Source: Bradyrhizobium sp. CCGB01
GTDB lineage: Bacteria > Pseudomonadota > Alphaproteobacteria > Rhizobiales > Xanthobacteraceae
DNA: 64,000 nucleotides
Assembly: GCF_024199795.1 (NCBI RefSeq)
Contig: NZ_JANADK010000001.1
Span: 6,758,001-6,822,000, forward strand
Direction: 5' to 3'
The notes beneath the pieces were generated by a model. The model saw nothing but the letters and a program-made list of their open reading frames with translations. It was not told the origin of the DNA and made no database searches. Every line of letters begins with the position of its first letter. Position 1 is the stretch's first letter. A program made the translations under genes and the position numbers. Positions 1 to 64,000 of the stretch are shown here, one piece after another.

Positions 1-51
1 AAGACCATTCAGGTGGGCGAGCTGCCCTGGGGTATCACGATCGCGCCATGA
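1..51 (+). CDS. 3' end of PQQ-catabolism-associated beta-propeller protein (partial)
   Basis: The window opens inside a reading frame that ends at the TGA at 49-51; the last 16 residues read KTIQVGELPWGITIAP. This tail, with its T-I-x-V-G-x-L-P-W-G pattern, is what I know from the C-terminal blade of YVTN-type beta-propeller proteins that precede the PQQ-associated ABC transporter genes. Its stop overlaps the next start (ATGA), so it is translationally coupled to the ATPase gene. Only the end is visible, so the identification rests on the tail plus context. Confidence 0.6.
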   Translation, partial: KTIQVGELPWGITIAP

Positions 52-854
52 CCAGCCCTGCCCCCATCGCCGAACAGCGCGAGACGCCACGGACTGATCC
101 GGCCGCGGTGCCAGCGCTGTCGATCGGCGGCGTCAGCCATGCTTACGGGCCGCGCCGGGCGCTGATGGACGTCTCCTTCAATGTGCAGCCCGCGAGCTTC
201 ACCGCCCTGCTCGGCCTCAATGGCGCCGGCAAGAGCACGCTGTTCTCGCTCGTCACGCGCCTCTTCGGCATCCAGAGCGGCCGCGTCGGCATTTTCGGCC
301 ACGACATCAGCAAGAGCCCCGGCGAGGCGCTGCGGCTGCTCGGCGTCGTGTTCCAGCCGCGCACGCTCGATCTCGACCTGTCGCTGACGCAGAACCTGCT
401 CTATCACGCCGCGCTGCACGGCATCAGCCGGCGCGAGGCCGCCGCGCGTAGCGTCGAACTGCTCGGCCGCATCGGGCTCTCGGAGCGCGCCGGCAGCAAG
501 GTGCGCGACCTCTCGGGTGGCCAGATGCGGCGACTGGAGATCGCCCGGGCGCTGCTGCACCGGCCGCGGCTGCTCCTGCTGGACGAGCCGACCGTCGGCC
601 TCGACGTCAAGGCGCGCGCCGACATCATCAGCCATGTCCGCCAGCTCGTGACCGAGCAAGGCATCGGCGTGCTCTGGGCCACGCATCTGTTCGACGAGAT
701 CATGCCCGGCGACGAACTCGTGGTGCTGCACCAGGGCAAGGTACTGGCGCAGGGGCCGATGAGCCGCGTCATTACCGAGGCGGGCGCGCAGGACGTCAAC
801 ACCGCCTTCATGCGCCTGACCGGTGCGCAAACGATGCCGGGAGGAGGCGCATGA
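48..854 (+). CDS. ABC transporter ATP-binding protein of the PQQ-dependent alcohol dehydrogenase system
   Basis: This 268-residue nucleotide-binding subunit powers the membrane protein encoded next. Visible motifs are Walker A (GLNGAGKST, about residue 56), an ABC signature LSGGQMRRLEIARAL, Walker B LLLLDEP followed by the D-loop VGLD, and the switch histidine in WATHLFDE. The C-terminal part resembles ATPases of ABC-2 type exporters. The start ATG overlaps the stop of the upstream propeller gene and the stop overlaps the permease start by 4 bp, so the three genes form one operon. The family is known beside PQQ alcohol dehydrogenases (PedC-type systems), but its cargo is not established; export or assembly of a quinoprotein component is inference. 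Confidence 0.88.
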   Translation: MTSPAPIAEQRETPRTDPAAVPALSIGGVSHAYGPRRALMDVSFNVQPASFTALLGLNGAGKSTLFSLVTRLFGIQSGRVGIFGHDISKSPGEALRLLGVVFQPRTLDLDLSLTQNLLYHAALHGISRREAAARSVELLGRIGLSERAGSKVRDLSGGQMRRLEIARALLHRPRLLLLDEPTVGLDVKARADIISHVRQLVTEQGIGVLWATHLFDEIMPGDELVVLHQGKVLAQGPMSRVITEAGAQDVNTAFMRLTGAQTMPGGGA

Positions 855-1699
855 GCAGCATCACGACGCGGGATACACCGCGCGGTTTCTCGACCGCGGA
901 ATACATGACCTGCCTCACCGGCATCGTCTGGCGCGAGGGCCTGCGCTTCCTGCATCAGCGCGAGCGCTTCGTCTCGGCGCTGGTTCGGCCGCTGGTGTGG
1001 CTATTCATCTTCGCCGCCGGCTTCCGTCAGGTGCTGGGCATCTCCATCATCCCGCCCTACGAGACCTACATCCTCTACGAGGTCTATATCGCGCCCGGGC
1101 TGATGGCGATGATCCAGCTCTTCAACGGCATGCAGTCCTCACTTTCGATGGTCTATGACCGCGAGATGGGCAATATGCGGACGCTGCTGGTGAGCCCGCT
1201 GCCGCGCGGGTTCCTCCTGTTCTGCAAGCTGCTGGCGGGCACCGCCGTGTCGCTGCTCCAGGTCTATGCGTTCCTGCTGATCGCGTGGTTCTGGGACATC
1301 ACCCCGCCGCCATCGGGCTATCTCACCGTGCTGCCGGCGCTGATCCTGTCCGGACTGATGCTGGGCTCACTCGGCATGCTGATCTCCTCCGGCATCAAGC
1401 AGCTCGAGAGTTTCGCCGGCGTGATGAACTTCGTGATCTTCCCGATGTTCTTCGCCTCCTCCGCGCTCTACCCGCTCTGGCGGGTGCAGGAGGGCAGCCC
1501 CTACCTCTACTATCTCTGCGAGGCCAACCCGTTCACCCACGCGGTCGAACTCATCCGTTTTGCACTCTACGGGCAGATCAACTGGATCTCGCTGGCGGTG
1601 GTGGCAGCCTGCACAATCGTCTTCATGATCGGCGCGATTCTGGCCTATGATCCCTCGCGCGGGCTGGCGCGACGGGGTCCTGCGGGAGGCGAAGGATGA
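851..1699 (+). CDS. ABC-2 type permease, PQQ/alcohol system (PedC-like)
   Basis: This 282-residue inner-membrane protein has about six hydrophobic segments, for example around RPLVWLFIFAAGF, LLAGTAVSLLQVYAFLLIAWFW, VLPALILSGLMLGSLGMLI and LAVVAACTIVFMIGAILAYD. The architecture is that of ABC-2 exporters, with a short cytoplasmic N-terminus and no substrate-binding protein. It is the membrane partner of the upstream ATPase, overlapping it by 4 bp, and its own stop overlaps the next gene. Position in the cluster suggests a role in PQQ-dependent alcohol oxidation; the substrate is unknown. Confidence 0.87.
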   Translation: MSSITTRDTPRGFSTAEYMTCLTGIVWREGLRFLHQRERFVSALVRPLVWLFIFAAGFRQVLGISIIPPYETYILYEVYIAPGLMAMIQLFNGMQSSLSMVYDREMGNMRTLLVSPLPRGFLLFCKLLAGTAVSLLQVYAFLLIAWFWDITPPPSGYLTVLPALILSGLMLGSLGMLISSGIKQLESFAGVMNFVIFPMFFASSALYPLWRVQEGSPYLYYLCEANPFTHAVELIRFALYGQINWISLAVVAACTIVFMIGAILAYDPSRGLARRGPAGGEG

Positions 1700-2310
1700 G
1701 ATCGGGGATCGTGACCATAGCCGCTCTGGCGCTCGCTGTTGCAGGCACGGCTGCGCGCGCGGCCGATCCGCGCTATCCGGACTGGCCGTGCACGCAGGCA
1801 AAGGTGCCCGTGATTTCGCTCGCCGCGGTCTGGGCCGGCCCGGAACTCGGCGACGCCGAGACCAAATGGAAGGACGATGCCAAGGTCACCGCGCTTGTCT
1901 CAAAGCTGTCGGCGCGCAAGACGCCACTGGATGAGGCCGAGAAATCCGTGAAGGAATTTCTGGCCGGCTCCGCCTCCGACAAGACCGCGAATGCCAAATT
2001 GCTGTTCGCCGGCCTGTTTGACACGCTCAACGCCCAGCGTTCCCAGGTGATGAGCGGCCTCGAACGCGTCAGCCGCAAGCAGCGTGAGGCCGCCGACAAG
2101 ATTCGCGAGGAGACGATTCAGCTTCAGGCGCTGCAGGGCGCAACACCGCGCGACGAGGCCAAGGTCGAGGCGCTCAGCAACGAGCTGATCTGGAAGACCC
2201 GCATCTTCGAGGACCGTCACAAGGTGGTGAGGTTCGTCTGCGAGGTTCCAACCACGATCGACCAGCGCCTGTTCGCGCTCGGCCGCGTCATCCAACAGGA
2301 AATGGAATAG
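1696..2310 (+). CDS. Exported hypothetical protein of the PQQ cluster
   Basis: This 204-residue protein has a clear Sec signal peptide (MRSGIVTIAALALAVAG...ARAA, cleavage near residue 22). The mature part starts DPRYPDWPCTQAK, has one early and one late cysteine (PCT and VCEVP), and a long charged, probably helical coiled stretch in the middle (ERVSRKQREAADKIREETIQ). It is coupled to the permease gene by an ATGA overlap, so it probably acts in the periplasm with that ABC system. I do not recognise a named domain. Confidence 0.75.
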   Translation: MRSGIVTIAALALAVAGTAARAADPRYPDWPCTQAKVPVISLAAVWAGPELGDAETKWKDDAKVTALVSKLSARKTPLDEAEKSVKEFLAGSASDKTANAKLLFAGLFDTLNAQRSQVMSGLERVSRKQREAADKIREETIQLQALQGATPRDEAKVEALSNELIWKTRIFEDRHKVVRFVCEVPTTIDQRLFALGRVIQQEME

Positions 2311-2447
2311 CGTCAGGCCCGCTGACGGCTCACGAAAAGTTCCCGCCATCGCCTCGGGATTGTTAACCTTTTGCCGTGCTATCTGCCGGAACCAAATCCA
2401 TTTAAGGTGGCTTGTCGAAGTGAACTCCAAGACGTCGGGAGGCCTCG

Positions 2448-2747
2448 ATGGGAACAACAAAATTCATCTTCGCGAGCGTTGCAGCCATCAGCACGCTCGC
2501 ATCCGCTGCTTTTGCTGACGACATGACCGGAATGGTCACGAGAATCGACCGGCTCAACAGCACGATCTCGATCCAGCAGACACAGAAGGGCACGGTCGGC
2601 GCCAGCGGAGGCGGCGCCGGCGCGCTTCAGGAGTACAAGGCCAAGGACGCCGCGATGCTGGATGCCGTGCACGCCGGCGACAGGGTGACGTACTCGGCAA
2701 CTGACACCAACGGCACGGGCACGCTGACGAAGTTGCAGAAGCAGTAG
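2448..2747 (+). CDS. Small exported DUF1344/CusF-like OB-fold protein
   Basis: This 99-residue protein has a signal peptide ending near AAFADD. The mature part has the pattern G-M-V-T-R-I-D...I-S-I...AGDRVTY...GTGTLTKL of small five-strand OB-fold proteins such as DUF1344 and CusF. The Met and His copper ligands of CusF are absent, so copper binding is not expected. The ATG at 2448 is preceded by GGGAGG at about 2437-2443. It is monocistronic, separated from the operon upstream by 137 bp. The function is unknown. Confidence 0.7.
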   Translation: MGTTKFIFASVAAISTLASAAFADDMTGMVTRIDRLNSTISIQQTQKGTVGASGGGAGALQEYKAKDAAMLDAVHAGDRVTYSATDTNGTGTLTKLQKQ

Positions 2748-2760
2748 CAGTCTTCTGTGA

Positions 2761-2875
2761 CCATCCTTCGAGACGCCCGCCTTCGGCGGGCTCCTGAGGG
2801 TGAGGTCTGGTTTCGGCGAGATGTGAGACCCTCATGGTGAGGAGACCGCGAAGCGGTCGTCTCGAACCACGAGGG
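2761..2875. repeat. Intergenic palindromic repeat element
   Basis: The stretch between the converging genes contains nested hairpins: GCCCGCC-ttc-GGCGGGC at about 2774-2790 and GACCGC-gaa-GCGGTC further on. It opens with a CCATCCTTCGAGACGC block and closes with a TCTCGAACCACGAGGGC block; the ends TTCGAGA and TCTCGAA are inverted copies. I know this sequence type as a dispersed intergenic repeat of Bradyrhizobium and relatives. It may also end transcription from both sides. Confidence 0.6.
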
Positions 2876-2891
2876 CACTCGTGCAGTTTGC

Positions 2892-3449
2892 CTACTGCTC
2901 GGGCCGCGGCTCCGGCTGCGCCTCATCCGTCGGGAGCTTCGCACGCTCCCAGCCGTCGGTGCCATCGCGGTACCAGGCGACGTTGGCATAACCATACGCC
3001 AATGCGCGCTTGGCGGCGTTCCACGACATCCAGCAATCGGCCAGGCAATAGATCACGAGCAACGCGGTCTTGTCGCCGCGCGAGGCCAGCGCGAGGCCGC
3101 GCTGGAAATAATCGTCCATGGCGGGCGGCAGCGCGCCGTAGCCGGTGTCTGGAAGCCAGATGCTGCCCGGAATGTTTTTCCGCGGCGTATCGCGCCAGAC
3201 GGTGCCTTCGGGAAGGTTCTTCGGCTTCGGCGCGCGTGGCAGCACGTCGATGAACGCGCCACTCTTCGCACGCCAGATCGCTTCGGCCTCTCCAGTCGTC
3301 AGCACGCGCGCTCCGGCGAGCGTCGCAGGCACCGGCGCGCGGTAATTGTCGGCGCGATACCCCTCGGGCTCGAACGGCTCCTGCTGCTGCGTCAACGCCG
3401 GCGCCGCCAGACTGGCGGCGAGCAGCGCGGCGGCAAGCTGTCGCCTCAT
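2892..3449 (-). CDS. PQQ-dependent catabolism-associated CXXCW-motif protein
   Basis: This 185-residue periplasmic protein has a signal peptide (residues 1-20). The family hallmark is the CLADCW motif (Cys135, Cys139, Trp140) followed by MSWNAAKRAL and ending in WYRDGTDGWE. The overall fold looks rhodanese-like (GAFIDVLPRAPKP...IPGSIWLPDTGYG). The family accompanies PQQ alcohol dehydrogenases and the paired cysteines suggest a redox or cofactor-handling role. The ATG at 3449 overlaps the stop of the upstream binding-protein gene by 4 bp. A longer reading frame exists upstream but would run through that neighbour. Confidence 0.85.
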   Translation of the reverse strand: MRRQLAAALLAASLAAPALTQQQEPFEPEGYRADNYRAPVPATLAGARVLTTGEAEAIWRAKSGAFIDVLPRAPKPKNLPEGTVWRDTPRKNIPGSIWLPDTGYGALPPAMDDYFQRGLALASRGDKTALLVIYCLADCWMSWNAAKRALAYGYANVAWYRDGTDGWERAKLPTDEAQPEPRPEQ

Positions 3450-4327
3450 GGCGTCTTCTTGGCCGTCTCCGCACCGAGCGGCCGGTCGCTCTCGTCGAGC
3501 AGCGGCACGCCGAAGTCGAGCAGGATCTTGTTGATCTCGCCCTGGTTCTCCTGGATCAGCTTGTTGAGCTGCCGCTTCCAGTTCTGGTCGGCGGGACGCA
3601 CGCCCATGCCGATGCGATAGACCAGCTTCGGCCCGCTGGTTTCCTTCACCAGCGGCGTGACGTGAATCGAGCCGGCCTTCTTCGCATAATACCCGGCCAT
3701 CGGTCCCCACAACACGCCGGCGTCGATCTTGCCGGCGACGAGATCGTCGACCATCGCCTGCGCCGAATTGTCGAAGCGCGTGTCGATCATCAGCGGATAG
3801 GGTTTTGCATCGCCCATCAGACCGGCCAGCGCCATGTTGGTCGCCGGCGGCGTGCCGGCGACGATGCCGACATGCTTGCCCTTCAGGCGCGCGTCTTCGA
3901 GCGTATCGACGTCCTCGAGCCCGCTGCCGGTCTTGGCAACGAGCGCATAGCTCGTGCGGTAATAGGGATTGGTGCCCTGCACGAGGTCATCGCCTTGCGG
4001 AAATCCCATGATGACGTCGCAGCGATGCGCGCCCAGCGTCATGCGCACGAAGCCGGTGGCCTGCGGGAAGAAGACGTAGTCGAGTTTCTTCTGGAGCTTG
4101 TCCGCGAGCAGCTCGGCGAGCTTGTTCTCGAACCCCTCGCCCTTTTCATTGGAGAAAGGCAGATTGCGCGGGTCGGCGCAGACACGCAGCACCTTTGGGT
4201 CGACCAGCTCGAACGAGAGGTCGCCGGTCTCGCTGGTCTGCGCGATGGCGACGTCGCCGAGCGCGCAGGATGCAGCCAGGACCCACATTGAAAACAACCA
4301 GCGACGATATCGTCCGGCCTCCGTCAT
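3446..4327 (-). CDS. Quinoprotein dehydrogenase-associated ABC-type substrate-binding protein (MxaJ/XoxJ-like)
   Basis: This 293-residue protein of the extracellular solute-binding family 3 type carries a signal peptide ending near VAIAQ. Features include LRVCADPRNLPFSNEKGEGFEN at the start of lobe 1 and DVIMGFPQGDD. Relatives sit in methanol and alcohol dehydrogenase clusters and are thought to help mature or activate the dehydrogenase rather than import a solute. The start at 4327 is chosen because AGGAGG lies 8 bp upstream; an ATG 15 codons earlier lacks a ribosome site. It overlaps the CXXCW gene and is divergent from the metallohydrolase gene, sharing a 132-bp promoter region. Confidence 0.85.
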   Translation of the reverse strand: MTEAGRYRRWLFSMWVLAASCALGDVAIAQTSETGDLSFELVDPKVLRVCADPRNLPFSNEKGEGFENKLAELLADKLQKKLDYVFFPQATGFVRMTLGAHRCDVIMGFPQGDDLVQGTNPYYRTSYALVAKTGSGLEDVDTLEDARLKGKHVGIVAGTPPATNMALAGLMGDAKPYPLMIDTRFDNSAQAMVDDLVAGKIDAGVLWGPMAGYYAKKAGSIHVTPLVKETSGPKLVYRIGMGVRPADQNWKRQLNKLIQENQGEINKILLDFGVPLLDESDRPLGAETAKKTP

Positions 4328-4459
4328 CGCGCTTCCTCCTCGGTTCGTTTGAATGCTAGCCATGCAACGCATGACGCGCCATGTCTTGCCAAACTTTGTG
4401 CTGGCTTGTTGACTTTGCTGCAGTGCAATGCGGTCAACCCTTTGAACTGAGGCGGAAAA

Positions 4460-5386
4460 GTGTCTCGCATCGCTCTCGTGATCGCAGCCTTGTCCCTGCT
4501 GGGGACAGCGACGCTAGCACGTGCCCGAGCGGCCGAATTGCCTGTGAGCGAAGTCGCACCGGGAATCTTCGTACACTCCGGGACCATCGCGCTCATGACC
4601 CGCGAGAACGAAGGGGACATCGCCAATGTCGGCTTCATCGTCGGCGAGGACGCGGTGGCCGTGATCGACACCGGCGGCAGCCTCCGCGAGGGCGAGGCGC
4701 TGCTGGCGGCGGTGCGGGCTCGCACCTCCAAGCCGATCCGCTACGTCATCAACACCCACGGCCATCCCGACCATGTCTTCGGCAACGCGGCCTTTGTCGC
4801 GGAGGGAACCAGCTTCGTCGGCCACAGCAAGCTGCCGCAGGCGATGGCGAGCCGTGGGCCGTATTATCTCGACAATTTCAGGCGCATCATGGGCAGCGAG
4901 CTGATCGATCCAGTGAAGATCGTGCCACCCACAATGCTCGTGTCAGACACGCTGACACTCGATCTCGGCGCGCGCCGCTTGACCTTGCGCGCATGGCCGG
5001 CCGGGCACAGCGACAACGATCTGACGGTGTTCGACGAGACGAGCAAGACGCTGTTCGCCGGCGACCTCGTCTTTCTCCGCCACATTCCGGTCATGGACGG
5101 CAGCATCCGCGGCTGGCTCGAAACGCTGAGAGGGTTGGAGGCCATCCCGGCGCTACGCGTCGTTCCGGGTCACGGACCCGTGAGCAACTGGCCTGCCGCG
5201 CTGGCCGATGAACGACGTTATTTGTCGACACTTCTGTCCGACGTCCGCGCGCTGAACAAGAAGGGCGAGCCAATCCGGGCCGCCGCGGACACGGCGGCCG
5301 CATCGGAGCGGCCGCACTGGCAGCTGTTCGACGACTACAACGCCCGCAACGCAACCGCAGCATTCTCGGAAATTGAATGGGAGTAG
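4460..5386 (+). CDS. Quinoprotein relay system zinc metallohydrolase (MBL fold)
   Basis: This 308-residue exported metallo-beta-lactamase-fold protein starts at GTG, with a signal peptide ending near ARAAE. Metal-binding motifs are HGHPDH in [13 protein letters not shown], then WPAGHSDND, the bridging Asp in FAGDLVF and the late histidine in VVPGHGP. SoxH-related hydrolases of this kind are found in PQQ dehydrogenase clusters together with SoxYZ-like carriers. It opens a rightward unit with the SoxYZ-like gene, whose start lies 46 bp downstream. The substrate is not known. Confidence 0.83.
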
Positions 5387-5432
5387 CGGGCGCGCTACGA
5401 TGGCCGAGACATTGCTTCGTCCGCACAGGACC

Positions 5433-6257
5433 ATGACCATGATCGGATGCACGCGCCGCCTGAGCTTGATCGCCCTACTCCTTGGCATCGCCTTCGCCGT
5501 GCCGGCGACTGCCGAAGAGGCCGATGATCCCTGGCCGGGCCTGGTGCAGGACATCTTCAGCAACCGTCCGATGAATGACGGCGGCGCCGTCATCGGCATC
5601 GAGATGCCCTATCGCGCCGAGGACGCCGCCATCGTGCCGGTGACCCTGCGCAGCAAGCTATCGCCCGGCGACAGCAGGCGCATCCGCTCGATCACGCTCG
5701 TGATCGACCGCAACCCCGCGCCAATGGCGGCCAGGTTCGAGCTCGGCGCGGATGCCAACGTCACCGAGATCTCCACGCGCGTGCGCGTCAACAACTACAC
5801 CGACGTCCACGCCGTCGCCGAGCTCAGCGACGGCCAGCTCTATGTCTCGAAAGTCTATGTGAAGGCCTCCGGCGGCTGCTCGGCACCGGCAGGAAAGAAT
5901 ATCGAGGAAGCCAAAAATCGCCTCGGCCAGATGCGCTACCGGCAGTTCGCGCGCGAGGAAGCGCCGGCGAGCCGCGTCCGCGAAGCGCAGATCATGATCG
6001 GCCATCCCAACAATTCCGGGCTCCAGATGGACCAGGTCACGCAGCTCTACATCCCCGCCTTTTTCGTCGACCAGCTGAAGCTGACGCAAGACGACAGCCC
6101 AGTGCTGTCGATGGAAGGCGGCATCTCGATCTCGGAAGATCCCAATCTGCGCTTCACCTATGTCTCCAACGGCGCCAAGCGTTTCCGTGCGGAGGCGAAG
6201 GATACGGATGGCCACATCTTCCGCAATGAATGGGATGTGGAGAAGCCGGGGACGTGA
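5433..6257 (+). CDS. Quinoprotein dehydrogenase-associated SoxYZ-like carrier
   Basis: This is an about 274-residue periplasmic fusion of a SoxY-like and a SoxZ-like half. The first half (DDPWPGLVQDIFSNRPMND...) ends in a GGCSAPAG segment, where the cysteine corresponds to the swinging-arm cysteine of SoxY. The second half carries SoxZ-like IMIGHPNNSGLQMDQVT and VDQLKLTQDDSPVLSMEGG. In Sox systems the cysteine carries sulfur intermediates; in quinoprotein clusters the cargo is unknown. In-frame starts exist at 5373 (TTG), 5400, 5433 and 5439; the signal peptide fits 5433 or 5439. Confidence 0.83.
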   Translation: MTMIGCTRRLSLIALLLGIAFAVPATAEEADDPWPGLVQDIFSNRPMNDGGAVIGIEMPYRAEDAAIVPVTLRSKLSPGDSRRIRSITLVIDRNPAPMAARFELGADANVTEISTRVRVNNYTDVHAVAELSDGQLYVSKVYVKASGGCSAPAGKNIEEAKNRLGQMRYRQFAREEAPASRVREAQIMIGHPNNSGLQMDQVTQLYIPAFFVDQLKLTQDDSPVLSMEGGISISEDPNLRFTYVSNGAKRFRAEAKDTDGHIFRNEWDVEKPGT

Positions 6258-6271
6258 GATGCACCTTCTTA

Positions 6272-6426
6272 CCCTCTCCCCTTGCGGGAGAGGGTGGCTC
6301 GCCGCAATAGCGGCGAGACGGGTGAGGGGTATGTCTCCGCGAGCGACTCTCTCAAACGTCTGAACACGAGGAGAGATACCCCTCATCCGGCGCTTCGCGC
6401 CACCTTCTCCCGCAAGGGGAGAAGGG
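6272..6426. repeat. Long inverted-repeat intergenic element (copy 1)
   Basis: The outer arms CCCTCTCCCCTTGCGGGAG and CTCCCGCAAGGGGAGAAGGG are near-perfect inverted copies about 110 bp apart, each itself a hairpin. Between them lie GTGAGGGGTATGTCTCCGCG and a GGCGC-ttc-GCGCC hairpin. A second copy with the same internal order is at 28,159-28,288 and a fragment at 10,899-10,923. It lies between converging genes and may act as a terminator. Confidence 0.75.
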
Positions 6427-6450
6427 ATTGCACCGTCTATGCCGCGACAG

Positions 6451-6810
6451 TCAGAAACACCTCACTTCGGCCTCCGCCTGCGCGCGGCGCAAATCATTCA
6501 CGGCCGTGTTCGCCTGCTCGGACGTCCGGAACTGGACACCGAGATTGCCGCGCACCTGGGACATGCTGAGCGCGGTCTCGGCGGTGACGTAGCGGTCATA
6601 GGACACGATCGACGCGACGACGTCGATCGAGCATGAGCACTGCTCGATCGATTGCCGGCTTTCGCCGTTGGCCTTCATGCAGCCATAGACGTACTCGGCA
6701 CGTGCCGAGGTCGGGTAATCATTGGCGTCCTCGGCGCGCGCGGCGTACGCGGTCGCTGTCAGCACCGCCAATGCGGCGACAATCGGTCGTAGCTGTCCCG
6801 CCAGATTCAT
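6451..6810 (-). CDS. Small exported four-cysteine protein in the quinoprotein cluster
   Basis: This 119-residue protein has a signal peptide (cleavage near residue 26, AARAE). The mature region holds Cys44, a CSC pair (Cys58 and Cys60) and a near-terminal Cys118, consistent with disulfides or metal binding. The start at 6810 is supported by GGGAGGA a few bases upstream; the frame could extend 27 codons but without a signal peptide. It is divergent from the ABC substrate-binding gene at 6898. I recognise no named family, although I believe similar proteins recur near quinoproteins. Confidence 0.7.
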   Translation of the reverse strand: MNLAGQLRPIVAALAVLTATAYAARAEDANDYPTSARAEYVYGCMKANGESRQSIEQCSCSIDVVASIVSYDRYVTAETALSMSQVRGNLGVQFRTSEQANTAVNDLRRAQAEAEVRCF

Positions 6811-6897
6811 GAGCGTCCTCCCGCTGGTTGCGACGAAAGCTATGCTATGCGTATTGTCCTGAAAAGCACTCCCTTCGAGGAAACGGCTCACAAGGTG

Positions 6898-7878
6898 ATG
6901 AGAGTTTTGGGACGAACATTGGCGCTCGCGATGGCGCTGGCGATGACGCTGGCCACAAGCGGCCGCGCCGCCGACAATATTCGCCTTGCGGTGCAGAAGA
7001 CCGGAACATTCTCCTGGGAACTGGCCACGATCCGCAGCGCCGGTCTCGACAAGGAGGCCGACCTCTCGCTCGAGGTGACCGAGCTCGCCAGCCCCGAAGC
7101 CGGCAAGATCGCGCTCCGTGCCGGCAGTGCCGACATCATGCTGTCGGACTGGCTGTGGGTGTCGCGCGAGCGTGCGCTCGGCGCCAAGCTCACCTTCTAC
7201 CCCTATTCCAGCGCGCTCGGCGCGGTGATGGTGCCGGCCGCCTCGCCGATCAAGACCCTCGCCGATCTCAAGGGGCGAAAGCTAGCCGTCGGCGGCGGTC
7301 CCATCGACAAGAGCTGGCTGATGCTTCAGGCGCGGATGAAGCAGGACGGCATTGACCTGAAGTCGGACGCGACCATCGTCTATGGCGCCCCGCCCTTGAT
7401 CGCCGCCAAGGCGCTCGACGGCGAGATGGACGCGAGCCTGAACTTCTGGAATTTCTGCGCGCAGCTCGAGGCCAAGGGCTTTCGCCGCCTCGCCGGCATC
7501 GAGGACATTTTACCGAAGTTGGGAGCCAAGGGCGCGGTGTCCGCGGTCGGTTATGTCTTCGACGAGAGCTGGGCCGCCAGCCACCGCGATACGGTAGCGC
7601 GCTTCATTGCGATGACCCGCAAGGCCAAGCAGCTGCTGGTCACCTCGGACGCGGCCTGGGACAAGATCGCGCCACTCACCGGCGCGAGCGATCCGGCCAT
7701 GCTCAAGACCTACCGCGACCGCTATCGCGACGGCATTCCGCGCCGGAGCATCGCGGACGAGGAGGCTGATGCGCGCGTGCTCTATCGCGTGCTCGCCGGG
7801 ATCGGCGGACGCGACCTGGTCGGGCCGGCGGCCGAGCTCGATCCCGGCACTTTCTATCATGCGGTCCCCGGAGACTGA
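6898..7878 (+). CDS. ABC transporter substrate-binding protein, NitT/TauT type, quinoprotein cluster
   Basis: This 326-residue periplasmic binding protein has a signal peptide (RTLALAMALAMTLATSGRAAD). Typical features are GADI-type text in RAGSADIMLSDWLWVSRER, the hinge region VGGGPIDKSWLMLQ and a helical C-terminus. It begins a three-gene ABC operon with permease and ATPase starts overlapping. The frame extends 17 codons further upstream, but the signal peptide argues for 6898. Such transporters are known in PQQ alcohol dehydrogenase clusters; the ligand is not established. Confidence 0.83.
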   Translation: MRVLGRTLALAMALAMTLATSGRAADNIRLAVQKTGTFSWELATIRSAGLDKEADLSLEVTELASPEAGKIALRAGSADIMLSDWLWVSRERALGAKLTFYPYSSALGAVMVPAASPIKTLADLKGRKLAVGGGPIDKSWLMLQARMKQDGIDLKSDATIVYGAPPLIAAKALDGEMDASLNFWNFCAQLEAKGFRRLAGIEDILPKLGAKGAVSAVGYVFDESWAASHRDTVARFIAMTRKAKQLLVTSDAAWDKIAPLTGASDPAMLKTYRDRYRDGIPRRSIADEEADARVLYRVLAGIGGRDLVGPAAELDPGTFYHAVPGD

Positions 7879-8617
7879 GGTGCTGCGTCTTCTGTCGTTT
7901 GCCCTGTTTCTCGCGATCTGGTGGACCGCCGCGCTGTTCGTCGGCGGCGCAAAGCTGCCCTCCCCGCCGGCCGTGCTCAACGTCATCATCGCCGAGGCAT
8001 CGAGCGGCGCGCTGTTCCTGCATCTCGGCGCCACGCTCGCCCGCGTCGCGCTTGCCTTCGTGCTGGCGATGTCGCTCGGCAGCGCCATCGGTTACCTGAT
8101 GGGACGGGTGAAGCTCGCCGACCGGCTTTGCGATCCCTGGCTGATCCTGCTCCTGAACCTGCCGGCACTGGTCGTGATCGTGCTGGCCTATATCTGGGCG
8201 GGGCTGACCGAGGCAGCCGCAATTGCCGCGATCGCCATCAACAAGCTGCCAACCGCCATCGTCACCTTGCGCGAGGGCACGCGCGCGCTCGACCGTTCGC
8301 TCGACGAGATGGCAACCGTGTTCGCAATGCCGCGCTGGCGCGCGTTCCGCCATGTCGTGCTGCCGCAGCTTGCACCCTATATCGCGGCATCTGCCCGCTC
8401 CGGATTGTCGCTGGTGTGGAAGATTGTGCTGGTCGCCGAACTGCTGGGACGGCCGAACGGCGTCGGCTTCGAGATCGGGGTCGCCTTCCAGCTGTTCGAC
8501 ACGCCGCGGCTGCTCGCCTATTCCCTGACATTCGCCGCCGTCGTGCTCGTCATCGAAACCTTGCTGGTGCAGCCGTTCGAAGCCCGCGCAACACGGTGGC
8601 GGCCCCGTGCGGCTTGA
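7859..8617 (+). CDS. ABC transporter permease, NitT/TauT type
   Basis: This is a 252-residue inner-membrane subunit with about six membrane helices and the conserved cytoplasmic EAA-like loop (LDEMATVFAMPRWRAFRHVVLPQLAPYI). The start could be ATG 7859, overlapping the upstream gene by 20 bp, or GTG 7880 just after its stop. It pairs with the ATPase that overlaps its 3' end. Confidence 0.85.
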   Translation: MRSPETEVLRLLSFALFLAIWWTAALFVGGAKLPSPPAVLNVIIAEASSGALFLHLGATLARVALAFVLAMSLGSAIGYLMGRVKLADRLCDPWLILLLNLPALVVIVLAYIWAGLTEAAAIAAIAINKLPTAIVTLREGTRALDRSLDEMATVFAMPRWRAFRHVVLPQLAPYIAASARSGLSLVWKIVLVAELLGRPNGVGFEIGVAFQLFDTPRLLAYSLTFAAVVLVIETLLVQPFEARATRWRPRAA

Positions 8618-9347
8618 GGTCGAGATATCGGGCAAGACGTTCCGGAGCGTCGCGGGCGAAACCCACGAGGTGCTGGCGCCGGTCAAATTCTCACTTCAGT
8701 CCGGCGAGGTCGGCGTGCTCATCGGCCCCTCCGGCTGCGGCAAGAGCACGATGCTGCGCATCATCCTCGGGCTCGACCGCGATTTTCGCGGGACCGTGGC
8801 ACGGCCACCGGAAGTGCGGATCGGGATGGTGTTCCAGGAGCCGCGGCTGTTGCCGTGGCGCTCGGTCGAACAGAATGTGCGGCTTGCGGCTCCTGATATC
8901 TCCGCGGCAAAACTGTCGGAGCTGTTCAGGATCCTGGAGCTCGACGCACATCGCAGCCACTTTCCGGGCGAATTGTCGCTGGGCCTGGCCCGGCGCGTTG
9001 CACTTGCCCGCGCCTTCGCGGTCGAGCCCGATCTGCTCGTGCTCGACGAGCCCCTCGCCTCGCTCGACGACGCGCTCGCCGGCCGCTTGCGCGACGAGAT
9101 CGCGACGCTGGTGGCGAGCCGTCCGGTGATGACGTTGCTCGTCACCCACAGCCTGGATGATGCGATCCGTCTCGGCGACCGCCTGTTCTTCCTGTCGCCG
9201 CGGCCGGCGCGCATCCTGGCCGAGGTACCCATCGGCATCCCGCGCGAGGCACGCGACGACGCCGCGATCGCCGCGATCAAGGCCGGACTTGCGCAGCGAG
9301 CCCAGGGTGAACAGGGCGGCGAACGCTCCGGGCGGGATGTCTCATAG
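8607..9347 (+). CDS. ABC transporter ATP-binding protein, NitT/TauT type
   Basis: This 246-residue ATPase has Walker A GPSGCGKST, Q-loop VFQEPRLLPWRSVEQN, Walker B LLVLDEPLASLD and switch histidine VTHSLDDAIRLGD. The signature is degenerate: LSLGLARRVALARAF replaces the usual LSGGxxQR, losing one glycine and the glutamine. The start is GTG, inside the end of the permease gene. It energises the importer of 6898-8617. Confidence 0.85.
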   Translation: MRLEVEISGKTFRSVAGETHEVLAPVKFSLQSGEVGVLIGPSGCGKSTMLRIILGLDRDFRGTVARPPEVRIGMVFQEPRLLPWRSVEQNVRLAAPDISAAKLSELFRILELDAHRSHFPGELSLGLARRVALARAFAVEPDLLVLDEPLASLDDALAGRLRDEIATLVASRPVMTLLVTHSLDDAIRLGDRLFFLSPRPARILAEVPIGIPREARDDAAIAAIKAGLAQRAQGEQGGERSGRDVS

Positions 9348-9395
9348 GCAACCGCGCGGCGCGTGTGCTAAACAGGCCGGTAGCGGAGCCTGACG

Positions 9396-10190
9396 ATGAG
9401 ACGAACCGTTGCTCTGACGACGCTTGGCTTCGCGTTCGTCGCGACCATGGCGAGCGCTCAGGACATGATGCGTGACGTCGACCTCACCTCACCCGCCATG
9501 GTCTCCGCTGAAATGAGCCGGCAGGAAGTCGAGGCCGTGCTGGCCAAAACGGGCGCCGGCGTGCCCGCCGACTTCACCGGCACGCGCTTGTCGGGACTCG
9601 ATCTCTCGGGGCTCGACCTTTCCGGGGTGGTGCTTCGCACGGCACGTCTCAACAAGACCAAACTCGGCGGCGCCCGCCTTGATCGAGCGATCCTCGATCA
9701 GGCGTGGCTGCTCGACGCGGATCTCACGGGGGCAAGCCTGAAGGGCGCCAACCTGTTCGCTGCGCAGATGGCGCGCGCTCGCCTCGACGGCGCTGATCTC
9801 ACCGGAGCGCGCATCGCGGCCGATCTCAGCGGCGCGAGCCTGGTCGGCGCCTCGATCGCCGACGCGCATCTCGGCGCCGACATGCGCAACCAGTCGATGG
9901 GGTTGATGCGCGCCGTGCTGCGATCGGCCAATCTCGAACGGTTGAACGCGCGCAACGCCGACCTGTCGCGCGTCGATCTCGAGTTTGCCTCCCTCAGGGG
10001 AGCCGACCTGACCGGGGCGTCGCTCCGGAACGCCCAGCTCGGCGGCGCCGACCTGACCGGGGCAACCGTCATCGACACCGATTTCGAGGGCGCCGACCTC
10101 ACCTCCGCCAAGCTGATTGCACCGATCGGCCTTGACCGCGCCAAGAATTTCGACAAGGCAAAGAACCGCGAGCGCCTGATCAGGCAATAA
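9396..10190 (+). CDS. Exported pentapeptide-repeat protein
   Basis: This 264-residue protein has a signal peptide (cleavage near ASAQ). From about residue 60 on it consists of A(D/N)LxG-type pentapeptides (LSGLDLSGLDLSGVVLRTA, ADLTGASLKGANLFAAQMA, ADLTGASLRNAQLGGADL), which form a right-handed quadrilateral beta-helix. A periplasmic location is implied. It follows the ABC ATPase by 48 bp in the same direction and may be cotranscribed. Function is unknown; scaffold or protein-interaction roles are usual for the fold. Confidence 0.8.
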   Translation: MRRTVALTTLGFAFVATMASAQDMMRDVDLTSPAMVSAEMSRQEVEAVLAKTGAGVPADFTGTRLSGLDLSGLDLSGVVLRTARLNKTKLGGARLDRAILDQAWLLDADLTGASLKGANLFAAQMARARLDGADLTGARIAADLSGASLVGASIADAHLGADMRNQSMGLMRAVLRSANLERLNARNADLSRVDLEFASLRGADLTGASLRNAQLGGADLTGATVIDTDFEGADLTSAKLIAPIGLDRAKNFDKAKNRERLIRQ

Positions 10191-10216
10191 CGGCGTCGCC
10201 TTGGGAGGACGATTTG

Positions 10217-10564
10217 ATGCGTTGGACTCTGGTGTTGATCGCGGTGCTGGCGTTTGCCGGCGAAGCCGCCGCGCAAGGCAAAGGCAAGGGCATCCGGCTC
10301 TGGAATTTGACGACGGAGACCATCTCCGGCTTCCAGCTCTCGCCGGCCGGCAAGACCGACTGGGGACCGAACCAGTGCCTGAACGACAAGGACAAGGAGG
10401 TCGATCACGACGAGCGGCTGCGCATCACCGGCGTCGAGCCCGGCCGCTACGACGCCAAGGTCAGCTATCCCAACGCGCGGCAGTGCGTCGTCCGCGACAT
10501 CGAGATCAGGGCCGATGCGGTGTTCTCGATCGCCGACAAGGATCTGAAAGACTGTACCAAGTAG
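10217..10564 (+). CDS. Small exported hypothetical protein
   Basis: This 115-residue protein has a signal peptide (cleavage near AAAQG). The mature part reads like a small beta-sandwich (IRLWNLTTETISGFQLSPAG...YDAKVSYPNAR) with three cysteines: Cys58 (NQCL), the one in QCVVRD and the one in KDCTK at the end. The start ATG 10217 is preceded by GGAGGA. Proteins of this style are common in Rhizobiales as unannotated periplasmic proteins. It follows the pentapeptide gene closely. Confidence 0.7.
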   Translation: MRWTLVLIAVLAFAGEAAAQGKGKGIRLWNLTTETISGFQLSPAGKTDWGPNQCLNDKDKEVDHDERLRITGVEPGRYDAKVSYPNARQCVVRDIEIRADAVFSIADKDLKDCTK

Positions 10565-10574
10565 CGCGGGCGCT

Positions 10575-10784
10575 TCACGCCTTGTCGTTCGGGTGCGGAT
10601 ATTCGCAGCGCCACCGCACCGCCTGCCACTTCGGATGGTCGCCGACCCATTGCGCGATATAGGGTGGCGCGGCCATCGCGCATTGCCGCGGCGACCCCGC
10701 ATAGTTGAACACCAGATGCTGCTCCTCGCAGGTCGCAGGCGAGAGCACCGCACACACAGTCACCACCAGGTCAATCGGATTCAT
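10575..10784 (-). CDS. Small cysteine-containing conserved protein
   Basis: This 69-residue protein starts at 10784, with GAGAGGAT upstream. It has four cysteines (11, 19, 35, 60) and the pattern VVTVCAVLSPATCEEQHL...QCAMAAPPYIAQW...VRWRCEYP, which I recall from a widespread uncharacterised family of short rhizobial proteins. It converges with the preceding gene, with a 10-bp gap. Confidence 0.65.
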   Translation of the reverse strand: MNPIDLVVTVCAVLSPATCEEQHLVFNYAGSPRQCAMAAPPYIAQWVGDHPKWQAVRWRCEYPHPNDKA

Positions 10785-10898
10785 GCCGGGATCCTCTCGC
10801 AAGGGCGATAGAGATTAGCACGAAAGGTTACGCTTCGCGGAGCGGGAAGTTTCAATTTGGTGGGAGATAATGGGAGGAACCGTGGGCCACACACTGAC

Positions 10899-10923
10899 TG
10901 CCTTCTCCTCGTGGGGGAGAAGA
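10899..10923. repeat. Fragment of the CTCTCCCC intergenic repeat
   Basis: CTTCTCCTCGTGGGGGAGAAG is a single hairpin matching one arm of the elements at 6272 and 28,159. It sits just past the 3' end of the outer-membrane protein gene and could serve as its terminator. Confidence 0.5.
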
Positions 10924-10952
10924 TGCACCTCCGTCGCGGTAACACACCCGGT

Positions 10953-11822
10953 CTAGAAGTTAACCCCGAACACCAATCGCGCCTGGTGCCGCTCGAAATT
11001 GACGAGGTCGAGATTGGCGCTCGATCCGGCCGGACGTCCCCAGGCCTGCATGCTCCAGCTTAACGTGAGCCGCGACTTCTCCGAGAGCTGGAAATACGCG
11101 GTCGGACCGATGAACAAGGCCTGGCCTGAAAACTCGCCGAGACCGATGCCGTCATATTGCCGGAAGTATCGCATCTCCCCGCCGAGCAGAAAATTGGGGC
11201 GCACGCGCACCATGCCGGCGAAGGCCGCGCCGACGGTCGAGCTCTTTTCCGACACGCCCGCGACCTCGAAGCGAGCCCATTCCGGCTGGTAGATCAGATT
11301 GAGCGCCGCGATGGCGTAGTTCGGGATCAGCTCGCGATCGAAGGCGAGCGTGAAGTCGGTGCCGTACATCCGCCCTTTCGCGCCGCTGGTCTCGTCGATG
11401 CGGTCGCCATGGAGCTCGGCGGCGACAGTCAGGCCAAATGGCGCGCGCTCGCGGTCGAGCAGGCGATAGCGCAGGTCGAGCGATGCGCCCTGAAAATTGA
11501 ACTGGCGGCGATCGTCGATGTCGGGGACGCCGGTGATGTCGTGCAGCGTGGCGGTGCCGCCGACCTCGATGCGGAAGTTCGGCAACGGCACCACCTCGAT
11601 CTCGACCTCCTGCGCCAAGGCGCGATAGGTCCCGCCGCCCTTGCCGAAACGCCCCGTGGTCTGGCTTTGAAATTCGCGCTCGCCGGGATTGCCGACATCG
11701 GTGCCGATCATGAAGCCGAAGATATGCTCGGTATCAAAGCCCTCTTCGGCGCTGGCGCACGCCGGTGCAAGCGCGATGCTGCAGGCGGCTATGGTCCAGA
11801 ATGTATGGGCTCTCGCGCGCAT
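10953..11822 (-). CDS. Outer-membrane beta-barrel-like protein
   Basis: This 289-residue protein has a signal peptide ending near ACASAEE. The mature chain alternates polar and hydrophobic residues in strands and ends in the aromatic RLVFGVNF, typical of outer-membrane barrels. It lies 60 bp downstream of pqqA on the same strand and is probably cotranscribed with it. The frame opens 12 codons earlier (11858), but 11822 gives the better signal peptide. It could be a channel for alcohols or a metal complex; that is only a guess from context. Confidence 0.7.
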   Translation of the reverse strand: MRARAHTFWTIAACSIALAPACASAEEGFDTEHIFGFMIGTDVGNPGEREFQSQTTGRFGKGGGTYRALAQEVEIEVVPLPNFRIEVGGTATLHDITGVPDIDDRRQFNFQGASLDLRYRLLDRERAPFGLTVAAELHGDRIDETSGAKGRMYGTDFTLAFDRELIPNYAIAALNLIYQPEWARFEVAGVSEKSSTVGAAFAGMVRVRPNFLLGGEMRYFRQYDGIGLGEFSGQALFIGPTAYFQLSEKSRLTLSWSMQAWGRPAGSSANLDLVNFERHQARLVFGVNF

Positions 11823-11882
11823 CCCTGACACTACCACGGCTTCGACGGCGTTTGCCATCGAAGCCGCGGCAGGTCGTCAGTC

Positions 11883-11963
11883 TTACTTGCGCGAAGCGCA
11901 GGCGTACATGTTGATTTCCATGCCGACCGGCACTTCCACGATCTTCGGAGCTTTCCAAGCCAT
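11883..11963 (-). CDS. pqqA: Coenzyme PQQ precursor peptide PqqA (orphan copy)
   Basis: This 26-residue reading frame encodes MAWKAPKIVEVPVGMEIN followed by MYACASRK. Glu16 and Tyr20 are spaced E-x-x-x-Y as required for PQQ synthesis, where PqqE joins their side chains before the backbone is excised. GGGAGA lies about 8 bp upstream of the ATG. The gene is too short for ordinary ORF calling. None of pqqB, C, D or E is in the window, so this is a detached copy placed between a lanmodulin gene and an outer-membrane protein gene, close to two PQQ dehydrogenase operons. The sequence match to the family is unmistakable. Confidence 0.95.
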   Translation of the reverse strand: MAWKAPKIVEVPVGMEINMYACASRK

Positions 11964-12134
11964 TCGGGGTCTCCCAAGGGATTGAGCGCGACATCGCGCG
12001 GGGCAAAACCTAGGGCTGCGTCAGGCACAGCGCAAGCGGGGAATCGAACCGCCGACACAGCGAACTGTCGCATCGCGCTCACGAATTTCTCTCTCGGGCA
12101 AACCGTCTTCGCTCCCAGTCAAGCGCAGCTGATT

Positions 12135-12527
12135 TCACCGCAACAATCGCAGCAGCGCGCGGCCGGCGCGCGAGTTCAGCTCCTTCGCATCCAGCGTTCC
12201 ATCCTTGTCGGGATTCGCCGCGTTGAAGCGCTGCTCCACCACCGCGAGATATTCGTCGAGCGTGAGAGTCCCGTCGCGATCAGGATCGGCGGCCGCGAGT
12301 TCTTTCGCCGTTAACCGTCCGCGCAATTCGCGGGCGTCGAGCGTGCCGTCGCGATCGGGATCGAGCCTGGCGAACAACGCGCTGGCAGCCTTCTTCACTT
12401 CGGCGAGATCGAGCGTGCCGTCATTGTCGGTATCGAACATCTTTACGGCGTTGCCGGAGGCCGCACATGCCGGGCCGGACAGCAGTGCAAGCGTGAGTGC
12501 AAGCGCAACAGAGCGACGCGATATCAT
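12135..12527 (-). CDS. lanM: Lanmodulin-type lanthanide-binding EF-hand protein
   Basis: This 130-residue periplasmic protein has a signal peptide (residues 1-22). Four 12-residue EF-hand loops lie at 32-43 (DTDNDGTLDLAE), 56-67 (DPDRDGTLDARE), 81-92 (DPDRDGTLTLDE) and 105-116 (NPDKDGTLDAKE). Proline at loop position 2 in loops 2-4, the 24/25/24 spacing and Asn at position 1 of loop 4 match lanmodulin of Methylorubrum extorquens, which binds lanthanides very tightly. Loop 1 has Thr instead of Pro, and loop 3 has Thr at position 9 where Asp is usual. The start is supported by GGGAGG. It is divergent from the lanthanide-type PQQ dehydrogenase gene. Confidence 0.9.
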   Translation of the reverse strand: MISRRSVALALTLALLSGPACAASGNAVKMFDTDNDGTLDLAEVKKAASALFARLDPDRDGTLDARELRGRLTAKELAAADPDRDGTLTLDEYLAVVEQRFNAANPDKDGTLDAKELNSRAGRALLRLLR

Positions 12528-12868
12528 GAAAACCTCCCTGACCAAGGGCTCCGATTCGAGCCGGTTCGAAACGACATAAGTCCACAAGCGAGCCGCGGTT
12601 CAAGTCCGGACTTGCATCTTGCGCGCCGCACAACTCGCGGAACCCGACGGCCCGAGCGCGGCAGCCCGTGCCGGCGCTGCTTCATGCCGCGGAATTTTTT
12701 CAGCGCCTGCGCACAAGTGAGAGCCGCCCGTAAGGTCTCCGTCAGGTAACCGGCATCGGGCGCCCAGCATATCGGCGTCGCAATTACGACTTTCGTATTG
12801 ACGAGTTTTGCGTTCGGGCGGAGTGTTGCTGTCGCAGCGTCAAAAGGCGCGCATATTGGGAGGAACGG
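12528..12868. promoter_or_regulatory. Divergent promoter region between lanM and the ExaF-like gene
   Basis: These 341 bp hold no convincing gene. They must carry the promoters of lanM (leftward) and the dehydrogenase operon (rightward), whose ribosome site GGGAGGA is at 12858-12864. A-T-rich blocks occur near 12692 and 12781-12810 (CAATTACGACTTTCGTATTG), but I cannot place -35/-10 boxes with confidence. Confidence 0.5.
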
Positions 12869-14533
12869 ATGAAACGCTTTGCGATGGCCGCGAGCCTCGT
12901 CATGCTTGCATCGACTTGTGCGAGCGCACAAACCACCGAGCAACTGGTCAAGGGCGCGACCGATACATCGAACGTTCTCAATTACGGGATGGGCTACAAT
13001 CTCCAGCGCTTCTCGACGCTGAACCAGATCAACAAGGACACCGTCAAGAATCTCGTCCCGGTCTGGAACTACAGCTTCAACGATGATCGCAGCGAGGAAT
13101 CGCAACCCCTGGTATACAATGGCGTCATCTATGTGACCTCCCACAACGCCACGATGGCGGTCGATGCCAAGACGGGCAAGCAGATCTGGAAATCCAAGGT
13201 CGAGTATCCTGCCGAGACGCCGCGCATCGTCTGCTGCGGCATCATCAACCGCGGCGCCGCGCTCTATGACGGCAAAGTCTTCCGCACCACGCTCGACGCC
13301 AACGTGATCGCGCTCGATGCCAAGGACGGCAAGGAGCTGTGGCGGCAGAAGGCCGCCGACATCAAGGAAGGCTATTCGATGACGGTGGCGCCGCTGGTCG
13401 CCGACGGTGTCGTGATCACCGGCATCTCGGGCGCCGAGTTCGGCACCCGCGGCTTCATCGACGGCTGGGATCCGGCAACGGGCAAGCATCTGTGGCGCAC
13501 CCATTCGATCCCCTCGCCGGACGAGCCCGGCGGCGACACCTGGAAGGGCGACACCTGGAAGCTCGGCGGCGGCTCGACCTGGATCACGGGCTCGTACGAT
13601 CCCGAGCTGAACACGGTCTATTGGGGCATCGGCAATCCCGGCCCGTTCAATTCGGCGGTGCGCCCCGGCGACAACCTCTACACCTGCTCCGTGCTGGCGA
13701 TGGATCCCAAGACCGGCAAGATCAAGTGGCACTACCAGTTCTCGCCGAACAACCCGTTCGACTATGACGCCGTGGCCGAGATGGTCCTCGCCGACATGAA
13801 CGTCGAGGGCAAGCCGACCAAGGTGCTGATGGATGCCAACCGCAACGGCTTCTTCTACGTGCTCGACCGCACCAACGGAAAGCTGCTCGCGGCCAATCCC
13901 TACGTGAAGGTGAACTGGGCAACCGGCGTCGACATGAAGACGGGCAAGCCGATCGAGACCGACGTTTCCAAGGATGCGCGCGAGGGCAAGAAGGTGATCG
14001 TCTATCCGTCGATCCTCGGCGGCAAGAACTGGGAGCCGATGTCGTTCAATCCGCAGACCGGATTGGCCTACGCCAACACGCTCGCCTTCGGCGGCAAGTA
14101 CAAGTCGGAGCCCGTCACCTTCAAGCAGGGCGAATGGTATCTCGGCATGGACCTGACCGATCCTTGGGAGTTCGGGGACGGCGCGCGCGGCCATCTGAAG
14201 GCGATCGATCCCATGACCGGCAAGGCCAAGTGGGAGGCACCGGCCGACATTCCGCGCTTCTCCGGCGTGCTGTCGACCGCGGGCGGCGTCGTGTTCACGG
14301 GCGCGCTGACCGGCGAGTTCGAGGCCTTCGATGCCGACACCGGCAAGAAGCTCTGGCAGTTCCAGACCGGCTCCGGCATCGAGGGACAACCGGTGACCTG
14401 GCAGCAGGATGGCGTGCAATACGTTGCCGTCACCTCCGGCTATGGCGGCGTCTACTCGCTGTTCTCCGGCGACGAGCGGCTTGCCAAGGTGCCGCCCGGC
14501 GGCTCGCTGTGGGTTTTTGCGGTCAAGCAGTAA
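12869..14533 (+). CDS. PQQ-dependent alcohol dehydrogenase, lanthanide type (ExaF/PedH-like)
   Basis: This 554-residue periplasmic quinoprotein has a signal peptide ending near CASAQ. It is an eight-bladed propeller with tryptophan-docking repeats such as AVDAKTGKQIWKSK and ALDAKDGKELWRQK. Features are the adjacent cysteine pair in RIVCCGIINRG, which forms the ring over PQQ, and the catalytic Asp298 followed by Asp300 in PFDYDAVAE; the second Asp is the hallmark of lanthanide enzymes. The YGMGYNLQRFSTLNQIN start and single-subunit layout resemble ExaF/PedH. It oxidises a primary alcohol, exact substrate unknown, and passes electrons to the cytochrome encoded next. Confidence 0.88.
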   Translation: MKRFAMAASLVMLASTCASAQTTEQLVKGATDTSNVLNYGMGYNLQRFSTLNQINKDTVKNLVPVWNYSFNDDRSEESQPLVYNGVIYVTSHNATMAVDAKTGKQIWKSKVEYPAETPRIVCCGIINRGAALYDGKVFRTTLDANVIALDAKDGKELWRQKAADIKEGYSMTVAPLVADGVVITGISGAEFGTRGFIDGWDPATGKHLWRTHSIPSPDEPGGDTWKGDTWKLGGGSTWITGSYDPELNTVYWGIGNPGPFNSAVRPGDNLYTCSVLAMDPKTGKIKWHYQFSPNNPFDYDAVAEMVLADMNVEGKPTKVLMDANRNGFFYVLDRTNGKLLAANPYVKVNWATGVDMKTGKPIETDVSKDAREGKKVIVYPSILGGKNWEPMSFNPQTGLAYANTLAFGGKYKSEPVTFKQGEWYLGMDLTDPWEFGDGARGHLKAIDPMTGKAKWEAPADIPRFSGVLSTAGGVVFTGALTGEFEAFDADTGKKLWQFQTGSGIEGQPVTWQQDGVQYVAVTSGYGGVYSLFSGDERLAKVPPGGSLWVFAVKQ

Positions 14534-14543
14534 CCCCGGCGCG

Positions 14544-14900
14544 ATGCGGAAAGACGTATCTCACAAGACGGTGGCGACGATCGCCACCGTCGCGGTGCTG
14601 ACGGTCGCGCTTGCGGCGACCGTTCGTGCCGCGGACGACGCAACCGGCAATCCCCTTCAGGCGCAGATCGACCATGGTAAGTCGACCTATGCCTCGAAAT
14701 GCTCGCACTGCCACGGCCCCAATCTGATGAACTCCGGCACCATCACGCCGGACCTGCGCGCCTTCCCCGACGACAAGATGCGCTTCGTCACCACCGTGAA
14801 GAACGGCAAGAACAACAAGATGCCGCCCTGGGCCGACATTCTCAACGACGACCAGATCGCGGATCTCTGGGCCTTCGTCTCCAGCCGGAGAAAGCCATGA
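14544..14900 (+). CDS. Periplasmic c-type cytochrome partner of the ExaF-like dehydrogenase
   Basis: This 118-residue protein has a signal peptide (cleavage near VRAADD). Haem attachment is CSHCH (Cys53, Cys56, His57), and Met93 in NNKMPPW is the probable sixth ligand. It has a class I cytochrome c fold with the terminal helix DDQIADLWAFV. It lies 10 bp downstream of the dehydrogenase and overlaps the next gene by 4 bp. By position it is the electron acceptor of the dehydrogenase. Confidence 0.88.
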   Translation: MRKDVSHKTVATIATVAVLTVALAATVRAADDATGNPLQAQIDHGKSTYASKCSHCHGPNLMNSGTITPDLRAFPDDKMRFVTTVKNGKNNKMPPWADILNDDQIADLWAFVSSRRKP

Positions 14901-15823
14901 GGAGCTGGCTCGCTGCGTGGAGTGTTGCCGCGATCCTCGCGGCGGCGACGGTCGCCCGCGCGGCCGACGATCCGCTCAAAGTATGTCTCGACGAGGACCG
15001 ACCGCCGCTCTCGGTGCATCTGCGGGGCAAGCCGGATTCCGGCTTCGACGTGCTGCTGGCACAGGCGATCGCGGAGCGGATGGGAAGGCCGCTGAAAATC
15101 CAGTGGTTCGAGAGCAAGCTGGACGAGGATTCCAGTCCGCAGCTCGAGGCCAACGCCCTGCTCTCCGACGGGCGCTGCTCGCTGGTCGGCGGCTATGCGC
15201 TGACGACGGATTCTCTCGTCAAGCCTGGCATGAAGACGGCACGCTTGCCGGCTTTCTCCGGGGCCACGCGTGACGACCGGCGCCGCCGCGTCGCCGTCGG
15301 CGTGCTCGCGCCGAGCCAGCCCTATGTTTACTCGCCGATGACAGTCGTGCTCGGGCCGAAGGCGCGGGGTCGCAAGATCGGCGACATCGGCGACCTCGCC
15401 GGCCTTCGCCTCGCGATCGAGAGCGGCTCGCTGGGCGATGCCATCCTGATGACCTTCGACAAGGGCCGCCTGATCGACGGCATCACCCATCTCGTTCCCG
15501 GCCGCGACGATCTCCTCGGCGCGCTCCAGCGCGGCGACTATGACGCGACGCTGATCGACCTCGGCCGCTTCGACGCCCACCGCGCCGCACATCCCGATAC
15601 GGCAATTACCGCGTCCGGCTATTACTATCCGATCGGCGCCAATCGCGGCTATGTCGGGCTTGCCAGCGATCCCGCGCTGATCGATGCCGTCAACTCCGCG
15701 CTGACCGGCCTTGCTGCCGAAGGCAAGATCGCCGAATTCGGCAAGCAGGCCGGCCTCACCTATTTGCCGCCGCGCGAGCCTGCGATCTTGGGCGATGTCT
15801 GGATGAAGATCATTCAGCGGTGA
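14897..15823 (+). CDS. XoxJ/MxaJ-like periplasmic binding protein
   Basis: This 308-residue solute-binding family 3 type protein has a signal peptide (cleavage near ARAADD). Lobe 1 opens with LKVCLDEDRPPLSV and contains GFDVLLAQAIAERMG; lobe 2 has IGDIGDLAGLRLAIESGSLG. In methanol dehydrogenase operons the J protein follows the dehydrogenase and cytochrome and is thought to assist enzyme activation. Here it completes a dehydrogenase-cytochrome-J set with the ExaF-like enzyme, whereas the true xoxF operon lacks it. Confidence 0.82.
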   Translation: MRSWLAAWSVAAILAAATVARAADDPLKVCLDEDRPPLSVHLRGKPDSGFDVLLAQAIAERMGRPLKIQWFESKLDEDSSPQLEANALLSDGRCSLVGGYALTTDSLVKPGMKTARLPAFSGATRDDRRRRVAVGVLAPSQPYVYSPMTVVLGPKARGRKIGDIGDLAGLRLAIESGSLGDAILMTFDKGRLIDGITHLVPGRDDLLGALQRGDYDATLIDLGRFDAHRAAHPDTAITASGYYYPIGANRGYVGLASDPALIDAVNSALTGLAAEGKIAEFGKQAGLTYLPPREPAILGDVWMKIIQR

Positions 15824-15830
15824 CGCCTGT

Positions 15831-15940
15831 CATTTGCGGGGCGCCCGCAGGGCGAGCCCGGGATCCATTTCTCCGCAGCACATGCGGCCCGATGGATTCC
15901 GGGCCTGCGTGCTGCGCGCGCATCCCGGAATGACGGAGGG
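15831..15940. repeat. Dispersed intergenic palindromic repeat (GGATTCCGGG type)
   Basis: CCCGGGATCCAT at about 15857-15868 is mirrored by ATGGATTCCGGG at about 15892-15903, and the outer ends GTCATTTGCGGGG and CCCGGAATGAC are partial inverted copies. This resembles a repeat common between genes in Bradyrhizobium. It follows the XoxJ-like gene and precedes the FUSC gene, and an upstream extension of the FUSC frame through it is not real coding. Confidence 0.65.
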
Positions 15941-16034
15941 TGCGGTTGGCAACGGAGCGCGTCACCATCGATTCGCCTGGCGGCACCGCGAACCGTATGA
16001 TGCCCCGCATTTCATTTCGACCATTCGGTGCGCC

Positions 16035-17042
16035 GTGAATTCCCCGACCGCATCCGCCGCAGGCCTGCGCGATCTTCTCTCCCGCGAGATCAAGACGGGC
16101 GAACTGCTGCGGGCGCTGATCGTCGTCGGCCCGATGGTCGTCGCCTATTTCATCTCGCGCGAGACGGCGCTGTTGAATCTCGGGTTGGTCGCAGTCTCAT
16201 TGCTCATTCCAGCCCTCAGGCTGCACCTGCCGCCAAAAGTCGTCGCGTGGCATTACCTCGTCATCATCGTTACCTTCGCTACGCTGTTCCTCGCGAGCCC
16301 GATCAAGCCGGCCTTCGTGGCGCTGACGGCGCTCGCCGGCTTCCTTGCTGTGGCCGGGACGCGCTATGGCGAGCATTTCCGCACGCTTGGCAATTGGGTG
16401 TTCATCCCCGCCGTCTACCTCGCCTGCGAGGTGCGGGAGGGCGTGAGCGCCTCGGAAGCCGTCCGTCACGCCGGCGTGATCATCGCCTCCTCCCCGATCG
16501 CGCTGGCGCTCGTCTGCGCTATCCAATTTTACGACCAGCGGCGAAGTGACAATGCGGCGACTTCGTTCGGACCGCCCGCGGCCGAGTGGTTTCTGCCCGC
16601 GGTAGCAACCGCCATGGCGGTCTTTGCGGCAGCGGCGCTGGTCGAGATCCTCGACCTTGCGCAGGGGCAATGGGTGATGTGGTCGGCCGCGAGCGTCGTG
16701 GTCGGCGATCTCTCCGCGTCCACCGGCAAGTTGAGACAGCGGGCGATCGGCGCCTTCGTCGGCGTGCCGCTCGGCTTCCTCGCGGGCCTTACCCTGCCGC
16801 AAAGCCGCGTCGGCTATGCCATCGCGGTGCTGGCGGCTACCCTCACCCTGATCTCGTTCTCACGCTATGTCGTCGGCTTCGGCCTGCGCTGCTTCTTCAT
16901 CGCGCTGGCTGCGTCCTTTGCCGGCGGCGCAAGCGGCATCGCGGAGGAGCGCATCGTCAACGTGCTGATCGGCGGTACTTTTGGCCTCATCGCCGTCGCC
17001 CTGACCGAGATCGTCTGGCTTCGGGTCATGCGCAAGCCGTGA
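16035..17042 (+). CDS. FUSC-family inner-membrane protein
   Basis: This 335-residue membrane protein has about nine to ten hydrophobic helices in two halves, with a charged loop near QFYDQRRSDNAATS. The second half has WVMWSAASVVVGDLSASTGKLRQRAIGAFVGVPLGF, the typical FUSC pattern (fusaric acid resistance and aromatic acid export proteins). The start is probably the GTG at 16035, because codons upstream lie in a repeat. It is a single gene with no periplasmic adaptor subunit nearby. Substrate unknown. Confidence 0.72.
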   Translation: MNSPTASAAGLRDLLSREIKTGELLRALIVVGPMVVAYFISRETALLNLGLVAVSLLIPALRLHLPPKVVAWHYLVIIVTFATLFLASPIKPAFVALTALAGFLAVAGTRYGEHFRTLGNWVFIPAVYLACEVREGVSASEAVRHAGVIIASSPIALALVCAIQFYDQRRSDNAATSFGPPAAEWFLPAVATAMAVFAAAALVEILDLAQGQWVMWSAASVVVGDLSASTGKLRQRAIGAFVGVPLGFLAGLTLPQSRVGYAIAVLAATLTLISFSRYVVGFGLRCFFIALAASFAGGASGIAEERIVNVLIGGTFGLIAVALTEIVWLRVMRKP

Positions 17043-17162
17043 TCGTCCGGGTAACGGAAAATGAAGGCCGCGCCGCCTGATCAATGCGCCAATCTGTCTC
17101 GCCTCCCGACCATGGCAGCGCCAGCCCGATGCAGTAGGTTCGGCCAAAATCAGGAGGGAATC

Positions 17163-18152
17163 ATGTCCGCCAAATTCGATCGCCGCCACTTCATCGCCGC
17201 CGGTACCACTGCACTCGCGATGCCCTTCGTCGCGCGCGGCGCCTCGGCGCAAAGCACCTGGCCCTCGCGGCAAATCCGCATGATCTGCAGCTATCCCGCC
17301 GGCGGACAGACCGACCTGCTCGCGCGCGCCTATGGCGAATTCATCTCCAAGCAGGTCGGCAAGACCGTCGTCGTCGAGAACAAGCCCGGTGCCTCCGGCG
17401 CGATCGGCACCGCGGAAGTGGCCCGCGCGGAGCCCGACGGCCACACCATCCTGTGCTCGATCTCGACCACCTACATCATGAACCGGGTGGTCATGAAGAA
17501 TCCCGGCTACGACATGGACAAGGATCTGACGCTCGTGAGCGTCATTCCGGGCGCCGGCCTTCTGCTGGTCGCGAACCCCAAGACCGGCGTCAAGACGCTG
17601 GAGGATTTCGTCGCCTTCGCGCGCAAGAGCGGCAAGGTCAACTTCGGCACCTACAGCGCGGGCTCGGCCCCGCACATGACGATCAACGAGCTCAACAAGC
17701 AGTATGGCCTTTCCATCGAGCCGGTTCACTACCGCGGCGAAGCACCGATGTGGACGGGGATGCTGGAAGGCACGCTCGATGCCGCGATGGGCAGCTACAC
17801 GGCGGCGCAATCGGTCCTGCAAAGCGACCGGGGCACGGACTTCGCCGTGCATTCGAAGAAGGTGGACGCGATCCCGGCCATCAAGACGCTCCCCGAGCAG
17901 GGCGCGACGTCAAAATTCTTCACCGTGAGCGGCTTCTCCGGCTGGGCGGTGCCGAAGGCGACGCCGCAGCCGGTCGTCGACCGGCTGGCCGAGCTATGCG
18001 TTGCCGCCAACAGCGATCCGAAGGTGAAGGAGGTGCTCGCGACCTTCGTGCTCGAGCCGGCGATCGGCTTCAAGGAGACCAACGCACTGTATCAGCGCGA
18101 GCTCCCGATCTGGATCGAGAGCGCAAAGTCGCTCGGTCTCGAGCCGGCCTGA
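17163..18152 (+). CDS. Bug-family (TctC-like) tripartite tricarboxylate transporter binding protein
   Basis: This 329-residue periplasmic binding protein has an export signal with a twin-arginine-like start (DRRHFIAAGTTALAM). The Bug hallmarks are present: the YPAGGQTDLLAR loop, VVVENKPGASGAIGTAEVARAEPDGHT and NFGTYSAGSAPHM. AGGAGGGA precedes the ATG. No TctA or TctB membrane genes are adjacent, as is common for the many orphan Bug proteins. The ligand, usually a carboxylate, cannot be told. Confidence 0.85.
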   Translation: MSAKFDRRHFIAAGTTALAMPFVARGASAQSTWPSRQIRMICSYPAGGQTDLLARAYGEFISKQVGKTVVVENKPGASGAIGTAEVARAEPDGHTILCSISTTYIMNRVVMKNPGYDMDKDLTLVSVIPGAGLLLVANPKTGVKTLEDFVAFARKSGKVNFGTYSAGSAPHMTINELNKQYGLSIEPVHYRGEAPMWTGMLEGTLDAAMGSYTAAQSVLQSDRGTDFAVHSKKVDAIPAIKTLPEQGATSKFFTVSGFSGWAVPKATPQPVVDRLAELCVAANSDPKVKEVLATFVLEPAIGFKETNALYQRELPIWIESAKSLGLEPA

Positions 18153-18288
18153 ACGTGACGCGGCACACGGGCTGTCCCATCGCAGCCCGGCGTCCTACCA
18201 AAGCCTAGTGTCGGAAACGCATTTTCCGGCTATGATTGTGCGCCGCTTCCGGAAGCCCTCTCCGGGGCGAACGAGAAGGGCCGCTCGC

Positions 18289-18714
18289 ATGACACCGGAT
18301 GGCGTCGCCGTAGCCGTCATGATCATCCTGCTCTTTCCGATGGGCTATTTCACGTTGGCCTCGCCGGCCTTCCTGCTGGTGAAGCTCGATATTCAGCCCG
18401 TCGCCCAGCTATTGCGCGGGATGTTCAACGCCCATTTTCTGGTGATGCGCATTGCCGGCGTGATCGGGACGCTGGCTTTCCTCCTCGACGGCCGCCTGGT
18501 CGCCGCAACGGGCGTCGGCCTGCTCACAGCCCTGGCCATCTGGGGACGCCGCTGGTTCATGCAACGGATGGACGACCAGCTCAGCGCGAGAGACGCCGGC
18601 GATGCTGAAGCCCCGCGTCGACTGCGGTGGCTGCATTGGAGCGGAATGCTGGGCAACGCGGTGCTGCTCGTCGCTCTCGTGACCAGCATTCCCTACGTCG
18701 CCATATCGGCCTGA
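18289..18714 (+). CDS. Small inner-membrane protein of unknown function
   Basis: This roughly 141-residue protein has four likely membrane segments (VAVAVMIILLFPMGYFTLA, VMRIAGVIGTLAFLL, LVAATGVGLLTALAIW and LLVALVTSIPYVAI) and a basic cytoplasmic loop RRWFMQRMDDQLSARDAGD. An upstream GTG at 18208 would add 27 basic residues; the ATG at 18289 has AAGGG before it and gives a normal membrane N-terminus. No family was recognised. Confidence 0.55.
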   Translation: MTPDGVAVAVMIILLFPMGYFTLASPAFLLVKLDIQPVAQLLRGMFNAHFLVMRIAGVIGTLAFLLDGRLVAATGVGLLTALAIWGRRWFMQRMDDQLSARDAGDAEAPRRLRWLHWSGMLGNAVLLVALVTSIPYVAISA

Positions 18715-18762
18715 GAGGTATCGCCGCGCGGCGGCCTGCGTCGGCTGCGGCGCGGCGTTCGC

Positions 18763-19863
18763 CTAATGCTCGCCCGAGGCCGTAGTGCCCTGCTGGGCCT
18801 TGTGGATCGAGGACGGCACCACGCCAAAATATTTCCGGAACACGCGGCTGAAATGCGATGAGCTGGAGAAGCCCCAGGAGAAGGCGACGTCGGTGATGGT
18901 CTTGCCGCCGTGCGCCTCGAGCTCCTGGCGGCAGTTCTGCAAGCGCGCCTGCCAGATGTAATCGCTCACCGTGGTGCCGCGCTCGGAGAACAGCATGTGC
19001 AGATAGCGCTTGGAGCAGCCTAGCTCGGCGGAGATCTGGTCGATGCACAGATCCGGATCGCGCAGGTGCTCGCGGATGAAGAATTGCGCGCGCACATACA
19101 TCGCCTCGGGCCCCACGCGATCGAACATCGTGTCCGCTTCGCGCAACGGCAGCAGCAGGAGGTCGATCAGCGAATCGGCAACACCGACCGCGCTGTTCGC
19201 CGACAGCTTGGCCGCCTCGTCGAAGGTGGCATGGACGAAATCGTGGGCGATCCTCCCCGTCCCGGTCTTTGCCGACAATTTGCAGGCCGGCATCCGCTGC
19301 GACGGGAATCCGCGGTCGCGCAGCAAAGCCTTCGGCACGATCACCACGTCGTGGCGGGTGAAGGCGGGGCTGATGATCGAATGCGGACAGGAGACGTCAT
19401 AGGCGATGATGTCGCCCGGGTTCAGCTCGATGTGGCGGCCTTCCTGCTCGAAATAGGACACGCCGTAGGTCTGGAAGTGAATCTTGATGTACGGGTGTTC
19501 ATTGGCCTTGGCGCGCGCCAGCGTGTGCGCGATGCGATGCTGGCTGACCTCGATCTGGCAGAGCTTCAGGCGCGAGACGCTGGTGTAGTCGATGCGGCCT
19601 TCGAGCGAGGATGCCTCGAGCGGATCGACGTCGAAATGCCCGCACAGGCTCGTCAGCCCGTCGATCCAGCTCTGGATCTGACGCTTCGGCGTCAGTCCGG
19701 TCGTCGAGAGCGTGTGAATTGTGTCGGACATTAATCCAGCCACTGTGGTTGCATCCGGAGATTCGACGCGAATCGCGACCAGCGCTGCCGGAGCCCTCAG
19801 CCATGATTGCGTGACGTTTACCTCGAAATTGAGCGGTCTTTGCAACGAGCGCGATCGTTCCAT
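18763..19863 (-). CDS. AraC-family transcriptional regulator divergent from xoxF
   Basis: This protein of up to 366 residues has an N-terminal ligand-sensing domain of the AraC-binding-like type (IKIHFQTYGVSYFEQEGRHIELNPGDIIAYD) and a C-terminal double helix-turn-helix (DLCIDQISAELGCSKRYLHMLF and TITDVAFSWGFSSSSHFSRVFRKYFGVVPS). AAGGGTGG lies before the ATG at 19863; a later ATG at 19731 is possible. It faces xoxF across a 384-bp region, so control of the xoxF-xoxG-flhA-gfa unit is likely by position. The inducer is unknown. Confidence 0.83.
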   Translation of the reverse strand: MERSRSLQRPLNFEVNVTQSWLRAPAALVAIRVESPDATTVAGLMSDTIHTLSTTGLTPKRQIQSWIDGLTSLCGHFDVDPLEASSLEGRIDYTSVSRLKLCQIEVSQHRIAHTLARAKANEHPYIKIHFQTYGVSYFEQEGRHIELNPGDIIAYDVSCPHSIISPAFTRHDVVIVPKALLRDRGFPSQRMPACKLSAKTGTGRIAHDFVHATFDEAAKLSANSAVGVADSLIDLLLLPLREADTMFDRVGPEAMYVRAQFFIREHLRDPDLCIDQISAELGCSKRYLHMLFSERGTTVSDYIWQARLQNCRQELEAHGGKTITDVAFSWGFSSSSHFSRVFRKYFGVVPSSIHKAQQGTTASGEH

Positions 19864-20247
19864 TGCCACCCTTGACAGTTAATCCTCCGCCTTAGTTGCA
19901 GCGCCGTCAAGGGGAACCTGAGCCTCGAAGCCGGTCGCGAAGCCCCGCGGAAGCCGCTGAATTCGCTACTGCAAAATCAAAATCTTCGCATCCGTGCGCT
20001 GTCGAGCAAAGCGGCTTCTCTCTTGGGCAAGTTTCCCGATGACGAAGTCGTTAGGGATTGCGACAGGAACAAGAAGAACGGGCCGCTCCTGCACGTGGAC
20101 CCGTAGCTCTCATCCGGAGGAGGAAACAGCACAGCATCGTTTCTGGTCCCAATCGTGACCGCCCTGCACGAGCAGACGCCGGACGAGAAGCCCGGTGATT
20201 TAGCAATGCTTCGGAAACAATAAAACGAGACCAACGGAGGAATGACT
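19864..20247. promoter_or_regulatory. Divergent control region between the AraC gene and xoxF
   Basis: These 384 bp hold no supported gene. A TTGACA hexamer is at 19872-19877 but has no good -10 box 17 bp on. GGAGGAGGAAAC at about 20116 resembles a ribosome site without a start codon after it. The xoxF ribosome site GGAGG is at 20236-20240. No clear AraC-type direct repeat could be read by eye. Confidence 0.45.
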
Positions 20248-22056
20248 ATGCGCAAGGTGCTAATGGCGACCTATCTTGGCTCCGCGGCGATGCTCGCCGT
20301 CGGCAGCGCGTCAGCCAATGACGAGCTGATCAAGATGTCGCAGAACCCCAAAGACTGGGTGATGCCGGCGGGCGACTACGCCAATACCCGCTATTCCAAG
20401 CTGAATCAGATCAACGCACAAAACGTAGGCAAGCTCCAGGTCGCCTGGACCTTCTCCACCGGCGTGCTGCGCGGCCACGAAGGCGGCCCGCTGATCATCG
20501 GCAACATGATGTACGTCCACACGCCGTTCCCGAACAAGGTCTACGCTATTGACCTTTCAAACGAGAACAAGATCGTCTGGAAGTACGAGCCGAAGCAGGA
20601 TCCGAACGTCATCCCGGTGATGTGCTGCGATACGGTTAACCGCGGCCTGTCCTACGGCGACGGCAAGATCATCCTGCATCAGGCCGACACCAACCTCGTC
20701 GCGCTCGACGCCAAGACCGGCAAGGTCGAGTGGTCGTCGACGAACGGCAACCCTGCCAAGGGCGAGACCGGTACGTCGGCCGCGCTGGTCGTCAAGGACA
20801 AGGTCCTGGTCGGCATCTCCGGCGGCGAGTTCGGCGTGCAGTGTCACGTCACCGCTTACGACCTCAAGAGCGGCAAGCAGGTCTGGCGCGCCTTCTCGGA
20901 AGGTCCGGATGACCAGATCAAGGTCGATCCGGCCAAGACGACGTCGCTCGGCAAGCCGGTCGGAGCCGACTCCTCGCTGAAGACCTGGCAAGGCGATCAG
21001 TGGAAGATCGGCGGCGGCTGCACCTGGGGCTGGATGTCCTACGATCCCGCTCTGAACCTCGTGTATTACGGGTCGGGCAACCCCTCGACCTGGAATCCGA
21101 AGCAGCGTCCGGGCGACAACAAGTGGTCGATGACCATTTTCGCGCGCGACGCGGACACCGGCATGGCCAAGTGGGTCTATCAGATGACGCCCCACGACGA
21201 GTGGGACTATGACGGCGTCAACGAGATGATCCTCTCGGATCAGCAGATCAACGGCCAGCCGCGCAAGTTGCTGACCCATTTCGACCGTAACGGCCTCGCC
21301 TACACGATGGACCGTGAGAACGGCGAACTGCTGGTCGCCGAAAAGTACGATCCGAAGGTGAACTGGACCTCCGGCGTCGACATGGACAAGAACTCGGCGA
21401 CCTATGGCCGTCCGAAGGTGCTCGACGCAGCGTCGACCGACAAGGCCGGCGAAGACCACAACGTGAAGGGCATCTGCCCGGCCGCGCTCGGTACCAAGGA
21501 CGAGCAGCCGGCAGCCTACTCGCCGGACACGCAGCTGTTCTACGTTCCGACCAACCACGTCTGCATGGACTACGAGCCGTTCAAGGTGAGCTACACCGCG
21601 GGCCAGCCCTATGTGGGTGCGACGCTCTCGATGTATCCGCCGCAGGGTGAAACCCACATGGGTAACTTCATCGCCTGGGACGGCAAGACCGGCAAGATCG
21701 TCTGGTCGAACAAGGAGCAGTTCTCGGTCTGGTCGGGTGCGCTCGCAACCGCCGGCGGCGTGGTGTTCTACGGCACGCTCGAAGGCTACCTGAAGGCGGT
21801 CGATGCCAAGTCCGGCAAGGAGCTCTACAAGTTCAAGACTCCCTCCGGCATCATCGGCAACGTCACGACCTATGAGAACGGCGGCAAGCAGTATGTCGCA
21901 GTGCTCTCCGGCGTGGGCGGCTGGGCCGGCATCGGTCTGGCAGCAGGTCTGACCGATCCGACCGCCGGTCTCGGCGCAGTCGGTGGCTACGCGGCTCTCA
22001 GCAACTACACGGCACTCGGCGGTACGCTGACCGTGTTCTCGCTGCCGGCGAACTAG
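20248..22056 (+). CDS. xoxF: Lanthanide-dependent methanol dehydrogenase XoxF
   Basis: This 602-residue periplasmic quinoprotein oxidises methanol to formaldehyde, or further, with PQQ and a lanthanide ion. A signal peptide ends near SASAND. Landmarks are the [21 protein letters not shown] start, the cysteine pair in [10 protein letters not shown], and catalytic Asp320 with Asp322 in [11 protein letters not shown]; the second Asp separates XoxF from calcium-type MxaF, which has Ala there. Length and motifs match XoxF. Of two close ATGs, 20248 is chosen because GGAGG lies 7 bp upstream; 20242 directly abuts it. It leads an operon with xoxG and formaldehyde-oxidation genes. Confidence 0.95.
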
Positions 22057-22074
22057 CCTCACCTTCGTGTCGCT

Positions 22075-22103
22075 CCGGCGCGTGGATCAACTCCACGCGC
22101 CGG
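22075..22103 (+). promoter_or_regulatory. Strong hairpin between xoxF and xoxG
   Basis: CCGGCGCGTGGA at 22075-22086 and TCCACGCGCCGG at 22092-22103 form a perfect 12-bp stem with a TCAAC loop, 19 bp after the xoxF stop. No T-run follows, so it is more likely an mRNA-stabilising or partial-termination element than a full terminator. It could make xoxF mRNA more abundant than the distal genes. Confidence 0.7.
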
Positions 22104-22137
22104 CTCGTCTCCACCGAACGCCTTCGAGGATATTCTC

Positions 22138-22659
22138 TTGCGTAAAATCTGCTTTGCCATTGCTGCGATGATCTTCGTTGCGTCCGGCGGAATTGCCGTT
22201 GCGGACGGTCCGGGCGACCCGACCGCCGTCAAGAAGGAAGACGACGGAAAATGGCTCGATAAGGAAGGAAACCCGACCTACAAGATTTCGGCCGACGGCA
22301 CCGTGGACTGGTTCACCTATTCCGGATATCGCCGCTATCACTCCGACTGCCACGTCTGCCATGGCCCCGACGGCATGGGATCGACCTACGCACCGGCGTT
22401 GAAGGATTCGGTCAAGACCATGAGCTATGGCGACTTCCTCGGCGTCGTCGCCTCCGGTCGCAAGAACATCTCGACCGCGCAGGAGAACGTCATGCCGGCC
22501 TTCGGCGACAACCCCAACGTCGCCTGCTACATGGACGATCTCTACGTCTATCTGCGCGCCCGCTCCGACGAGGCGTGGGGCCGGCAACGCCCCTCCAAGA
22601 AGGAGGAGAAGAACGAGGTCTACACCAAGGCGGAAGACGCCTGCATGGGCAAGAAATGA
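22138..22659 (+). CDS. xoxG: Cytochrome c XoxG, electron acceptor of XoxF
   Basis: This 173-residue periplasmic cytochrome has a signal peptide (cleavage near AVADG). Haem attachment is CHVCH (Cys71, Cys74, His75), with Met119 in NVMPAFG the likely axial ligand. SGYRRYHSDCHVCHGPDGMGSTYAPAL is the pattern of methanol dehydrogenase cytochromes. The start is TTG at 22138, with GAGGA about 10 bp upstream; the next ATG would cut into the signal peptide. Extra cysteines at 130 and 168 may form a disulfide. Confidence 0.9.
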   Translation: MRKICFAIAAMIFVASGGIAVADGPGDPTAVKKEDDGKWLDKEGNPTYKISADGTVDWFTYSGYRRYHSDCHVCHGPDGMGSTYAPALKDSVKTMSYGDFLGVVASGRKNISTAQENVMPAFGDNPNVACYMDDLYVYLRARSDEAWGRQRPSKKEEKNEVYTKAEDACMGKK

Positions 22660-22719
22660 ACGTTACGAGGGCTGCCGGTACTACCTCTTGGCGTCCTGCG
22701 AGAATTTGAGGAGTTTACG

Positions 22720-23829
22720 ATGAAGACACGTGCCGCCGTCGCTTTCGAAGCGAAGAAACCACTCGAGATCGTCGAAGTCGATCTGGAAGGACCGAAGGCA
22801 GGCGAAGTCCTGGTCGAGATCAAGGCGACGGGCATCTGCCATACTGATGCCTACACGCTCGACGGCTTCGACAGTGAGGGAATTTTCCCGTCAATCCTGG
22901 GCCATGAGGGCGCCGGGATCATCCGCGAAATCGGCCCCGGCGTGAGCTCGGTGAAGCCGGGCGACCACGTCATCCCGCTCTACACGCCGGAGTGCCGGCA
23001 GTGCAAAAGCTGCCTGAGCCAGAAGACCAATCTCTGCACCGCGATCCGCGCGACGCAGGGCAAGGGCGTGATGCCCGACGGCACCAGCCGCTTCTCCTAC
23101 AAGGGCAAGCCGGTCTACCACTACATGGGCTGCTCGACCTTCTCGAACTTCACCGTGCTGCCCGAGATCGCGGTCGCCAAGATCCGCGAGGACGCGCCGT
23201 TCGACAAGAGCTGCTACATCGGCTGCGGCGTCACCACCGGCGTTGGCGCCGTCGTCAACACCGCCAAGGTCACGCCGGGATCCAACGTGGTCGTGTTCGG
23301 CCTCGGCGGCATCGGCCTCAACGTGATCCAGGGCGCCAAGATGGCCGGCGCCGACAAGATCATCGGCGTCGACATCAACGATGCCAAGGAGGATTGGGGC
23401 CGCCGGTTCGGCATGACCGAGTTCGTCAACCCGAAGAAGGTCACCGGCGACATCGTCGCGCATCTGGTCAACCTGACCGACGGTGGTGCCGACTACACCT
23501 TCGATTGCACCGGCAACACCACGGTGATGCGCCAGGCGCTGGAAGCCTGCCATCGCGGCTGGGGCACCTCGATCATCATCGGCGTTGCCGAATCCGGCAA
23601 AGAGATCGCCACCCGCCCGTTCCAGCTCGTCACCGGGCGCAACTGGCGCGGCACGGCCTTCGGCGGCGCACGCGGCCGCACCGACGTGCCCAAGATCGTC
23701 GACTGGTACATGAACGGAAAGATCCAGATCGATCCGATGATCACCCACGTGCTCAAGCTCGAGGAGATCAACAAGGGTTTTGACCTCATGCACGAGGGCA
23801 AATCCATCCGTTCAGTCGTCGTGTTCTAG
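22720..23829 (+). CDS. flhA: S-(hydroxymethyl)glutathione dehydrogenase (class III alcohol dehydrogenase)
   Basis: This 369-residue cytoplasmic zinc enzyme oxidises S-hydroxymethylglutathione to S-formylglutathione with NAD. Catalytic zinc ligands are Cys40 and His62 (GHEGAG); the structural zinc site is Cys92, 95, 98 and 106 ([16 protein letters not shown]). The NAD fold has [17 protein letters not shown]. Length and sequence fit class III exactly. GAGGAG precedes the ATG. In this operon it removes the formaldehyde produced by XoxF, together with Gfa. Confidence 0.95.
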
Positions 23830-23862
23830 CTCGAAAGCGTCACACCCAAGGAGGATCGAACC

Positions 23863-24426
23863 ATGACTGTTGCACTCCATCCCTCGATCGACAACGGCGT
23901 CAAGCAAGGCAGCGGCAGCTTTGCCGGCGGCACGCTGGCCTGCAAATGCAAGGACCATCAGGTCAAGGTCGGCATCAAGGGCGACGTCGCCCACAATCAC
24001 GCTTGCGGCTGCACCAAGTGCTGGAAGCCGCAGGGCGCGAACTTCTCGGTCGTCGCCGTGGTGCCACGGCAGAACGTGACCGTGCTCGAGAACGGCGACA
24101 AGCTCCAGATCGTCGATCCCTCGGCGGTGATCCAGCGCTACGCCTGCAAGGCCTGCGGCACGCATATGTATGGCCGCATCGAGAACAAGGGCCATCCCTT
24201 CTACGGCCTCGACTTCATCCATCCCGAGCTGTTCCAGGAACAGGGCTCGCAGGCGCCGCAATTCGCCGCCTTCGTCTCCTCCGTGATCGAATCCGGCGTG
24301 AAGCCGGAGCAGATGGCGGGCATCCGTTCGCGGCTGAAGGAAATCGGGCTCGAGCCCTATGACTGCCTGTCGCCGGCGCTGATGGACGCGATCGCGACCC
24401 ACGTGGCGAAAGCCAAGGCCGCCTGA
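23863..24426 (+). CDS. gfa: S-(hydroxymethyl)glutathione synthase Gfa
   Basis: This 187-residue cytoplasmic protein is the zinc enzyme that speeds condensation of formaldehyde with glutathione. Cysteine clusters typical of the family are CKCKDHQ, CGCTKCW and [18 protein letters not shown] precedes the ATG. It lies 33 bp after the dehydrogenase gene and is clearly cotranscribed, forming the glutathione branch of formaldehyde oxidation. No S-formylglutathione hydrolase or formate dehydrogenase gene is in the window. Confidence 0.95.
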
Positions 24427-24451
24427 CCAAGGCAGCCAGACCTTCGCCGTG

Positions 24452-24498
24452 CCCCGTCCGCCCGCTGGCCGCAACCAGCGCCGGCGAGCCGGACGGGG
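24452..24498. repeat. Nested inverted repeat after gfa
   Basis: The outer arms CCCCGTCCG (24452-24460) and CGGACGGGG (24490-24498) enclose a second perfect hairpin, CGCTGG-ccgcaa-CCAGCG (24463-24480). It lies 25 bp after the gfa stop. There is no T-run. It may protect the 3' end of the operon mRNA. Confidence 0.6.
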
Positions 24499-24658
24499 AC
24501 CGGCCCCAACTGATCGCGGCGATGCCGCCGCTTCGCACGACGCAGATGCGAGGACCATGAACTCCTCAGTCCTGGTCTCTGAATGACTGCGCAGTGCCGC
24601 CCACTTCCCCCTCGAAGTCCGCGCCTCTGCGCTTCTCCCTCCCTCGACTGAGGCATCC

Positions 24659-24697
24659 TGCTTCGTCCGTGCAGTCTCTGCCGGACGAAGCATTTTT
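24659..24697 (+). terminator. Rho-independent terminator after the xoxF-gfa operon
   Basis: TGCTTCGTCCG (24659-24669) pairs perfectly with CGGACGAAGCA (24682-24692) and is followed by TTTTT. It is 233 bp past gfa, in the right orientation to end that operon. Confidence 0.8.
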
Positions 24698-25039
24698 CGT
24701 CGTGCACCTTCCGCGAGCACGGGGGCATGATGCCGCGCCCTGCTTTTGACAAACCTTGGTTGCAATCTTTTCCCGTCAAGAACACCCGGCTGTGAACGCC
24801 GGGCCGAGGCGATCTCTGTTACGATCGCGTCGCGACGATGCCGCGAAGTTCAATCAATCAAGAACAAGACCGGGAGGTATCGAGCACATCCGGACATTGC
24901 GATGCGCATTCCAGCCGCCCGCCGGGATTTGCCTGCGCGGGCGAACGGCGGGGATGCGGACGTGACGACGCATGGACCACTGCGCCGGCCGATGGCGGCG
25001 CGTTCAAAATCACAAGCTTATGAAGAGCGAGGGACGATC
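24698..25039. other. Intergenic region upstream of the molybdenum hydroxylase genes
   Basis: These 342 bp contain no gene I can support. An open frame continuous with the iron-sulfur subunit runs through it, but its residues are not like any exported or ferredoxin sequence. The region must hold the promoter of the 25,040 operon, whose ribosome site is GAGGGACG at about 25,029. Confidence 0.5.
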
Positions 25040-25492
25040 ATGATCAAGGTAAAGATCAACGGCCAGGAACAGAGCTGGGACGGCGACCCGGATCTCCCGC
25101 TACTCTGGTTCCTGCGTGACGAGGCCGGGCTGACCGGCACCAAGTTCGGCTGCGGCCAGGCCCTGTGCGGCGCCTGCACCGTCATCGTCGACAAGGAGGC
25201 CGTGCGCTCCTGCATCACGTCGATCAACGACGTGGCCGGCCGCGAGGTCACGACGATCGAGGGGCTGCATCCGAATGGCGATCACCCGGTGCAGAAGGCC
25301 TGGCGCCAGGTCAACGTCCCCCAATGCGGTTTCTGCCAGGCCGGCCAGATCATGCAGGCCGCCGCGTTGCTGATGGAGAACCCGAAGCCGTCTCATGATC
25401 AGATCCGCGAGGCGATGGCCGGCAACATCTGCCGCTGCGGCTGCTACCAGCGCATCGAGAACGCAGTCCATCTCGCATCGACGGGAGTGTGA
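25040..25492 (+). CDS. (2Fe-2S) subunit of a molybdenum hydroxylase (IorA-like)
   Basis: This 150-residue protein has a plant-type ferredoxin domain, with cysteines in [14 protein letters not shown] and a fourth in RSC, and an all-helical domain with the second cluster CGFCQAGQ and CRCGCY. It carries electrons from the molybdenum cofactor subunit encoded 1 bp downstream. The ATG at 25040 aligns with the usual IKVKINGQ start and has GAGGGA upstream. Two-subunit enzymes of this type act on aldehydes or N-heterocycles. Confidence 0.9.
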
Positions 25493-25493
25493 C

Positions 25494-27806
25494 ATGAATT
25501 TCATCGACAACCCCAGGAAGCTTCACAGCTTCGAGAAGACCATTCGGGTCGAGAAGGTCTCGCGCCGCAGTATCCTGAAGGGGCTCGGCGTCACCGGCGG
25601 CTTCGTGCTCGCCGCCCCCGTGATGTCGCGCCAGGCCTTCGCCTATGAGACTGGCGCCGGCAAGATGCCGCACGGCGTCGTGGTCGATCCGCGCGTCTTC
25701 GTCGCGGTCGCGCCGGACGGCACCGTCACCATCCTCGCCCATCGCGCCGAAATGGGCACCGGCGTGCGCACCAGCCTGCCCCTGATCGTGGCCGAGGAGA
25801 TGGAGGCCGACTGGTCGAGGGTCAAGGTGGAGCAGGCCCACGGCGACGAGGTGAAGTTCGGCAACCAGGACACCGACGGCTCCCGCAGCACGCGGCATTA
25901 TCTGATCCCGATGCGCCAGATCGGCGCCTCCGCCCGCACCATGCTGGAGCAGGCCGCGGCGAAGCGCTGGGGCGTGCCAGCGACCGAGGTCAAGGCCGTC
26001 AACCACGAGGTCGTCCACAGCGCGACCAGCCGCAAGCTCGGCTTCGGCGAGCTCGCTGCGGACGCAGCCAAGGAATCGGTGCCGAGCATCGAAGGCCTCA
26101 AGCTGAAGGACCCCAAGGACTTCCGTTATCTCGGCAAGGGCAAGGTCGGCATCGTTGACCTCCACGACATCACCACCGGCAAGGCGCGTTACGGCGCCGA
26201 CGTGCGTTTGCCCGGAATGAAGTATGCCGTGATCGCGCGCCCGCCGGTGACGGGCGGCAAGCTGGTCTCGTTCGATCCCGAAGCGGCGCTGAAGGTCCCC
26301 GGCGTCGAGAAGGTGATGCAGGTGCGCGGCTGGCCGTGGCCGTCGAAATTCCAGCCGCTCGGCGGCGTCGCGGTGATCGCGCGCAATACCGGCGCGGCGA
26401 TCAAGGGCCGCGACGCGCTGAAGCTGACCTGGGACGACGGCGCCAACGGCAAATACGACTCCGTCGCCTATCGCAAGGAGCTCGAGGAAGCCTCGCGCAA
26501 GCCGGGCCTCGTCGTCCGCCAGGAGGGCGACGCAGACGCTGCCCTGAAGGGCGCCGATAAGGTCGTGGTCGGCGAATACTATCTGCCGCACCTTGCCCAT
26601 GTCAGCATGGAGCCGCCGGTGGCGGTCGCCGACGTCAAGGGTGACAAGGCGGAGATCTGGGCACCGGTGCAGAGCCCCGGCGGCACCCGCGAGGACGTCG
26701 CCAAGACGCTCGGAATTCCCGAGGGCAACGTCACCGTCAACGTCACGCTGCTCGGCGGCGGCTTCGGGCGCAAGTCGAAATGCGACTTTGCGCTCGAGGC
26801 GGCGCTGCTGTCGAAGGAGCTCGGCGCGCCGGTGAAGGTGCAATGGACGCGCGAGGACGACGTCCGTCACGACTTCCTGCACACCGTCTCGGTCGAGCGG
26901 ATCGAGGCAGGCCTCGACAAGAGTGGCAAGGTGATCGCCTGGCGCCATCGCAGCGTGGCGCCGACCATCGCCTCGACCTTCGCCGCGGGGGCAAAGAACC
27001 AGGCCCCCTTCGAGCTCGGCATGGGCCTCGTCGACATGCCGTTCGAGATCGCCAACATCTCCTGCGAGAACCCGGAAGCCGCGGCGTTCACCCGCATCGG
27101 CTGGTTCCGTTCGGTCTCCAACATCCCGCGGGCCTTCGCGGTGCAGTCGATGGTCGGCGAGATCGCGCATGCGACCGGGCGCGACCAGAAGGAGACGCTG
27201 CTCGCCCTGATCGGCAGCCCGCGGATCGTCAAGCCCGCGGTGAAGGACATGTGGAACTACGGCGAGCCCTTCGACAGCTACCCGATCGACACCGCGCGCC
27301 TGCGCAAGGTGGTCGAGCTGGTTGCCGAGAAGGGCGAATGGGGCCGCCAGGTGCCGAAGGGCCACGGTCTCGGCATCGCCGTGCACCGCAGCTTCGTCAG
27401 CTACATCGCGACCATCGTCGAGGTGGCTGTCGACGAGAAGGGCAAGCTGACGGTGCCGCGGGTCGACACCGCGATCGACTGCGGCACCTATGTCAACCCC
27501 GAACGCATCGCCTCGCAGATCGAGGGCGCGGCGATCATGGGGCTGAGCGTCGCCAAATACGGCGCGGTCACCTTCAAGGACGGCAAGGTGGAGCAGAAGA
27601 ACTTCGACGACTTCCAGGTTCTCAGGATGGATGAATCTCCTCTTGTCACCAACGTCTACATCGTCCCGCCCGGACCCGACACGCCGCCGAGCGGCGTCGG
27701 CGAGCCCGGTGTTCCGCCGTTCGCGCCCGCGCTGATGAACGCGATCTTCGCGGCGACCGGAAAGCGCATCCGCAACCTTCCGCTCGGCAAGCAATTGGAG
27801 GCGTAG
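25494..27806 (+). CDS. Molybdopterin-binding subunit of an IorB-like oxidoreductase
   Basis: This 770-residue protein is exported by the Tat route ([14 protein letters not shown] near residue 23). It is the catalytic subunit of the xanthine oxidase family, IorB/aldehyde type: [30 protein letters not shown] text at about 535-545, and the catalytic glutamate Glu737 in [10 protein letters not shown]. IorB-type enzymes couple to a cytochrome rather than NAD. Placed directly after the XoxF-formaldehyde operon, it may oxidise an aldehyde in the periplasm; that is inference, and N-heterocycle oxidation is equally possible. Confidence 0.88.
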
Positions 27807-27864
27807 GAAGCGGGAACATAAGACGGCCTCGCGCCGTTTCCATCGATCTGACAGGAGCAGATCG

Positions 27865-28125
27865 ATGATCAACATCTCAAAGGCGCTCGCAGTCTCGTTG
27901 CTGTCGGGCGCCTTTTCTTTGACCGCCGTGAGCGTCCACGCACAAAGCAACACGACGCCCCCGACCACCGCGACGCGCCCCGCCGCGCCGGACCAGAACT
28001 CGCTCCCCAACGCTGCCGCTCCGCCCGCCTCGACCACCCAGACCACCGGGCAGAGCAACACCGATCCGAAGGTTCAGGAAATGAACCAGAAGGAGAAGGA
28101 CAAGGTGGACCGGCAGGGGAAGTAG
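27865..28125 (+). CDS. Small exported Thr/Pro/Ala-rich protein
   Basis: This 86-residue protein has a signal peptide ending near VHAQS. The mature part is low-complexity ([15 protein letters not shown]...) with a charged tail [18 protein letters not shown] 27865 follows ACAGGAGCAG. It resembles short disordered periplasmic proteins common in Bradyrhizobium; a similar gene is at 35,917. No function can be assigned. Confidence 0.65.
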
Positions 28126-28158
28126 TAATTCGGCACACCGCCGAAGCGCATCGATGTG

Positions 28159-28288
28159 CCCTCTCCCCTCGTGGGAGAGGGCAGCGACGTTGGCTGCTAC
28201 GACCTCACTTGGGTGAGGGGTCTGTCTCCGCGGATAGAGACCTCTGATCCGGCGCTTCGCGCCACCTGCTTCCACAAGGGGAAAAGGG
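28159..28288. repeat. Long inverted-repeat intergenic element (copy 2)
   Basis: This has the same layout as the element at 6272-6426: a left arm CCCTCTCCCCTCGTGGGAG, an internal GTGAGGGGTCTGTCTCCGCG, the GGCGC-ttc-GCGCC hairpin, and a degenerate right arm CTTCCACAAGGGGAAAAGGG. Confidence 0.7.
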
Positions 28289-28299
28289 CAGCGCACGCA

Positions 28300-28331
28300 A
28301 AATGCGGCGGACGTTGCCGTCCGCCGCATTT
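28300..28331. terminator. Bidirectional hairpin terminator
   Basis: AAATGCGGCGGAC (28300-28312) and GTCCGCCGCATTT (28319-28331) form a perfect 13-bp stem with loop GTTGCC. T-runs occur on the outgoing side for both strands (TTT rightward, TTTT leftward). It sits between the converging genes 27865-28125 and 28373-30097. Confidence 0.8.
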
Positions 28332-28372
28332 GCCCCCTCACCGCTCCGCTTCCTTCGATCCGCCCGCGGAGC

Positions 28373-30097
28373 TTATTTCTTCAGCGCGAACACCCAGATG
28401 ACGCCGCCCTGCGGCACATTGGACTCAATGCCGATATTGTTGGTCACGAGCGCATCCTGGATGCGCTGCGCGTCGACGCCCCATCCGGACTGGATCGCGA
28501 TGTATTGCGTGCCATCGATCTCATAGGACGACGGCATGCCCATGATGCCGGAGTTGGTCTTCTGCTCCCACAACAGTTCGCCGGTCTTGGCGTTGAAGGC
28601 GCGGAAGTTGCGGTCGTTGGTGCCGCCGACAAAGACGAGGTCGCCTGCGGTCGCCGTCACCGAGCCGAACAGCTGCGACTTCGGGAAGTTGTGCTGCCAC
28701 ACCTTCTTGCCGGTGACCGGATCCCAGGCCTGGAGCTCGCCGAAATGATCCGCGCCGGGCTTGGTCTTCAGGCCGATGTCTTCCGGCTTGGTGCCAAGCC
28801 AGAGCTCGCCCGGCTTGAGCGGAAGCTTCTCGCCGGTGAAGCCGCCGCAGAAATTCTCGTTGGCGGGCACGTAGACGAGCTTGGTCCGCTCGCTGTAGGC
28901 CGCAGACGGCCAGTCCTTGCCGCCCCACAGCGACGGGCAGAACTCGACGCGCTTGCCGACAACCGGCTTATGGGCAGGATCGACGATCGGCTTGCCGGTC
29001 TCGTCGATGCCCTTCCAGACGTCGGTCGAGACGAACGGCCAGCCGGCGACGTAATTGATCTTGGTCGGTGTGCGCTCGAGCACCCAGAAGATCGCGTCGC
29101 GGCCCGGATGGATCAAGCTCTTGATGTTGCGGCCGTCGCGTTGCAGATCGACCAGGATCGGCGCTTCGACCTCGTCCCAGTCCCAGGAATCGTTCTGGTG
29201 ATACTGGTGATAGGTCTTAATCTTGCCGTTGCTGGGATCGAGCGCGAGCACCGACGAGGTGTAGAGATTGTCGCCGGGGTGCATCTCACCGGGCCACGGC
29301 GCGGCGTTGCCGACGCCCCAATAGATCGTCTTGGTGTCCTTGTCGTAATTGCCGGTCATCCAGGCCGAGCCGCCGCCGTTCTTCCAGTCATCGCCCTGCC
29401 AGGTATCGTGACCGGGCTCGCCCTCGCCTGGAATGGTGTAGGTCCGCCACAGCTCCTTGCCGTCCTTGGCATCGAACGCAGCGACATAGCCGCGCACGCC
29501 GAACTCGCCGCCGGAGCCGCCGACGATGACCTTGCCGTCGACGACCAGCGGCATCAGGGTCATGTACTGGCCCTTCTTGTAATCCTGCACCTTGGTGTCC
29601 CACACCACCTTGCCGGTCTTGGCGTCGAGTGCCACGACATGGTCGTCAGTGGTGGCAAGATAGAGCTTGTCCTCCCAGAGGCCGACACCGCGGCTGGTCG
29701 GATGCAACTGGAACAGATCGTCGGGGAGCTGCCGCTTGTAGCGCCAGTACTCGTCGCCAGTCTTCGCGTTCAGCGCGATCACCTGTCCCATCGGGGTCGC
29801 TACGAACATCACGCCGTTGTTGACGATCGGCGGCGCCTCGTGGCCTTCGACCACGCCGGTGGCAAAGGTCCAGACCGGCGTGAGGTTCTTCACGTTCGAG
29901 GTGTTGATCTGGTCGAGCGGGCTATAGCCCTGCCCGTCATAGGTGCGCCGATAGAGCATCCAGTTGCTCGGTTCCGGATTTTCCAACCGTTGCGCGGTGA
30001 CCGGAGAATAATTCTCGATCGGGCCGGCGCTGGCGGCGGTCGAGGCAAGACACGTAAAGGCGACGAAGCCGGACAGTAACCATTGCTTCCTGGTCAT
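28373..30097 (-). CDS. PQQ-dependent alcohol dehydrogenase with Asp-x-Asp motif (third copy)
   Basis: This 574-residue periplasmic quinoprotein has a signal peptide ending near TAASAG. Propeller docking repeats such as [14 protein letters not shown] and AFDAKDGKELWRTY are present. Catalytic Asp306 and Asp308 lie in SWDWDEVEAP, so the lanthanide-type second Asp is kept. The adjacent cysteine pair normally over PQQ is missing: the equivalent segment reads DDLFQLHPTSRGVGLW. It is thus a divergent dehydrogenase of unknown substrate. The start 30097 has GGGGAA upstream; MKKGNTS would be a 7-residue extension. A Rieske protein gene lies 119 bp upstream on the same strand. Confidence 0.85.
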   Translation of the reverse strand: MTRKQWLLSGFVAFTCLASTAASAGPIENYSPVTAQRLENPEPSNWMLYRRTYDGQGYSPLDQINTSNVKNLTPVWTFATGVVEGHEAPPIVNNGVMFVATPMGQVIALNAKTGDEYWRYKRQLPDDLFQLHPTSRGVGLWEDKLYLATTDDHVVALDAKTGKVVWDTKVQDYKKGQYMTLMPLVVDGKVIVGGSGGEFGVRGYVAAFDAKDGKELWRTYTIPGEGEPGHDTWQGDDWKNGGGSAWMTGNYDKDTKTIYWGVGNAAPWPGEMHPGDNLYTSSVLALDPSNGKIKTYHQYHQNDSWDWDEVEAPILVDLQRDGRNIKSLIHPGRDAIFWVLERTPTKINYVAGWPFVSTDVWKGIDETGKPIVDPAHKPVVGKRVEFCPSLWGGKDWPSAAYSERTKLVYVPANENFCGGFTGEKLPLKPGELWLGTKPEDIGLKTKPGADHFGELQAWDPVTGKKVWQHNFPKSQLFGSVTATAGDLVFVGGTNDRNFRAFNAKTGELLWEQKTNSGIMGMPSSYEIDGTQYIAIQSGWGVDAQRIQDALVTNNIGIESNVPQGGVIWVFALKK

Positions 30098-30216
30098 GGA
30101 CGTATTCCCCTTTTTCATCCGTTTGAATTCTTGATTTGAATTCTTGTCGCTTGTCCCGTCGTCCGCCCCTCGGCGGATGCGGCCTCTCGTGACGCAGGCA
30201 TAACCCGCACCGTCCA

Positions 30217-30798
30217 TCATCCTGGCTGCACGCCACCTACCTTTCCAATGAAGTTGCCGCCGACGCTGAGCGAACCGTCGGCGAGTGCGAGCGGCAGCGC
30301 GGCGAGCCGCCGCGGCGCCGGCCCGAATACGACCTGCGCGCCCGCGCGGGGATCGTATTCGGAATTGTGGCACATGCACTTGAACACGTCCTTCTCGCCG
30401 ACATCGCTCTTGACCCAGGCGGTGACGGGACAGCCGGCATGCGTGCAGATCGCCGAATAGGCGAGGATGCCGTCGACGGCGCGCTCGCGCGTTTTCTCGT
30501 CGAGCTCGGCGGGATCGAGCCGGATGATCAGGATCTCGTTGAGCCGGGAGGCGCTGCGCACCACTGATGTCTTGGGATCCTTCGGCCAAGCATGAACGGG
30601 CGGTCCACCGGCCGCAAGATCCGCCGCGGTGATCAGCTTCCCTTCCTGGTCGCCCTCGGAGAAGACGAGAAGATCACCCTTCTGCGGACGTTCGTCGGAG
30701 CCCGGCGGATCCTCACCCGCGCGCGCCTGTGCTGAGCAACCAAGGCAAGCCGTAGTGGCGAGCGCACCAAGCAGCAGCGTTCGCCGCGTCTGCTCCAT
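30217..30798 (-). CDS. bc1-type Rieske iron-sulfur protein, exported
   Basis: This 193-residue protein carries a Rieske (2Fe-2S) domain with boxes CTHAGC (Cys118, His120, Cys123) and CMCHNSEYD (Cys141, Cys143, His144). The extra cysteines 123 and 143 would form the disulfide seen in bc1 and b6f Rieske proteins. The N-terminus EQTRRTLLLGALATTACLGC has twin arginines and a lipobox-like end, so it is probably Tat-exported or membrane-anchored. An ATG 24 codons upstream (30870) is possible. No cytochrome b or c1 gene is nearby. It lies upstream of the third PQQ dehydrogenase and may transfer its electrons. Confidence 0.85.
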   Translation of the reverse strand: MEQTRRTLLLGALATTACLGCSAQARAGEDPPGSDERPQKGDLLVFSEGDQEGKLITAADLAAGGPPVHAWPKDPKTSVVRSASRLNEILIIRLDPAELDEKTRERAVDGILAYSAICTHAGCPVTAWVKSDVGEKDVFKCMCHNSEYDPRAGAQVVFGPAPRRLAALPLALADGSLSVGGNFIGKVGGVQPG

Positions 30799-31133
30799 GC
30801 CCTCGTCGACTTCTGGTTCCGCAGTGCTCTCGGATGATGAGGTAGTGCTGTTGAACGATGCGCGCGACATGCACGTTAGCAGGCGCTGGAACTCTGCCGA
30901 AAACAAGGCGGAGAATTGGCGCCGCAGTGCATCAATATGTCTTTGCTCGCGTTGATTGAACGCGAATGCGTGTATTCCCGCGCATATTGGCAATTGCAAC
31001 GTCACATCGCGCGATCCGCATGATGATTTTGCAGATCAGACCGATGATGTTGGAATTGGTGCAGCGCGCTATTGGCCCGCAGCGCAACCTGAAAGCGATA
31101 CAACTGCACGTTTTGCAGGCAGCCCGATCGTCG
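30799..31133. other. Intergenic region upstream of the Rieske gene
   Basis: These 335 bp are less GC-rich than their surroundings. No supported gene is present; rightward open frames here are antisense continuations into the hemoglobin gene. It probably holds the leftward promoter of the Rieske-dehydrogenase pair. I looked for an FNR/FixK-type TTGAT-N4-ATCAA box and saw none. Confidence 0.4.
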
Positions 31134-31598
31134 TCAGGACCGGAGCACGTGACGCGGCGCAGCGATGCGGCCGGCGATGGTCGCCGATGCCATCTCGAAA
31201 CTGTCGGCGATGCGGCGTGCCTTGTCGATGAAGAGCGCCGCCGCCGGTGGCGGGCAGACCTCGCGTGCGGTCTGTTCGAACAGATCGAGCCAGCGGTCGA
31301 AATGATCGCCCACCAGACTGAGTGGCATATGGGCCCGCATCGGCGAACCGTGATAGCGGCCGCTCATCAGCACGACTGACGACCAGAAATCCCTGAGCTT
31401 GGCGAGATGCTCGTCCCAATTCTGCACGATCGCAAAGACCGGCCCCAGCAGCGCATCCTCGCGCACGCGTCCGTAGAAGCGGGTGACGAGTTCCCCGATC
31501 ATCTCCTCTGTGATCCCGGTGCGCTCGATGGCGTCCTGGGTCAGCAGGTTCCGCCGCGCGGCCGCCGCCTCGCGCTCGGCCTTCAGTCGATCCGACAT
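31134..31598 (-). CDS. Group III truncated hemoglobin
   Basis: This 154-residue cytoplasmic protein has the group III pattern: IGELVTRFYGRVREDALLGPVF (helices B to E), NWDEHLAKLRDFWSSVVLMSGRYHGSPMRAH with the conserved WSS motif, and proximal histidine in LVGDHFDRWLDLFEQTA. Start 31598 follows AAAGGAC; a start at 31646 would add 16 residues. Group III proteins are tied to microaerobic or nitrosative stress in some bacteria; the role here is not evident. It is a stand-alone gene. Confidence 0.85.
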   Translation of the reverse strand: MSDRLKAEREAAAARRNLLTQDAIERTGITEEMIGELVTRFYGRVREDALLGPVFAIVQNWDEHLAKLRDFWSSVVLMSGRYHGSPMRAHMPLSLVGDHFDRWLDLFEQTAREVCPPPAAALFIDKARRIADSFEMASATIAGRIAAPRHVLRS

Positions 31599-31736
31599 GT
31601 CCTTTGCTATCCGTTCCGTTGTTCCCGCGGGCCGCCCGTTCGACATTGTCGGGCCATTCGCGCGCGGCGTCTTTGTCGCAGCGCAAATTGCGGGGATCGG
31701 GCGGCGGACGCCAAGCGTCCACCGCCGGCGCCATGA

Positions 31737-32588
31737 TCAGGCGCTATAGGTGTAAAAGCCCTGCCCGGTCTTGCGGCCGAGATGACCGGCATCGACCATC
31801 TCTTTGAGCAGCGGCGCTGGCCGATATTTGGGATCGTTGAAGCCTTTGTAGAAGACCTCCATCACGGAAAGCATAGTGTCGAGGCCGACCAGATCGGCCA
31901 GCGCCAGCGGCCCGATCGGATGGTTGCAGCCGAGCTTCATGCCGGCGTCGATCTCCTCGGCGGTTGCGATGCCTTCCTGCAGCGCGAAGATCGCCTCGTT
32001 GATCATCGGGCACAGGATGCGGTTGACGGCAAAGCCCGGGCTGTTCTTGGCGGTGATCGCTACCTTGCCGACGCGCTGGGCGAAATCGAGTGCCTTGGCA
32101 TGAGTGTCGTCGGAGGTCTGCAGGCCGCGGATGAGCTCCAGCAGCGCCATCACCGGCACCGGGTTGAAGAAGTGCATGCCGATGAAGCGGTCGGGCCGGT
32201 CGGTCGCGGCGGCGAGCTTCGTGATCGAGATCGACGACGTGTTGGTCGCGAGCAGCGTGCGCGGCGACAGCGTGGCACAGAGGTCCTTCAGGATCTTGAC
32301 CTTGAGCTCCTCGTTCTCGGTCGCGGCCTCGATGACGAGGTCGCAATCGGCGAGCTTCGCGCGATCGGTCGTGCCGGTGATGCGCTTGAGCGTGGCGTCG
32401 CGATCGGCCGCCGACATCTTCTCCTTCTTGACCAGGCGCTCGAGGCTGCCGCCAACGGTCGACAGCCCGCGGTTCACCGCCGCATCGGAAATGTCGACCA
32501 TCACCACCGAAAGCCCGGCAGCCGCGCAGATCTGCGCGATGCCGTTCCCCATGGTCCCTGCCCCGATGATGCCAACGGTGTTGATCAT
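31737..32588 (-). CDS. 3-hydroxybutyryl-CoA dehydrogenase
   Basis: This 283-residue cytoplasmic enzyme converts 3-hydroxybutyryl-CoA and acetoacetyl-CoA. The Rossmann motif [20 protein letters not shown] is at the N-terminus. [22 protein letters not shown], the catalytic histidine in [13 protein letters not shown], and the C-terminal helical domain ([20 protein letters not shown]) fit the family, whose length is about 280-290. Start 32588 is preceded by GAGG. It likely serves polyhydroxybutyrate or butyrate metabolism; no partner genes are adjacent. Confidence 0.93.
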
Positions 32589-32963
32589 TGCCTCAAATCC
32601 TTCATCCTTGCGGGCGTGCCTGGCGGCCCGGCCCCATTGTTCCTGCATCAGGGTCTAGCACCACCGCCGGGCTGGTGCGACCTGATCCTGCCCCTTCCTT
32701 AAAGCATCCGAAGCCGGAATAAAGCCGCCATTCGGGCGCGAAACGGCATGATCTGGCGGCCTGGCAGCCGGTTTTCGCCGAATTTGCGCCTGCCCGGCGC
32801 CTCGCCGGCGGAAGAGCGGCGCAACGCATGATCTCCCTCGATCGGACGATGCAGCGCCCGCCAGCGGGGTGTAATCGAGGCGCAATGGCCAGCCGAATGC
32901 TACGCGAGGCCATTGTGACATGGACCACATGGGCTTCGTGCCCCAGCCGTTAGCGTCGCACAT
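32589..32963. promoter_or_regulatory. Divergent region between the hydroxybutyryl-CoA dehydrogenase and pstS
   Basis: These 375 bp have no supported gene. They hold the two divergent promoters. I looked for a Pho box (paired TGTCA-like heptamers) upstream of pstS; only the isolated GTGACATGG at about 32916 resembles half a site. Phosphate control therefore cannot be claimed from the sequence. Confidence 0.4.
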
Positions 32964-34019
32964 ATGAAAAAACAGATTGCACTACCAATCATTTTCACCG
33001 CCCTGCTCGCCGCCACACAGAGCCTGGCAGCCGAGATCAAGGGAGCCGGCTCAACCTTCGTTTCGCCCGTGATGGCGAAATGGATCGACGCATACAAGGT
33101 CAAGACCGGAAACGTTGTCAGCTATCAGGCAGTCGGGTCGAGCATCGGCGTCGGCCTGATCAAGAAGGAGGCCGTCGACTTCGGCGCAAGCGACATGCCA
33201 CTTGATCCCAAAGAGCTCGACAGGCTCGGCATGATGCAATTCCCGATCGTGATCGGCGGCGTCGTACCGGTGGTCAACATCGACGGCATCAGGCCCGGCC
33301 AGATTCGCTTTACCGGGCCGATACTCGCCGACATCTATCTCGGCAAGCTGAAATCCTGGAACGATCCGGCCATTCGCGCGGTCAACCCCGACGTGAAATT
33401 GCCGAACGCGCCGATCACGGTGGTTCATCGCATCGACGGGTCGGGGACGACGTTCAACTGGTCGAACTACCTCTCGAAGGTCAGCCCGCAGTGGAAGACC
33501 AGCGTGGGCGAAGGCACCTCGGTCGAGTGGCCGCTTGGCCTCGGTGGCAAGGGTAATGACGGCGTCGCCTCCCTCGTCAGCCTCGTTCCCGGCTCGATCG
33601 GCTATCTCGAATACACTTACGCGCTGCAACGACTCGACCGGATTTCCTTCGGCATCGTGCAGAACAGCGCCGGCAATTTCGTCGTCCCTGACGCCGCATC
33701 GTTCCAGGCGGCGGCCTCGAGCGCGGACTGGAAGGCGGAGAAGGACTTCCATCTGGTGCTCACCAATGCCCCCGGCGAGGACGCCTACCCGATCACCGCC
33801 ACGACGTTCGTGCTGATGCCGAAGGCGCCGAAATCCCCGGAACGGTCGGCTGCGGCCATCGACTTCGTCCGCTGGTCGCTGGAAAACGGAAAGCCGCAGG
33901 CCGAGACGCTCAACTACGTGCCGTTGCCACCCGCCCTGGTCGACCAGATCGAGGGCTACTGGCAGCAGAGCGTCGGGGCAACCTCCACGGTCTCGGCATC
34001 GGCCAACGTCAAGCGCTGA
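32964..34019 (+). CDS. pstS: Phosphate ABC transporter substrate-binding protein PstS
   Basis: This 351-residue periplasmic protein has a short signal peptide (cleavage near SLAAE). Phosphate-binding signatures are GAGSTFVSPVM, SYQAVGSSIGVGLIK, VDFGASDMPL and the later DGSGTTFNWSNYLSKVS. The C-terminal half has IGYLEYTYALQ. It is typical in length. The permease and ATPase genes pstCAB do not follow, so this is a solitary copy, perhaps an accessory binding protein. Confidence 0.93.
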   Translation: MKKQIALPIIFTALLAATQSLAAEIKGAGSTFVSPVMAKWIDAYKVKTGNVVSYQAVGSSIGVGLIKKEAVDFGASDMPLDPKELDRLGMMQFPIVIGGVVPVVNIDGIRPGQIRFTGPILADIYLGKLKSWNDPAIRAVNPDVKLPNAPITVVHRIDGSGTTFNWSNYLSKVSPQWKTSVGEGTSVEWPLGLGGKGNDGVASLVSLVPGSIGYLEYTYALQRLDRISFGIVQNSAGNFVVPDAASFQAAASSADWKAEKDFHLVLTNAPGEDAYPITATTFVLMPKAPKSPERSAAAIDFVRWSLENGKPQAETLNYVPLPPALVDQIEGYWQQSVGATSTVSASANVKR

Positions 34020-34081
34020 GACCGACGGCGGACCCGGCTGAATTCGGTTTCCAAACCGCTCCTCGTGAGTATTCTGTGACT

Positions 34082-34117
34082 GGCCTGCCGTCGGAAAGCT
34101 CATCCCGGCGGCAGGCC
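34082..34117 (+). terminator. Hairpin after pstS
   Basis: GGCCTGCCG (34082-34090) pairs with CGGCAGGCC (34109-34117), 62 bp after the pstS stop. No T-run follows, so it is only a possible terminator. Confidence 0.45.
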
Positions 34118-34258
34118 TAGCCACGCAGTGCCTGCGGAACGCGACCGCGCCGCTGCTTTGCACGACGATACTTGCAGGGAATTTTACGTGAAACGCCTCC
34201 GCAGTCCCGAAATCGACGCACCCAAGGCATTCTGGCTGGCGACGCCGTTCAGGCACGG

Positions 34259-34957
34259 ATGAACGAGTTCGCACGGTCCATCGGCGCCGCGTTCACGCTG
34301 ATCGGCGAGGCCGATGCCGAGCTGCTCGGCATCGTCGTCCTGTCGGTGCGCGTCAGCCTGACCGCCAGCATCGTCGCGCTGCTGATCGGTGCACCCTTCG
34401 GCGCCCTGCTCGCGATCACCCGATTCCGCGGGCGGCAGGTCGTCATCGTGTTGACCAACGCACTACTCGGCCTTCCGCCAGTCGTGGTCGGGCTTGCGCT
34501 CTATCTTCTGCTGTCGCGGTCCGGTCCGCTCGGCGCGGCCGGTCTGTTGTTCACGCCGACGGCCATGATGATCGCGCAGACGCTGCTCGCGACGCCGATC
34601 GTGGTCGCGCTGGTGCATCGGCCGGCGAGCTTGTTGTGGGCGGAGTACGGCGACCTCGCACGCATCGACGGGCTGTCGACGTTGCGCAGCATCGGCTTGC
34701 TGTTCGCGCTCGGCCGAACCTCGCTGCTGACGGCGTTTCTCGCGGCGTTCGGGCGCGCGATCGCCGAGGTCGGCGCCATCATCATCGTCGGCGGCAACAT
34801 CCGCGGCTTCACGCGCACGATGACGACGGCCATCGCACTGGAAACCAGCAAGGGCGACCTGCCGCTGGCGCTCGGACTCGGACTGATCCTGCTCGCACTC
34901 AGCGTCGCGGTGTCGACCATTGCCTTCCTGCTAGTGGGACGCGTTGGGGAAAAATAG
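34259..34957 (+). CDS. Tungstate/molybdate-type ABC permease (TupB-like)
   Basis: This 232-residue inner-membrane protein has about five helices and the permease loop GDLARIDGLSTLRSIGLLFALGRTSLLTAFLAAFGRAIAEVGAIIIVGGN, as in TupB and related oxyanion permeases. The frame could extend 29 codons upstream. No ATPase gene is adjacent. Its 3' end overlaps the converging TupA-like gene by 27 bp. Confidence 0.82.
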   Translation: MNEFARSIGAAFTLIGEADAELLGIVVLSVRVSLTASIVALLIGAPFGALLAITRFRGRQVVIVLTNALLGLPPVVVGLALYLLLSRSGPLGAAGLLFTPTAMMIAQTLLATPIVVALVHRPASLLWAEYGDLARIDGLSTLRSIGLLFALGRTSLLTAFLAAFGRAIAEVGAIIIVGGNIRGFTRTMTTAIALETSKGDLPLALGLGLILLALSVAVSTIAFLLVGRVGEK

Positions 34958-35740
34958 CTGCTCGCCGCCGACCTTGTAGCCGGCGATCGCATCCTGCCCC
35001 TTCGGTGAGACCAGCCAGTCGATGAAGGCCTGTCCGTCCTTCGCCTTCACGTTCGCATGCGTCGCCGGATTCACCAGCATGACGCCGTACTGGTTGAACA
35101 GGCGCTTATCGCCCTCGGTCAGGACAGCAAGCTCGCCGCGATTCTTGAATGACAGCCAGGTGCCGCGGTCGGACAGCAAATAGGCATTCGAGGACGAGGC
35201 CATGTTCAGCGCCGGACCCATGCCCTGGCCGATCTCGCGATACCAGCTGTCCTTGCCGGCACCGATATCGACCCCCGCATCCTTCCACAATCTCAGCTCC
35301 GCCGCATGTGTGCCGGACTTGTCACCGCGCGAGATGAACGGCGCCTTAGCCGCCGCGATCTTGCGCAGCGCGTCCGCGACGTCCTTGCCGCCGGCGATCT
35401 TCGCCGGATCGCCTTTGGGACCGACGATGACGAAGTCGTTGTACATCACGTCGAAGCGCTTGACGCCCTGCCCCTCGGACATGAACTTGTCCTCGGCCGG
35501 CCGGTCATGAACGAAGACCACATCGGCATCGCCCCGTCGCCCGATGTCGAGGGCCTGGCCGGTGCCGACGGCAACGACCTTCACGTCGATCCCCTCCGCC
35601 TTCGAGAATAGCGGCAGCAGGTAACCGAACAGGCCCGACTGTTCCGTCGACGTCGTCGAGGCCACGGTGATAGTGCGATCCTGCGCGTAGGCGCACGTCG
35701 ACCAGACCAGAATCGCTGCGATGGCGGCAAGCTTCTTCAT
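34931..35740 (-). CDS. Tungstate-type ABC substrate-binding protein (TupA-like)
   Basis: This 269-residue periplasmic protein has a signal peptide (cleavage near CAYAQ). The ligand motif VASTTSTEQSGLFGYLLPLF is the TTTS-like signature of TupA, and RGDADVVFVHD and FISRGDKSGTHAAELRLW complete the binding site. TupA proteins bind tungstate and sometimes molybdate. Transcribed towards its presumed permease, it overlaps that gene by 27 bp at the 3' ends, an odd layout for partners. Tungstate or molybdate supply would suit the two molybdenum hydroxylases in the window. Confidence 0.85.
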   Translation of the reverse strand: MKKLAAIAAILVWSTCAYAQDRTITVASTTSTEQSGLFGYLLPLFSKAEGIDVKVVAVGTGQALDIGRRGDADVVFVHDRPAEDKFMSEGQGVKRFDVMYNDFVIVGPKGDPAKIAGGKDVADALRKIAAAKAPFISRGDKSGTHAAELRLWKDAGVDIGAGKDSWYREIGQGMGPALNMASSSNAYLLSDRGTWLSFKNRGELAVLTEGDKRLFNQYGVMLVNPATHANVKAKDGQAFIDWLVSPKGQDAIAGYKVGGEQLFFPNASH

Positions 35741-35916
35741 TGCGTGGCCCTCATTTCAAATGCCGTGTGTTCCAAAATACCTCGGGCGAAAGGCGCGGGG
35801 AACCCCCACGATCGACGCAGCACACCTTGTTGCGACGCGGTTACGGCCGTGACACCGCATAGGAACGCCGTCTCCGCAGGCAGGTTGTCACGAAGCTGAA
35901 CTGGAAGGAGAACGTG

Positions 35917-36189
35917 ATGAAGAAGATCATCCTGGCATCCGCCTGCGTCATGGCGCTGGCGACCGGTAGCGCTTTCGCACAGACACAACCCGCCCCGGGC
36001 GCTTCCGGCCAAGGCGAGGTCGGTCAATCGTCGCGAGGTCCGGCGACCAAGGGCATGACCACGGGCAAGTCGTCGAACATGCAGAACGAGGCCGGCAGCA
36101 GCAAGGGCACGCAGCCTCCGAGCGCAGGCGGCAGCAACACCAACAACATGGGCAGCCAGGCCGGCGGCGGCGCGGGCTCCGGGAAGTAG
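35917..36189 (+). CDS. Small exported Gly/Ser/Asn-rich protein
   Basis: This 90-residue protein has a signal peptide (cleavage near SAFAQ). The mature chain is low in hydrophobic residues and rich in Gly, Ser, Asn and Gln (SSNMQNEAGSSKGTQPPSAGG), so likely disordered. ATG 35917 is preceded by AAGGAG. It is similar in style to 27,865-28,125. The 257 bp after it have small imperfect hairpins near 36,214-36,265 and nothing else recognisable. Confidence 0.65.
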   Translation: MKKIILASACVMALATGSAFAQTQPAPGASGQGEVGQSSRGPATKGMTTGKSSNMQNEAGSSKGTQPPSAGGSNTNNMGSQAGGGAGSGK

Positions 36190-36446
36190 GCCGGCATCGT
36201 CCGGAAGTTTCGAGAGGGACGGTCGTCCCCTCTTCAGCAAGGACCCTGCGGTAGCCCCGCGGGTCCGGCTCTTTCATCCACTCGATTTCCGAGGCGATCC
36301 AAGGCTTGCGGTCGCCCGTGACGTCCGAACGTTGAGGTCGAGAAGCCTTTGCCGCAGCTCATGACGATTGCGGCTTCTCGACCACCACCGGCGAGCGGTG
36401 GGCGCGCGGATGTTCTGCAATTGGTCCCACCTACATTGACAGCGAT

Positions 36447-37991
36447 GTGACGGACGGGGCAGTTTTTTATATTGCTGGCGAATCAGCGATTGCCTCACGC
36501 CGAGGACCTCTTGGACAACTCCCAGTGCTTTCGAGACTGATATCGTTGCTGCGCCGCATTCCTGCGGTGGAATGGGCGTTCACCCGACTTCGGCCCTCGC
36601 CGCACAGCGGTAGCATCATCGATGCCCCGCAGGCCGCAGACGACTCGTCTGCCATCGTCGCCGACATCACAGAAGCCGCTCCGGCTCTCGACAGCGGCAT
36701 CAGCGCCGCTCCGTCGCACTGCAATGACGGCGTCACGGCCGTGAAGCCTGTCGCCGAGGAAGAGACCGCTATCTCCGTCGTCGCGGAAAGCCCGTCGGCG
36801 GCGCCAACTGATATCAGCGTCAGCGACGATTCATCCCGGGAGAGGCCGACAGAGGTCGAGCCGATCGTCGTGGAAGAAGTTGCAGCCTCGCCGGTCGAGG
36901 TCGAGAGCGAGCCGGTCGATGCCGCCGAACTCATCAGCAACGATCCGCCCGCGGAACTCGCGACGGGCGTTGACCTCGTCATCGCGGAGGAGACACCGGT
37001 CTCGTCCGTCGAGATCGAGAGCGCTGCGATTGATGCCCTCCTTCTCGTCGTCGACGACGATCCCTCCCCTGACGTTGTGGTGGATGACGAGCCCGCCGTC
37101 GCGGAGGACTCGTGTGTCACGCTTGCCGGCAGCGACGTCTCCGCGATTGAAGCCCATGAGGGCAGCATCGACTGCGCTCCGTCCCCCGACGTCACAATGG
37201 AGATCGAGCCAGCTCCGGCCAGCGATCCTGCCCCGGTCGCAGCGATCCCCGCGGAAGGTTCTTCTGCCGACACACCGAGCGTCATCACGGAGGAGGCGCC
37301 GGTCTCGTCTGTCGAAGTCGAAAGCGCTGCGATTGATGCCCTTCTTGTCGTCGACGACGATTCCTCCCCTGACGTTGTCGTGGATGTCGAGCCCGCCGTC
37401 GCGGAGGACTCGTGTGTCACGCTTGCCGCCAGCGACGTCTCTACGGTTGAAGCCCATGAGGGCAGCATCGACTGCGCTCCGTCCCCCGGCGTCACAATGG
37501 AGATCGAGCCAGTCCCGGCCAGCGATCCCGCCCCGGTCGCAGCGATCCCCGTGGAGGATTCTTCCGCCGAGATACCGAGCGTCATTACGAATGTCGCGCC
37601 GGAGCCGGTCCTCGAGTCTCCCGCTCCGGTGATCCCCAGCGCGCCGAAGACGCGCGCAAAGGTCGTGGAACCCGTCGATCGCGCCACGCTGATCCGGCAG
37701 CGCTGGACGGAGACCGGGATCAGGATGTGGAATCCGCGGCTTCACGGCACCGGCGATGCCACGCTGAACATCCAGGGCCGTGTCGAACTGCTGCCGCCCG
37801 CGCCTGGCGAGACCATGCCCCGCTACGACAAGCTCGAATTCAGGATGCTGGGCGGGCAGATCGTCTGCGAGGGCGTCATCGTCGAGGCGCCCGAGTCGGC
37901 AGGCCAGCGCAGCTTCACCCGGCTCGCCGAGCCGCGTAGCCCGGATCGGGCCCGCGAGCCGGTGCGGGAACGCCAGGCCGCCCTCGCCTGA
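36447..37991 (+). CDS. Acidic repeat protein with conserved C-terminal domain
   Basis: This protein of up to 514 residues has no signal peptide. A basic N-terminus (LSRLISLLRRIPAVEWAFTRLR) precedes about 350 residues extremely rich in Asp, Glu, Ser, Ala, Val and Pro with almost no Lys or Arg. Within it two near-identical units of about 100 residues follow each other (VSSVEIESAAIDALL... and VSSVEVESAAIDALL...). The C-terminus from about residue 405 is ordered: RQRWTETGIRMWNPRLHGTGDATLNIQGRVELLPPAPGE. The start is uncertain: GTG 36447 or a later codon near 36525. No function recognised; the middle looks like a disordered acidic linker. Confidence 0.65.
   Translation: MTDGAVFYIAGESAIASRRGPLGQLPVLSRLISLLRRIPAVEWAFTRLRPSPHSGSIIDAPQAADDSSAIVADITEAAPALDSGISAAPSHCNDGVTAVKPVAEEETAISVVAESPSAAPTDISVSDDSSRERPTEVEPIVVEEVAASPVEVESEPVDAAELISNDPPAELATGVDLVIAEETPVSSVEIESAAIDALLLVVDDDPSPDVVVDDEPAVAEDSCVTLAGSDVSAIEAHEGSIDCAPSPDVTMEIEPAPASDPAPVAAIPAEGSSADTPSVITEEAPVSSVEVESAAIDALLVVDDDSSPDVVVDVEPAVAEDSCVTLAASDVSTVEAHEGSIDCAPSPGVTMEIEPVPASDPAPVAAIPVEDSSAEIPSVITNVAPEPVLESPAPVIPSAPKTRAKVVEPVDRATLIRQRWTETGIRMWNPRLHGTGDATLNIQGRVELLPPAPGETMPRYDKLEFRMLGGQIVCEGVIVEAPESAGQRSFTRLAEPRSPDRAREPVRERQAALA
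36981..37583 (+). repeat. In-gene tandem duplication, two units of about 300 bp
   Basis: Unit 1 (36,981-37,283, 303 bp) and unit 2 (37,284-37,583, 300 bp) start with the same ATC-x-CG-GAGGAG block and stay highly similar throughout, including 45-bp identical stretches such as that around GCCCGCCGTCGCGGAGGACT. Unit 2 lacks one codon (LLLVVDDD versus LLVVDDD). Identity at third codon positions suggests a recent duplication. Confidence 0.9.
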
Positions 37992-38053
37992 CCCTTTTCC
38001 TCTGCGACCATACCCGCCATATGCTAGGCTGACGCTTGGATATGGGAGGTCGC

Positions 38054-38326
38054 ATGCGCGCAAAATCATTGCGGCTGATCGTGATCGCTGCCCTCTGCAT
38101 CTCGCAAGGGGCCTTTGCGGCGTCCGGCAAACGGCCGCGCCATACGCCCGCCACCGATCCGGCCGCGCCCTACAAGGCCGACCGGCTCTCCTCCTCGCGC
38201 GGCGAGACCATCCTGAACACGCCCGGCCAGACCACCGTGCTGACGCGTCAGGTCCTCGACGACATGAAGGCGACAAGCCTCCGGGACGCCATGCGCTCGA
38301 CCGCCGGCGTGACGATCGGGCGCTAG
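38054..38326 (+). CDS. TonB-dependent receptor plug fragment (plug only)
   Basis: This 90-residue protein has a signal peptide (cleavage near AFAAS). The mature part reads YKADRLSSSRGETILNTPGQ, then TVLTRQVLDDMKATSLRDAMRSTAGVTIGR, which is the first half of the plug domain of siderophore-type TonB receptors. It stops at TAG where the plug would continue, and the 600-residue barrel is absent; an esterase gene on the other strand begins 12 bp later. It is either the stump of a decayed receptor or a short plug-like protein. GGGAGG precedes the ATG. Confidence 0.7.
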   Translation: MRAKSLRLIVIAALCISQGAFAASGKRPRHTPATDPAAPYKADRLSSSRGETILNTPGQTTVLTRQVLDDMKATSLRDAMRSTAGVTIGR

Positions 38327-38338
38327 GTTACTTCGCGC

Positions 38339-39655
38339 TCAGGGGATCGGATAGCCCTTCCAGACCCACTCCAGCGCCGCCGGCAGCGTTTGTGCGATCG
38401 TCGGACGATCGACGTGCTTGGCGTTGCGCACGAACAGGAACTGGTAGTGATAGCCCTTCTCCGCCAGCACCTTCGCCATCAGCGCGTTCGACAGGGTCCA
38501 GTCGTGCATGCCGTCGGGAATGGTGGGGTTCGGATAGAACAGGTCCTGGTCGCCGCCGAAGAACCAGAAGCGGATCGGCTTCGCCGGCGCGGCGGTGATC
38601 AGCGGCACGCCGGGCGGCTCGGCCGGCGTGAGCACGCCGGCCTTGGAGATGAGGTTCGGACCGGCCGGCCCCGTCCACGCGCTGTGATACTCCCAGGCGC
38701 CGCCACGCAGCGACGGATCGTGCGGCCATTGCTGGTTGACCATGGTCGGCGAGAACGCCAGCACGCGGTGATAGAGATCGGGATAGAACCACGCCATGGT
38801 GAAGGCCGCAGCGCCGCTCGAGCTCAGCCCCATGGTCGCGCGCCCGTCGGGATTTCTGGTCAGCTTGACATCGGCGTTCGTCTCGACCCGCGGCAGCACC
38901 TCGCGCTCGACGAACTGCGCGTAGACGCCTGACACCGCGTCATATTCGCGGATGCGCTGGCTGCCCTGCGCATCCTGGCCGCCATTGCCGATCTGGATCG
39001 CGATCATTGGCGGCACGCGACGCTGCGCGATCAGATTGTCGAGCGTGGTGGCAAGATCCTTGTAGGCGTTGGAGCCGCCGTCGCCAATCACGATGAACGG
39101 CGCCTCGCTGCCGCGCACATATTGCGCCGGCACGTAGACGTCGATCGTGCGCGACCAGATTCCGGGATGGCTGGTGCTGACGATCATGTGCGACTTGTCG
39201 TCGGCCGCCGTGACGGTCGTCATGATCGAGGAATTGGTGCAGCCGGCAACATCGTCGCGGATCAGCCCGGGATTGTAGATCGTGCTCTCCTTCGACGTCA
39301 GCGTGAAGGACTTCATCGTGCCGCGCGGTACGCCTTCCTTCGCAATCGTTTCCGGCGCCGGATTGTGGGTGGGACCGATGATGAAATTGCCCTCGGCACC
39401 GGGCGGCGGCAGCGTTCCATCGGGCAGTTCGGTCGCGCGCGGATAGTTGGGGTTCGCGGGATCCCGCGTCGGCGGCGCCGTCTTGAAGTCGAGACCCGTC
39501 GTATCGATGAAGAACGGTGCAGCCTTGTCGGTGGTGTTGGCTCTGGGCGGCACAGCCATGTTCTGGGTGACGCAGGCCGGCTGCGAGAAGGCGATCGAGG
39601 TAAAGGAGACGACGGAAATCAGGGTCCCCGCGAGGACGGAGATTGAATTGGTCAT
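38339..39655 (-). CDS. Exported esterase of the Fes/esterase-D family
   Basis: This 438-residue alpha/beta-hydrolase has a signal peptide (cleavage near IAFSQ). The nucleophile elbow is GLSSSGAAAF; before it are TIDVYVPAQYVRGSEAPFIVIGDGG and IAIQIGNGGQDAQGSQRIREYD typical of enterochelin-esterase-like proteins, and the acid and base lie late (GGDQDLFYPN, NAKHVDRPT). The substrate is unknown. The neighbouring TonB plug stump makes a former siderophore locus conceivable, but that is inference. Confidence 0.83.
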   Translation of the reverse strand: MTNSISVLAGTLISVVSFTSIAFSQPACVTQNMAVPPRANTTDKAAPFFIDTTGLDFKTAPPTRDPANPNYPRATELPDGTLPPPGAEGNFIIGPTHNPAPETIAKEGVPRGTMKSFTLTSKESTIYNPGLIRDDVAGCTNSSIMTTVTAADDKSHMIVSTSHPGIWSRTIDVYVPAQYVRGSEAPFIVIGDGGSNAYKDLATTLDNLIAQRRVPPMIAIQIGNGGQDAQGSQRIREYDAVSGVYAQFVEREVLPRVETNADVKLTRNPDGRATMGLSSSGAAAFTMAWFYPDLYHRVLAFSPTMVNQQWPHDPSLRGGAWEYHSAWTGPAGPNLISKAGVLTPAEPPGVPLITAAPAKPIRFWFFGGDQDLFYPNPTIPDGMHDWTLSNALMAKVLAEKGYHYQFLFVRNAKHVDRPTIAQTLPAALEWVWKGYPIP

Positions 39656-39936
39656 TTCAGCTCCCGCTGCTGACGAGTCTTCTGGCTCGACTTGAGGCAA
39701 AGTATGGCGGGCCGCGTGCACGCGGTCAAATGCAGTGGGCCGCGTTGCAGCAATGGCCGCCATGCTCAAACCGGACGGGCACCGGCACCCCGCGCATGCC
39801 ACGACATATTTGAGGACGTGAGGCGGTTGCTGCCGCCACTTGCGCCACGTAACTTGCGTGGCGGTCGAGCCGTACGACAGTCACGTCCGATCAGAACGAC
39901 AAGAACAATTCTCAAGAACAATTCGGGAGGCAGACG

Positions 39937-40821
39937 ATGAGAAAGCTCGCGGCCGCGCTGTGTGCGCTGATGCTGTTCGGAACAGCCGCACAGGCTCAGA
40001 CCATCAAGGATTTCCTGGCAACCGTCATGCAGAAATGGACGGCGCCGTTCGAGCCGTTCCAGCTCATCGGCAACATCTATTATGTCGGGACCGAAGGCAT
40101 CGCCGTTTATGTCATCAAGACATCGCAGGGCCTGATCCTGATGGACACCGCGATGCCCCAGTCGACCGGCATGATCAAGGACCACATCGCGAAGCTCGGC
40201 CTCAAGGTCGCCGACATCAAGATCATCCTCAACTCGCATGCGCATCTCGATCACACCGGCGGCTTCGCCGAGATCAAGAAGGAGACCGGCGCGCAGCTCA
40301 TCGCCGGCGAGCGCGACAAGCCGCTGCTCGAAGGCGGCTACTATCCGGGCGACGAAAAGAACGAGGACCTCGCCTTCCCCGCGGTGAAGGTCGACCGCAC
40401 GGTGAAGGAAGGCGACAAGGTCACGCTCGGCGACACCACCCTGACGGCGCACGCAACGCCCGGCCACTCGCCGGGCTGCACGAGCTGGGAGATGACCGTC
40501 AGGGACGGTGGTCAGGACCGCGAGGTGCTGTTCTTCTGTAGCGGCACAGTGGCGCTGAACCGGCTGGTGGGCCAGCCAACCTATGCCGGCATCGTGGACG
40601 ATTACCGCGCGACCTATGCCAAAGTGAAGTCGATGAAGATCGACGTGCTGCTCGGGCCACACCCCGAAGTCTATGGCATGCAGGCCAAGCGTGCCGAGAT
40701 GAAGGACGGCGCACCGAACCCGTTCGTCAAGCCGGGCGAGCTCGCAACCTACGCAGCGAGCCTGTCGGAGGATTTCGACAAGCAGCTCGTCAAGCAGACG
40801 GCAGCGCTGGAGAAGAAATAG
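39937..40821 (+). CDS. Subclass B3 metallo-beta-lactamase (BJP-1-like)
   Basis: This 294-residue periplasmic zinc enzyme has a signal peptide ending at AQAQT. Zinc ligands are in SHAHLDHTGG (His-x-His-x-Asp-His), GHSPGCTSWEM and GPHPEVYGMQ, the B3 pattern. Sequence and length agree closely with what I remember of BJP-1 of Bradyrhizobium, including TIKDFLA...MQKWTAPFEPFQLIGN. BJP-1 hydrolyses beta-lactams, especially carbapenems, as a chromosomal environmental enzyme. CGGGAGG lies before the ATG, and the direct repeat CAAGAACAATTC is just upstream (39,900-39,924). No AmpR-like regulator is adjacent. Confidence 0.9.
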   Translation: MRKLAAALCALMLFGTAAQAQTIKDFLATVMQKWTAPFEPFQLIGNIYYVGTEGIAVYVIKTSQGLILMDTAMPQSTGMIKDHIAKLGLKVADIKIILNSHAHLDHTGGFAEIKKETGAQLIAGERDKPLLEGGYYPGDEKNEDLAFPAVKVDRTVKEGDKVTLGDTTLTAHATPGHSPGCTSWEMTVRDGGQDREVLFFCSGTVALNRLVGQPTYAGIVDDYRATYAKVKSMKIDVLLGPHPEVYGMQAKRAEMKDGAPNPFVKPGELATYAASLSEDFDKQLVKQTAALEKK

Positions 40822-41155
40822 CGGCCGCTTGCTCTCCTCACCTCTCCTCCCGCCAGGAGAGGCGAATCGCATGCGGTGGCTGCCCCCGCGGCGATACGCA
40901 GCGCCGCTGTCGTGGCCGACGTGCATGGTTAGCAGATCGTAGCTGCGGTCATTCCGGGAGGCGGCTCGAGCCCTCGAGACGAACGCCTCGGCGGTGGAGT
41001 ATCCTTAACGGAGGTTCACCAGCGCACGCGATCGGAAATTGCCGCGGCAGCGTGCAACCTGCGCTGGTCTGTCACACACACCCAACCTAACGCGACCTTT
41101 ACCCCCGCTGTGCAACATCGCCGCCGTTTTGCAGGGATCCGGGGCGCGTATTGCA
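40822..41155. other. Intergenic region before the GGDEF-EAL gene
   Basis: These 334 bp start with a decayed copy of the CTCTCC-type repeat (CTCTCCTCCCGCCAGGAGAG near 40,842). The rest is unremarkable. A TTG start at 41,039 would extend the next gene by 39 residues, but the residues are not membrane-like. Confidence 0.45.
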
Positions 41156-43165
41156 ATGCCTGTCGCTAATTTGAAGTCTCACCTCGCCGCCGCGATGCGG
41201 CTCTTTCGCGTGCCGGCCGACAACCCGGACCTGACGCGCGCGCAGTTCGACGCGTTCTCCAAGCAGATCCCACTGCTCTACTTCATCCTCATGAGCAACA
41301 CGATCGCCGTTGCCTACACCTATGTGAACGTGGCGCCGGACTGGCTGACGATGATCGTGCCGAGCGTGCTGACCGTGCTCGCCGCGCTTCGCACCTTCTG
41401 GTGGCTGCGCCAGCGGCATCTCGTGCGCAGCGATGCCGATATCCTGCGCAATCTGCGCGCCACCAACTGGATGACATTGCCAATCGGCGCCGGCTTCACG
41501 GCGTGGTCTTTCGCGCTCTACCCCTACGGCGATCCCTTCGCCAAGAGCCAGGTCGCCTTCTACATGGCCGTAACCGTGATCGGCTGCATCTTCTCGCTGA
41601 TGCATCTGCGCTCTGCGGCACTGATCGTGACGCTGGTCGTCGACGTGCCCTACGTGCTGTTCTTCTTCACCACGGGCGAACCGACGCTGAAGGCGATCGC
41701 GGTCAACAACCTTCTCGTCTCCGGCGCAATGGTGACGGTGCTGTTCATCTACTACCGTGACTTTGCCGACCTCGTCTCCAGCCGTAAATCACTGCTGGCG
41801 CAGCAGGCGGCGACGCAGGCGCTCTCGGACGAGAACTTCCGCCTCGCCAATCTCGATTCCCTTACCGAGCTGCCGAACCGCCGCCGCTTCTTCGCCGAGC
41901 TGTCGAGCGCCTTCACTGACGCCGAGCGTAGGGGCGTCCGTGTCGCGGTGGGGATCATCGACCTCGACGGCTTCAAGCCGATCAACGACAATTACGGCCA
42001 CTCGGTCGGCGATCGCGTCCTGATCGAAGCCGGACGCCGCATCCGCGAAGTCTGCGAGGGCTTTGGCCCGCAGCGCGTGGAATTTGCCCGGCTCGGCGGC
42101 GACGAATTCGGTCTGGTCGTATGCGGCGATCCCGACGACACGGATCTGGCGCGGCTCGGCGAACGCATCGGCGAACAGGTCAAGCTGCCCTACCAGCTCG
42201 ATACCGCCCATACCGGGCTGTCGTGCTCGATCGGCTTCGCGCTGTTCCCGAACTCCGCGACGACGTCGGAAGTGCTCTATGAATGCGCGGACTATTCGCT
42301 CTATCACGCCAAGCGCCATCTGCGCGGCCGCACCGTGATCTTCTCGAGCGAGCTCGAGGCCGAGATCCGCAGCCGCGGCGTCATCGAGAATTTGCTGCGC
42401 ACCGCCGATTTCGGCACCGAGATGGACCTCGTCTTCCAACCGATCGTGGACGCGATGAGCGAACACACCGCCGGCTTCGAGGTCCTGGCGCGCTGGCGCA
42501 GCTCCCGCCTCGGCCTGGTCTCACCGGCCGACTTCATTCCGGCTGCCGAGCGCATCGGGCTGATCCGGCCGCTGACGCAGGCGCTGCTGGTCCGCGCGCT
42601 CGCGACGGCAAGGACCTGGCCCGACCACATCCGCCTGTCGTTCAACCTCTCCGCGCACGATGTCTGCGCAGCCGAGGGCATTTTGCCGCTGATCTCGATC
42701 ATCGAGAAGAGCGGATTGCCACCGCACCGGATCGACTTCGAGATCACCGAGACCGCCGTCACTTTCGACTTCGTACGCGCGCAGCAATCGATCGCGACGC
42801 TGAAGGCCATGGGCTGCGGCATTTCGCTGGACGATTTCGGCACCGGTTATTCCTCGCTGAGCCATGTGCACCGGTTGCCGCTCGACAAGATCAAGATCGA
42901 TCGCAGCTTCGTCGCCGACATCAACGAAAATCCGGTGAGCCACAAGATCATCAAGTCTCTCGCCGGCCTGTGCGACGACATGGAGATCGCCTGCGTCGTC
43001 GAGGGCGTCGAAACCCGCGCCCAGCTCGACAGCCTGCGCCGCCTCGGATGCGACTTCATCCAGGGCTACTACTTCGCAAAGCCGATGCCGGCCGATGCGA
43101 TCGACGACTATCTCGCAATGGAACGCCGGCGCCTCGGCGACGCCGCGGCCAAGGTCGTGGCCTGA
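41156..43165 (+). CDS. Membrane diguanylate cyclase/phosphodiesterase (GGDEF-EAL)
   Basis: This 669-residue inner-membrane protein probably turns over the second messenger cyclic di-GMP. An N-terminal block of about six helices (from IPLLYFILMSNTIAVAYTYV to LLVSGAMVTVLFIYY, residues about 35-200) is followed by a GGDEF domain with intact RLGGDEFGLV, and an EAL domain with FEVLARW (EVL in place of EAL), ISLDDFGTGYSSLSH and VVEGVETRAQ. Catalytic residues for both activities look present, so the net activity cannot be told. It ends 1 bp before the converging livF-like gene. Confidence 0.92.
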   Translation: MPVANLKSHLAAAMRLFRVPADNPDLTRAQFDAFSKQIPLLYFILMSNTIAVAYTYVNVAPDWLTMIVPSVLTVLAALRTFWWLRQRHLVRSDADILRNLRATNWMTLPIGAGFTAWSFALYPYGDPFAKSQVAFYMAVTVIGCIFSLMHLRSAALIVTLVVDVPYVLFFFTTGEPTLKAIAVNNLLVSGAMVTVLFIYYRDFADLVSSRKSLLAQQAATQALSDENFRLANLDSLTELPNRRRFFAELSSAFTDAERRGVRVAVGIIDLDGFKPINDNYGHSVGDRVLIEAGRRIREVCEGFGPQRVEFARLGGDEFGLVVCGDPDDTDLARLGERIGEQVKLPYQLDTAHTGLSCSIGFALFPNSATTSEVLYECADYSLYHAKRHLRGRTVIFSSELEAEIRSRGVIENLLRTADFGTEMDLVFQPIVDAMSEHTAGFEVLARWRSSRLGLVSPADFIPAAERIGLIRPLTQALLVRALATARTWPDHIRLSFNLSAHDVCAAEGILPLISIIEKSGLPPHRIDFEITETAVTFDFVRAQQSIATLKAMGCGISLDDFGTGYSSLSHVHRLPLDKIKIDRSFVADINENPVSHKIIKSLAGLCDDMEIACVVEGVETRAQLDSLRRLGCDFIQGYYFAKPMPADAIDDYLAMERRRLGDAAAKVVA

Positions 43166-43166
43166 G

Positions 43167-43886
43167 TTACACCGCGCAGTAGCGCTCCTGGATGTCCTTG
43201 TCCGCCAGCAATGCCGCAGCGCTGCTTTGATGCACCACCTCGCCCTGGTCGATGATCACGGCGCGATCGGCGAGGCGTAGGGCCCATTCGACGTTCTGCT
43301 CGACCAGCAGCAGCGTCTTGCCCTCGTCACGCAGGCGGCGGAACAACACGCCCATCTCCTCGACCAGGACCGGCATGATGCCTTCCGAGGGCTCGTCGAG
43401 CAGGATCATCCTGGGCCGCGCGATCAGGGCCCGCGCAATCGCCAGCATCTGCTGCTCGCCGCCGGAGAGCGTCACACCCTCCTGGTCAAGCCGTTCCTTC
43501 AGGCGCGGAAAGGTTTCGGCGATCTCGTCGATCGCAACACGCTCATCGATGTCGCTGCCAGCCGCGACGAGACCGAGCCGCAGATTCTCGCGAACGGAGA
43601 GCCCGGGAACGATGCGGCGCTCCTCAGGCACGTAAGCGAGGCCGAGGTGAAAACGCTGATGCGCGCGCAGCGGCAAGAGCTCTTTGCCGGCAAAGCGCAC
43701 GCGGCCGGTCGCCTTCGGCATCAATCCCATCATCGCCCGCAAGGTTGTGGTCTTGCCGGCGCCGTTGCGGCCGACGAGAGCCACCACCTCGCCGGGATTC
43801 ACGTGCAGGGAAATGCCGTGGAGGATATGGCTCGCGCCATACCAGGCATTGAGATCCTCAATTTCCAGCAGCGCGGTCTCAGCCAT
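43167..43886 (-). CDS. Branched-chain-type ABC transporter ATP-binding protein LivF
   Basis: This 239-residue ATPase has Walker A GRNGAGKTTT, signature LSGGEQQMLAIARAL, Walker B MILLDEPSEGI and the LivF-typical LAYVPEERRI and LLLVEQNVEWAL. It is the last gene of an eight-gene leftward operon and overlaps livG by 8 bp. Together with the three upstream genes it forms a HAAT-type importer for the ligand of the binding protein at 46,512. Confidence 0.9.
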   Translation of the reverse strand: MAETALLEIEDLNAWYGASHILHGISLHVNPGEVVALVGRNGAGKTTTLRAMMGLMPKATGRVRFAGKELLPLRAHQRFHLGLAYVPEERRIVPGLSVRENLRLGLVAAGSDIDERVAIDEIAETFPRLKERLDQEGVTLSGGEQQMLAIARALIARPRMILLDEPSEGIMPVLVEEMGVLFRRLRDEGKTLLLVEQNVEWALRLADRAVIIDQGEVVHQSSAAALLADKDIQERYCAV

Positions 43887-44634
43887 AGCCTTCACTCTGT
43901 CCAAGGTAGACCCGGCGGACTTCCGGATTGCTCCTGATCTCGTCGGGCGCGCCGTCGGCGAGCAGGCGGCCGTGGTGCAGCACGACGACACGCTTGGACA
44001 GGCCCAGCACCATCTTCATCTTGTGCTCGACGAGGAGCACGGTGCGCTTGTCGGAAAGACGTTCGAGAAGCCCGACCATGTCCTTGGTCTCTTCCGGCCC
44101 CATGCCGGCGGTCGGCTCGTCGAGCAGCAGCAATTCCGGCTCCGAGACCAGCGCGATCGCGATCTCCAGCGCGCGCTGCTGGCCATGTGACAGGAATTTT
44201 GCCAGTTCGCTGCGCTTGGCGAGCAGCCCGACGGCGTCGAGCGCCGCGTCAGCACGCGCGTTCAGCTCAGACAGCCGCGCGCGGTTGCGCCAGATGTCGT
44301 AGCTCACGGTCAGCGCCTGAGCCGCCACGCGGACGTTCTCGTGCACGGACAGGTCCGGAAAGATGTTCGTGATCTGGTAGGAGCGCGAGATGCCCTGATG
44401 CACGAAGCGGTGCTGCGGCAGGCCGTTGAGCTCGCGTCCCTTGAAGTGAAGCTTGCCCGACGTCGGCGTCAGCGCGCCGGAGAGAATGTTGAAGAAGGTG
44501 CTCTTGCCGGCGCCGTTCGGCCCGATGATCGAGGTGAGCTGTCCCGCCGCAAAGGACACGGTGATGCCTTCGAGCGCGACGAAGCCGCCAAAATGCTTGC
44601 CGATCCCCTCGGCGCGAAGCAGCTCGCTGCTCAT
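43879..44634 (-). CDS. Branched-chain-type ABC transporter ATP-binding protein LivG
   Basis: This 251-residue ATPase has Walker A GPNGAGKST, FNILSGALTPTSG, the LivG hallmark RSYQITNIFPDLSVHENV, Walker B LLLLDEPTAGMGPEET and VLLVEHKMKMV. The signature region is FLSHGQQRALEIAIAL, which is the usual LSHG form in this family. It overlaps livM by 4 bp. Confidence 0.9.
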   Translation of the reverse strand: MSSELLRAEGIGKHFGGFVALEGITVSFAAGQLTSIIGPNGAGKSTFFNILSGALTPTSGKLHFKGRELNGLPQHRFVHQGISRSYQITNIFPDLSVHENVRVAAQALTVSYDIWRNRARLSELNARADAALDAVGLLAKRSELAKFLSHGQQRALEIAIALVSEPELLLLDEPTAGMGPEETKDMVGLLERLSDKRTVLLVEHKMKMVLGLSKRVVVLHHGRLLADGAPDEIRSNPEVRRVYLGQSEGYG

Positions 44635-45629
44635 GGCCGCGCCTTTCCGATGCCGAGGGCGTCGAGCAGCGTGCCCCAGATGCCCTTGGGCAGGAACAGC
44701 ACGAACAGGACGAAGATCGCGCCGACGAAGATCTGCCAATGCGGCGTCCAGAGCGAGATGACGTCCTCCAGGATCAGGAAGCTCGCCGCGCCGACGAAGG
44801 GCCCGAAGAAGCTGCGGGTGCCGCCGAGCAGCACCATCATCACGATCATGCCGGAGGTTTGGTAATGCAGGATGTCGAGCGGCACGATCGACAGGTGCAG
44901 CGCCAGCATGCAGCCACCGAGCGAGGAGATCGCACCGGACAGCATGAACACGATCAGCTTGCTGCGCTCGACGTCGTAGCCGCAGGCCCGCGCCCGCTGC
45001 TCGTTCTCGCGAATGGCCTCGATGACGGCGCCGAACGGTGAGTTCAGGATTCGCGACTGGAACCACATGGTCAGCGCCGCGAAGGCCATCAGCACGTAGT
45101 ATTTGTTGACGGGGTCGAGGAAATTGACCGGGAAACCGAACAGGCTGATGCGGTCGACGGTGAAGCCGCGCAGGCCGTTCTCGCCGCCGGTGAACGAGGA
45201 AGCCTGGAGCGCGACGTAATAGACGAGCTGGGCCAGCGCGAGCGTTACCATCGAGAAATAGATGCCGCGGGTTCGCGTCGAGACGATTCCGATCGCGGCG
45301 GCAAGGCAGGTGCTGAGGAGGACCGCAACCGGCACCGCCGCGAACCAGGGCACACCGTAGCGGCCGATCGCAATGCCGGTGAAGTAGGCGCCGGCGCCGA
45401 AGAACGCCGCCTGGCCAAACGACAGCAGCCCGGTGTAGCCGAACAGCAGATTGTACCCCATCACCACGACGCCGTAGATCAGGACGTTAACCGCCAGCGC
45501 CTGCGACGGCAGCAGCCAGGGCAGCACCGCCAGCACCGCGATCGACAGCAGCACGCGCTGCTCGAGAAGCCAGCCGAGCCCGCCGGATGGGGGTTTGGCG
45601 ACCGCTTCGCCGCTTGATGGTGACGTCAC
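44631..45629 (-). CDS. Branched-chain-type ABC permease LivM
   Basis: This 332-residue membrane protein has eight to ten helices and LivM landmarks YNLLFGYTGLLSFGQAAFFGAGAY, AIRENEQRARACGYDVERSKLIVFMLSGAISSLGG and GGTRSFFGPFVGA. The start is GTG with GGGAGGA upstream, overlapping the livH stop. Confidence 0.9.
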   Translation of the reverse strand: MTSPSSGEAVAKPPSGGLGWLLEQRVLLSIAVLAVLPWLLPSQALAVNVLIYGVVVMGYNLLFGYTGLLSFGQAAFFGAGAYFTGIAIGRYGVPWFAAVPVAVLLSTCLAAAIGIVSTRTRGIYFSMVTLALAQLVYYVALQASSFTGGENGLRGFTVDRISLFGFPVNFLDPVNKYYVLMAFAALTMWFQSRILNSPFGAVIEAIRENEQRARACGYDVERSKLIVFMLSGAISSLGGCMLALHLSIVPLDILHYQTSGMIVMMVLLGGTRSFFGPFVGAASFLILEDVISLWTPHWQIFVGAIFVLFVLFLPKGIWGTLLDALGIGKARP

Positions 45630-46501
45630 GCGGTCCTCCCTCTGACGCCGAACAGGCCTTGCGGGCGGATCAGCAGCACGATCGCCATCAACGCGAACAT
45701 CACGATGGTCGCCATTTCAGGCGCGAACAGCGCCACAAGGCTGATGGAGATGCCGACCATGAGCCCGGCGACGACCGCCCCGACGATCGATCCAAGGCCG
45801 CCGATCACGGTCACGACGAAGGCTTCGGCCAGCACCAGCGAGCCCATCTCTGGATTGACGCTGCGCATGGGTCCGGCGAGCACGCCGCCCAGCGCAGCGA
45901 GCCCGACACCGAGCCCGAAGATCGCAAGCCAGACCCGTGAGATGTCAACGCCAAGTACCTGCATGATGGTGGGATCACGGGCGCCCGCGCGCACGATGAG
46001 GCCGATGCGGGTCTTCTCCAGCGTCAGCCAGAGCACCAGCAGCACCACCGCCACCAGCGCGATGACGAACAAGCGATAGCGCGGGAAGAAGCCGATGCCG
46101 AGATCGAGCACGCCGATCAGCTGCGACGGGGTCGGAAACGGAATACCGTCGCTGCCGAACACGATGCGCACACCTTCGACCAGGATGTAGCTGAGACCAA
46201 AGGTGAGCAGCAGCGGATCGTCGATCGAACGTCCATAGAGCCGGCGGATCAGGACGAACTCGATCAGCATGCCAAAAGCACCGATCAAAACGGGAGCAAG
46301 CAGCAGTCCCCACCAGAAGCTTCCGGTGAGCGACGCCAGATACAGCCCCGCATAGGCTCCGATCATGAACAGCGCGCCGTGCGCGAAATTGACCACCCCG
46401 AGCATGCCGAACACGATCGTCAGTCCAAGCGCAGTGATCACCAGGACCGCCCCAAGGGCGATCCCGGAGAGAAGCTGCATGATGATCAGCGACAGGTCCA
46501 T
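45626..46501 (-). CDS. Branched-chain-type ABC permease LivH
   Basis: This 291-residue membrane protein has the LivH pattern: LLSGIALGAVLVITALGLTIVFGMLGVVNFAHG, VRAGARDPTIMQVLGVDISRVW and GLGSIVGAVVAGLMVG. It follows the binding-protein gene by 10 bp and pairs with LivM as the membrane channel. Confidence 0.9.
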   Translation of the reverse strand: MDLSLIIMQLLSGIALGAVLVITALGLTIVFGMLGVVNFAHGALFMIGAYAGLYLASLTGSFWWGLLLAPVLIGAFGMLIEFVLIRRLYGRSIDDPLLLTFGLSYILVEGVRIVFGSDGIPFPTPSQLIGVLDLGIGFFPRYRLFVIALVAVVLLVLWLTLEKTRIGLIVRAGARDPTIMQVLGVDISRVWLAIFGLGVGLAALGGVLAGPMRSVNPEMGSLVLAEAFVVTVIGGLGSIVGAVVAGLMVGISISLVALFAPEMATIVMFALMAIVLLIRPQGLFGVRGRTA

Positions 46502-46511
46502 CGTCTATGTC

Positions 46512-47753
46512 TTAGGTGGCGTGGCCGAGCTCGCTGCAACTGCGCAGCATGTCGTCGGAACCCGTGTCGTTGGCGAGAATGGCGAACAGATCGTTGTCGT
46601 TCGCCATGGCGGACTTCTTCTTGGATTCCAGCACCAGCACCGACTGCACCGACTGGTGGTCGCATTTGCGGTAGTGCTGCGGACCCTTGGTTAAATCGTA
46701 TTGCAGCTTCTCCAGGGCATCGACGACCTTGTCGGTGTCGGTGCCTCCGGCAGCCTGCATGGCTGCAAGCAGCGATCCGACGCCGGAATAGCCATAGGCG
46801 CCGTAATCTGTCGGGATCGCACCGCCATTGGCGGCCTTGAACGCCGCGTTGAAGCTGGCTGCCGACTTGCTCTGAGTCTCCAGGCCCCAATAGTAATTGG
46901 CGCCGCCGACCACGCCCTCGAACACGTCGGGGCCGACCGCGAGCCGCTGGTTGTGCAGGATCACCGGCACGACGATCTTCATCTGCTGCTTGACGCCGAA
47001 ATCAACGGCCTGCTTGATCGCGTTGGCCTGGTCGCGGCCGAAATTGGAGATGCAGAGCACGTCCGGTCGCATCGACATCAGGCGCGGCATGAAGGTGGAA
47101 TAGTCGGCGGCGCCGAACGGATGCAGGATCTCGCCGACATTGTCCGCGCCGATCGCCGCTTGCGCGCGCTTGAAGCCGCGCAGCATCTCATGGCCGTAGG
47201 CGTAGTCGGCGACCAGATGAGCGACCTTCGTGCCTTTCTTCAGGGTCTGCCGCGCAACGGCAGCGGTGGTCATGTGCGGGTTCAGTGCCTCATGAAAAGT
47301 GTATTTGCTGAAGTCCTTGGCCTCGTTGATGGTGTCGGACTGGCTGATCGAGACGTAGATCACGCCGCGGGCGCGGGTGACTTCGTTGACTGCGAGCTGC
47401 ACCGCGCTGGAGAGCGCGCCCACCACGGCGTGGACCTTGTCCTTCTCGATCAGCTCGAGCGTGCGGGTCGCGGCCTCGCCGGCATTGAGCTTGTCGTCAC
47501 GCACCAGCAGCTCGACCTTGCGGCCACCGATGCCGCCCTTGTCGTTGACGAGCTTGACGGCGAGTTCGGCGCACTTGACCTGATCGCGCGCTTCCGCGGC
47601 GAACGGGCCGGTGAGCGGGGTCGGAAAGCCGATACGGATCGTCTCGTCCGCGGCGCGGCCGAGCCGGGGCATGGCGAGCAGCGCCGCGCTTGCCGACAGG
47701 CCGGCGAGCGCGGTGCGGCGGGATATTTTCGGGATCGAACCGGATTTGCGCAT
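46512..47753 (-). CDS. ABC transporter substrate-binding protein, LivJ/amide type
   Basis: This 413-residue periplasmic protein has a Tat-like signal (SRRTALAGLSASAALLAM). Typical text is IRIGFPTPLTGPFAAEARDQVKCAELAVKLVN, VELLVRDDKLNAGEA, VVGALSSAVQLA and YAYGHEMLRGFKRA. GGAGGAAATC precedes the ATG. It lies between the molybdenum hydroxylase genes and the liv permease genes of one operon, so it should bind the hydroxylase substrate or its precursor. Members of this binding-protein type also take aromatic acids and amides. Confidence 0.88.
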   Translation of the reverse strand: MRKSGSIPKISRRTALAGLSASAALLAMPRLGRAADETIRIGFPTPLTGPFAAEARDQVKCAELAVKLVNDKGGIGGRKVELLVRDDKLNAGEAATRTLELIEKDKVHAVVGALSSAVQLAVNEVTRARGVIYVSISQSDTINEAKDFSKYTFHEALNPHMTTAAVARQTLKKGTKVAHLVADYAYGHEMLRGFKRAQAAIGADNVGEILHPFGAADYSTFMPRLMSMRPDVLCISNFGRDQANAIKQAVDFGVKQQMKIVVPVILHNQRLAVGPDVFEGVVGGANYYWGLETQSKSAASFNAAFKAANGGAIPTDYGAYGYSGVGSLLAAMQAAGGTDTDKVVDALEKLQYDLTKGPQHYRKCDHQSVQSVLVLESKKKSAMANDNDLFAILANDTGSDDMLRSCSELGHAT

Positions 47754-47789
47754 GATTTCCTCCAACTGTCTTTTTCAGGGGTCTTTTTT

Positions 47790-50165
47790 CTAGAAACGTT
47801 TCAGGGCTTTCAGGATTTTTGCGGGCGTGATCGGGATCGAATTGATCGTCACATCGAACGGGGCGAGCGCATCGTTGACGGCGTTGAGGACGCAGGCGGA
47901 GGCGGCGGCGGTGCCGGCCTCGCCAACCCCCTTGGCACCGAGCTCGGTGTCGGCGGTCGGGGTCTCGACGTGGCCGATGACGATGTCGGGCATCTCCATC
48001 GGCATCGGCACGAGATAGTCGGCGAGCGAGCCGTTCACGAGCTGGCCGGTCTCGCTGTAGCGGCATTCCTCGAACAGCGCCGCGCCGAGCCCCTGCACGA
48101 TGCCGCCGCGGAGCTGCTCGTCCACCAGCATGGGATTGATGACGCGGCCGCAATCCTCGACGATGAAATGCTTCAGCACTTTGATGAAGCCGGTCTCGAC
48201 ATCGACCTCCAGTGAGCAGCCCTGGATGCCGTTGGTGAAGGCGAACGGATAACCTTGCGGTGCGAAGTGATGGCTGACGGTAAGCTGCGCCTGCGTGCCG
48301 GGCGGCAGCGTGTCGGAGCGGAAATAGGCGATGCGTGCAATCTCGGAGATTGGCATGCGCTGGTTCCGCGTGCCTGCGTCGACGACCTCGCCATCGACGA
48401 TGTCGAGCGCCGACGGCTGTTCCTGGAGGATGAGCGCGGCGATCTCCAGAATGTTGCGCTTGAGCGCGCGGGTTGCCTGGAGCGCGGTCTCGCCGCCGAT
48501 GCCGGCGCCGCGGCAGGCCCAGGTGGCGCCGCCATGCGGTGTCACCTCGGTATCCCCGGTGATGACCTTGACGTGCTCCTGCGCGAGGCCGAGCTGATCG
48601 GCAACGATCTGGCTGATGATCGCCTCCGTGCCCTGCCCCTGCTCGGTCACCGAGATCAGGCAGCGCACCTCGCCCGACGGCGTCAGGCTGAGGATCGCGC
48701 CGTCCTGCGAGGAGATGCGCGCACCGCCGACGCCATAGAAGGCGGGGCCGGGATTGGTGATCTCGACAAAGGTCGCGATGCCGATACCACGATAGACGCC
48801 ACGCTTGCGCAAGTCCGCCTGCTCGGCGCGCAAGCGGTCATAGTCCATCATCTCGTGCAGGCGCTTCAGGCAGGCCTGATGCGACAGCGCCTCGAAGCGA
48901 TAGCCGGTCGGCGAGGTCTGCGGGTAGGCATCGTCGGCGATCACGTTCTTCGCTCGCATGGCGAAGGGATCGAGCCCGACCTTCGCGGCGGCCATATCGA
49001 CCAGCCGCTCCGTCACGGCGCAGGCGATGGGATGACCGACGGCGCGATACTGGCTGGTCTGCACCTTGTTCTGGAAGATCACCTCCAGCGTCGCGCGGTA
49101 GTTCTTGAAGCGGTAGGGCGCGCCGATCAGGCGGATGACCTGGTTGCCCTCGACCACGCTGGTGCGCGGATAGGTCGAGAAGGCCCCGATCGCGGTCAGG
49201 TCCAGCACGTCCATCGCCAGGATTTCGCCCTTGGCATCCAGCGCCATGCGTGCGTGCACCCGATGGTCGCGGGCGTGAATGTCGGAGACGAAGGACTCGA
49301 TGCGGTCGGCAACGTACTTCACGGGATGGCCGAGCAGGATCGAGAGGCCGACCACCGCCATATCCTCGTGATAGACATGCAGCTTCATCCCGAAAGAGCC
49401 GCCGATGTCGGTGGCGATCACGCGAACGCGGGCTTCCGGGATGCCATAATGGCGGGAGTAGAGGTCCTGGAACTGATACGGCGTTTGCGTCGCGTGATGC
49501 ACGGTAAGCATGCCCGCGGACGGATCGTAGTCGGCAACGATGGCGCGCGGCTCCAGCGTCACCGCGGTATGGCGGCCGAAAGAGAATTCTTCTTCCACCA
49601 CGTGGGCTGCATGCGCAAAGGCGTCGTCAACAGTGCCGCTATCGAGTTGGCTGCGGAAGCAGGTGTTGTTGGCACTGCCGGGATTGACGAGGGGACCGCC
49701 GGCCTCGCGCGCGCCGTCGATATCGACGACGACGGGAAGATCCTCGTAGTCGATCTCGATCAGCTCCAGCGCATCTTCCGCGATGGCCCGGCTTTCGGCG
49801 ACGACGGCGACCACGGCCTGCCCGGCCCAGACCACGCGGTCGAGCGGCAGCGGCAATTGCGGCGCCGAGGTCATGCCCTTGAAATGGTCGAGCGTGCCGG
49901 TCCAGGGCGTGCAGACCTTTGCGAGATCGGCTCCGATGGCGACGAGGTGCACGCCTTCGAGCGCGCGCGCCTGCTCGGTATCGATCGAGACAATCTTGGC
50001 ATGCGCATGCGGACTACGCAGAAATGCGGCGTGGAGCATGCGCGGCAGCCTGAGGTCGCTGACATAACGCCCTCGCCCGGCCAGCAGGCGCTTCGCGTTC
50101 GGCCGCGGCACGGAGCGGCCGATATAGGAATTCGGGCGGTCGAGCGAGGTCAGCGGCGCACTCAT
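47790..50165 (-). CDS. Molybdopterin-binding subunit, CoxL/xanthine dehydrogenase family
   Basis: This 791-residue cytoplasmic catalytic subunit opens IGRSVPRPNAKRLLAGRGRYVSDL and has LRSPHAHAKI, the molybdopterin region GGSFGMKLHVYHEDMAVVGLS, and the catalytic glutamate in GAKGVGEAGTAAASACVLNA. The active-site loop that reads AYRGAGR in form II CoxL-like enzymes is QYRAVGH here (residues 372-378), so CO oxidation is very unlikely and the substrate pocket is unusual. It overlaps the iron-sulfur gene by 4 bp. It probably hydroxylates an aromatic, N-heterocyclic or similar compound brought in by the linked transporter. Confidence 0.87.
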   Translation of the reverse strand: MSAPLTSLDRPNSYIGRSVPRPNAKRLLAGRGRYVSDLRLPRMLHAAFLRSPHAHAKIVSIDTEQARALEGVHLVAIGADLAKVCTPWTGTLDHFKGMTSAPQLPLPLDRVVWAGQAVVAVVAESRAIAEDALELIEIDYEDLPVVVDIDGAREAGGPLVNPGSANNTCFRSQLDSGTVDDAFAHAAHVVEEEFSFGRHTAVTLEPRAIVADYDPSAGMLTVHHATQTPYQFQDLYSRHYGIPEARVRVIATDIGGSFGMKLHVYHEDMAVVGLSILLGHPVKYVADRIESFVSDIHARDHRVHARMALDAKGEILAMDVLDLTAIGAFSTYPRTSVVEGNQVIRLIGAPYRFKNYRATLEVIFQNKVQTSQYRAVGHPIACAVTERLVDMAAAKVGLDPFAMRAKNVIADDAYPQTSPTGYRFEALSHQACLKRLHEMMDYDRLRAEQADLRKRGVYRGIGIATFVEITNPGPAFYGVGGARISSQDGAILSLTPSGEVRCLISVTEQGQGTEAIISQIVADQLGLAQEHVKVITGDTEVTPHGGATWACRGAGIGGETALQATRALKRNILEIAALILQEQPSALDIVDGEVVDAGTRNQRMPISEIARIAYFRSDTLPPGTQAQLTVSHHFAPQGYPFAFTNGIQGCSLEVDVETGFIKVLKHFIVEDCGRVINPMLVDEQLRGGIVQGLGAALFEECRYSETGQLVNGSLADYLVPMPMEMPDIVIGHVETPTADTELGAKGVGEAGTAAASACVLNAVNDALAPFDVTINSIPITPAKILKALKRF

Positions 50166-50686
50166 GTCGCGCCTCCGCCTTCGCTGCGCGCTTTCGCCAC
50201 GGCGTCGATCGCATCAACGATCGCTTCATAGCCAGTGCAGCGGCAGTAATTGCCCGACAGCGCGTCGCGAATCTCCTCGCGGCTCGGCTGCGCCACCAGC
50301 GACAACAGTTCGTGCGCATTGACCAGCATGCCGGGCGTGCAGAAGCCGCATTGCAGCGCGTTGCGGCGATGGAATTCGGCCTGGAGATCGGCGAGCACGC
50401 CGCTCTCGGTGAGCCCTTCGATGGTCTCGATCTTCGCGCCATCGGCCTGCACCGCGAACATCAGGCAGGAATGCACGGCGCGGCCGTCGAGCTGCACCAG
50501 GCAGGCGCCACAGGCCCCCATCTCGCAGCCGGCATGCGTGCCCGTCAGTTCGAGCTCGTTGCGCAGGCAATCGACCAGCGTCTCCCGCGGCGCGACCTCG
50601 CAGGCGACCTTGCGGCCGTTGACGACGAAGCGGACCCGCACGATCTCGTCGGCCTCTTCGAGAAGCGTTTCGTCGAAGCCGCTCAT
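50162..50686 (-). CDS. (2Fe-2S) subunit of the CoxLMS-like hydroxylase
   Basis: This 174-residue protein has a ferredoxin domain (CEMGACGACLVQLDG and HSC) and a helical domain with CGFCTPGML and CRCTGYEAIV, the four conserved cysteine pairs of small subunits. It has an N-terminal acidic extension (SGFDETLLEEADEI). It overlaps both flanking genes by 4 bp, so the three subunits are made in step. Confidence 0.92.
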   Translation of the reverse strand: MSGFDETLLEEADEIVRVRFVVNGRKVACEVAPRETLVDCLRNELELTGTHAGCEMGACGACLVQLDGRAVHSCLMFAVQADGAKIETIEGLTESGVLADLQAEFHRRNALQCGFCTPGMLVNAHELLSLVAQPSREEIRDALSGNYCRCTGYEAIVDAIDAVAKARSEGGGAT

Positions 50687-51543
50687 GCGCCCTCCCCCAG
50701 ACGTCCGAGCAGGCGGCCGAGCAACACGCGGGCGAGATGCAGCCGCATCGCCGGCGGCACCTCGTCGCTCTCTGGCGGCGCAAGATCACGCTCGAGTGCG
50801 GCCTGCGCGGCTGCGATTCGTTCCGCGCCCAAGCCCGAGCCGATCAAGGTTGCTTCGGCGCTCCTCACCCGCGTCGGTGTGTTGCCGACCGAGAAGAAGG
50901 AGATGCGGATGTCGTCGATACGTTCGCCGATAAAAGTCGCGAGCATCCCGCAACCGACCAGCGCATAATCTCCTCGCCGGCGCGCCAGTTCATCGAACGC
51001 AAAGCGTTGATCGGCCTTGAACAGCGGAACGTAGATCGCGGTGATGAGCTCGCCGGGCTGCAACGCCGTCTCGAAGAGGTCGATGAAGAAGTCGTCAGCC
51101 TTGACACGCCGATGACCTGCGGGACCAGCGATCTCGATCTCGGCATCGAGCGCCAGCGTCATCGCCGGAAATTCGGATGCGGGATCGGCGAGCGCGACAC
51201 TGCCGCCGAAGGTGCCGCGATTGCGGATCGCGGGATGGGCAACGAACGGCGCCGCCGCGTGCAGCAGTGGCGCGAACTCGGCGATCAGCGGCTCGCTCAG
51301 CATTTCGCAATGCCGCGTCAGCGCACCGATGCGCAGATAACCGCCTTCGCGCCCGACGCCGCGCATCTCGGCGATGTGAGTAATGTCGATCAGCAGCCGC
51401 GGCGCCTGCAGCCGCAGCGACAGCGCCGGCACGAGGCTCTGGCCGCCGGCAATGAAGCGCGCGTCATCGCTGGCGCGCGCGTGAGCATCCAGCGCCTGGT
51501 CGATCGTAGCCGCCCGAAAATAGCTGAAAGCCCTCGCCTTCAC
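50683..51543 (-). CDS. FAD-binding subunit of the CoxLMS-like hydroxylase
   Basis: This 286-residue protein has the FAD motifs AGGQSLVPALSLRL and RNRGTFGGSVALADPASEFPAM. It is the CoxM-like electron-output subunit. The start is taken as the GTG at 51543, with GAGGAAAC upstream, because the protein then begins at the normal AFSYFRA position. The longer frame to 51639 would cover the two operator palindromes. It is the first gene of the operon. Confidence 0.9.
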   Translation of the reverse strand: MKARAFSYFRAATIDQALDAHARASDDARFIAGGQSLVPALSLRLQAPRLLIDITHIAEMRGVGREGGYLRIGALTRHCEMLSEPLIAEFAPLLHAAAPFVAHPAIRNRGTFGGSVALADPASEFPAMTLALDAEIEIAGPAGHRRVKADDFFIDLFETALQPGELITAIYVPLFKADQRFAFDELARRRGDYALVGCGMLATFIGERIDDIRISFFSVGNTPTRVRSAEATLIGSGLGAERIAAAQAALERDLAPPESDEVPPAMRLHLARVLLGRLLGRLGEGA

Positions 51544-51587
51544 TGCCGTTTCCTCGAGATCCGTCGGCTCATCAGCCGGGATGCCAG

Positions 51588-51610
51588 ATTTGTAACCATC
51601 TGGTCTCAAA
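51588..51610. promoter_or_regulatory. Putative TetR operator, site 1
   Basis: ATTTGTAACCATCTGGTCTC contains ACCA-TC-TGGT, centred at 51599/51600, about 55 bp upstream of the hydroxylase operon start. It matches site 2 in the core and in the ATTTGT flank (site 2 on the reverse strand). Confidence 0.65.
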
Positions 51611-51643
51611 ATCCTGACACGACCCAGATAGCCGGTCAACAGG

Positions 51644-51665
51644 AAATGACCATTTGGTCACAAAT
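51644..51665. promoter_or_regulatory. Putative TetR operator, site 2
   Basis: TGACCA-TT-TGGTCA (51647-51660) is a perfect inverted repeat, followed by CAAAT. It is centred at 51653/51654, exactly 54 bp from site 1, close to five helical turns, and about 40 bp upstream of the TetR gene. Confidence 0.7.
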
Positions 51666-51693
51666 GCGCCTTGGGCTATGAAGGCTGTGAGAC

Positions 51694-52419
51694 GTGCGAT
51701 TCAGCGACGAAATGGCCCGAAAAGCGCAGAAAACGGCGAAGCGACCGGTCCGACGCCGGACCGAGACTGGCGGCAAGTCCGCGCCAAAGCGCCGCAACAT
51801 GCGTGCGGCCGATCGCGAACGCGCGATTGTGGACGAGGCGATCCGCTTCTTTGCCGAGCGCGGCTTCGAGGGCCAGACCCGCGAGCTCGCCAGGCGGATG
51901 GGCATCACGCATTCGGCGATCTATCGCCACTTCCCCAGCAAGGAAGCGCTGATCGAGCGCGTTTACCAGGAGGTCTATCTCAGCCGCTGGTCGCCCGACT
52001 GGGGTCCGATGATCCGCGACCGCTCGCTGCCGCTGGAGGCGCGGCTGACGCGCTTCTACCTCGACTATGTCGAGCGCGTGTTCGAGTACAATTGGGTGCG
52101 GATCTTCGTCTTCTCCGGCATGAAGTCGTTCGGCATCACCGGCCGCTATCTCGACATCGTCAGGCGCGAGATCATCGAGCCTGCGGCGGCCGAGCTGCGC
52201 CACGATCTGGAGCTGCCCGATGCGAAGGCCCATCCGCTCGGCGCGCGCGAGACCGAGCTGTTCTGGGGCCTGCACGGCCGCATCTTCTATCTCGCCATCC
52301 GCAAATTCATCTACGAGACGCCGATCCCGCCCGATCTCGACGCGATCGTCCGCGACGCCGTTCAGACTTTCATGGACGGCGCGAAGATAACGATGCCAAA
52401 GCTGCTGCTCAGCGGCTAG
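51694..52419 (+). CDS. TetR-family transcriptional regulator
   Basis: This 241-residue protein has a basic N-terminus and a helix-turn-helix in AIVDEAIRFFAERGFEGQTRELARRMGITHSAIYRHFPSKEALIERVYQ. The C-terminal ligand domain is all-helical. The start may be GTG 51694 or ATG 51712. Divergent from the hydroxylase-transporter operon and flanked by two like palindromes, it most likely represses that operon and itself until the substrate is present. It ends 1 bp before the converging hutU. Confidence 0.88.
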   Translation: MRFSDEMARKAQKTAKRPVRRRTETGGKSAPKRRNMRAADRERAIVDEAIRFFAERGFEGQTRELARRMGITHSAIYRHFPSKEALIERVYQEVYLSRWSPDWGPMIRDRSLPLEARLTRFYLDYVERVFEYNWVRIFVFSGMKSFGITGRYLDIVRREIIEPAAAELRHDLELPDAKAHPLGARETELFWGLHGRIFYLAIRKFIYETPIPPDLDAIVRDAVQTFMDGAKITMPKLLLSG

Positions 52420-54090
52420 CTACTTTGCCAGGCTCGGCAGATCGAGCCCCTTGTCCCGCGCGCAGTCGATCGCGGTCTCGTAGCCTGCGTCGGCATGGCG
52501 CATGACGCCGCTGGCGGGATCGTTCCAGAGCACGCGCTCGATCCGCTTGGCCGCTTCCGGCGTGCCGTCGGCGACGATCACCATGCCGGCATGCTGCGAA
52601 TAGCCGATGCCGACGCCGCCGCCGTGATGCAGCGAGACCCAGGTCGCGCCGCTGGCGCAATTGAGCAGCGCGTTGAGCAACGGCCAGTCCGACACTGCGT
52701 CTGATCCGTCCTTCATCGCCTCGGTCTCGCGATTGGGGCTTGCCACCGAGCCGCTGTCGAGATGGTCGCGGCCGATCACGATTGGTGCTTTCAGTTCGCC
52801 GCGCGCCACCATCTCGTTGAAGGCAAGGCCCAGGCGATGGCGATCGCCGAGGCCGACCCAGCAGATCCGCGCCGGCAGGCCCTGAAACTTGATGCGCTCC
52901 TTCGCCATGTCGAGCCAATTGTGCAGATGCTTGTCGTCAGGCATCAGCTCCTTGACCTTGGCGTCGGTCTTGAAGATGTCTTCGGGATCGCCCGACAGCG
53001 CGGCCCAGCGGAATGGACCGACGCCGCGGCAAAACAACGGACGGATATAGGCGGGCACGAAGCCGGGGAAATCGAACGCGTTCTTCAGGCCCATGTCCTG
53101 CGCCATCTGGCGGATATTGTTGCCGTAGTCGAGCGTCGGAATGCCCTGCGCATGGAAATCCAGCATGGCCTGGACGTGCTCGACCATCGAGGTTTTCGAG
53201 GCCCGCTCGACCGCCTTCGGATCGGAGGCGCGCTTGGCTTCCCAATCGGCAAGCGTCCAGCCCTTCGGCAAATAGCCGTTGATCGGATCATGCGCGCTGG
53301 TCTGGTCGGTGACGATGTCGGGCTTGACGCCGCGGCGCACCAGTTCCGGAAAGATCTCGGCGGCATTGCCGAGCAGGCCGACCGAGACCGCCTTCCTCGT
53401 CATCGCGGCCTCTGCCATGATCGCCAGCGCTTCGTCGAGCGTTGCGGCCTGGCGATCGAGATAGCCGGTGCGCAGCCGCATCTCGATGCGGCTCGGCTGA
53501 CATTCGACCGCCAGCATCGAGGCGCCGGCCATGGTCGCGGCCAGTGGCTGCGCGCCGCCCATGCCGCCGAGACCTGCGGTGAGTATCCATTTGCCGGCAA
53601 GGCTGCCGCCGTAATGACGCCGGCCGACCTCGACAAAGGTCTCGTAGGTGCCCTGCACGATGCCCTGGCTGCCGATATAGATCCAGGAGCCCGCCGTCAT
53701 CTGGCCGTACATCATCAGGCCCTGGCGATCGAGCTCGTTGAAATGATCGAGCGTCGCCCAGTGCGGCACGATGTTGGAGTTCGCGATCAGGACACGCGGC
53801 GCGTCGGCATGGGTACGGAAGACGCCGACCGGCTTGCCGGACTGGACCAGCAAAGTCTGGTCGGCTTCGAGCTTGCGCAAGGCCGCCGTGATGCGGTCAA
53901 AGCTTTCCCAGTCGCGCGCGGCGCGGCCGATGCCGCCATAGACGACGAGCTCGCTCGGGCGTTCTGCCACGTCAGGATCGAGATTGTTCATCAGCATGCG
54001 CAGCGGCGCCTCCGTCAGCCAGCTCTTGGCGCTGATGTCGCTGCCGCGGGGGGCGCGGATGGTGCGGTCATTGTCCAGTCGGCGGTTCAT
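52420..54090 (-). CDS. hutU: Urocanate hydratase
   Basis: This 556-residue cytoplasmic NAD-dependent enzyme performs the second step of histidine degradation, urocanate to imidazolonepropionate. Length is exactly usual. Landmarks are [15 protein letters not shown], the NAD segment [39 protein letters not shown] and [17 protein letters not shown], where the conserved cysteine sits. It is last in the leftward hutIHU operon, 28 bp after hutH. Confidence 0.97.
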
Positions 54091-54118
54091 GCGGAGCACC
54101 TCTTCGGGCAAATCTTGT

Positions 54119-55675
54119 TCAGTCGAGTCTCGGAAATGGATCAGCGGCAAGCGTAGCGATCGCGGCGGCCGGCAACGCATCGGCTTCGATCAGCGCGGCG
54201 GCCTTGGCGAGGTCGCCGGCCATGTAGCGGTCGGCGCCGAGCGCGGGCACCTGTTCGCGAAGGGCGGCGATGACGGCAACGAGTGGCGCGCTGGTCGTAT
54301 GCGGCGCGCGCAGGGTGATGCCTTGCGCGGCGACCAGAAGCTCGATGCCGAGGATGGCAGCAAGGTTGTCGGCCATGTCCGACAGACGCCGTGCGGCGTG
54401 CGCGGCCATCGAGACATGATCTTCCTGGTTAGCGCTGGTCGGGGTCGAGTCGATCGAGCAGGCGAGCGCGCGCTGCTTATTCTCGGCGTAGAGCGCGGCG
54501 GCCGTGACCTCGGCGATCATGAAGCCGGAATTGATGCCGGGGTCAGGCGTCAGGAACGGCGGCAGGCCGAAATTCAGCGCGGGATCGACCAGCGTCGCGA
54601 TGCGCCGCTCGCTGATCGCGCCGATCTCCGACAGCGCCAGCGCAATGGCGTCCGCCGCAAAGGCCACCGGCTCGGCGTGGAAATTACCGCCGGAGACGAT
54701 CTCGCCGGTCTCGACCAGCACGAGCGGATTGTCGGTGACGGCATTGGCTTCGACCATCAGGGTCCGAGCGGCCTGCGTGATCAGATCGAGCGCAGCGCCC
54801 GCGACCTGCGGCTGGCAACGCAGGCAATAGGGATCCTGCACGCGCTCGTCGCCGTCGAGATGCGACAGGCGGATGTCGCTGCCATCGAGCAGCGCGGTCA
54901 GCGTCGCGGCCGCCGCGATCTGGCCGGCATGACCGCGCAGCGCCTGGATTTCAGGCCGGAACGGCGCGGTCGAGGCCATCGCGGCATCGACCGACAGTGC
55001 TCCGGTCACCAGCGCAGCGCGCGCCAGGCCAAAGGCACGCAGCACGCCGGAGATGGCATAGGCCGTCGAGAACTGCGTTCCGTTGATCAGCGCGAGACCT
55101 TCCTTTGGGCCGAGCGTCAGCGGCGCAAGGCCGGCCGCGGCCAGCGCCTCGCCGCCGGAGACAGTCTTGCCATCGACGATCGCCTGCCCCTCGCCGATCA
55201 TCACCGCTGTCATGTGCGCGAGCGGCGCAAGATCGCCAGAGGCGCCGACCGAACCCTGCTGCGGCACCAGCGGTGAGATGCCCCGCGCCAGCATGGCCTG
55301 CAGCTGCTCGATGACCGCGCGACGCACGCCGGAGGCGCCACGCCCGAGCGAGATGATCTTCAGCGCCATCATCAGGCGGACGATTGGCTCTGGCGTTCCC
55401 GGCCCAACACCACAGCAATGCGACACGATGAGATTGCGCTGGAGCAATGCGGTCTGATCAGGCGGAATGCGCTTGGAGGCCAGCTTTCCGAAGCCTGTAT
55501 TGATGCCGTAGACAGGGGCGTCGGCCCGGGCGGCCTTCGCAACGATCTCCGCGGCCGCCTCGACGCGCGGCCAGAACGATGGATCGAGCACGACGGATCG
55601 TCCGGCGAGCACGCGCGCGAGATCGTCGAGCCCGACTGTCCCCGGCTTGACGACGATCGCTGCGCCCTGCGCCAT
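54119..55675 (-). CDS. hutH: Histidine ammonia-lyase
   Basis: This 518-residue cytoplasmic enzyme converts histidine to urocanate and ammonia. The self-forming MIO cofactor comes from Ala145-Ser146-Gly147 in [14 protein letters not shown], and Tyr56 in [10 protein letters not shown] is the catalytic tyrosine. The start 55675 follows GGAGGGG and overlaps the hutI stop by one base (TGATG); an earlier GTG is less likely. Confidence 0.97.
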
Positions 55676-56889
55676 CACTGTCCCCTCCACACCCGGCGGT
55701 GCAGCGGATTGAAGCCGATGCGGTAGACGAGCTCTGCGGGACGTTCGATATCCCAGATCGCGAGATCACACCATTTGCCGGCCTCCAGCGTGCCGGTTTC
55801 GTCCAGCATGCCGAGCGCTCGCGCACCTTCGCGGGTGACACCGGCAAGGCATTCGGCCACATTCATCCGGAACAGCGTCGCGCCCATGTTCATCGTGAGC
55901 AGGAGCGACGTCAGAGGCGAGCTGCCGGGATTGCAATCGGTCGCAAGCGCCATGTGAACGCCGTGCTGGCGGAACGTCTCGACCGGCGGCTTCTGCGTCT
56001 CGCGGATGAAGTAGAACGCGCCGGGCAACAGCACGGCCACAGTACCCGCCTTCGCCATCGCGGCGGCTCCAGCTTCGTCGGTATGCTCGAGATGATCGGC
56101 CGAGAGCGCAGAAAATTTTGCCGCGAGCGCCGCACCACCAAGGTTCGACAACTGGTCGGCGTGGAGCTTGACCGGCAGCCCAAGCCCCCTCGCCGTCTCG
56201 AACACGCGCGCGGTCTGCTCAGCTGAGAACGCGATGCCTTCCATGAACGCATCGACGGCATCGGCGAGGCCGGCCTTCGCGGCCGTGGGCAGCATCCCCT
56301 TGCAGACGAGATCGATGTAGCGATCCTTGTCACCGTCGGCTTCGACCGGCAGCGCGTGCGCGCCGAGAAACGATGTGCGGATCGCAACCGGCCGCTGGCG
56401 GCCGAGACTGCGCGCGGCGGAGAGCTGGCGCATCTCGGTCTCGGCGTCGAGGCCATAGCCGGACTTGATCTCGATCGTGGTGGCGCCCTCGCCGATCAGC
56501 GCATCGAGCCGCGGCAACGCGCTCGCGACGAGCTCGGCTTCGCTCGCCTTGCGGGTCGCCGCCACCGTCGAGACGATACCGCCGCCGGCGCGTGCGATCT
56601 CCTCATAGCTCGCGCCCTTCAGGCGCAGCTCGAATTCGTGAGCGCGGTTCCCGCCATAGACGAGATGCGTGTGGCAATCGACGAGACCTGGCGTGATCCA
56701 GCGCCCCTCGCAATCGATGCGCTTGATCGCGTCCGCATCAGCGGGAAAATCCGCCGCCGCGCCTGCATAGACAATGTGGCCGCCGCGCGCGGCGATCACG
56801 CCATGCTCGATCTCGCCGAGATCGGGACGGTCCGCCCGCAACGTGGCGAGCCGGGCATTGTGCCAGATCCGGTCGAAGCGCTCTGCCAT
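55675..56889 (-). CDS. hutI: Imidazolonepropionase
   Basis: This 404-residue metal-dependent amidohydrolase converts imidazolonepropionate to N-formimino-glutamate. Metal motifs are [10 protein letters not shown] near residue 72, [22 protein letters not shown] and ATDCNPGSS. It is first gene of the leftward operon; the palindrome at 56,921 lies 32 bp upstream of its start. Confidence 0.96.
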
Positions 56890-56920
56890 GCGGTGGTCCC
56901 TTCGCGCTGGGATGCTTGAC

Positions 56921-56940
56921 TTATATGTCTAGACATATAA
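56921..56940. promoter_or_regulatory. Putative HutC operator between hutI and hutF
   Basis: TTATATGTCTAGACATATAA is a perfect 20-bp palindrome in the 85-bp divergent promoter. Its TATATGTCTAGACATATA core fits the kind of site bound by GntR-family HutC repressors, whose natural inducer is urocanate. A single site could control both directions. Confidence 0.85.
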
Positions 56941-56974
56941 TCGTGGGACGGTTCTGTCCAGCCGGCGTGTCATC

Positions 56975-58333
56975 ATGTCCCGACTGCATTTCGCCTCCGC
57001 CCTCCTGCCCTCGGGCTGGGCCAATGACGTGCAGGTGGTGATCACCGCCGGCGCGATCGCGGAGGTGACGCCGAACGTGGCGCCGGCCGCCGGCGACGAA
57101 CGCCACGGTATCGCGCTTCCGGGATTGGCGAGCCTGCACAGCCACGCCTTTCAGCGCGGCATGGCAGGACTTGCGGAACTGCGCGGTGATAGCACCGACA
57201 CGTTCTGGACCTGGCGCGAGACGATGTATCGCTTCGCGCTGTCCATGTCGCCGGAAGACGTTACCGCCGTCGCGACACTGCTTTATGTCGAGATGCTGGA
57301 GCAGGGTTTTACCCGCGTCGGCGAATTCCACTATCTGCATCACGACCGCGACGGTTCGCACTATGCCGATCTCGGCGAAATGGCCGCGCGCATCGCACAG
57401 GCTGCCGAAGCTTCAAGCATTGGCCTGACGCTGCTGCCGAGTTTTTATGCGCATGGCTCCTTCGGCGGCGCGGCGCCGCATGACGGTCAGCGCCGCTTCA
57501 TCTGCTCGGTCGATCAGTTCGCCGCGCTGATGGCTGCGTCGCGCAAGGCGATCGCGGCATTACCGGGCGCCAATATCGGCATCGCGCCGCACAGCCTGCG
57601 TGCGGTGACGCCGGACGAGCTCGCGGCGATCATTCCGCTCGCCGATGGCGGGCCGGTGCATATTCACGCCGCCGAGCAAGTGAAGGAAGTCGAAGATTGC
57701 CTCGCATGGTCGGGCCGGCGTCCGGTGCAATGGCTGCTGGAACACGCGCCGCTCGACCAGCGCTGGTGCCTCATCCACACGACCCATACGACGGATGAGG
57801 AAGTCACGGCATTCGCGAAGACCGGTGCGGTAGCGGGCCTCTGCCCCATCACGGAAGCAAGCCTCGGCGATGGCATCTTTCCGGCGCGCGAGTTCGTCGA
57901 TGCCGGCGGCGCGTTCGGTGTGGGCACCGATTCCAACGTGCTGGTCGGCGTTGCCGACGAGCTGCGCCAGCTCGAATACGGCCAGCGGCTGAAACACCGC
58001 CAGCGTAACGTGCTCTCCGGCGGCGCGGGCCGCTCGACCGGACGCACCCTGTTCGATCATGCGCTCGCGGGCGGCTCGCGCGCACTGGCCCAGGCGGCGG
58101 TTGGCCTCGCACCCGGCGCACGCGCCGACATCGTCACGCTCGACACGGCACATCCGTCGCTGGCTGGACGTCAGGGCGACGTCGCCATCGACGGCTGGAT
58201 CTTTGCGGCAGGCAGCGGCGCGATCGATTGCGTCTGGGCTGGCGGCCACAAGGTCGTCGAGAGCGGACGACACAGACTGCGACAGACCGCGCGCGGACAT
58301 TTCAACGCGGCGATCCGGAGGCTCGTTGCATGA
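56975..58333 (+). CDS. hutF: Formimidoylglutamate deiminase
   Basis: This 452-residue amidohydrolase converts N-formimino-glutamate to N-formyl-glutamate and ammonia, the five-step branch of histidine degradation. Metal ligands lie in LHSHAFQRGMAGL, HIHAAEQVKEVEDC, IHTTHTTDEE and GTDSNVLVG, with the family text QLEYGQRLKHRQRN. It starts the rightward operon and overlaps hutC by 4 bp. HutF normally works with HutG, which is not in the window. Confidence 0.95.
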   Translation: MSRLHFASALLPSGWANDVQVVITAGAIAEVTPNVAPAAGDERHGIALPGLASLHSHAFQRGMAGLAELRGDSTDTFWTWRETMYRFALSMSPEDVTAVATLLYVEMLEQGFTRVGEFHYLHHDRDGSHYADLGEMAARIAQAAEASSIGLTLLPSFYAHGSFGGAAPHDGQRRFICSVDQFAALMAASRKAIAALPGANIGIAPHSLRAVTPDELAAIIPLADGGPVHIHAAEQVKEVEDCLAWSGRRPVQWLLEHAPLDQRWCLIHTTHTTDEEVTAFAKTGAVAGLCPITEASLGDGIFPAREFVDAGGAFGVGTDSNVLVGVADELRQLEYGQRLKHRQRNVLSGGAGRSTGRTLFDHALAGGSRALAQAAVGLAPGARADIVTLDTAHPSLAGRQGDVAIDGWIFAAGSGAIDCVWAGGHKVVESGRHRLRQTARGHFNAAIRRLVA

Positions 58334-59058
58334 GTCTCGCCACTGATACACCGGATCAGCCGACCCTCTACAAGCGCATCCGCGCCGACATCGAGAAGCG
58401 CATCCTGACCGGCGAATGGCCGCCCGGGCATCGCATCCCGTTCGAGCACGAACTGGTCGCGCGTTACGGCTGCTCGCGCATGACCGTGAACAAGGCGCTC
58501 TCGGAGCTGGCGCAGGCCGACCTGATCGAGCGGCGGCGGCGCGCCGGCTCCTTCGTACGCCGGCCACAGCATCTGTCGGCCGTGCTGAAGATCGCAGACA
58601 TTCGCGCCGAGATCACCGCGCTTGGCCGCGGCTATGGCTACGAGCTGATCGGTCGCAAGCTGCGCGCGGCGACCGCGGCCGACCGCGAGCGTCTCGGCGT
58701 CAAGAAGGCCGGCAAGGTGGTCGCGATCACCTGCCGCCACAGCGCCGACAAGGTGCCGTTTGCCGTCGAGGACAGGCTGATCGATCTTGCGTCCGTGCCG
58801 GATGCGGCGACCGCGGATTTCTCGCGGGAGCCGCCCGGCTCGTGGCTGCTTCATCATGTCCCATGGACAGAGGCCGAGCATACGATCAGCGCCATTGTTG
58901 CGGACGATCGCACGGCGGAAGCGCTCGACATCGCCGTCGGCGCGCCCTGCCTCGTGATCGACCGCTATACCTGGCGCAGTGCGCGCACGATCACCGCCGT
59001 GCGCCTGCTCTATCCCGGTGACTCTCACCGCCTTGTCGCCCGATTCAAAGGAGGCTGA
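58330..59058 (+). CDS. hutC: Histidine utilisation repressor HutC (GntR family)
   Basis: This 242-residue regulator has an N-terminal winged helix (LYKRIRADIEKRILTGEWPPGHRIPFEHELVARYGCSRMTVNKALSELA) and a C-terminal UTRA ligand domain (RHSADKVPFAVEDRLIDL, RYTWRSARTITAVRLLYPG) as in HutC. It is coupled to hutF by an ATGA overlap and presumably acts at the palindrome at 56,921, so it is also self-regulated. Confidence 0.95.
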   Translation: MSLATDTPDQPTLYKRIRADIEKRILTGEWPPGHRIPFEHELVARYGCSRMTVNKALSELAQADLIERRRRAGSFVRRPQHLSAVLKIADIRAEITALGRGYGYELIGRKLRAATAADRERLGVKKAGKVVAITCRHSADKVPFAVEDRLIDLASVPDAATADFSREPPGSWLLHHVPWTEAEHTISAIVADDRTAEALDIAVGAPCLVIDRYTWRSARTITAVRLLYPGDSHRLVARFKGG

Positions 59059-59164
59059 GAGAACGATGTCGGCACAGATCGTGCAACGCTTCGGGCAACG
59101 GTCCATAGGGACCGACAGAGATCAACAGGACGTCAATCCATCGATCGGCAAGAGGACGACAATC

Positions 59165-60109
59165 ATGCGTAGTTCGACAATTTTTGCGGCAATCATTGCG
59201 CTTACGGCCTCCACTCCGGTGCTCGCCGACGACGTTAAGGTCGGCATCGGCATCTCCGGATGGACCGGCTTCGCGCCGCTGACGCTGGCGAAGGAGGCGG
59301 GCATCTTCAAGAAGAACGGCCTCGACGTCACCATCAAGAAGATTCCGCAGAAGGACCGCCACCTCGCGATCGCCTCCGGCGACGTCCAGTGCGCCGCAAC
59401 GACGGTCGAGACCTGGATCTCCTGGAACGCCAACGGCGTTGCGACCAAGCAGATCTTCCAGCTCGACAAGAGCTTTGGCGCCGACGGCATGGCGGTACGC
59501 AACGATCTCGCCGCGATCAAGGATCTGAAGGGCAAGACCGTCGCGGCTTCCGCGCCCGGCACCTCGCCCTATTTCGCGCTGGCGTGGATGCTCAAGAAGA
59601 ACGGTCTGTCGGTGAAGGACGTCACCGTCGTCAACCTCGAGCCCGCCGCGGCTGCGCAGGCTTTCGTTTCCGGCCAGAACGATGCCGCGATGACCTATGA
59701 GCCGTATCTTTCGACGGTTCGTGCCGCACCCGACAAGGGCAAGATCATCGCAACCACGCTCGACTATCCCATGGTCATGGACACCTTCGGCTGCACACCG
59801 AAGTTCCTCACCGAGAACCCGAAGGCCGCCAAGGCGCTCGCCGACAGCTATTTCGAGGCGCTCGACATGATCGCCAAGGACCAGGCCAAGGCCTACGAGA
59901 TCATGGGCGCCGACGTGAAGCAGACCGGCGAGCAGTTCGGCAACTCGGCGAAGTATCTGCGCTGGCAGGACAAGGCCGCGAACCAGAAGTTCTTTGCCGG
60001 CGATTTCCTGACCTTCAACAAGGAGGCCGCCGAGCTCCTGCTCGAGATCGGCATCATCAAGGCCGCGCCGAAGGTCGAGGACCTCTTCGACGCCAGCTAC
60101 ATCAAGTAA
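59165..60109 (+). CDS. ABC transporter substrate-binding protein, NitT/TauT type, hut locus
   Basis: This 314-residue periplasmic protein has a signal peptide (cleavage near PVLADD). Binding-fold text is IGISGWTGFAPLTLAKEAGIFKKNGLDVTIKK, AIASGDVQCAATTVETWISW and VAASAPGTSPYFALAWMLKKNGL. It lies 106 bp after hutC and is likely under HutC control. Ligand unknown; histidine, urocanate or a related imidazole or carbamoyl compound are candidates from context only. Confidence 0.85.
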   Translation: MRSSTIFAAIIALTASTPVLADDVKVGIGISGWTGFAPLTLAKEAGIFKKNGLDVTIKKIPQKDRHLAIASGDVQCAATTVETWISWNANGVATKQIFQLDKSFGADGMAVRNDLAAIKDLKGKTVAASAPGTSPYFALAWMLKKNGLSVKDVTVVNLEPAAAAQAFVSGQNDAAMTYEPYLSTVRAAPDKGKIIATTLDYPMVMDTFGCTPKFLTENPKAAKALADSYFEALDMIAKDQAKAYEIMGADVKQTGEQFGNSAKYLRWQDKAANQKFFAGDFLTFNKEAAELLLEIGIIKAAPKVEDLFDASYIK

Positions 60110-60122
60110 ACCTTCTCGGAGC

Positions 60123-60152
60123 TGCCGGCCCCGTCTCCCGACGGGGCCGGCA
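60123..60152 (+). promoter_or_regulatory. Strong hairpin between the binding protein and permease genes
   Basis: TGCCGGCCCCGTC (60123-60135) pairs perfectly with GACGGGGCCGGCA (60140-60152), loop TCCC, 13 bp after the binding-protein stop. It lacks a T-run. Such hairpins commonly make the binding-protein mRNA more abundant than the membrane subunits. Confidence 0.7.
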
Positions 60153-60181
60153 AATCTGTTCACCGCCCGGATAGATCGTTG

Positions 60182-60955
60182 ATGCGTCCCCTAGATCCCG
60201 TGACATCGAAGCAGCGCGTGGCTTATGGCCTTGCGTTCTTCGTGGTGTTCGTTGCCCTCTGGTCGTGGGCGACGTTTGGCGGCTATGTGTCCAAAACCTT
60301 CCTCGCCAACCCGCTGACCATGGTGCAGGAAGGCTATGACCTCCTCGTCAAGCAAGGCTTCGTGTTCGATATCGGCATGACGATCTGGCGCGTCGTTGGC
60401 GGCTTTGCGCTCGCCGCGATCATCGCGGTGCCGCTCGGCGTTCTCATGGGCGCCTACAAGCCGGTCGAAGCCTTCCTCGAACCGTTCGTATCCTTTGCGC
60501 GCTATCTGCCCGCTTCCGCCTTCATTCCGCTGCTGATCCTGTGGGCCGGCATCGGCGAATTGCAGAAGCTGCTCGTCATCTTCATCGGGTCGGTATTCCA
60601 GGTCATCCTGATGGTCGCCGTGACCGTCGGCGCGACCCGGCGGGACCTGGTCGAAGCAGCCTATACGCTGGGGGCCAGCGACCGCGGCATCATCCGCCGC
60701 GTGCTGCTGCCTTCCTCCGCGCCCGAGATCGCGGAGATCCTGCGGCTGGTGCTCGGCTGGGCCTGGACCTACGTCATCGTCGCCGAGCTGATCGGCTCGT
60801 CCTCGGGCATCGGCCACATGATCACCGACAGCCAGGCGCTGCTCAACACCGGCCAGATCATCTTCGGCATCATCGTGATCGGGCTGATCGGCCTCCTCTC
60901 GGACTTCATGTTCAAGGCGTTCAACGCCTGGCTGTTTCCGTGGAGGCTCGCATGA
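60182..60955 (+). CDS. ABC transporter permease, NitT/TauT type, hut locus
   Basis: This 257-residue membrane protein has about six helices. The cytoplasmic loop is VEAAYTLGASDRGIIRRVLLPSSAPEIAEILRLVLGWAWTYVIVAELIGSS, typical of taurine/nitrate permeases. It overlaps the ATPase start by 4 bp. ATG 60182 is preferred to the TTG just upstream. Confidence 0.88.
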   Translation: MRPLDPVTSKQRVAYGLAFFVVFVALWSWATFGGYVSKTFLANPLTMVQEGYDLLVKQGFVFDIGMTIWRVVGGFALAAIIAVPLGVLMGAYKPVEAFLEPFVSFARYLPASAFIPLLILWAGIGELQKLLVIFIGSVFQVILMVAVTVGATRRDLVEAAYTLGASDRGIIRRVLLPSSAPEIAEILRLVLGWAWTYVIVAELIGSSSGIGHMITDSQALLNTGQIIFGIIVIGLIGLLSDFMFKAFNAWLFPWRLA

Positions 60956-61737
60956 CCACGCTGAAGATCGAGCAGGTCTCGCGAACCTTCCCCGCGCGCC
61001 ACGGCAATGCGCCGACCAGCGCGCTGGAGCCGACCGATCTCGTCATCGGCAACAACGACTTCGTCACCATCCTCGGCCCCTCCGGCTGCGGCAAGTCTAC
61101 GCTGCTGCGCATCGTCGCCGGCCTCGACCGTCCGACCAGCGGGCGCGTCACGCTCGACGGCCGCGAGGTCACCGGCCCGGGTGCCGATCGCGGCATGGTG
61201 TTTCAGTCCTACACGCTGTTTCCATGGCTGACCGTGCGCGAGAACATCGCGTTCGGCCTGCGCGAGCGCGGCGTGTCGGAGGCGGAGCGACACAAGATCG
61301 CCGACGCCTTGATCCGCCAGGTTGGCCTCACCGGCTTCGAGAATCACTGGCCGAAGCAACTCTCCGGCGGCATGCAGCAGCGCACCGCGATTGCTCGCGC
61401 GCTCGCCAATGATCCCAAGATCCTGCTGCTCGACGAGCCCTTCGGCGCGCTGGACAACCAGACCCGCGCCCTGATGCAGGAGATGCTGCTCGGGATCTGG
61501 GAGCGCGACCAGAAGACCGTGCTGTTCGTCACCCACGACATCGAGGAGGCGATTTTCCTTGGCAGCCGCGTCATCGTCATGAGCGCGAGACCCGGCCGCA
61601 TCAAGGCCGAGATCAATGTGGACCTGCCCCATCCGCGCTCCTACAAGATCAAGACCACGCCCGAATTTGTCCAGTTGAAGGAACGGCTGGTCGAGGAGAT
61701 TCGCACCGAGGCGTTGAAGGTTGCCGAACATGCCTGA
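60952..61737 (+). CDS. ABC transporter ATP-binding protein, NitT/TauT type, hut locus
   Basis: This 261-residue ATPase has Walker A GPSGCGKST, Q-loop VFQSYTLFPWLTVREN, signature LSGGMQQRTAIARALA, Walker B ILLLDEPFGALD and VTHDIEEAIFLGSRV. It overlaps the permease by 4 bp and the hydrolase gene by 8 bp, so transporter and hydrolase are made together. Confidence 0.92.
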   Translation: MTTLKIEQVSRTFPARHGNAPTSALEPTDLVIGNNDFVTILGPSGCGKSTLLRIVAGLDRPTSGRVTLDGREVTGPGADRGMVFQSYTLFPWLTVRENIAFGLRERGVSEAERHKIADALIRQVGLTGFENHWPKQLSGGMQQRTAIARALANDPKILLLDEPFGALDNQTRALMQEMLLGIWERDQKTVLFVTHDIEEAIFLGSRVIVMSARPGRIKAEINVDLPHPRSYKIKTTPEFVQLKERLVEEIRTEALKVAEHA

Positions 61738-62962
61738 CACCAAGCCGCACGCTGACGGGAAACGCGTTCTCGCCGATCTCAACGCGCTCCGCGCCATCGG
61801 CGCCTACAAGACCGGCGTACATAAGCCGACCTTCTCCGAGCCGCACAGGCTTTCGCTGGACTGGCTGGTGCAAAAGCTGCCCGAGGCCGGCCTTTCGGCC
61901 ACGATTGACGGCATCGGCAACGTGTTCGGCACCAGCGCGAAGCCTGGACCGAAGCTCTTGGCGGGCTCGCATCTGGAAAGCCAGAACTACGCCGGCTGGC
62001 TCGATGGCCCGCTCGGTGTCGTCTATGCGCTCGAAGCAGCCCGCGTGCTCAATGCCGATCCCGCGCTCAAGGGCGCGGTCGAGGTCGCCGCATGGTGTGA
62101 TGAGGAAGGTCATTTCGGAAGCTTCCTCGGCTCGCGCTCCTATGTCGGGCAGGTGACCGAGGCCGAAATCGATGCCGCGCGCGACCGCACCAGCGGACGT
62201 ACGATGCGGGACGCACTCGGCGACATGGGGCTCGCGGGGCGCACGCGCGTCGCCGTCGAGCCGCGACGGCACGTCGGATATCTGGAAGCGCATATCGAGC
62301 AGGGCGACACGCTAGAGAGCGGCCGCCTTGCGGTCGGCGTCGTGACCTCCATCGTCGGCATCTGGCAGTACCGCATCAATTTCACCGGCGAGCAGAATCA
62401 CGCCGGCACCACGCGCATGGCGGTGCGCAAGGATGCAGGGCTCGCGCTGGCCAAATTCTGCGTGGCGATCGACGAGCGCTTTCCGGACGCGTGCGGTCCA
62501 CGCACGGTCTGGACCACCGGCCGCATCACCCTCGATCCCGGCGCACCGAGCATCATTCCCGGCGGCGCCGAAATGCTGTTCCAGATCCGCGACGACAATC
62601 CTGCCGTCATCGCGCGGCTGGAGCAACTGCTGCGGACCATGGCGGACGAGGCCAGCGCGAAGGGCCCGTGCACCGTCAACGTGGAGAAGATCCGCACCGG
62701 CGCACCCGCCATGATGAACGCGGGCATTCAGGACGCCATCGACGCCGCCAGCAAGGCCCTTGCCGAAGGACGGTCCATCCGCATGCCGAGCGGCGCCGGC
62801 CACGACGCGCAGATGCTCGCGACCGTCATGCCCGCGGGTATGCTGTTCGTACCGTCGATCGGCGGGATCAGTCATCACTGGACCGAGAACACCGCCGATG
62901 CCGACATCGTGACGGGCGCGCAGGTGTTCGTCGATGCCTGCCGGCGAATCCTCGGTGGTTAG
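61730..62962 (+). CDS. M20-family amidohydrolase (N-carbamoyl amino acid/allantoate hydrolase type)
   Basis: This 410-residue cytoplasmic metal-dependent amidase has conserved His81 and Asp92 metal ligands in GSHLESQNYAGWLDGPLG, the CDEEG glutamates, HIEQGDTLE, GEQNHAGTTRM and MPSGAGHDAQM. Glu83 replaces the Asp usual in the H-x-D pair. The family cleaves N-carbamoyl amino acids, allantoate and similar amides. It is the last gene of the hutF-hutC-transporter unit, in the place where hutG would be expected, so action on N-formyl-glutamate or on the imported compound is possible. Its stop overlaps the converging bamA stop. Confidence 0.85.
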   Translation: MPDTKPHADGKRVLADLNALRAIGAYKTGVHKPTFSEPHRLSLDWLVQKLPEAGLSATIDGIGNVFGTSAKPGPKLLAGSHLESQNYAGWLDGPLGVVYALEAARVLNADPALKGAVEVAAWCDEEGHFGSFLGSRSYVGQVTEAEIDAARDRTSGRTMRDALGDMGLAGRTRVAVEPRRHVGYLEAHIEQGDTLESGRLAVGVVTSIVGIWQYRINFTGEQNHAGTTRMAVRKDAGLALAKFCVAIDERFPDACGPRTVWTTGRITLDPGAPSIIPGGAEMLFQIRDDNPAVIARLEQLLRTMADEASAKGPCTVNVEKIRTGAPAMMNAGIQDAIDAASKALAEGRSIRMPSGAGHDAQMLATVMPAGMLFVPSIGGISHHWTENTADADIVTGAQVFVDACRRILGG

Positions 62963-64000
62963 AACGACGTCCCGCCGCCGAACCTGAACTCCTGCACGAT
63001 GTCGTACTTGCCCTTCGTGATCGGCACGGCATAGTCGAAGCGCAGCGGGCCGAACGGCGATGCCCAGATCAGGCCGACGCCGACCGACGAGCGCACCGTG
63101 TTGCCGTCGTCATATTGCAGTCCGCAGGTCGGGCAGGCCTTGGTGTTGACCTCACCGGTGGCCGTCCACGACGTCGGCCCCTGGTACCCCCAGAGCGAGC
63201 CGGCATCGGCGTAGATCGCGCCCTTCAGCCCGACCTCCTTGGGCAGGAACCAGAACGGCATCTGCAATTCCATCGACGCGCCCCAATATTTCGTGCCGCC
63301 GAGCGCATCGCCGCTCGCGCCCAGGCTCCAATACGTGATGTCGCGCGGACCGATTCCGTTGGAGGCAAAGCCGCGCACGAGGTTCGGGCCCATCTGGAAG
63401 TGATCCAGCATGCGCAGATCCTGGTTGCCGAGCTTGCTGAGCAGACCGCCCTGGAGGTGGATCACGCTGACGATCTCGGAGACGAGCGGCGTGTAGTATT
63501 TGGTGTCCAGCGCGGTCTTCAGATAGGTGACATCGCCACCGACACCGGCGAAATCCTGGCGGAAGTCGACCAGCAACCCGTCCGTCGGATTCTTGGTGTT
63601 GTCGAGCGTGTTGTAGTTCAGCGTGTAGCCGAGCGCCGAGGTCCAGCTCGCGCCGTTCGCCAGTTCCTTGCGAACCGGCAGGCTCGACTCGCCGTCGCCG
63701 TAGCAGCCATAGCCATAGACGCCCGAGCTCGTGGAATTGGTCGGGTCCACACCGCCCAGCACGTTCTGGATGTAGGCCGGCGTCGGATTGAAGGCGAGCG
63801 AGGTGTTCGACGCGTTGTTGTTGCAATTGTTGTAGGCGCTGGCGAGCGTGATGCTCTGCTGATAGAGCGAATAGCGGAGCTGGAGCGAGAGATCCTCGCG
63901 CAATGCGAGCCCGATGCGCGGCGAGAAGCCCAGCGTCGTCACGCCGTAGCTCGTATAGCTGTTCGACAATTGCTGGCGCCAGTAGGTGTCGAATCCGAGC
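62959..64000 (-). CDS. BamA/Omp85-family outer-membrane protein, 3' part (partial)
   Basis: The frame runs off the right edge; 346 residues of the C-terminal barrel are visible. It reads GFDTYWRQQLSNSYTSYGVTT at the edge, then LGFSPRIGLALREDLSLQLRYSLY, ...HFQMGPNLVRGFASNGIGPRD (the conserved VRGF loop), GGTKYWGASMELQMPFWFLP and the end GPLRFDYAVPITK...FRFGGGTSF with terminal Phe. BamA inserts outer-membrane proteins. The gene is not followed by lpxD or similar, so this may be an extra copy. Two cysteine pairs (YGCYG and CPTCG) are in loops. Confidence 0.88.
   Translation of the reverse strand, partial: LGFDTYWRQQLSNSYTSYGVTTLGFSPRIGLALREDLSLQLRYSLYQQSITLASAYNNCNNNASNTSLAFNPTPAYIQNVLGGVDPTNSTSSGVYGYGCYGDGESSLPVRKELANGASWTSALGYTLNYNTLDNTKNPTDGLLVDFRQDFAGVGGDVTYLKTALDTKYYTPLVSEIVSVIHLQGGLLSKLGNQDLRMLDHFQMGPNLVRGFASNGIGPRDITYWSLGASGDALGGTKYWGASMELQMPFWFLPKEVGLKGAIYADAGSLWGYQGPTSWTATGEVNTKACPTCGLQYDDGNTVRSSVGVGLIWASPFGPLRFDYAVPITKGKYDIVQEFRFGGGTSF

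Follow-up and report, generated by a model that had tools for sequence, protein, structure and literature searches.

A gene in the 64,000-nucleotide stretch of the Bradyrhizobium sp. CCGB01 genome analysed here (the window) encodes a protein which, by model score, predicted fold, and tree, looks like a genuine lanmodulin (LanM). It carries threonine at position 2 of its first EF loop and at position 9 of its third, and both residues are common to the Bradyrhizobium lineage, the latter being nearly fixed. The gene lies divergent to one for a PQQ alcohol dehydrogenase, and this pairing is frequent in the genus. The features of the locus are listed in Table 1.

Table 1 Features of the lanM locus (positions within the window)
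Feature	Position	Strand	Basis or remark
301-aa gene downstream of lanM, same strand	10953..11858	-	DUF6662, 18.5 bits (cut-off 27, not reached)
lanM, 130-aa lanmodulin, stop codon included	12135..12527	-	NF053806 equivalog, Foldseek
EF loop 4, NPDKDGTLDAKE	12180..12215	-	Asn1, also present in Mex-LanM
EF loop 3, DPDRDGTLTLDE	12252..12287	-	Thr at position 9
EF loop 2, DPDRDGTLDARE	12327..12362	-	
EF loop 1, DTDNDGTLDLAE	12399..12434	-	Thr at position 2
Signal peptide, likely	12459..12527	-	residues ~1-23; by eye: Arg-Arg start, hydrophobic stretch, Ala-x-Ala-type end
Divergent intergenic region between lanM and PedH-like gene, 341 bp	12528..12868		
GGAGGT, ribosome-binding-like site of lanM	12532..12537	-	each base in 58-61 of 62 regions
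Conserved block GACTTTCGTATTGACG	12788..12803	+	the PedH-like gene starts 65 bp downstream
PedH/ExaF-like PQQ alcohol dehydrogenase, 554 aa	12869..14533	+	TIGR03075, 712 bits
c-type cytochrome	14544..14900	+	PF13442, E 4e-14; PedF c550 model, 42.5 bits (cut-off 122, not reached)
Periplasmic binding protein, weakly XoxJ/MoxJ-like	14897..15823	+	SBP_bac_3, 32.9 bits, cut-off 26.4
XoxF lanthanide methanol dehydrogenase	20242..22056	+	PDB 6oc5 (XoxF), 1067 bits; DYD motif

The lanM gene extends from an ATG at 12527 to a stop codon at 12135-12137 and is the only LanM match in the genome, a single contig of 9.3 Mb; further copies in the same genome were absent at E 0.001. The protein reaches 182.6 bits (E 3e-54) with the NCBIfam LanM equivalog NF053806, whose cut-off is 135. 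Its top sequence match in the PDB is LanM of Methylorubrum extorquens AM1 (Mex-LanM, 6mi5; E 2.9e-33), with which it is identical at 61 of 100 aligned residues. The leading four PDB chains (6mi5, 8fns, 9pi2, and 8dq2) are all lanmodulins and are followed by HeliScrew4 (9zem, E 9.9e-10), presumably a designed protein to judge from its name, and then by centrin (3qrx, E 1.7e-5). Pfam recognizes mainly generic EF-hand domains. The EF loops start at residues 32, 56, 81, and 105, i.e. 24, 25, and 24 residues apart, and are separated by 12, 13, and 12 residues, respectively. Position 2 is occupied by proline in loops 2, 3, and 4 and by threonine in loop 1, loop 3 combines Thr9 with retained Asp1, Asp3, Asp5, and Glu12, and loop 4 opens with Asn-Pro. 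As hallmarks of LanM sequences, four EF loops, 12-13 residues between neighbouring loops, and Pro2 in at least one loop have been named (PMC10232371), and all three are found in the window protein. A start spacing of 24 residues also occurs in several bacterial EF-hand pairs and is not unique to LanM alone.

An AlphaFold2 model of the protein, obtained with an alignment of 20 rows including the query, has a mean pLDDT of 76.7, with values below 50 at residues 4-26, which belong to an N-terminus that appears signal-like by eye. When this model was searched with Foldseek, the first four PDB matches were the lanmodulins 8fns, 8dq2, 8fnr, and 6mi5, with TM scores of 0.86 for 8fns and 0.82 for 8dq2; the first calmodulin scored about 0.27-0.28. 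The predicted fold is that of a lanmodulin rather than that of a calmodulin. In a quick tree (162 rows, 111 columns), the protein was placed inside a set of 67 rows, 65 of them from Bradyrhizobium, with a support of 95, and Mex-LanM was found on a separate branch together with rows of family f42, which we take to be the Methylobacteriaceae. Six of the seven EF-hand outgroup rows lie outside the LanMs (branch support 79) and the seventh, which has a very long branch (7.03), falls among them; as 90 of the 159 inner branches are open, the tree is informative on coarse placement only. The initial annotation, made from the sequence alone, had described a lanmodulin homologue at 12135-12527 on the minus strand with four loops in 24/25/24 spacing, Pro2 in loops 2-4, Asn-Pro in loop 4, a first loop without Pro2, and Thr9 in loop 3. 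Start, stop, length, and all of these residues were recovered, the alignment that it proposed as a check returned known lanmodulins as the best PDB matches, and NF053806 score, fold match, and tree position agree with its family assignment. The grouping with calmodulin-like EF-hand proteins that it had named as contrary evidence was not obtained in this weakly resolved tree.

The best PDB match of the divergently oriented neighbour is PedH (6zcv, 467.5 bits), which is followed by XoxF (6dam) with 371.9 bits; on these scores an assignment of the neighbour as XoxF was rejected. The entry 6zcv, itself titled quinoprotein ethanol dehydrogenase, is taken here to be PedH of Pseudomonas putida. Asp-Tyr-Asp at residues 298-300 of the neighbour, in which the second Asp follows the catalytic one at a distance of two residues, aligns with Asp-Phe-Asp of PedH, and the enzyme is 38% identical to the XoxF protein encoded at 20242-22056. 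To judge from its sequence, it is closest to the PedH/ExaF-like, lanthanide-type alcohol dehydrogenases. A lanthanide-type PQQ dehydrogenase divergent from lanM, as initially proposed, is thus present, with the Asp-x-Asp motif, and its type is PedH/ExaF-like and not XoxF.

The linkage of the two genes was analysed in 156 Bradyrhizobium genomes, with thresholds of E 1e-15 for LanM (partial matches such as those in G351 and G815 being counted) and E 1e-150 for the PedH-like enzyme and XoxF. Matches were obtained in 117 genomes for LanM, in 113 for the PedH-like enzyme, and in 147 for XoxF. LanM and the PedH-like enzyme occur together in 106 genomes and are both missing in 32, an association with a Fisher p of 2.5e-17 before any correction for kinship; strict pairing is contradicted by 11 of the 117 LanM genomes, which have no PedH-like gene, and by 7 of the 113 PedH-like genomes, which have no LanM. 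The pair is divergent at a distance below 1 kb in 95 of the 106 genomes (gap 267-916 bp, median 341 bp) and unlinked in 11, and XoxF was matched at E 1e-150 or better in 116 of the 117 LanM genomes. Neighbourhoods were compared in the best 80 of 162 loci, a selection which for that reason leans towards the query and which comprises 78 loci from Bradyrhizobium, one from a Bradyrhizobiaceae MAG, and one from a Hyphomicrobiales MAG. A PedH-like gene of at least 93% identity lies upstream of and opposite to lanM in 69 of these best 80 of 162 loci; eight extra matches of 37-39% are cross-matches to other dehydrogenases, and six loci without the PedH-like gene (L058, L060, L067, L070, L080, and L082) carry an AraC-type gene and xoxF on that side. 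In 59 loci outside the genus (11 of them <6 kb), PedH-like neighbours with more than 36% identity were not detected; one of these loci (L213) has a XoxF of 51% identity near LanM. Being frequent in the genus and not seen in the 59 outside loci, the lanM/PedH-like pairing appears to be characteristic of Bradyrhizobium, and LanM seems to be tied more widely to lanthanide alcohol oxidation.

The XoxF enzyme, a putative member of clade 5 (XoxF5), is encoded about 7.7 kb from lanM, and the genes for the c-type cytochrome, the XoxJ-like binding protein, an AraC-type regulator, and other proteins are located between the PedH-like gene and xoxF. The open frame of the cytochrome extends back to 14409, but by eye translation more likely starts behind the dehydrogenase gene; the start of the binding protein was likewise picked by eye, and MoxJ-type models match it weakly, far below their cut-offs. 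The 301-aa product of the gene downstream of lanM is possibly an outer-membrane protein by its sequence, and this gene was matched in 65 of the best 80 of 162 loci, some of which are cut short. Further out, a methanol-metabolism cytochrome, a glutathione-dependent formaldehyde dehydrogenase, and a quinoprotein-relay metallohydrolase are encoded. The last of these, a quinoprotein relay system zinc metallohydrolase 2 (4460-5386, plus strand; TIGR04559, 406.6 bits vs 280), is found in 63 of the best 80 of 162 loci, and an ABC importer composed of an NMT1-like binding protein, a permease, and an ATPase (6847-9347, plus strand) has matches in 72 of them. The window also encodes a third PQQ dehydrogenase from the methanol/ethanol family, at 28373-30589 on the minus strand (match over residues 196-704 of a 738-aa frame). 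In Bradyrhizobium diazoefficiens USDA 110, two xoxF homologues lie near gfa, frmA, and frmB genes (PMC12628762), and the window looks similar to this arrangement.

Within the divergent intergenic region, 62 sequences were aligned, i.e. 61 loci from the best 80 of 162 and the window itself. For each base of GACTTTCGTATTGACG, 61 or all 62 of them agree, and the PedH-like gene has a well conserved leader, too. The block is possibly a -35/promoter element or an activator site, as far as the sequence suggests. It occurs as one exact copy in the window, with one further match with two mismatches at 37580 (two matches were reached by 4 of 100 shuffles), and nothing close to it was found upstream of xoxF5. 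Searches for a sigma-70-type promoter by consensus in 11850-12900, for structured RNAs at the Rfam gathering score in 10000-23000, and for tandem repeats in 12000-12900 returned nothing.

Loop residues were first of all compared in the 78 Bradyrhizobium sequences of the best 80 of 162 loci (L075 and L077, not titled Bradyrhizobium, were left out), 67 of which carry Thr and 11 Pro at position 2 of EF1; at position 9 of EF3, 77 have Thr and one has Ser, and 66 combine both threonines. A second genus set, consisting of 48 sequences that pass a loop pattern and including the query's own, may share species with the first; it has Thr (39), Pro (8), or Leu (1) at EF1 position 2 and Thr (45), Ser (2), or Met (1) at EF3 position 9. 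The pattern matched 193 of 226 loci, and the other 33 comprised nine dehydrogenase or other EF-hand genes and 24 LanM loci, which were read by alignment (eight from Bradyrhizobium, six from other genera, and ten from other families). Among the eight from Bradyrhizobium, position 9 of EF3 is Thr in L180, L195, L196, L198, L199, and L200 and Ser in L189, and the sequence of L193 is cut short there. The 35 sequences from other genera of the family have Asp (22), Ser (7), Thr (5), or Glu (1) at this position, with Glu (5) and Ser (1) in the six pattern-failing loci, and the 29 from other families Asp (22), Thr (3), Glu (3), or Asn (1), with Glu (7), Gly (2), and Asp (1) in the ten pattern-failing loci. 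Outside Bradyrhizobium, EF3 Thr9 therefore occurs in 8 of 80 loci; EF1 Thr2 is present there in 12 of 35 sequences from other genera and in 10 of 29 from other families. The two residues, which the initial annotation had regarded as altered, thus represent the usual state of the genus. In the 78-sequence set (best 80 of 162 loci), EF3 Thr9 is encoded by ACG (68), ACC (7), or ACT (2) and the single Ser by TCG; the use of three threonine codons fits selective maintenance, with shared descent accounting for some of the uniformity. The tree (137 of 162 rows) requires a minimum of 12 changes for EF3 position 9 and of 11 for EF1 position 2, which are rough figures since the trait columns were kept in the tree.

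Residue 2 of loop 1 and residue 1 of loop 4 occur as Thr/Asn in 64, Pro/Asp in 8, Thr/Asp in 3, and Pro/Asn in 3 of the 78 sequences (best 80 of 162 loci). The eight Pro2/Asp1 LanMs (L035, L038, L051, L055, L064, L066, L071, and L072 of the best 80 of 162 loci) may form one clade and are natural counterparts of the engineered Mex-LanM variant N108D. A second LanM group in the genus (L195, L196, L198, L199, and L200; one tree clade) is distinguished by Ala8 in EF1 (DPDKDGTADLSE type) and a shortened C-terminus and again has EF3 Thr9. In addition, two degraded LanMs were encountered, namely a second copy in G382 (C12:197588-197953, L193) with two in-frame TGA stops, and one in G351 (C1:5029962-5030204, L180) that covers residues 50-130 only and lies beside a full-length PedH-like match.

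It is very improbable that the window protein is a calmodulin-type, calcium-binding EF-hand protein merely resembling lanmodulin. Several close relatives are labelled 'calcium-binding protein' (among the 120 listed of 4801 homologues found), the Pfam matches are of the generic kind, and Thr at position 9 also occurs in calmodulin-type loops. Residues other than Pro at position 2, Thr included, are usual in such loops, too (PMC12603986). These similarities are outweighed by four tandem loops in 24/25/24 spacing, an NF053806 score far above the cut-off, lanmodulins as the first fold matches, the tree position (with an outgroup branch support of 79 only), and the linkage of the gene to lanthanide-type dehydrogenases; a calcium-type identity was rejected on model score, predicted fold, and tree. 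Scarcely credible, too, is a decaying or dispensable LanM copy in which relaxed constraint has led to functionless loop changes: the degraded genes of G382 and G351 show that such decay occurs in the genus, but the window copy is intact and the sole LanM match in its genome, and the same residues recur genus-wide with synonymous codon changes.

For a true lanmodulin, the initial annotation had considered that the residues in EF1 and EF3 alter lanthanide selectivity or the number of sites, and a clearly different selectivity or a smaller number of tight sites appears rather unlikely. Position 9 does matter: in Mex-LanM its Asp hydrogen-bonds metal-bound solvent, and in LanM of Hansschlegelia quercus (Hans-LanM), which differs in light/heavy selectivity and in which EF3 is the one site touching a metal-sensitive dimer interface, Glu9 is a direct metal ligand (PMC10232371). 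Exchange of Pro2 for Ala in Mex-LanM lowers the selectivity over calcium and leaves lanthanide affinity intact (PMC12603986), and the near-fixation of Thr9 (77 of 78 in the best 80 of 162 loci, 45 of 48, and 6 of 8 pattern-failing loci) also speaks for a changed selectivity. On the other hand, Asp1, Asp3, Asp5, and Glu12 of loop 3 are kept, and a lost EF3 site is therefore not indicated; moreover, LanM of Methylobacterium aquaticum 22A, with Thr2 in EF1 and Lys2 in EF2, still changes its shape with La (PMC9260416). The most likely consequence of Thr9 is a modest one: as it removes the Asp side chain that bonds solvent in Mex-LanM, the affinity or the light/heavy preference of EF3 may shift, with the site itself being kept. 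Mex-LanM, too, has Asn1 in loop 4 and a weak EF4, and the N108D exchange brings its Gd count to 3.8, compared with about 2.2 without it (PMC11561317); by this analogy, the default expectation for the window LanM would be three tight sites and one weak site, EF3 being possibly retuned.

The analysis documents the family of the protein, its predicted fold, the make-up of its loops, its conservation, and the linkage of its gene; beyond this, a role can be proposed. The gene very probably encodes a Bradyrhizobium-type LanM, which would bind light lanthanides in the periplasm and buffer them or hand them over to the PedH-like and XoxF5 enzymes of the locus. Its N-terminus suggests export to the periplasm, where the EF loops would bind light lanthanide ions, the protein would fold upon binding in a disorder-to-order switch, and the metal might be buffered or passed to the divergently encoded PedH-like enzyme and XoxF5. 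In M. extorquens PA1 lacking mxaF, a lanM knockout caused no growth defect on methanol plus La (PMC9260416), so that even in model organisms it is not established that LanM is needed for metal supply. We put forward only tentatively the more specific idea of a LanM class of Bradyrhizobium's own, in which EF3 Thr9 would retune the site, the protein would be paired with the PedH-like enzyme and not with lut genes, and it would act as a buffer or delivery partner with its own light-lanthanide preference.

The occurrence of LanM in Bradyrhizobium has already been published, and another source lists 15 Bradyrhizobium plasmid LanMs (PMC12482762). Our search of PLSDB (E 1e-15) yielded no Bradyrhizobium plasmid LanM and two matches, in Methylobacterium nodulans and Methylorubrum extorquens. 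For growth on methanol, which proceeds via XoxF, B. diazoefficiens USDA 110 and Bradyrhizobium sp. USDA 3456 have been reported to require light lanthanides; the words lanmodulin, LanM, ExaF, and PedH are absent from the main text of that study (PMC12628762). The characterization of the protein as a lanmodulin outside the classical methylotrophs consequently holds in a narrow sense, and does not hold as an oddity, with LanM in 117 of 156 genus genomes, in a published record (PMC12482762), and next to lanthanide-dependent growth on methanol (PMC12628762). In the literature searched, which included few subscription papers and no supplements, no description of the PedH-like pairing or of genus-wide EF3 Thr9 was found. 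With the family already known, the new detail suggested by the sequences is that within a single genus position 9 of EF3 is almost always Thr instead of Asp. Lanmodulins are used for rare-earth separation and loop changes shift their metal preference; a genus with EF3 Thr9 and relatives with Asp, Ser, or Glu provide a natural series on this position. The role of LanM is unsettled even in model methylotrophs, and the conserved pairing with a PedH-like enzyme offers a concrete hypothesis for what it serves in soil and nodule bacteria.

Among the known systems, Mex-LanM (6mi5, 8fns) shares with the window LanM the four loops, starts that are 24, 25, and 24 residues apart, proline at position 2 of loops 2-4, the initial Asn of loop 4, and the predicted fold; the window LanM differs in Thr2 of loop 1 and Thr9 of loop 3, and the two proteins are identical at 61 of 100 aligned residues. 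The gene of Mex-LanM is part of the lut transport cluster (PMC7391723), whereas the window lanM lies beside the PedH-like gene. LanM of M. aquaticum 22A likewise has Thr2 in EF1, but Lys at position 2 of EF2, where the window LanM has Pro (PMC9260416). Hans-LanM (8dq2) and the Ancylobacter LanM 9pi2 resemble the window LanM in spacing and, in the case of 8dq2, in the predicted fold, although the window LanM is more distant from both in sequence; the ligand Glu9 of Hans-LanM (PMC10232371) contrasts with Thr in EF3 of the window LanM. For the divergent neighbour, PedH (6zcv) is the nearest solved relative, and its Asp-x-Asp motif is aligned with that of the neighbour, the PedH-like enzyme comprising 554 aa and the PedH chain 601 residues.
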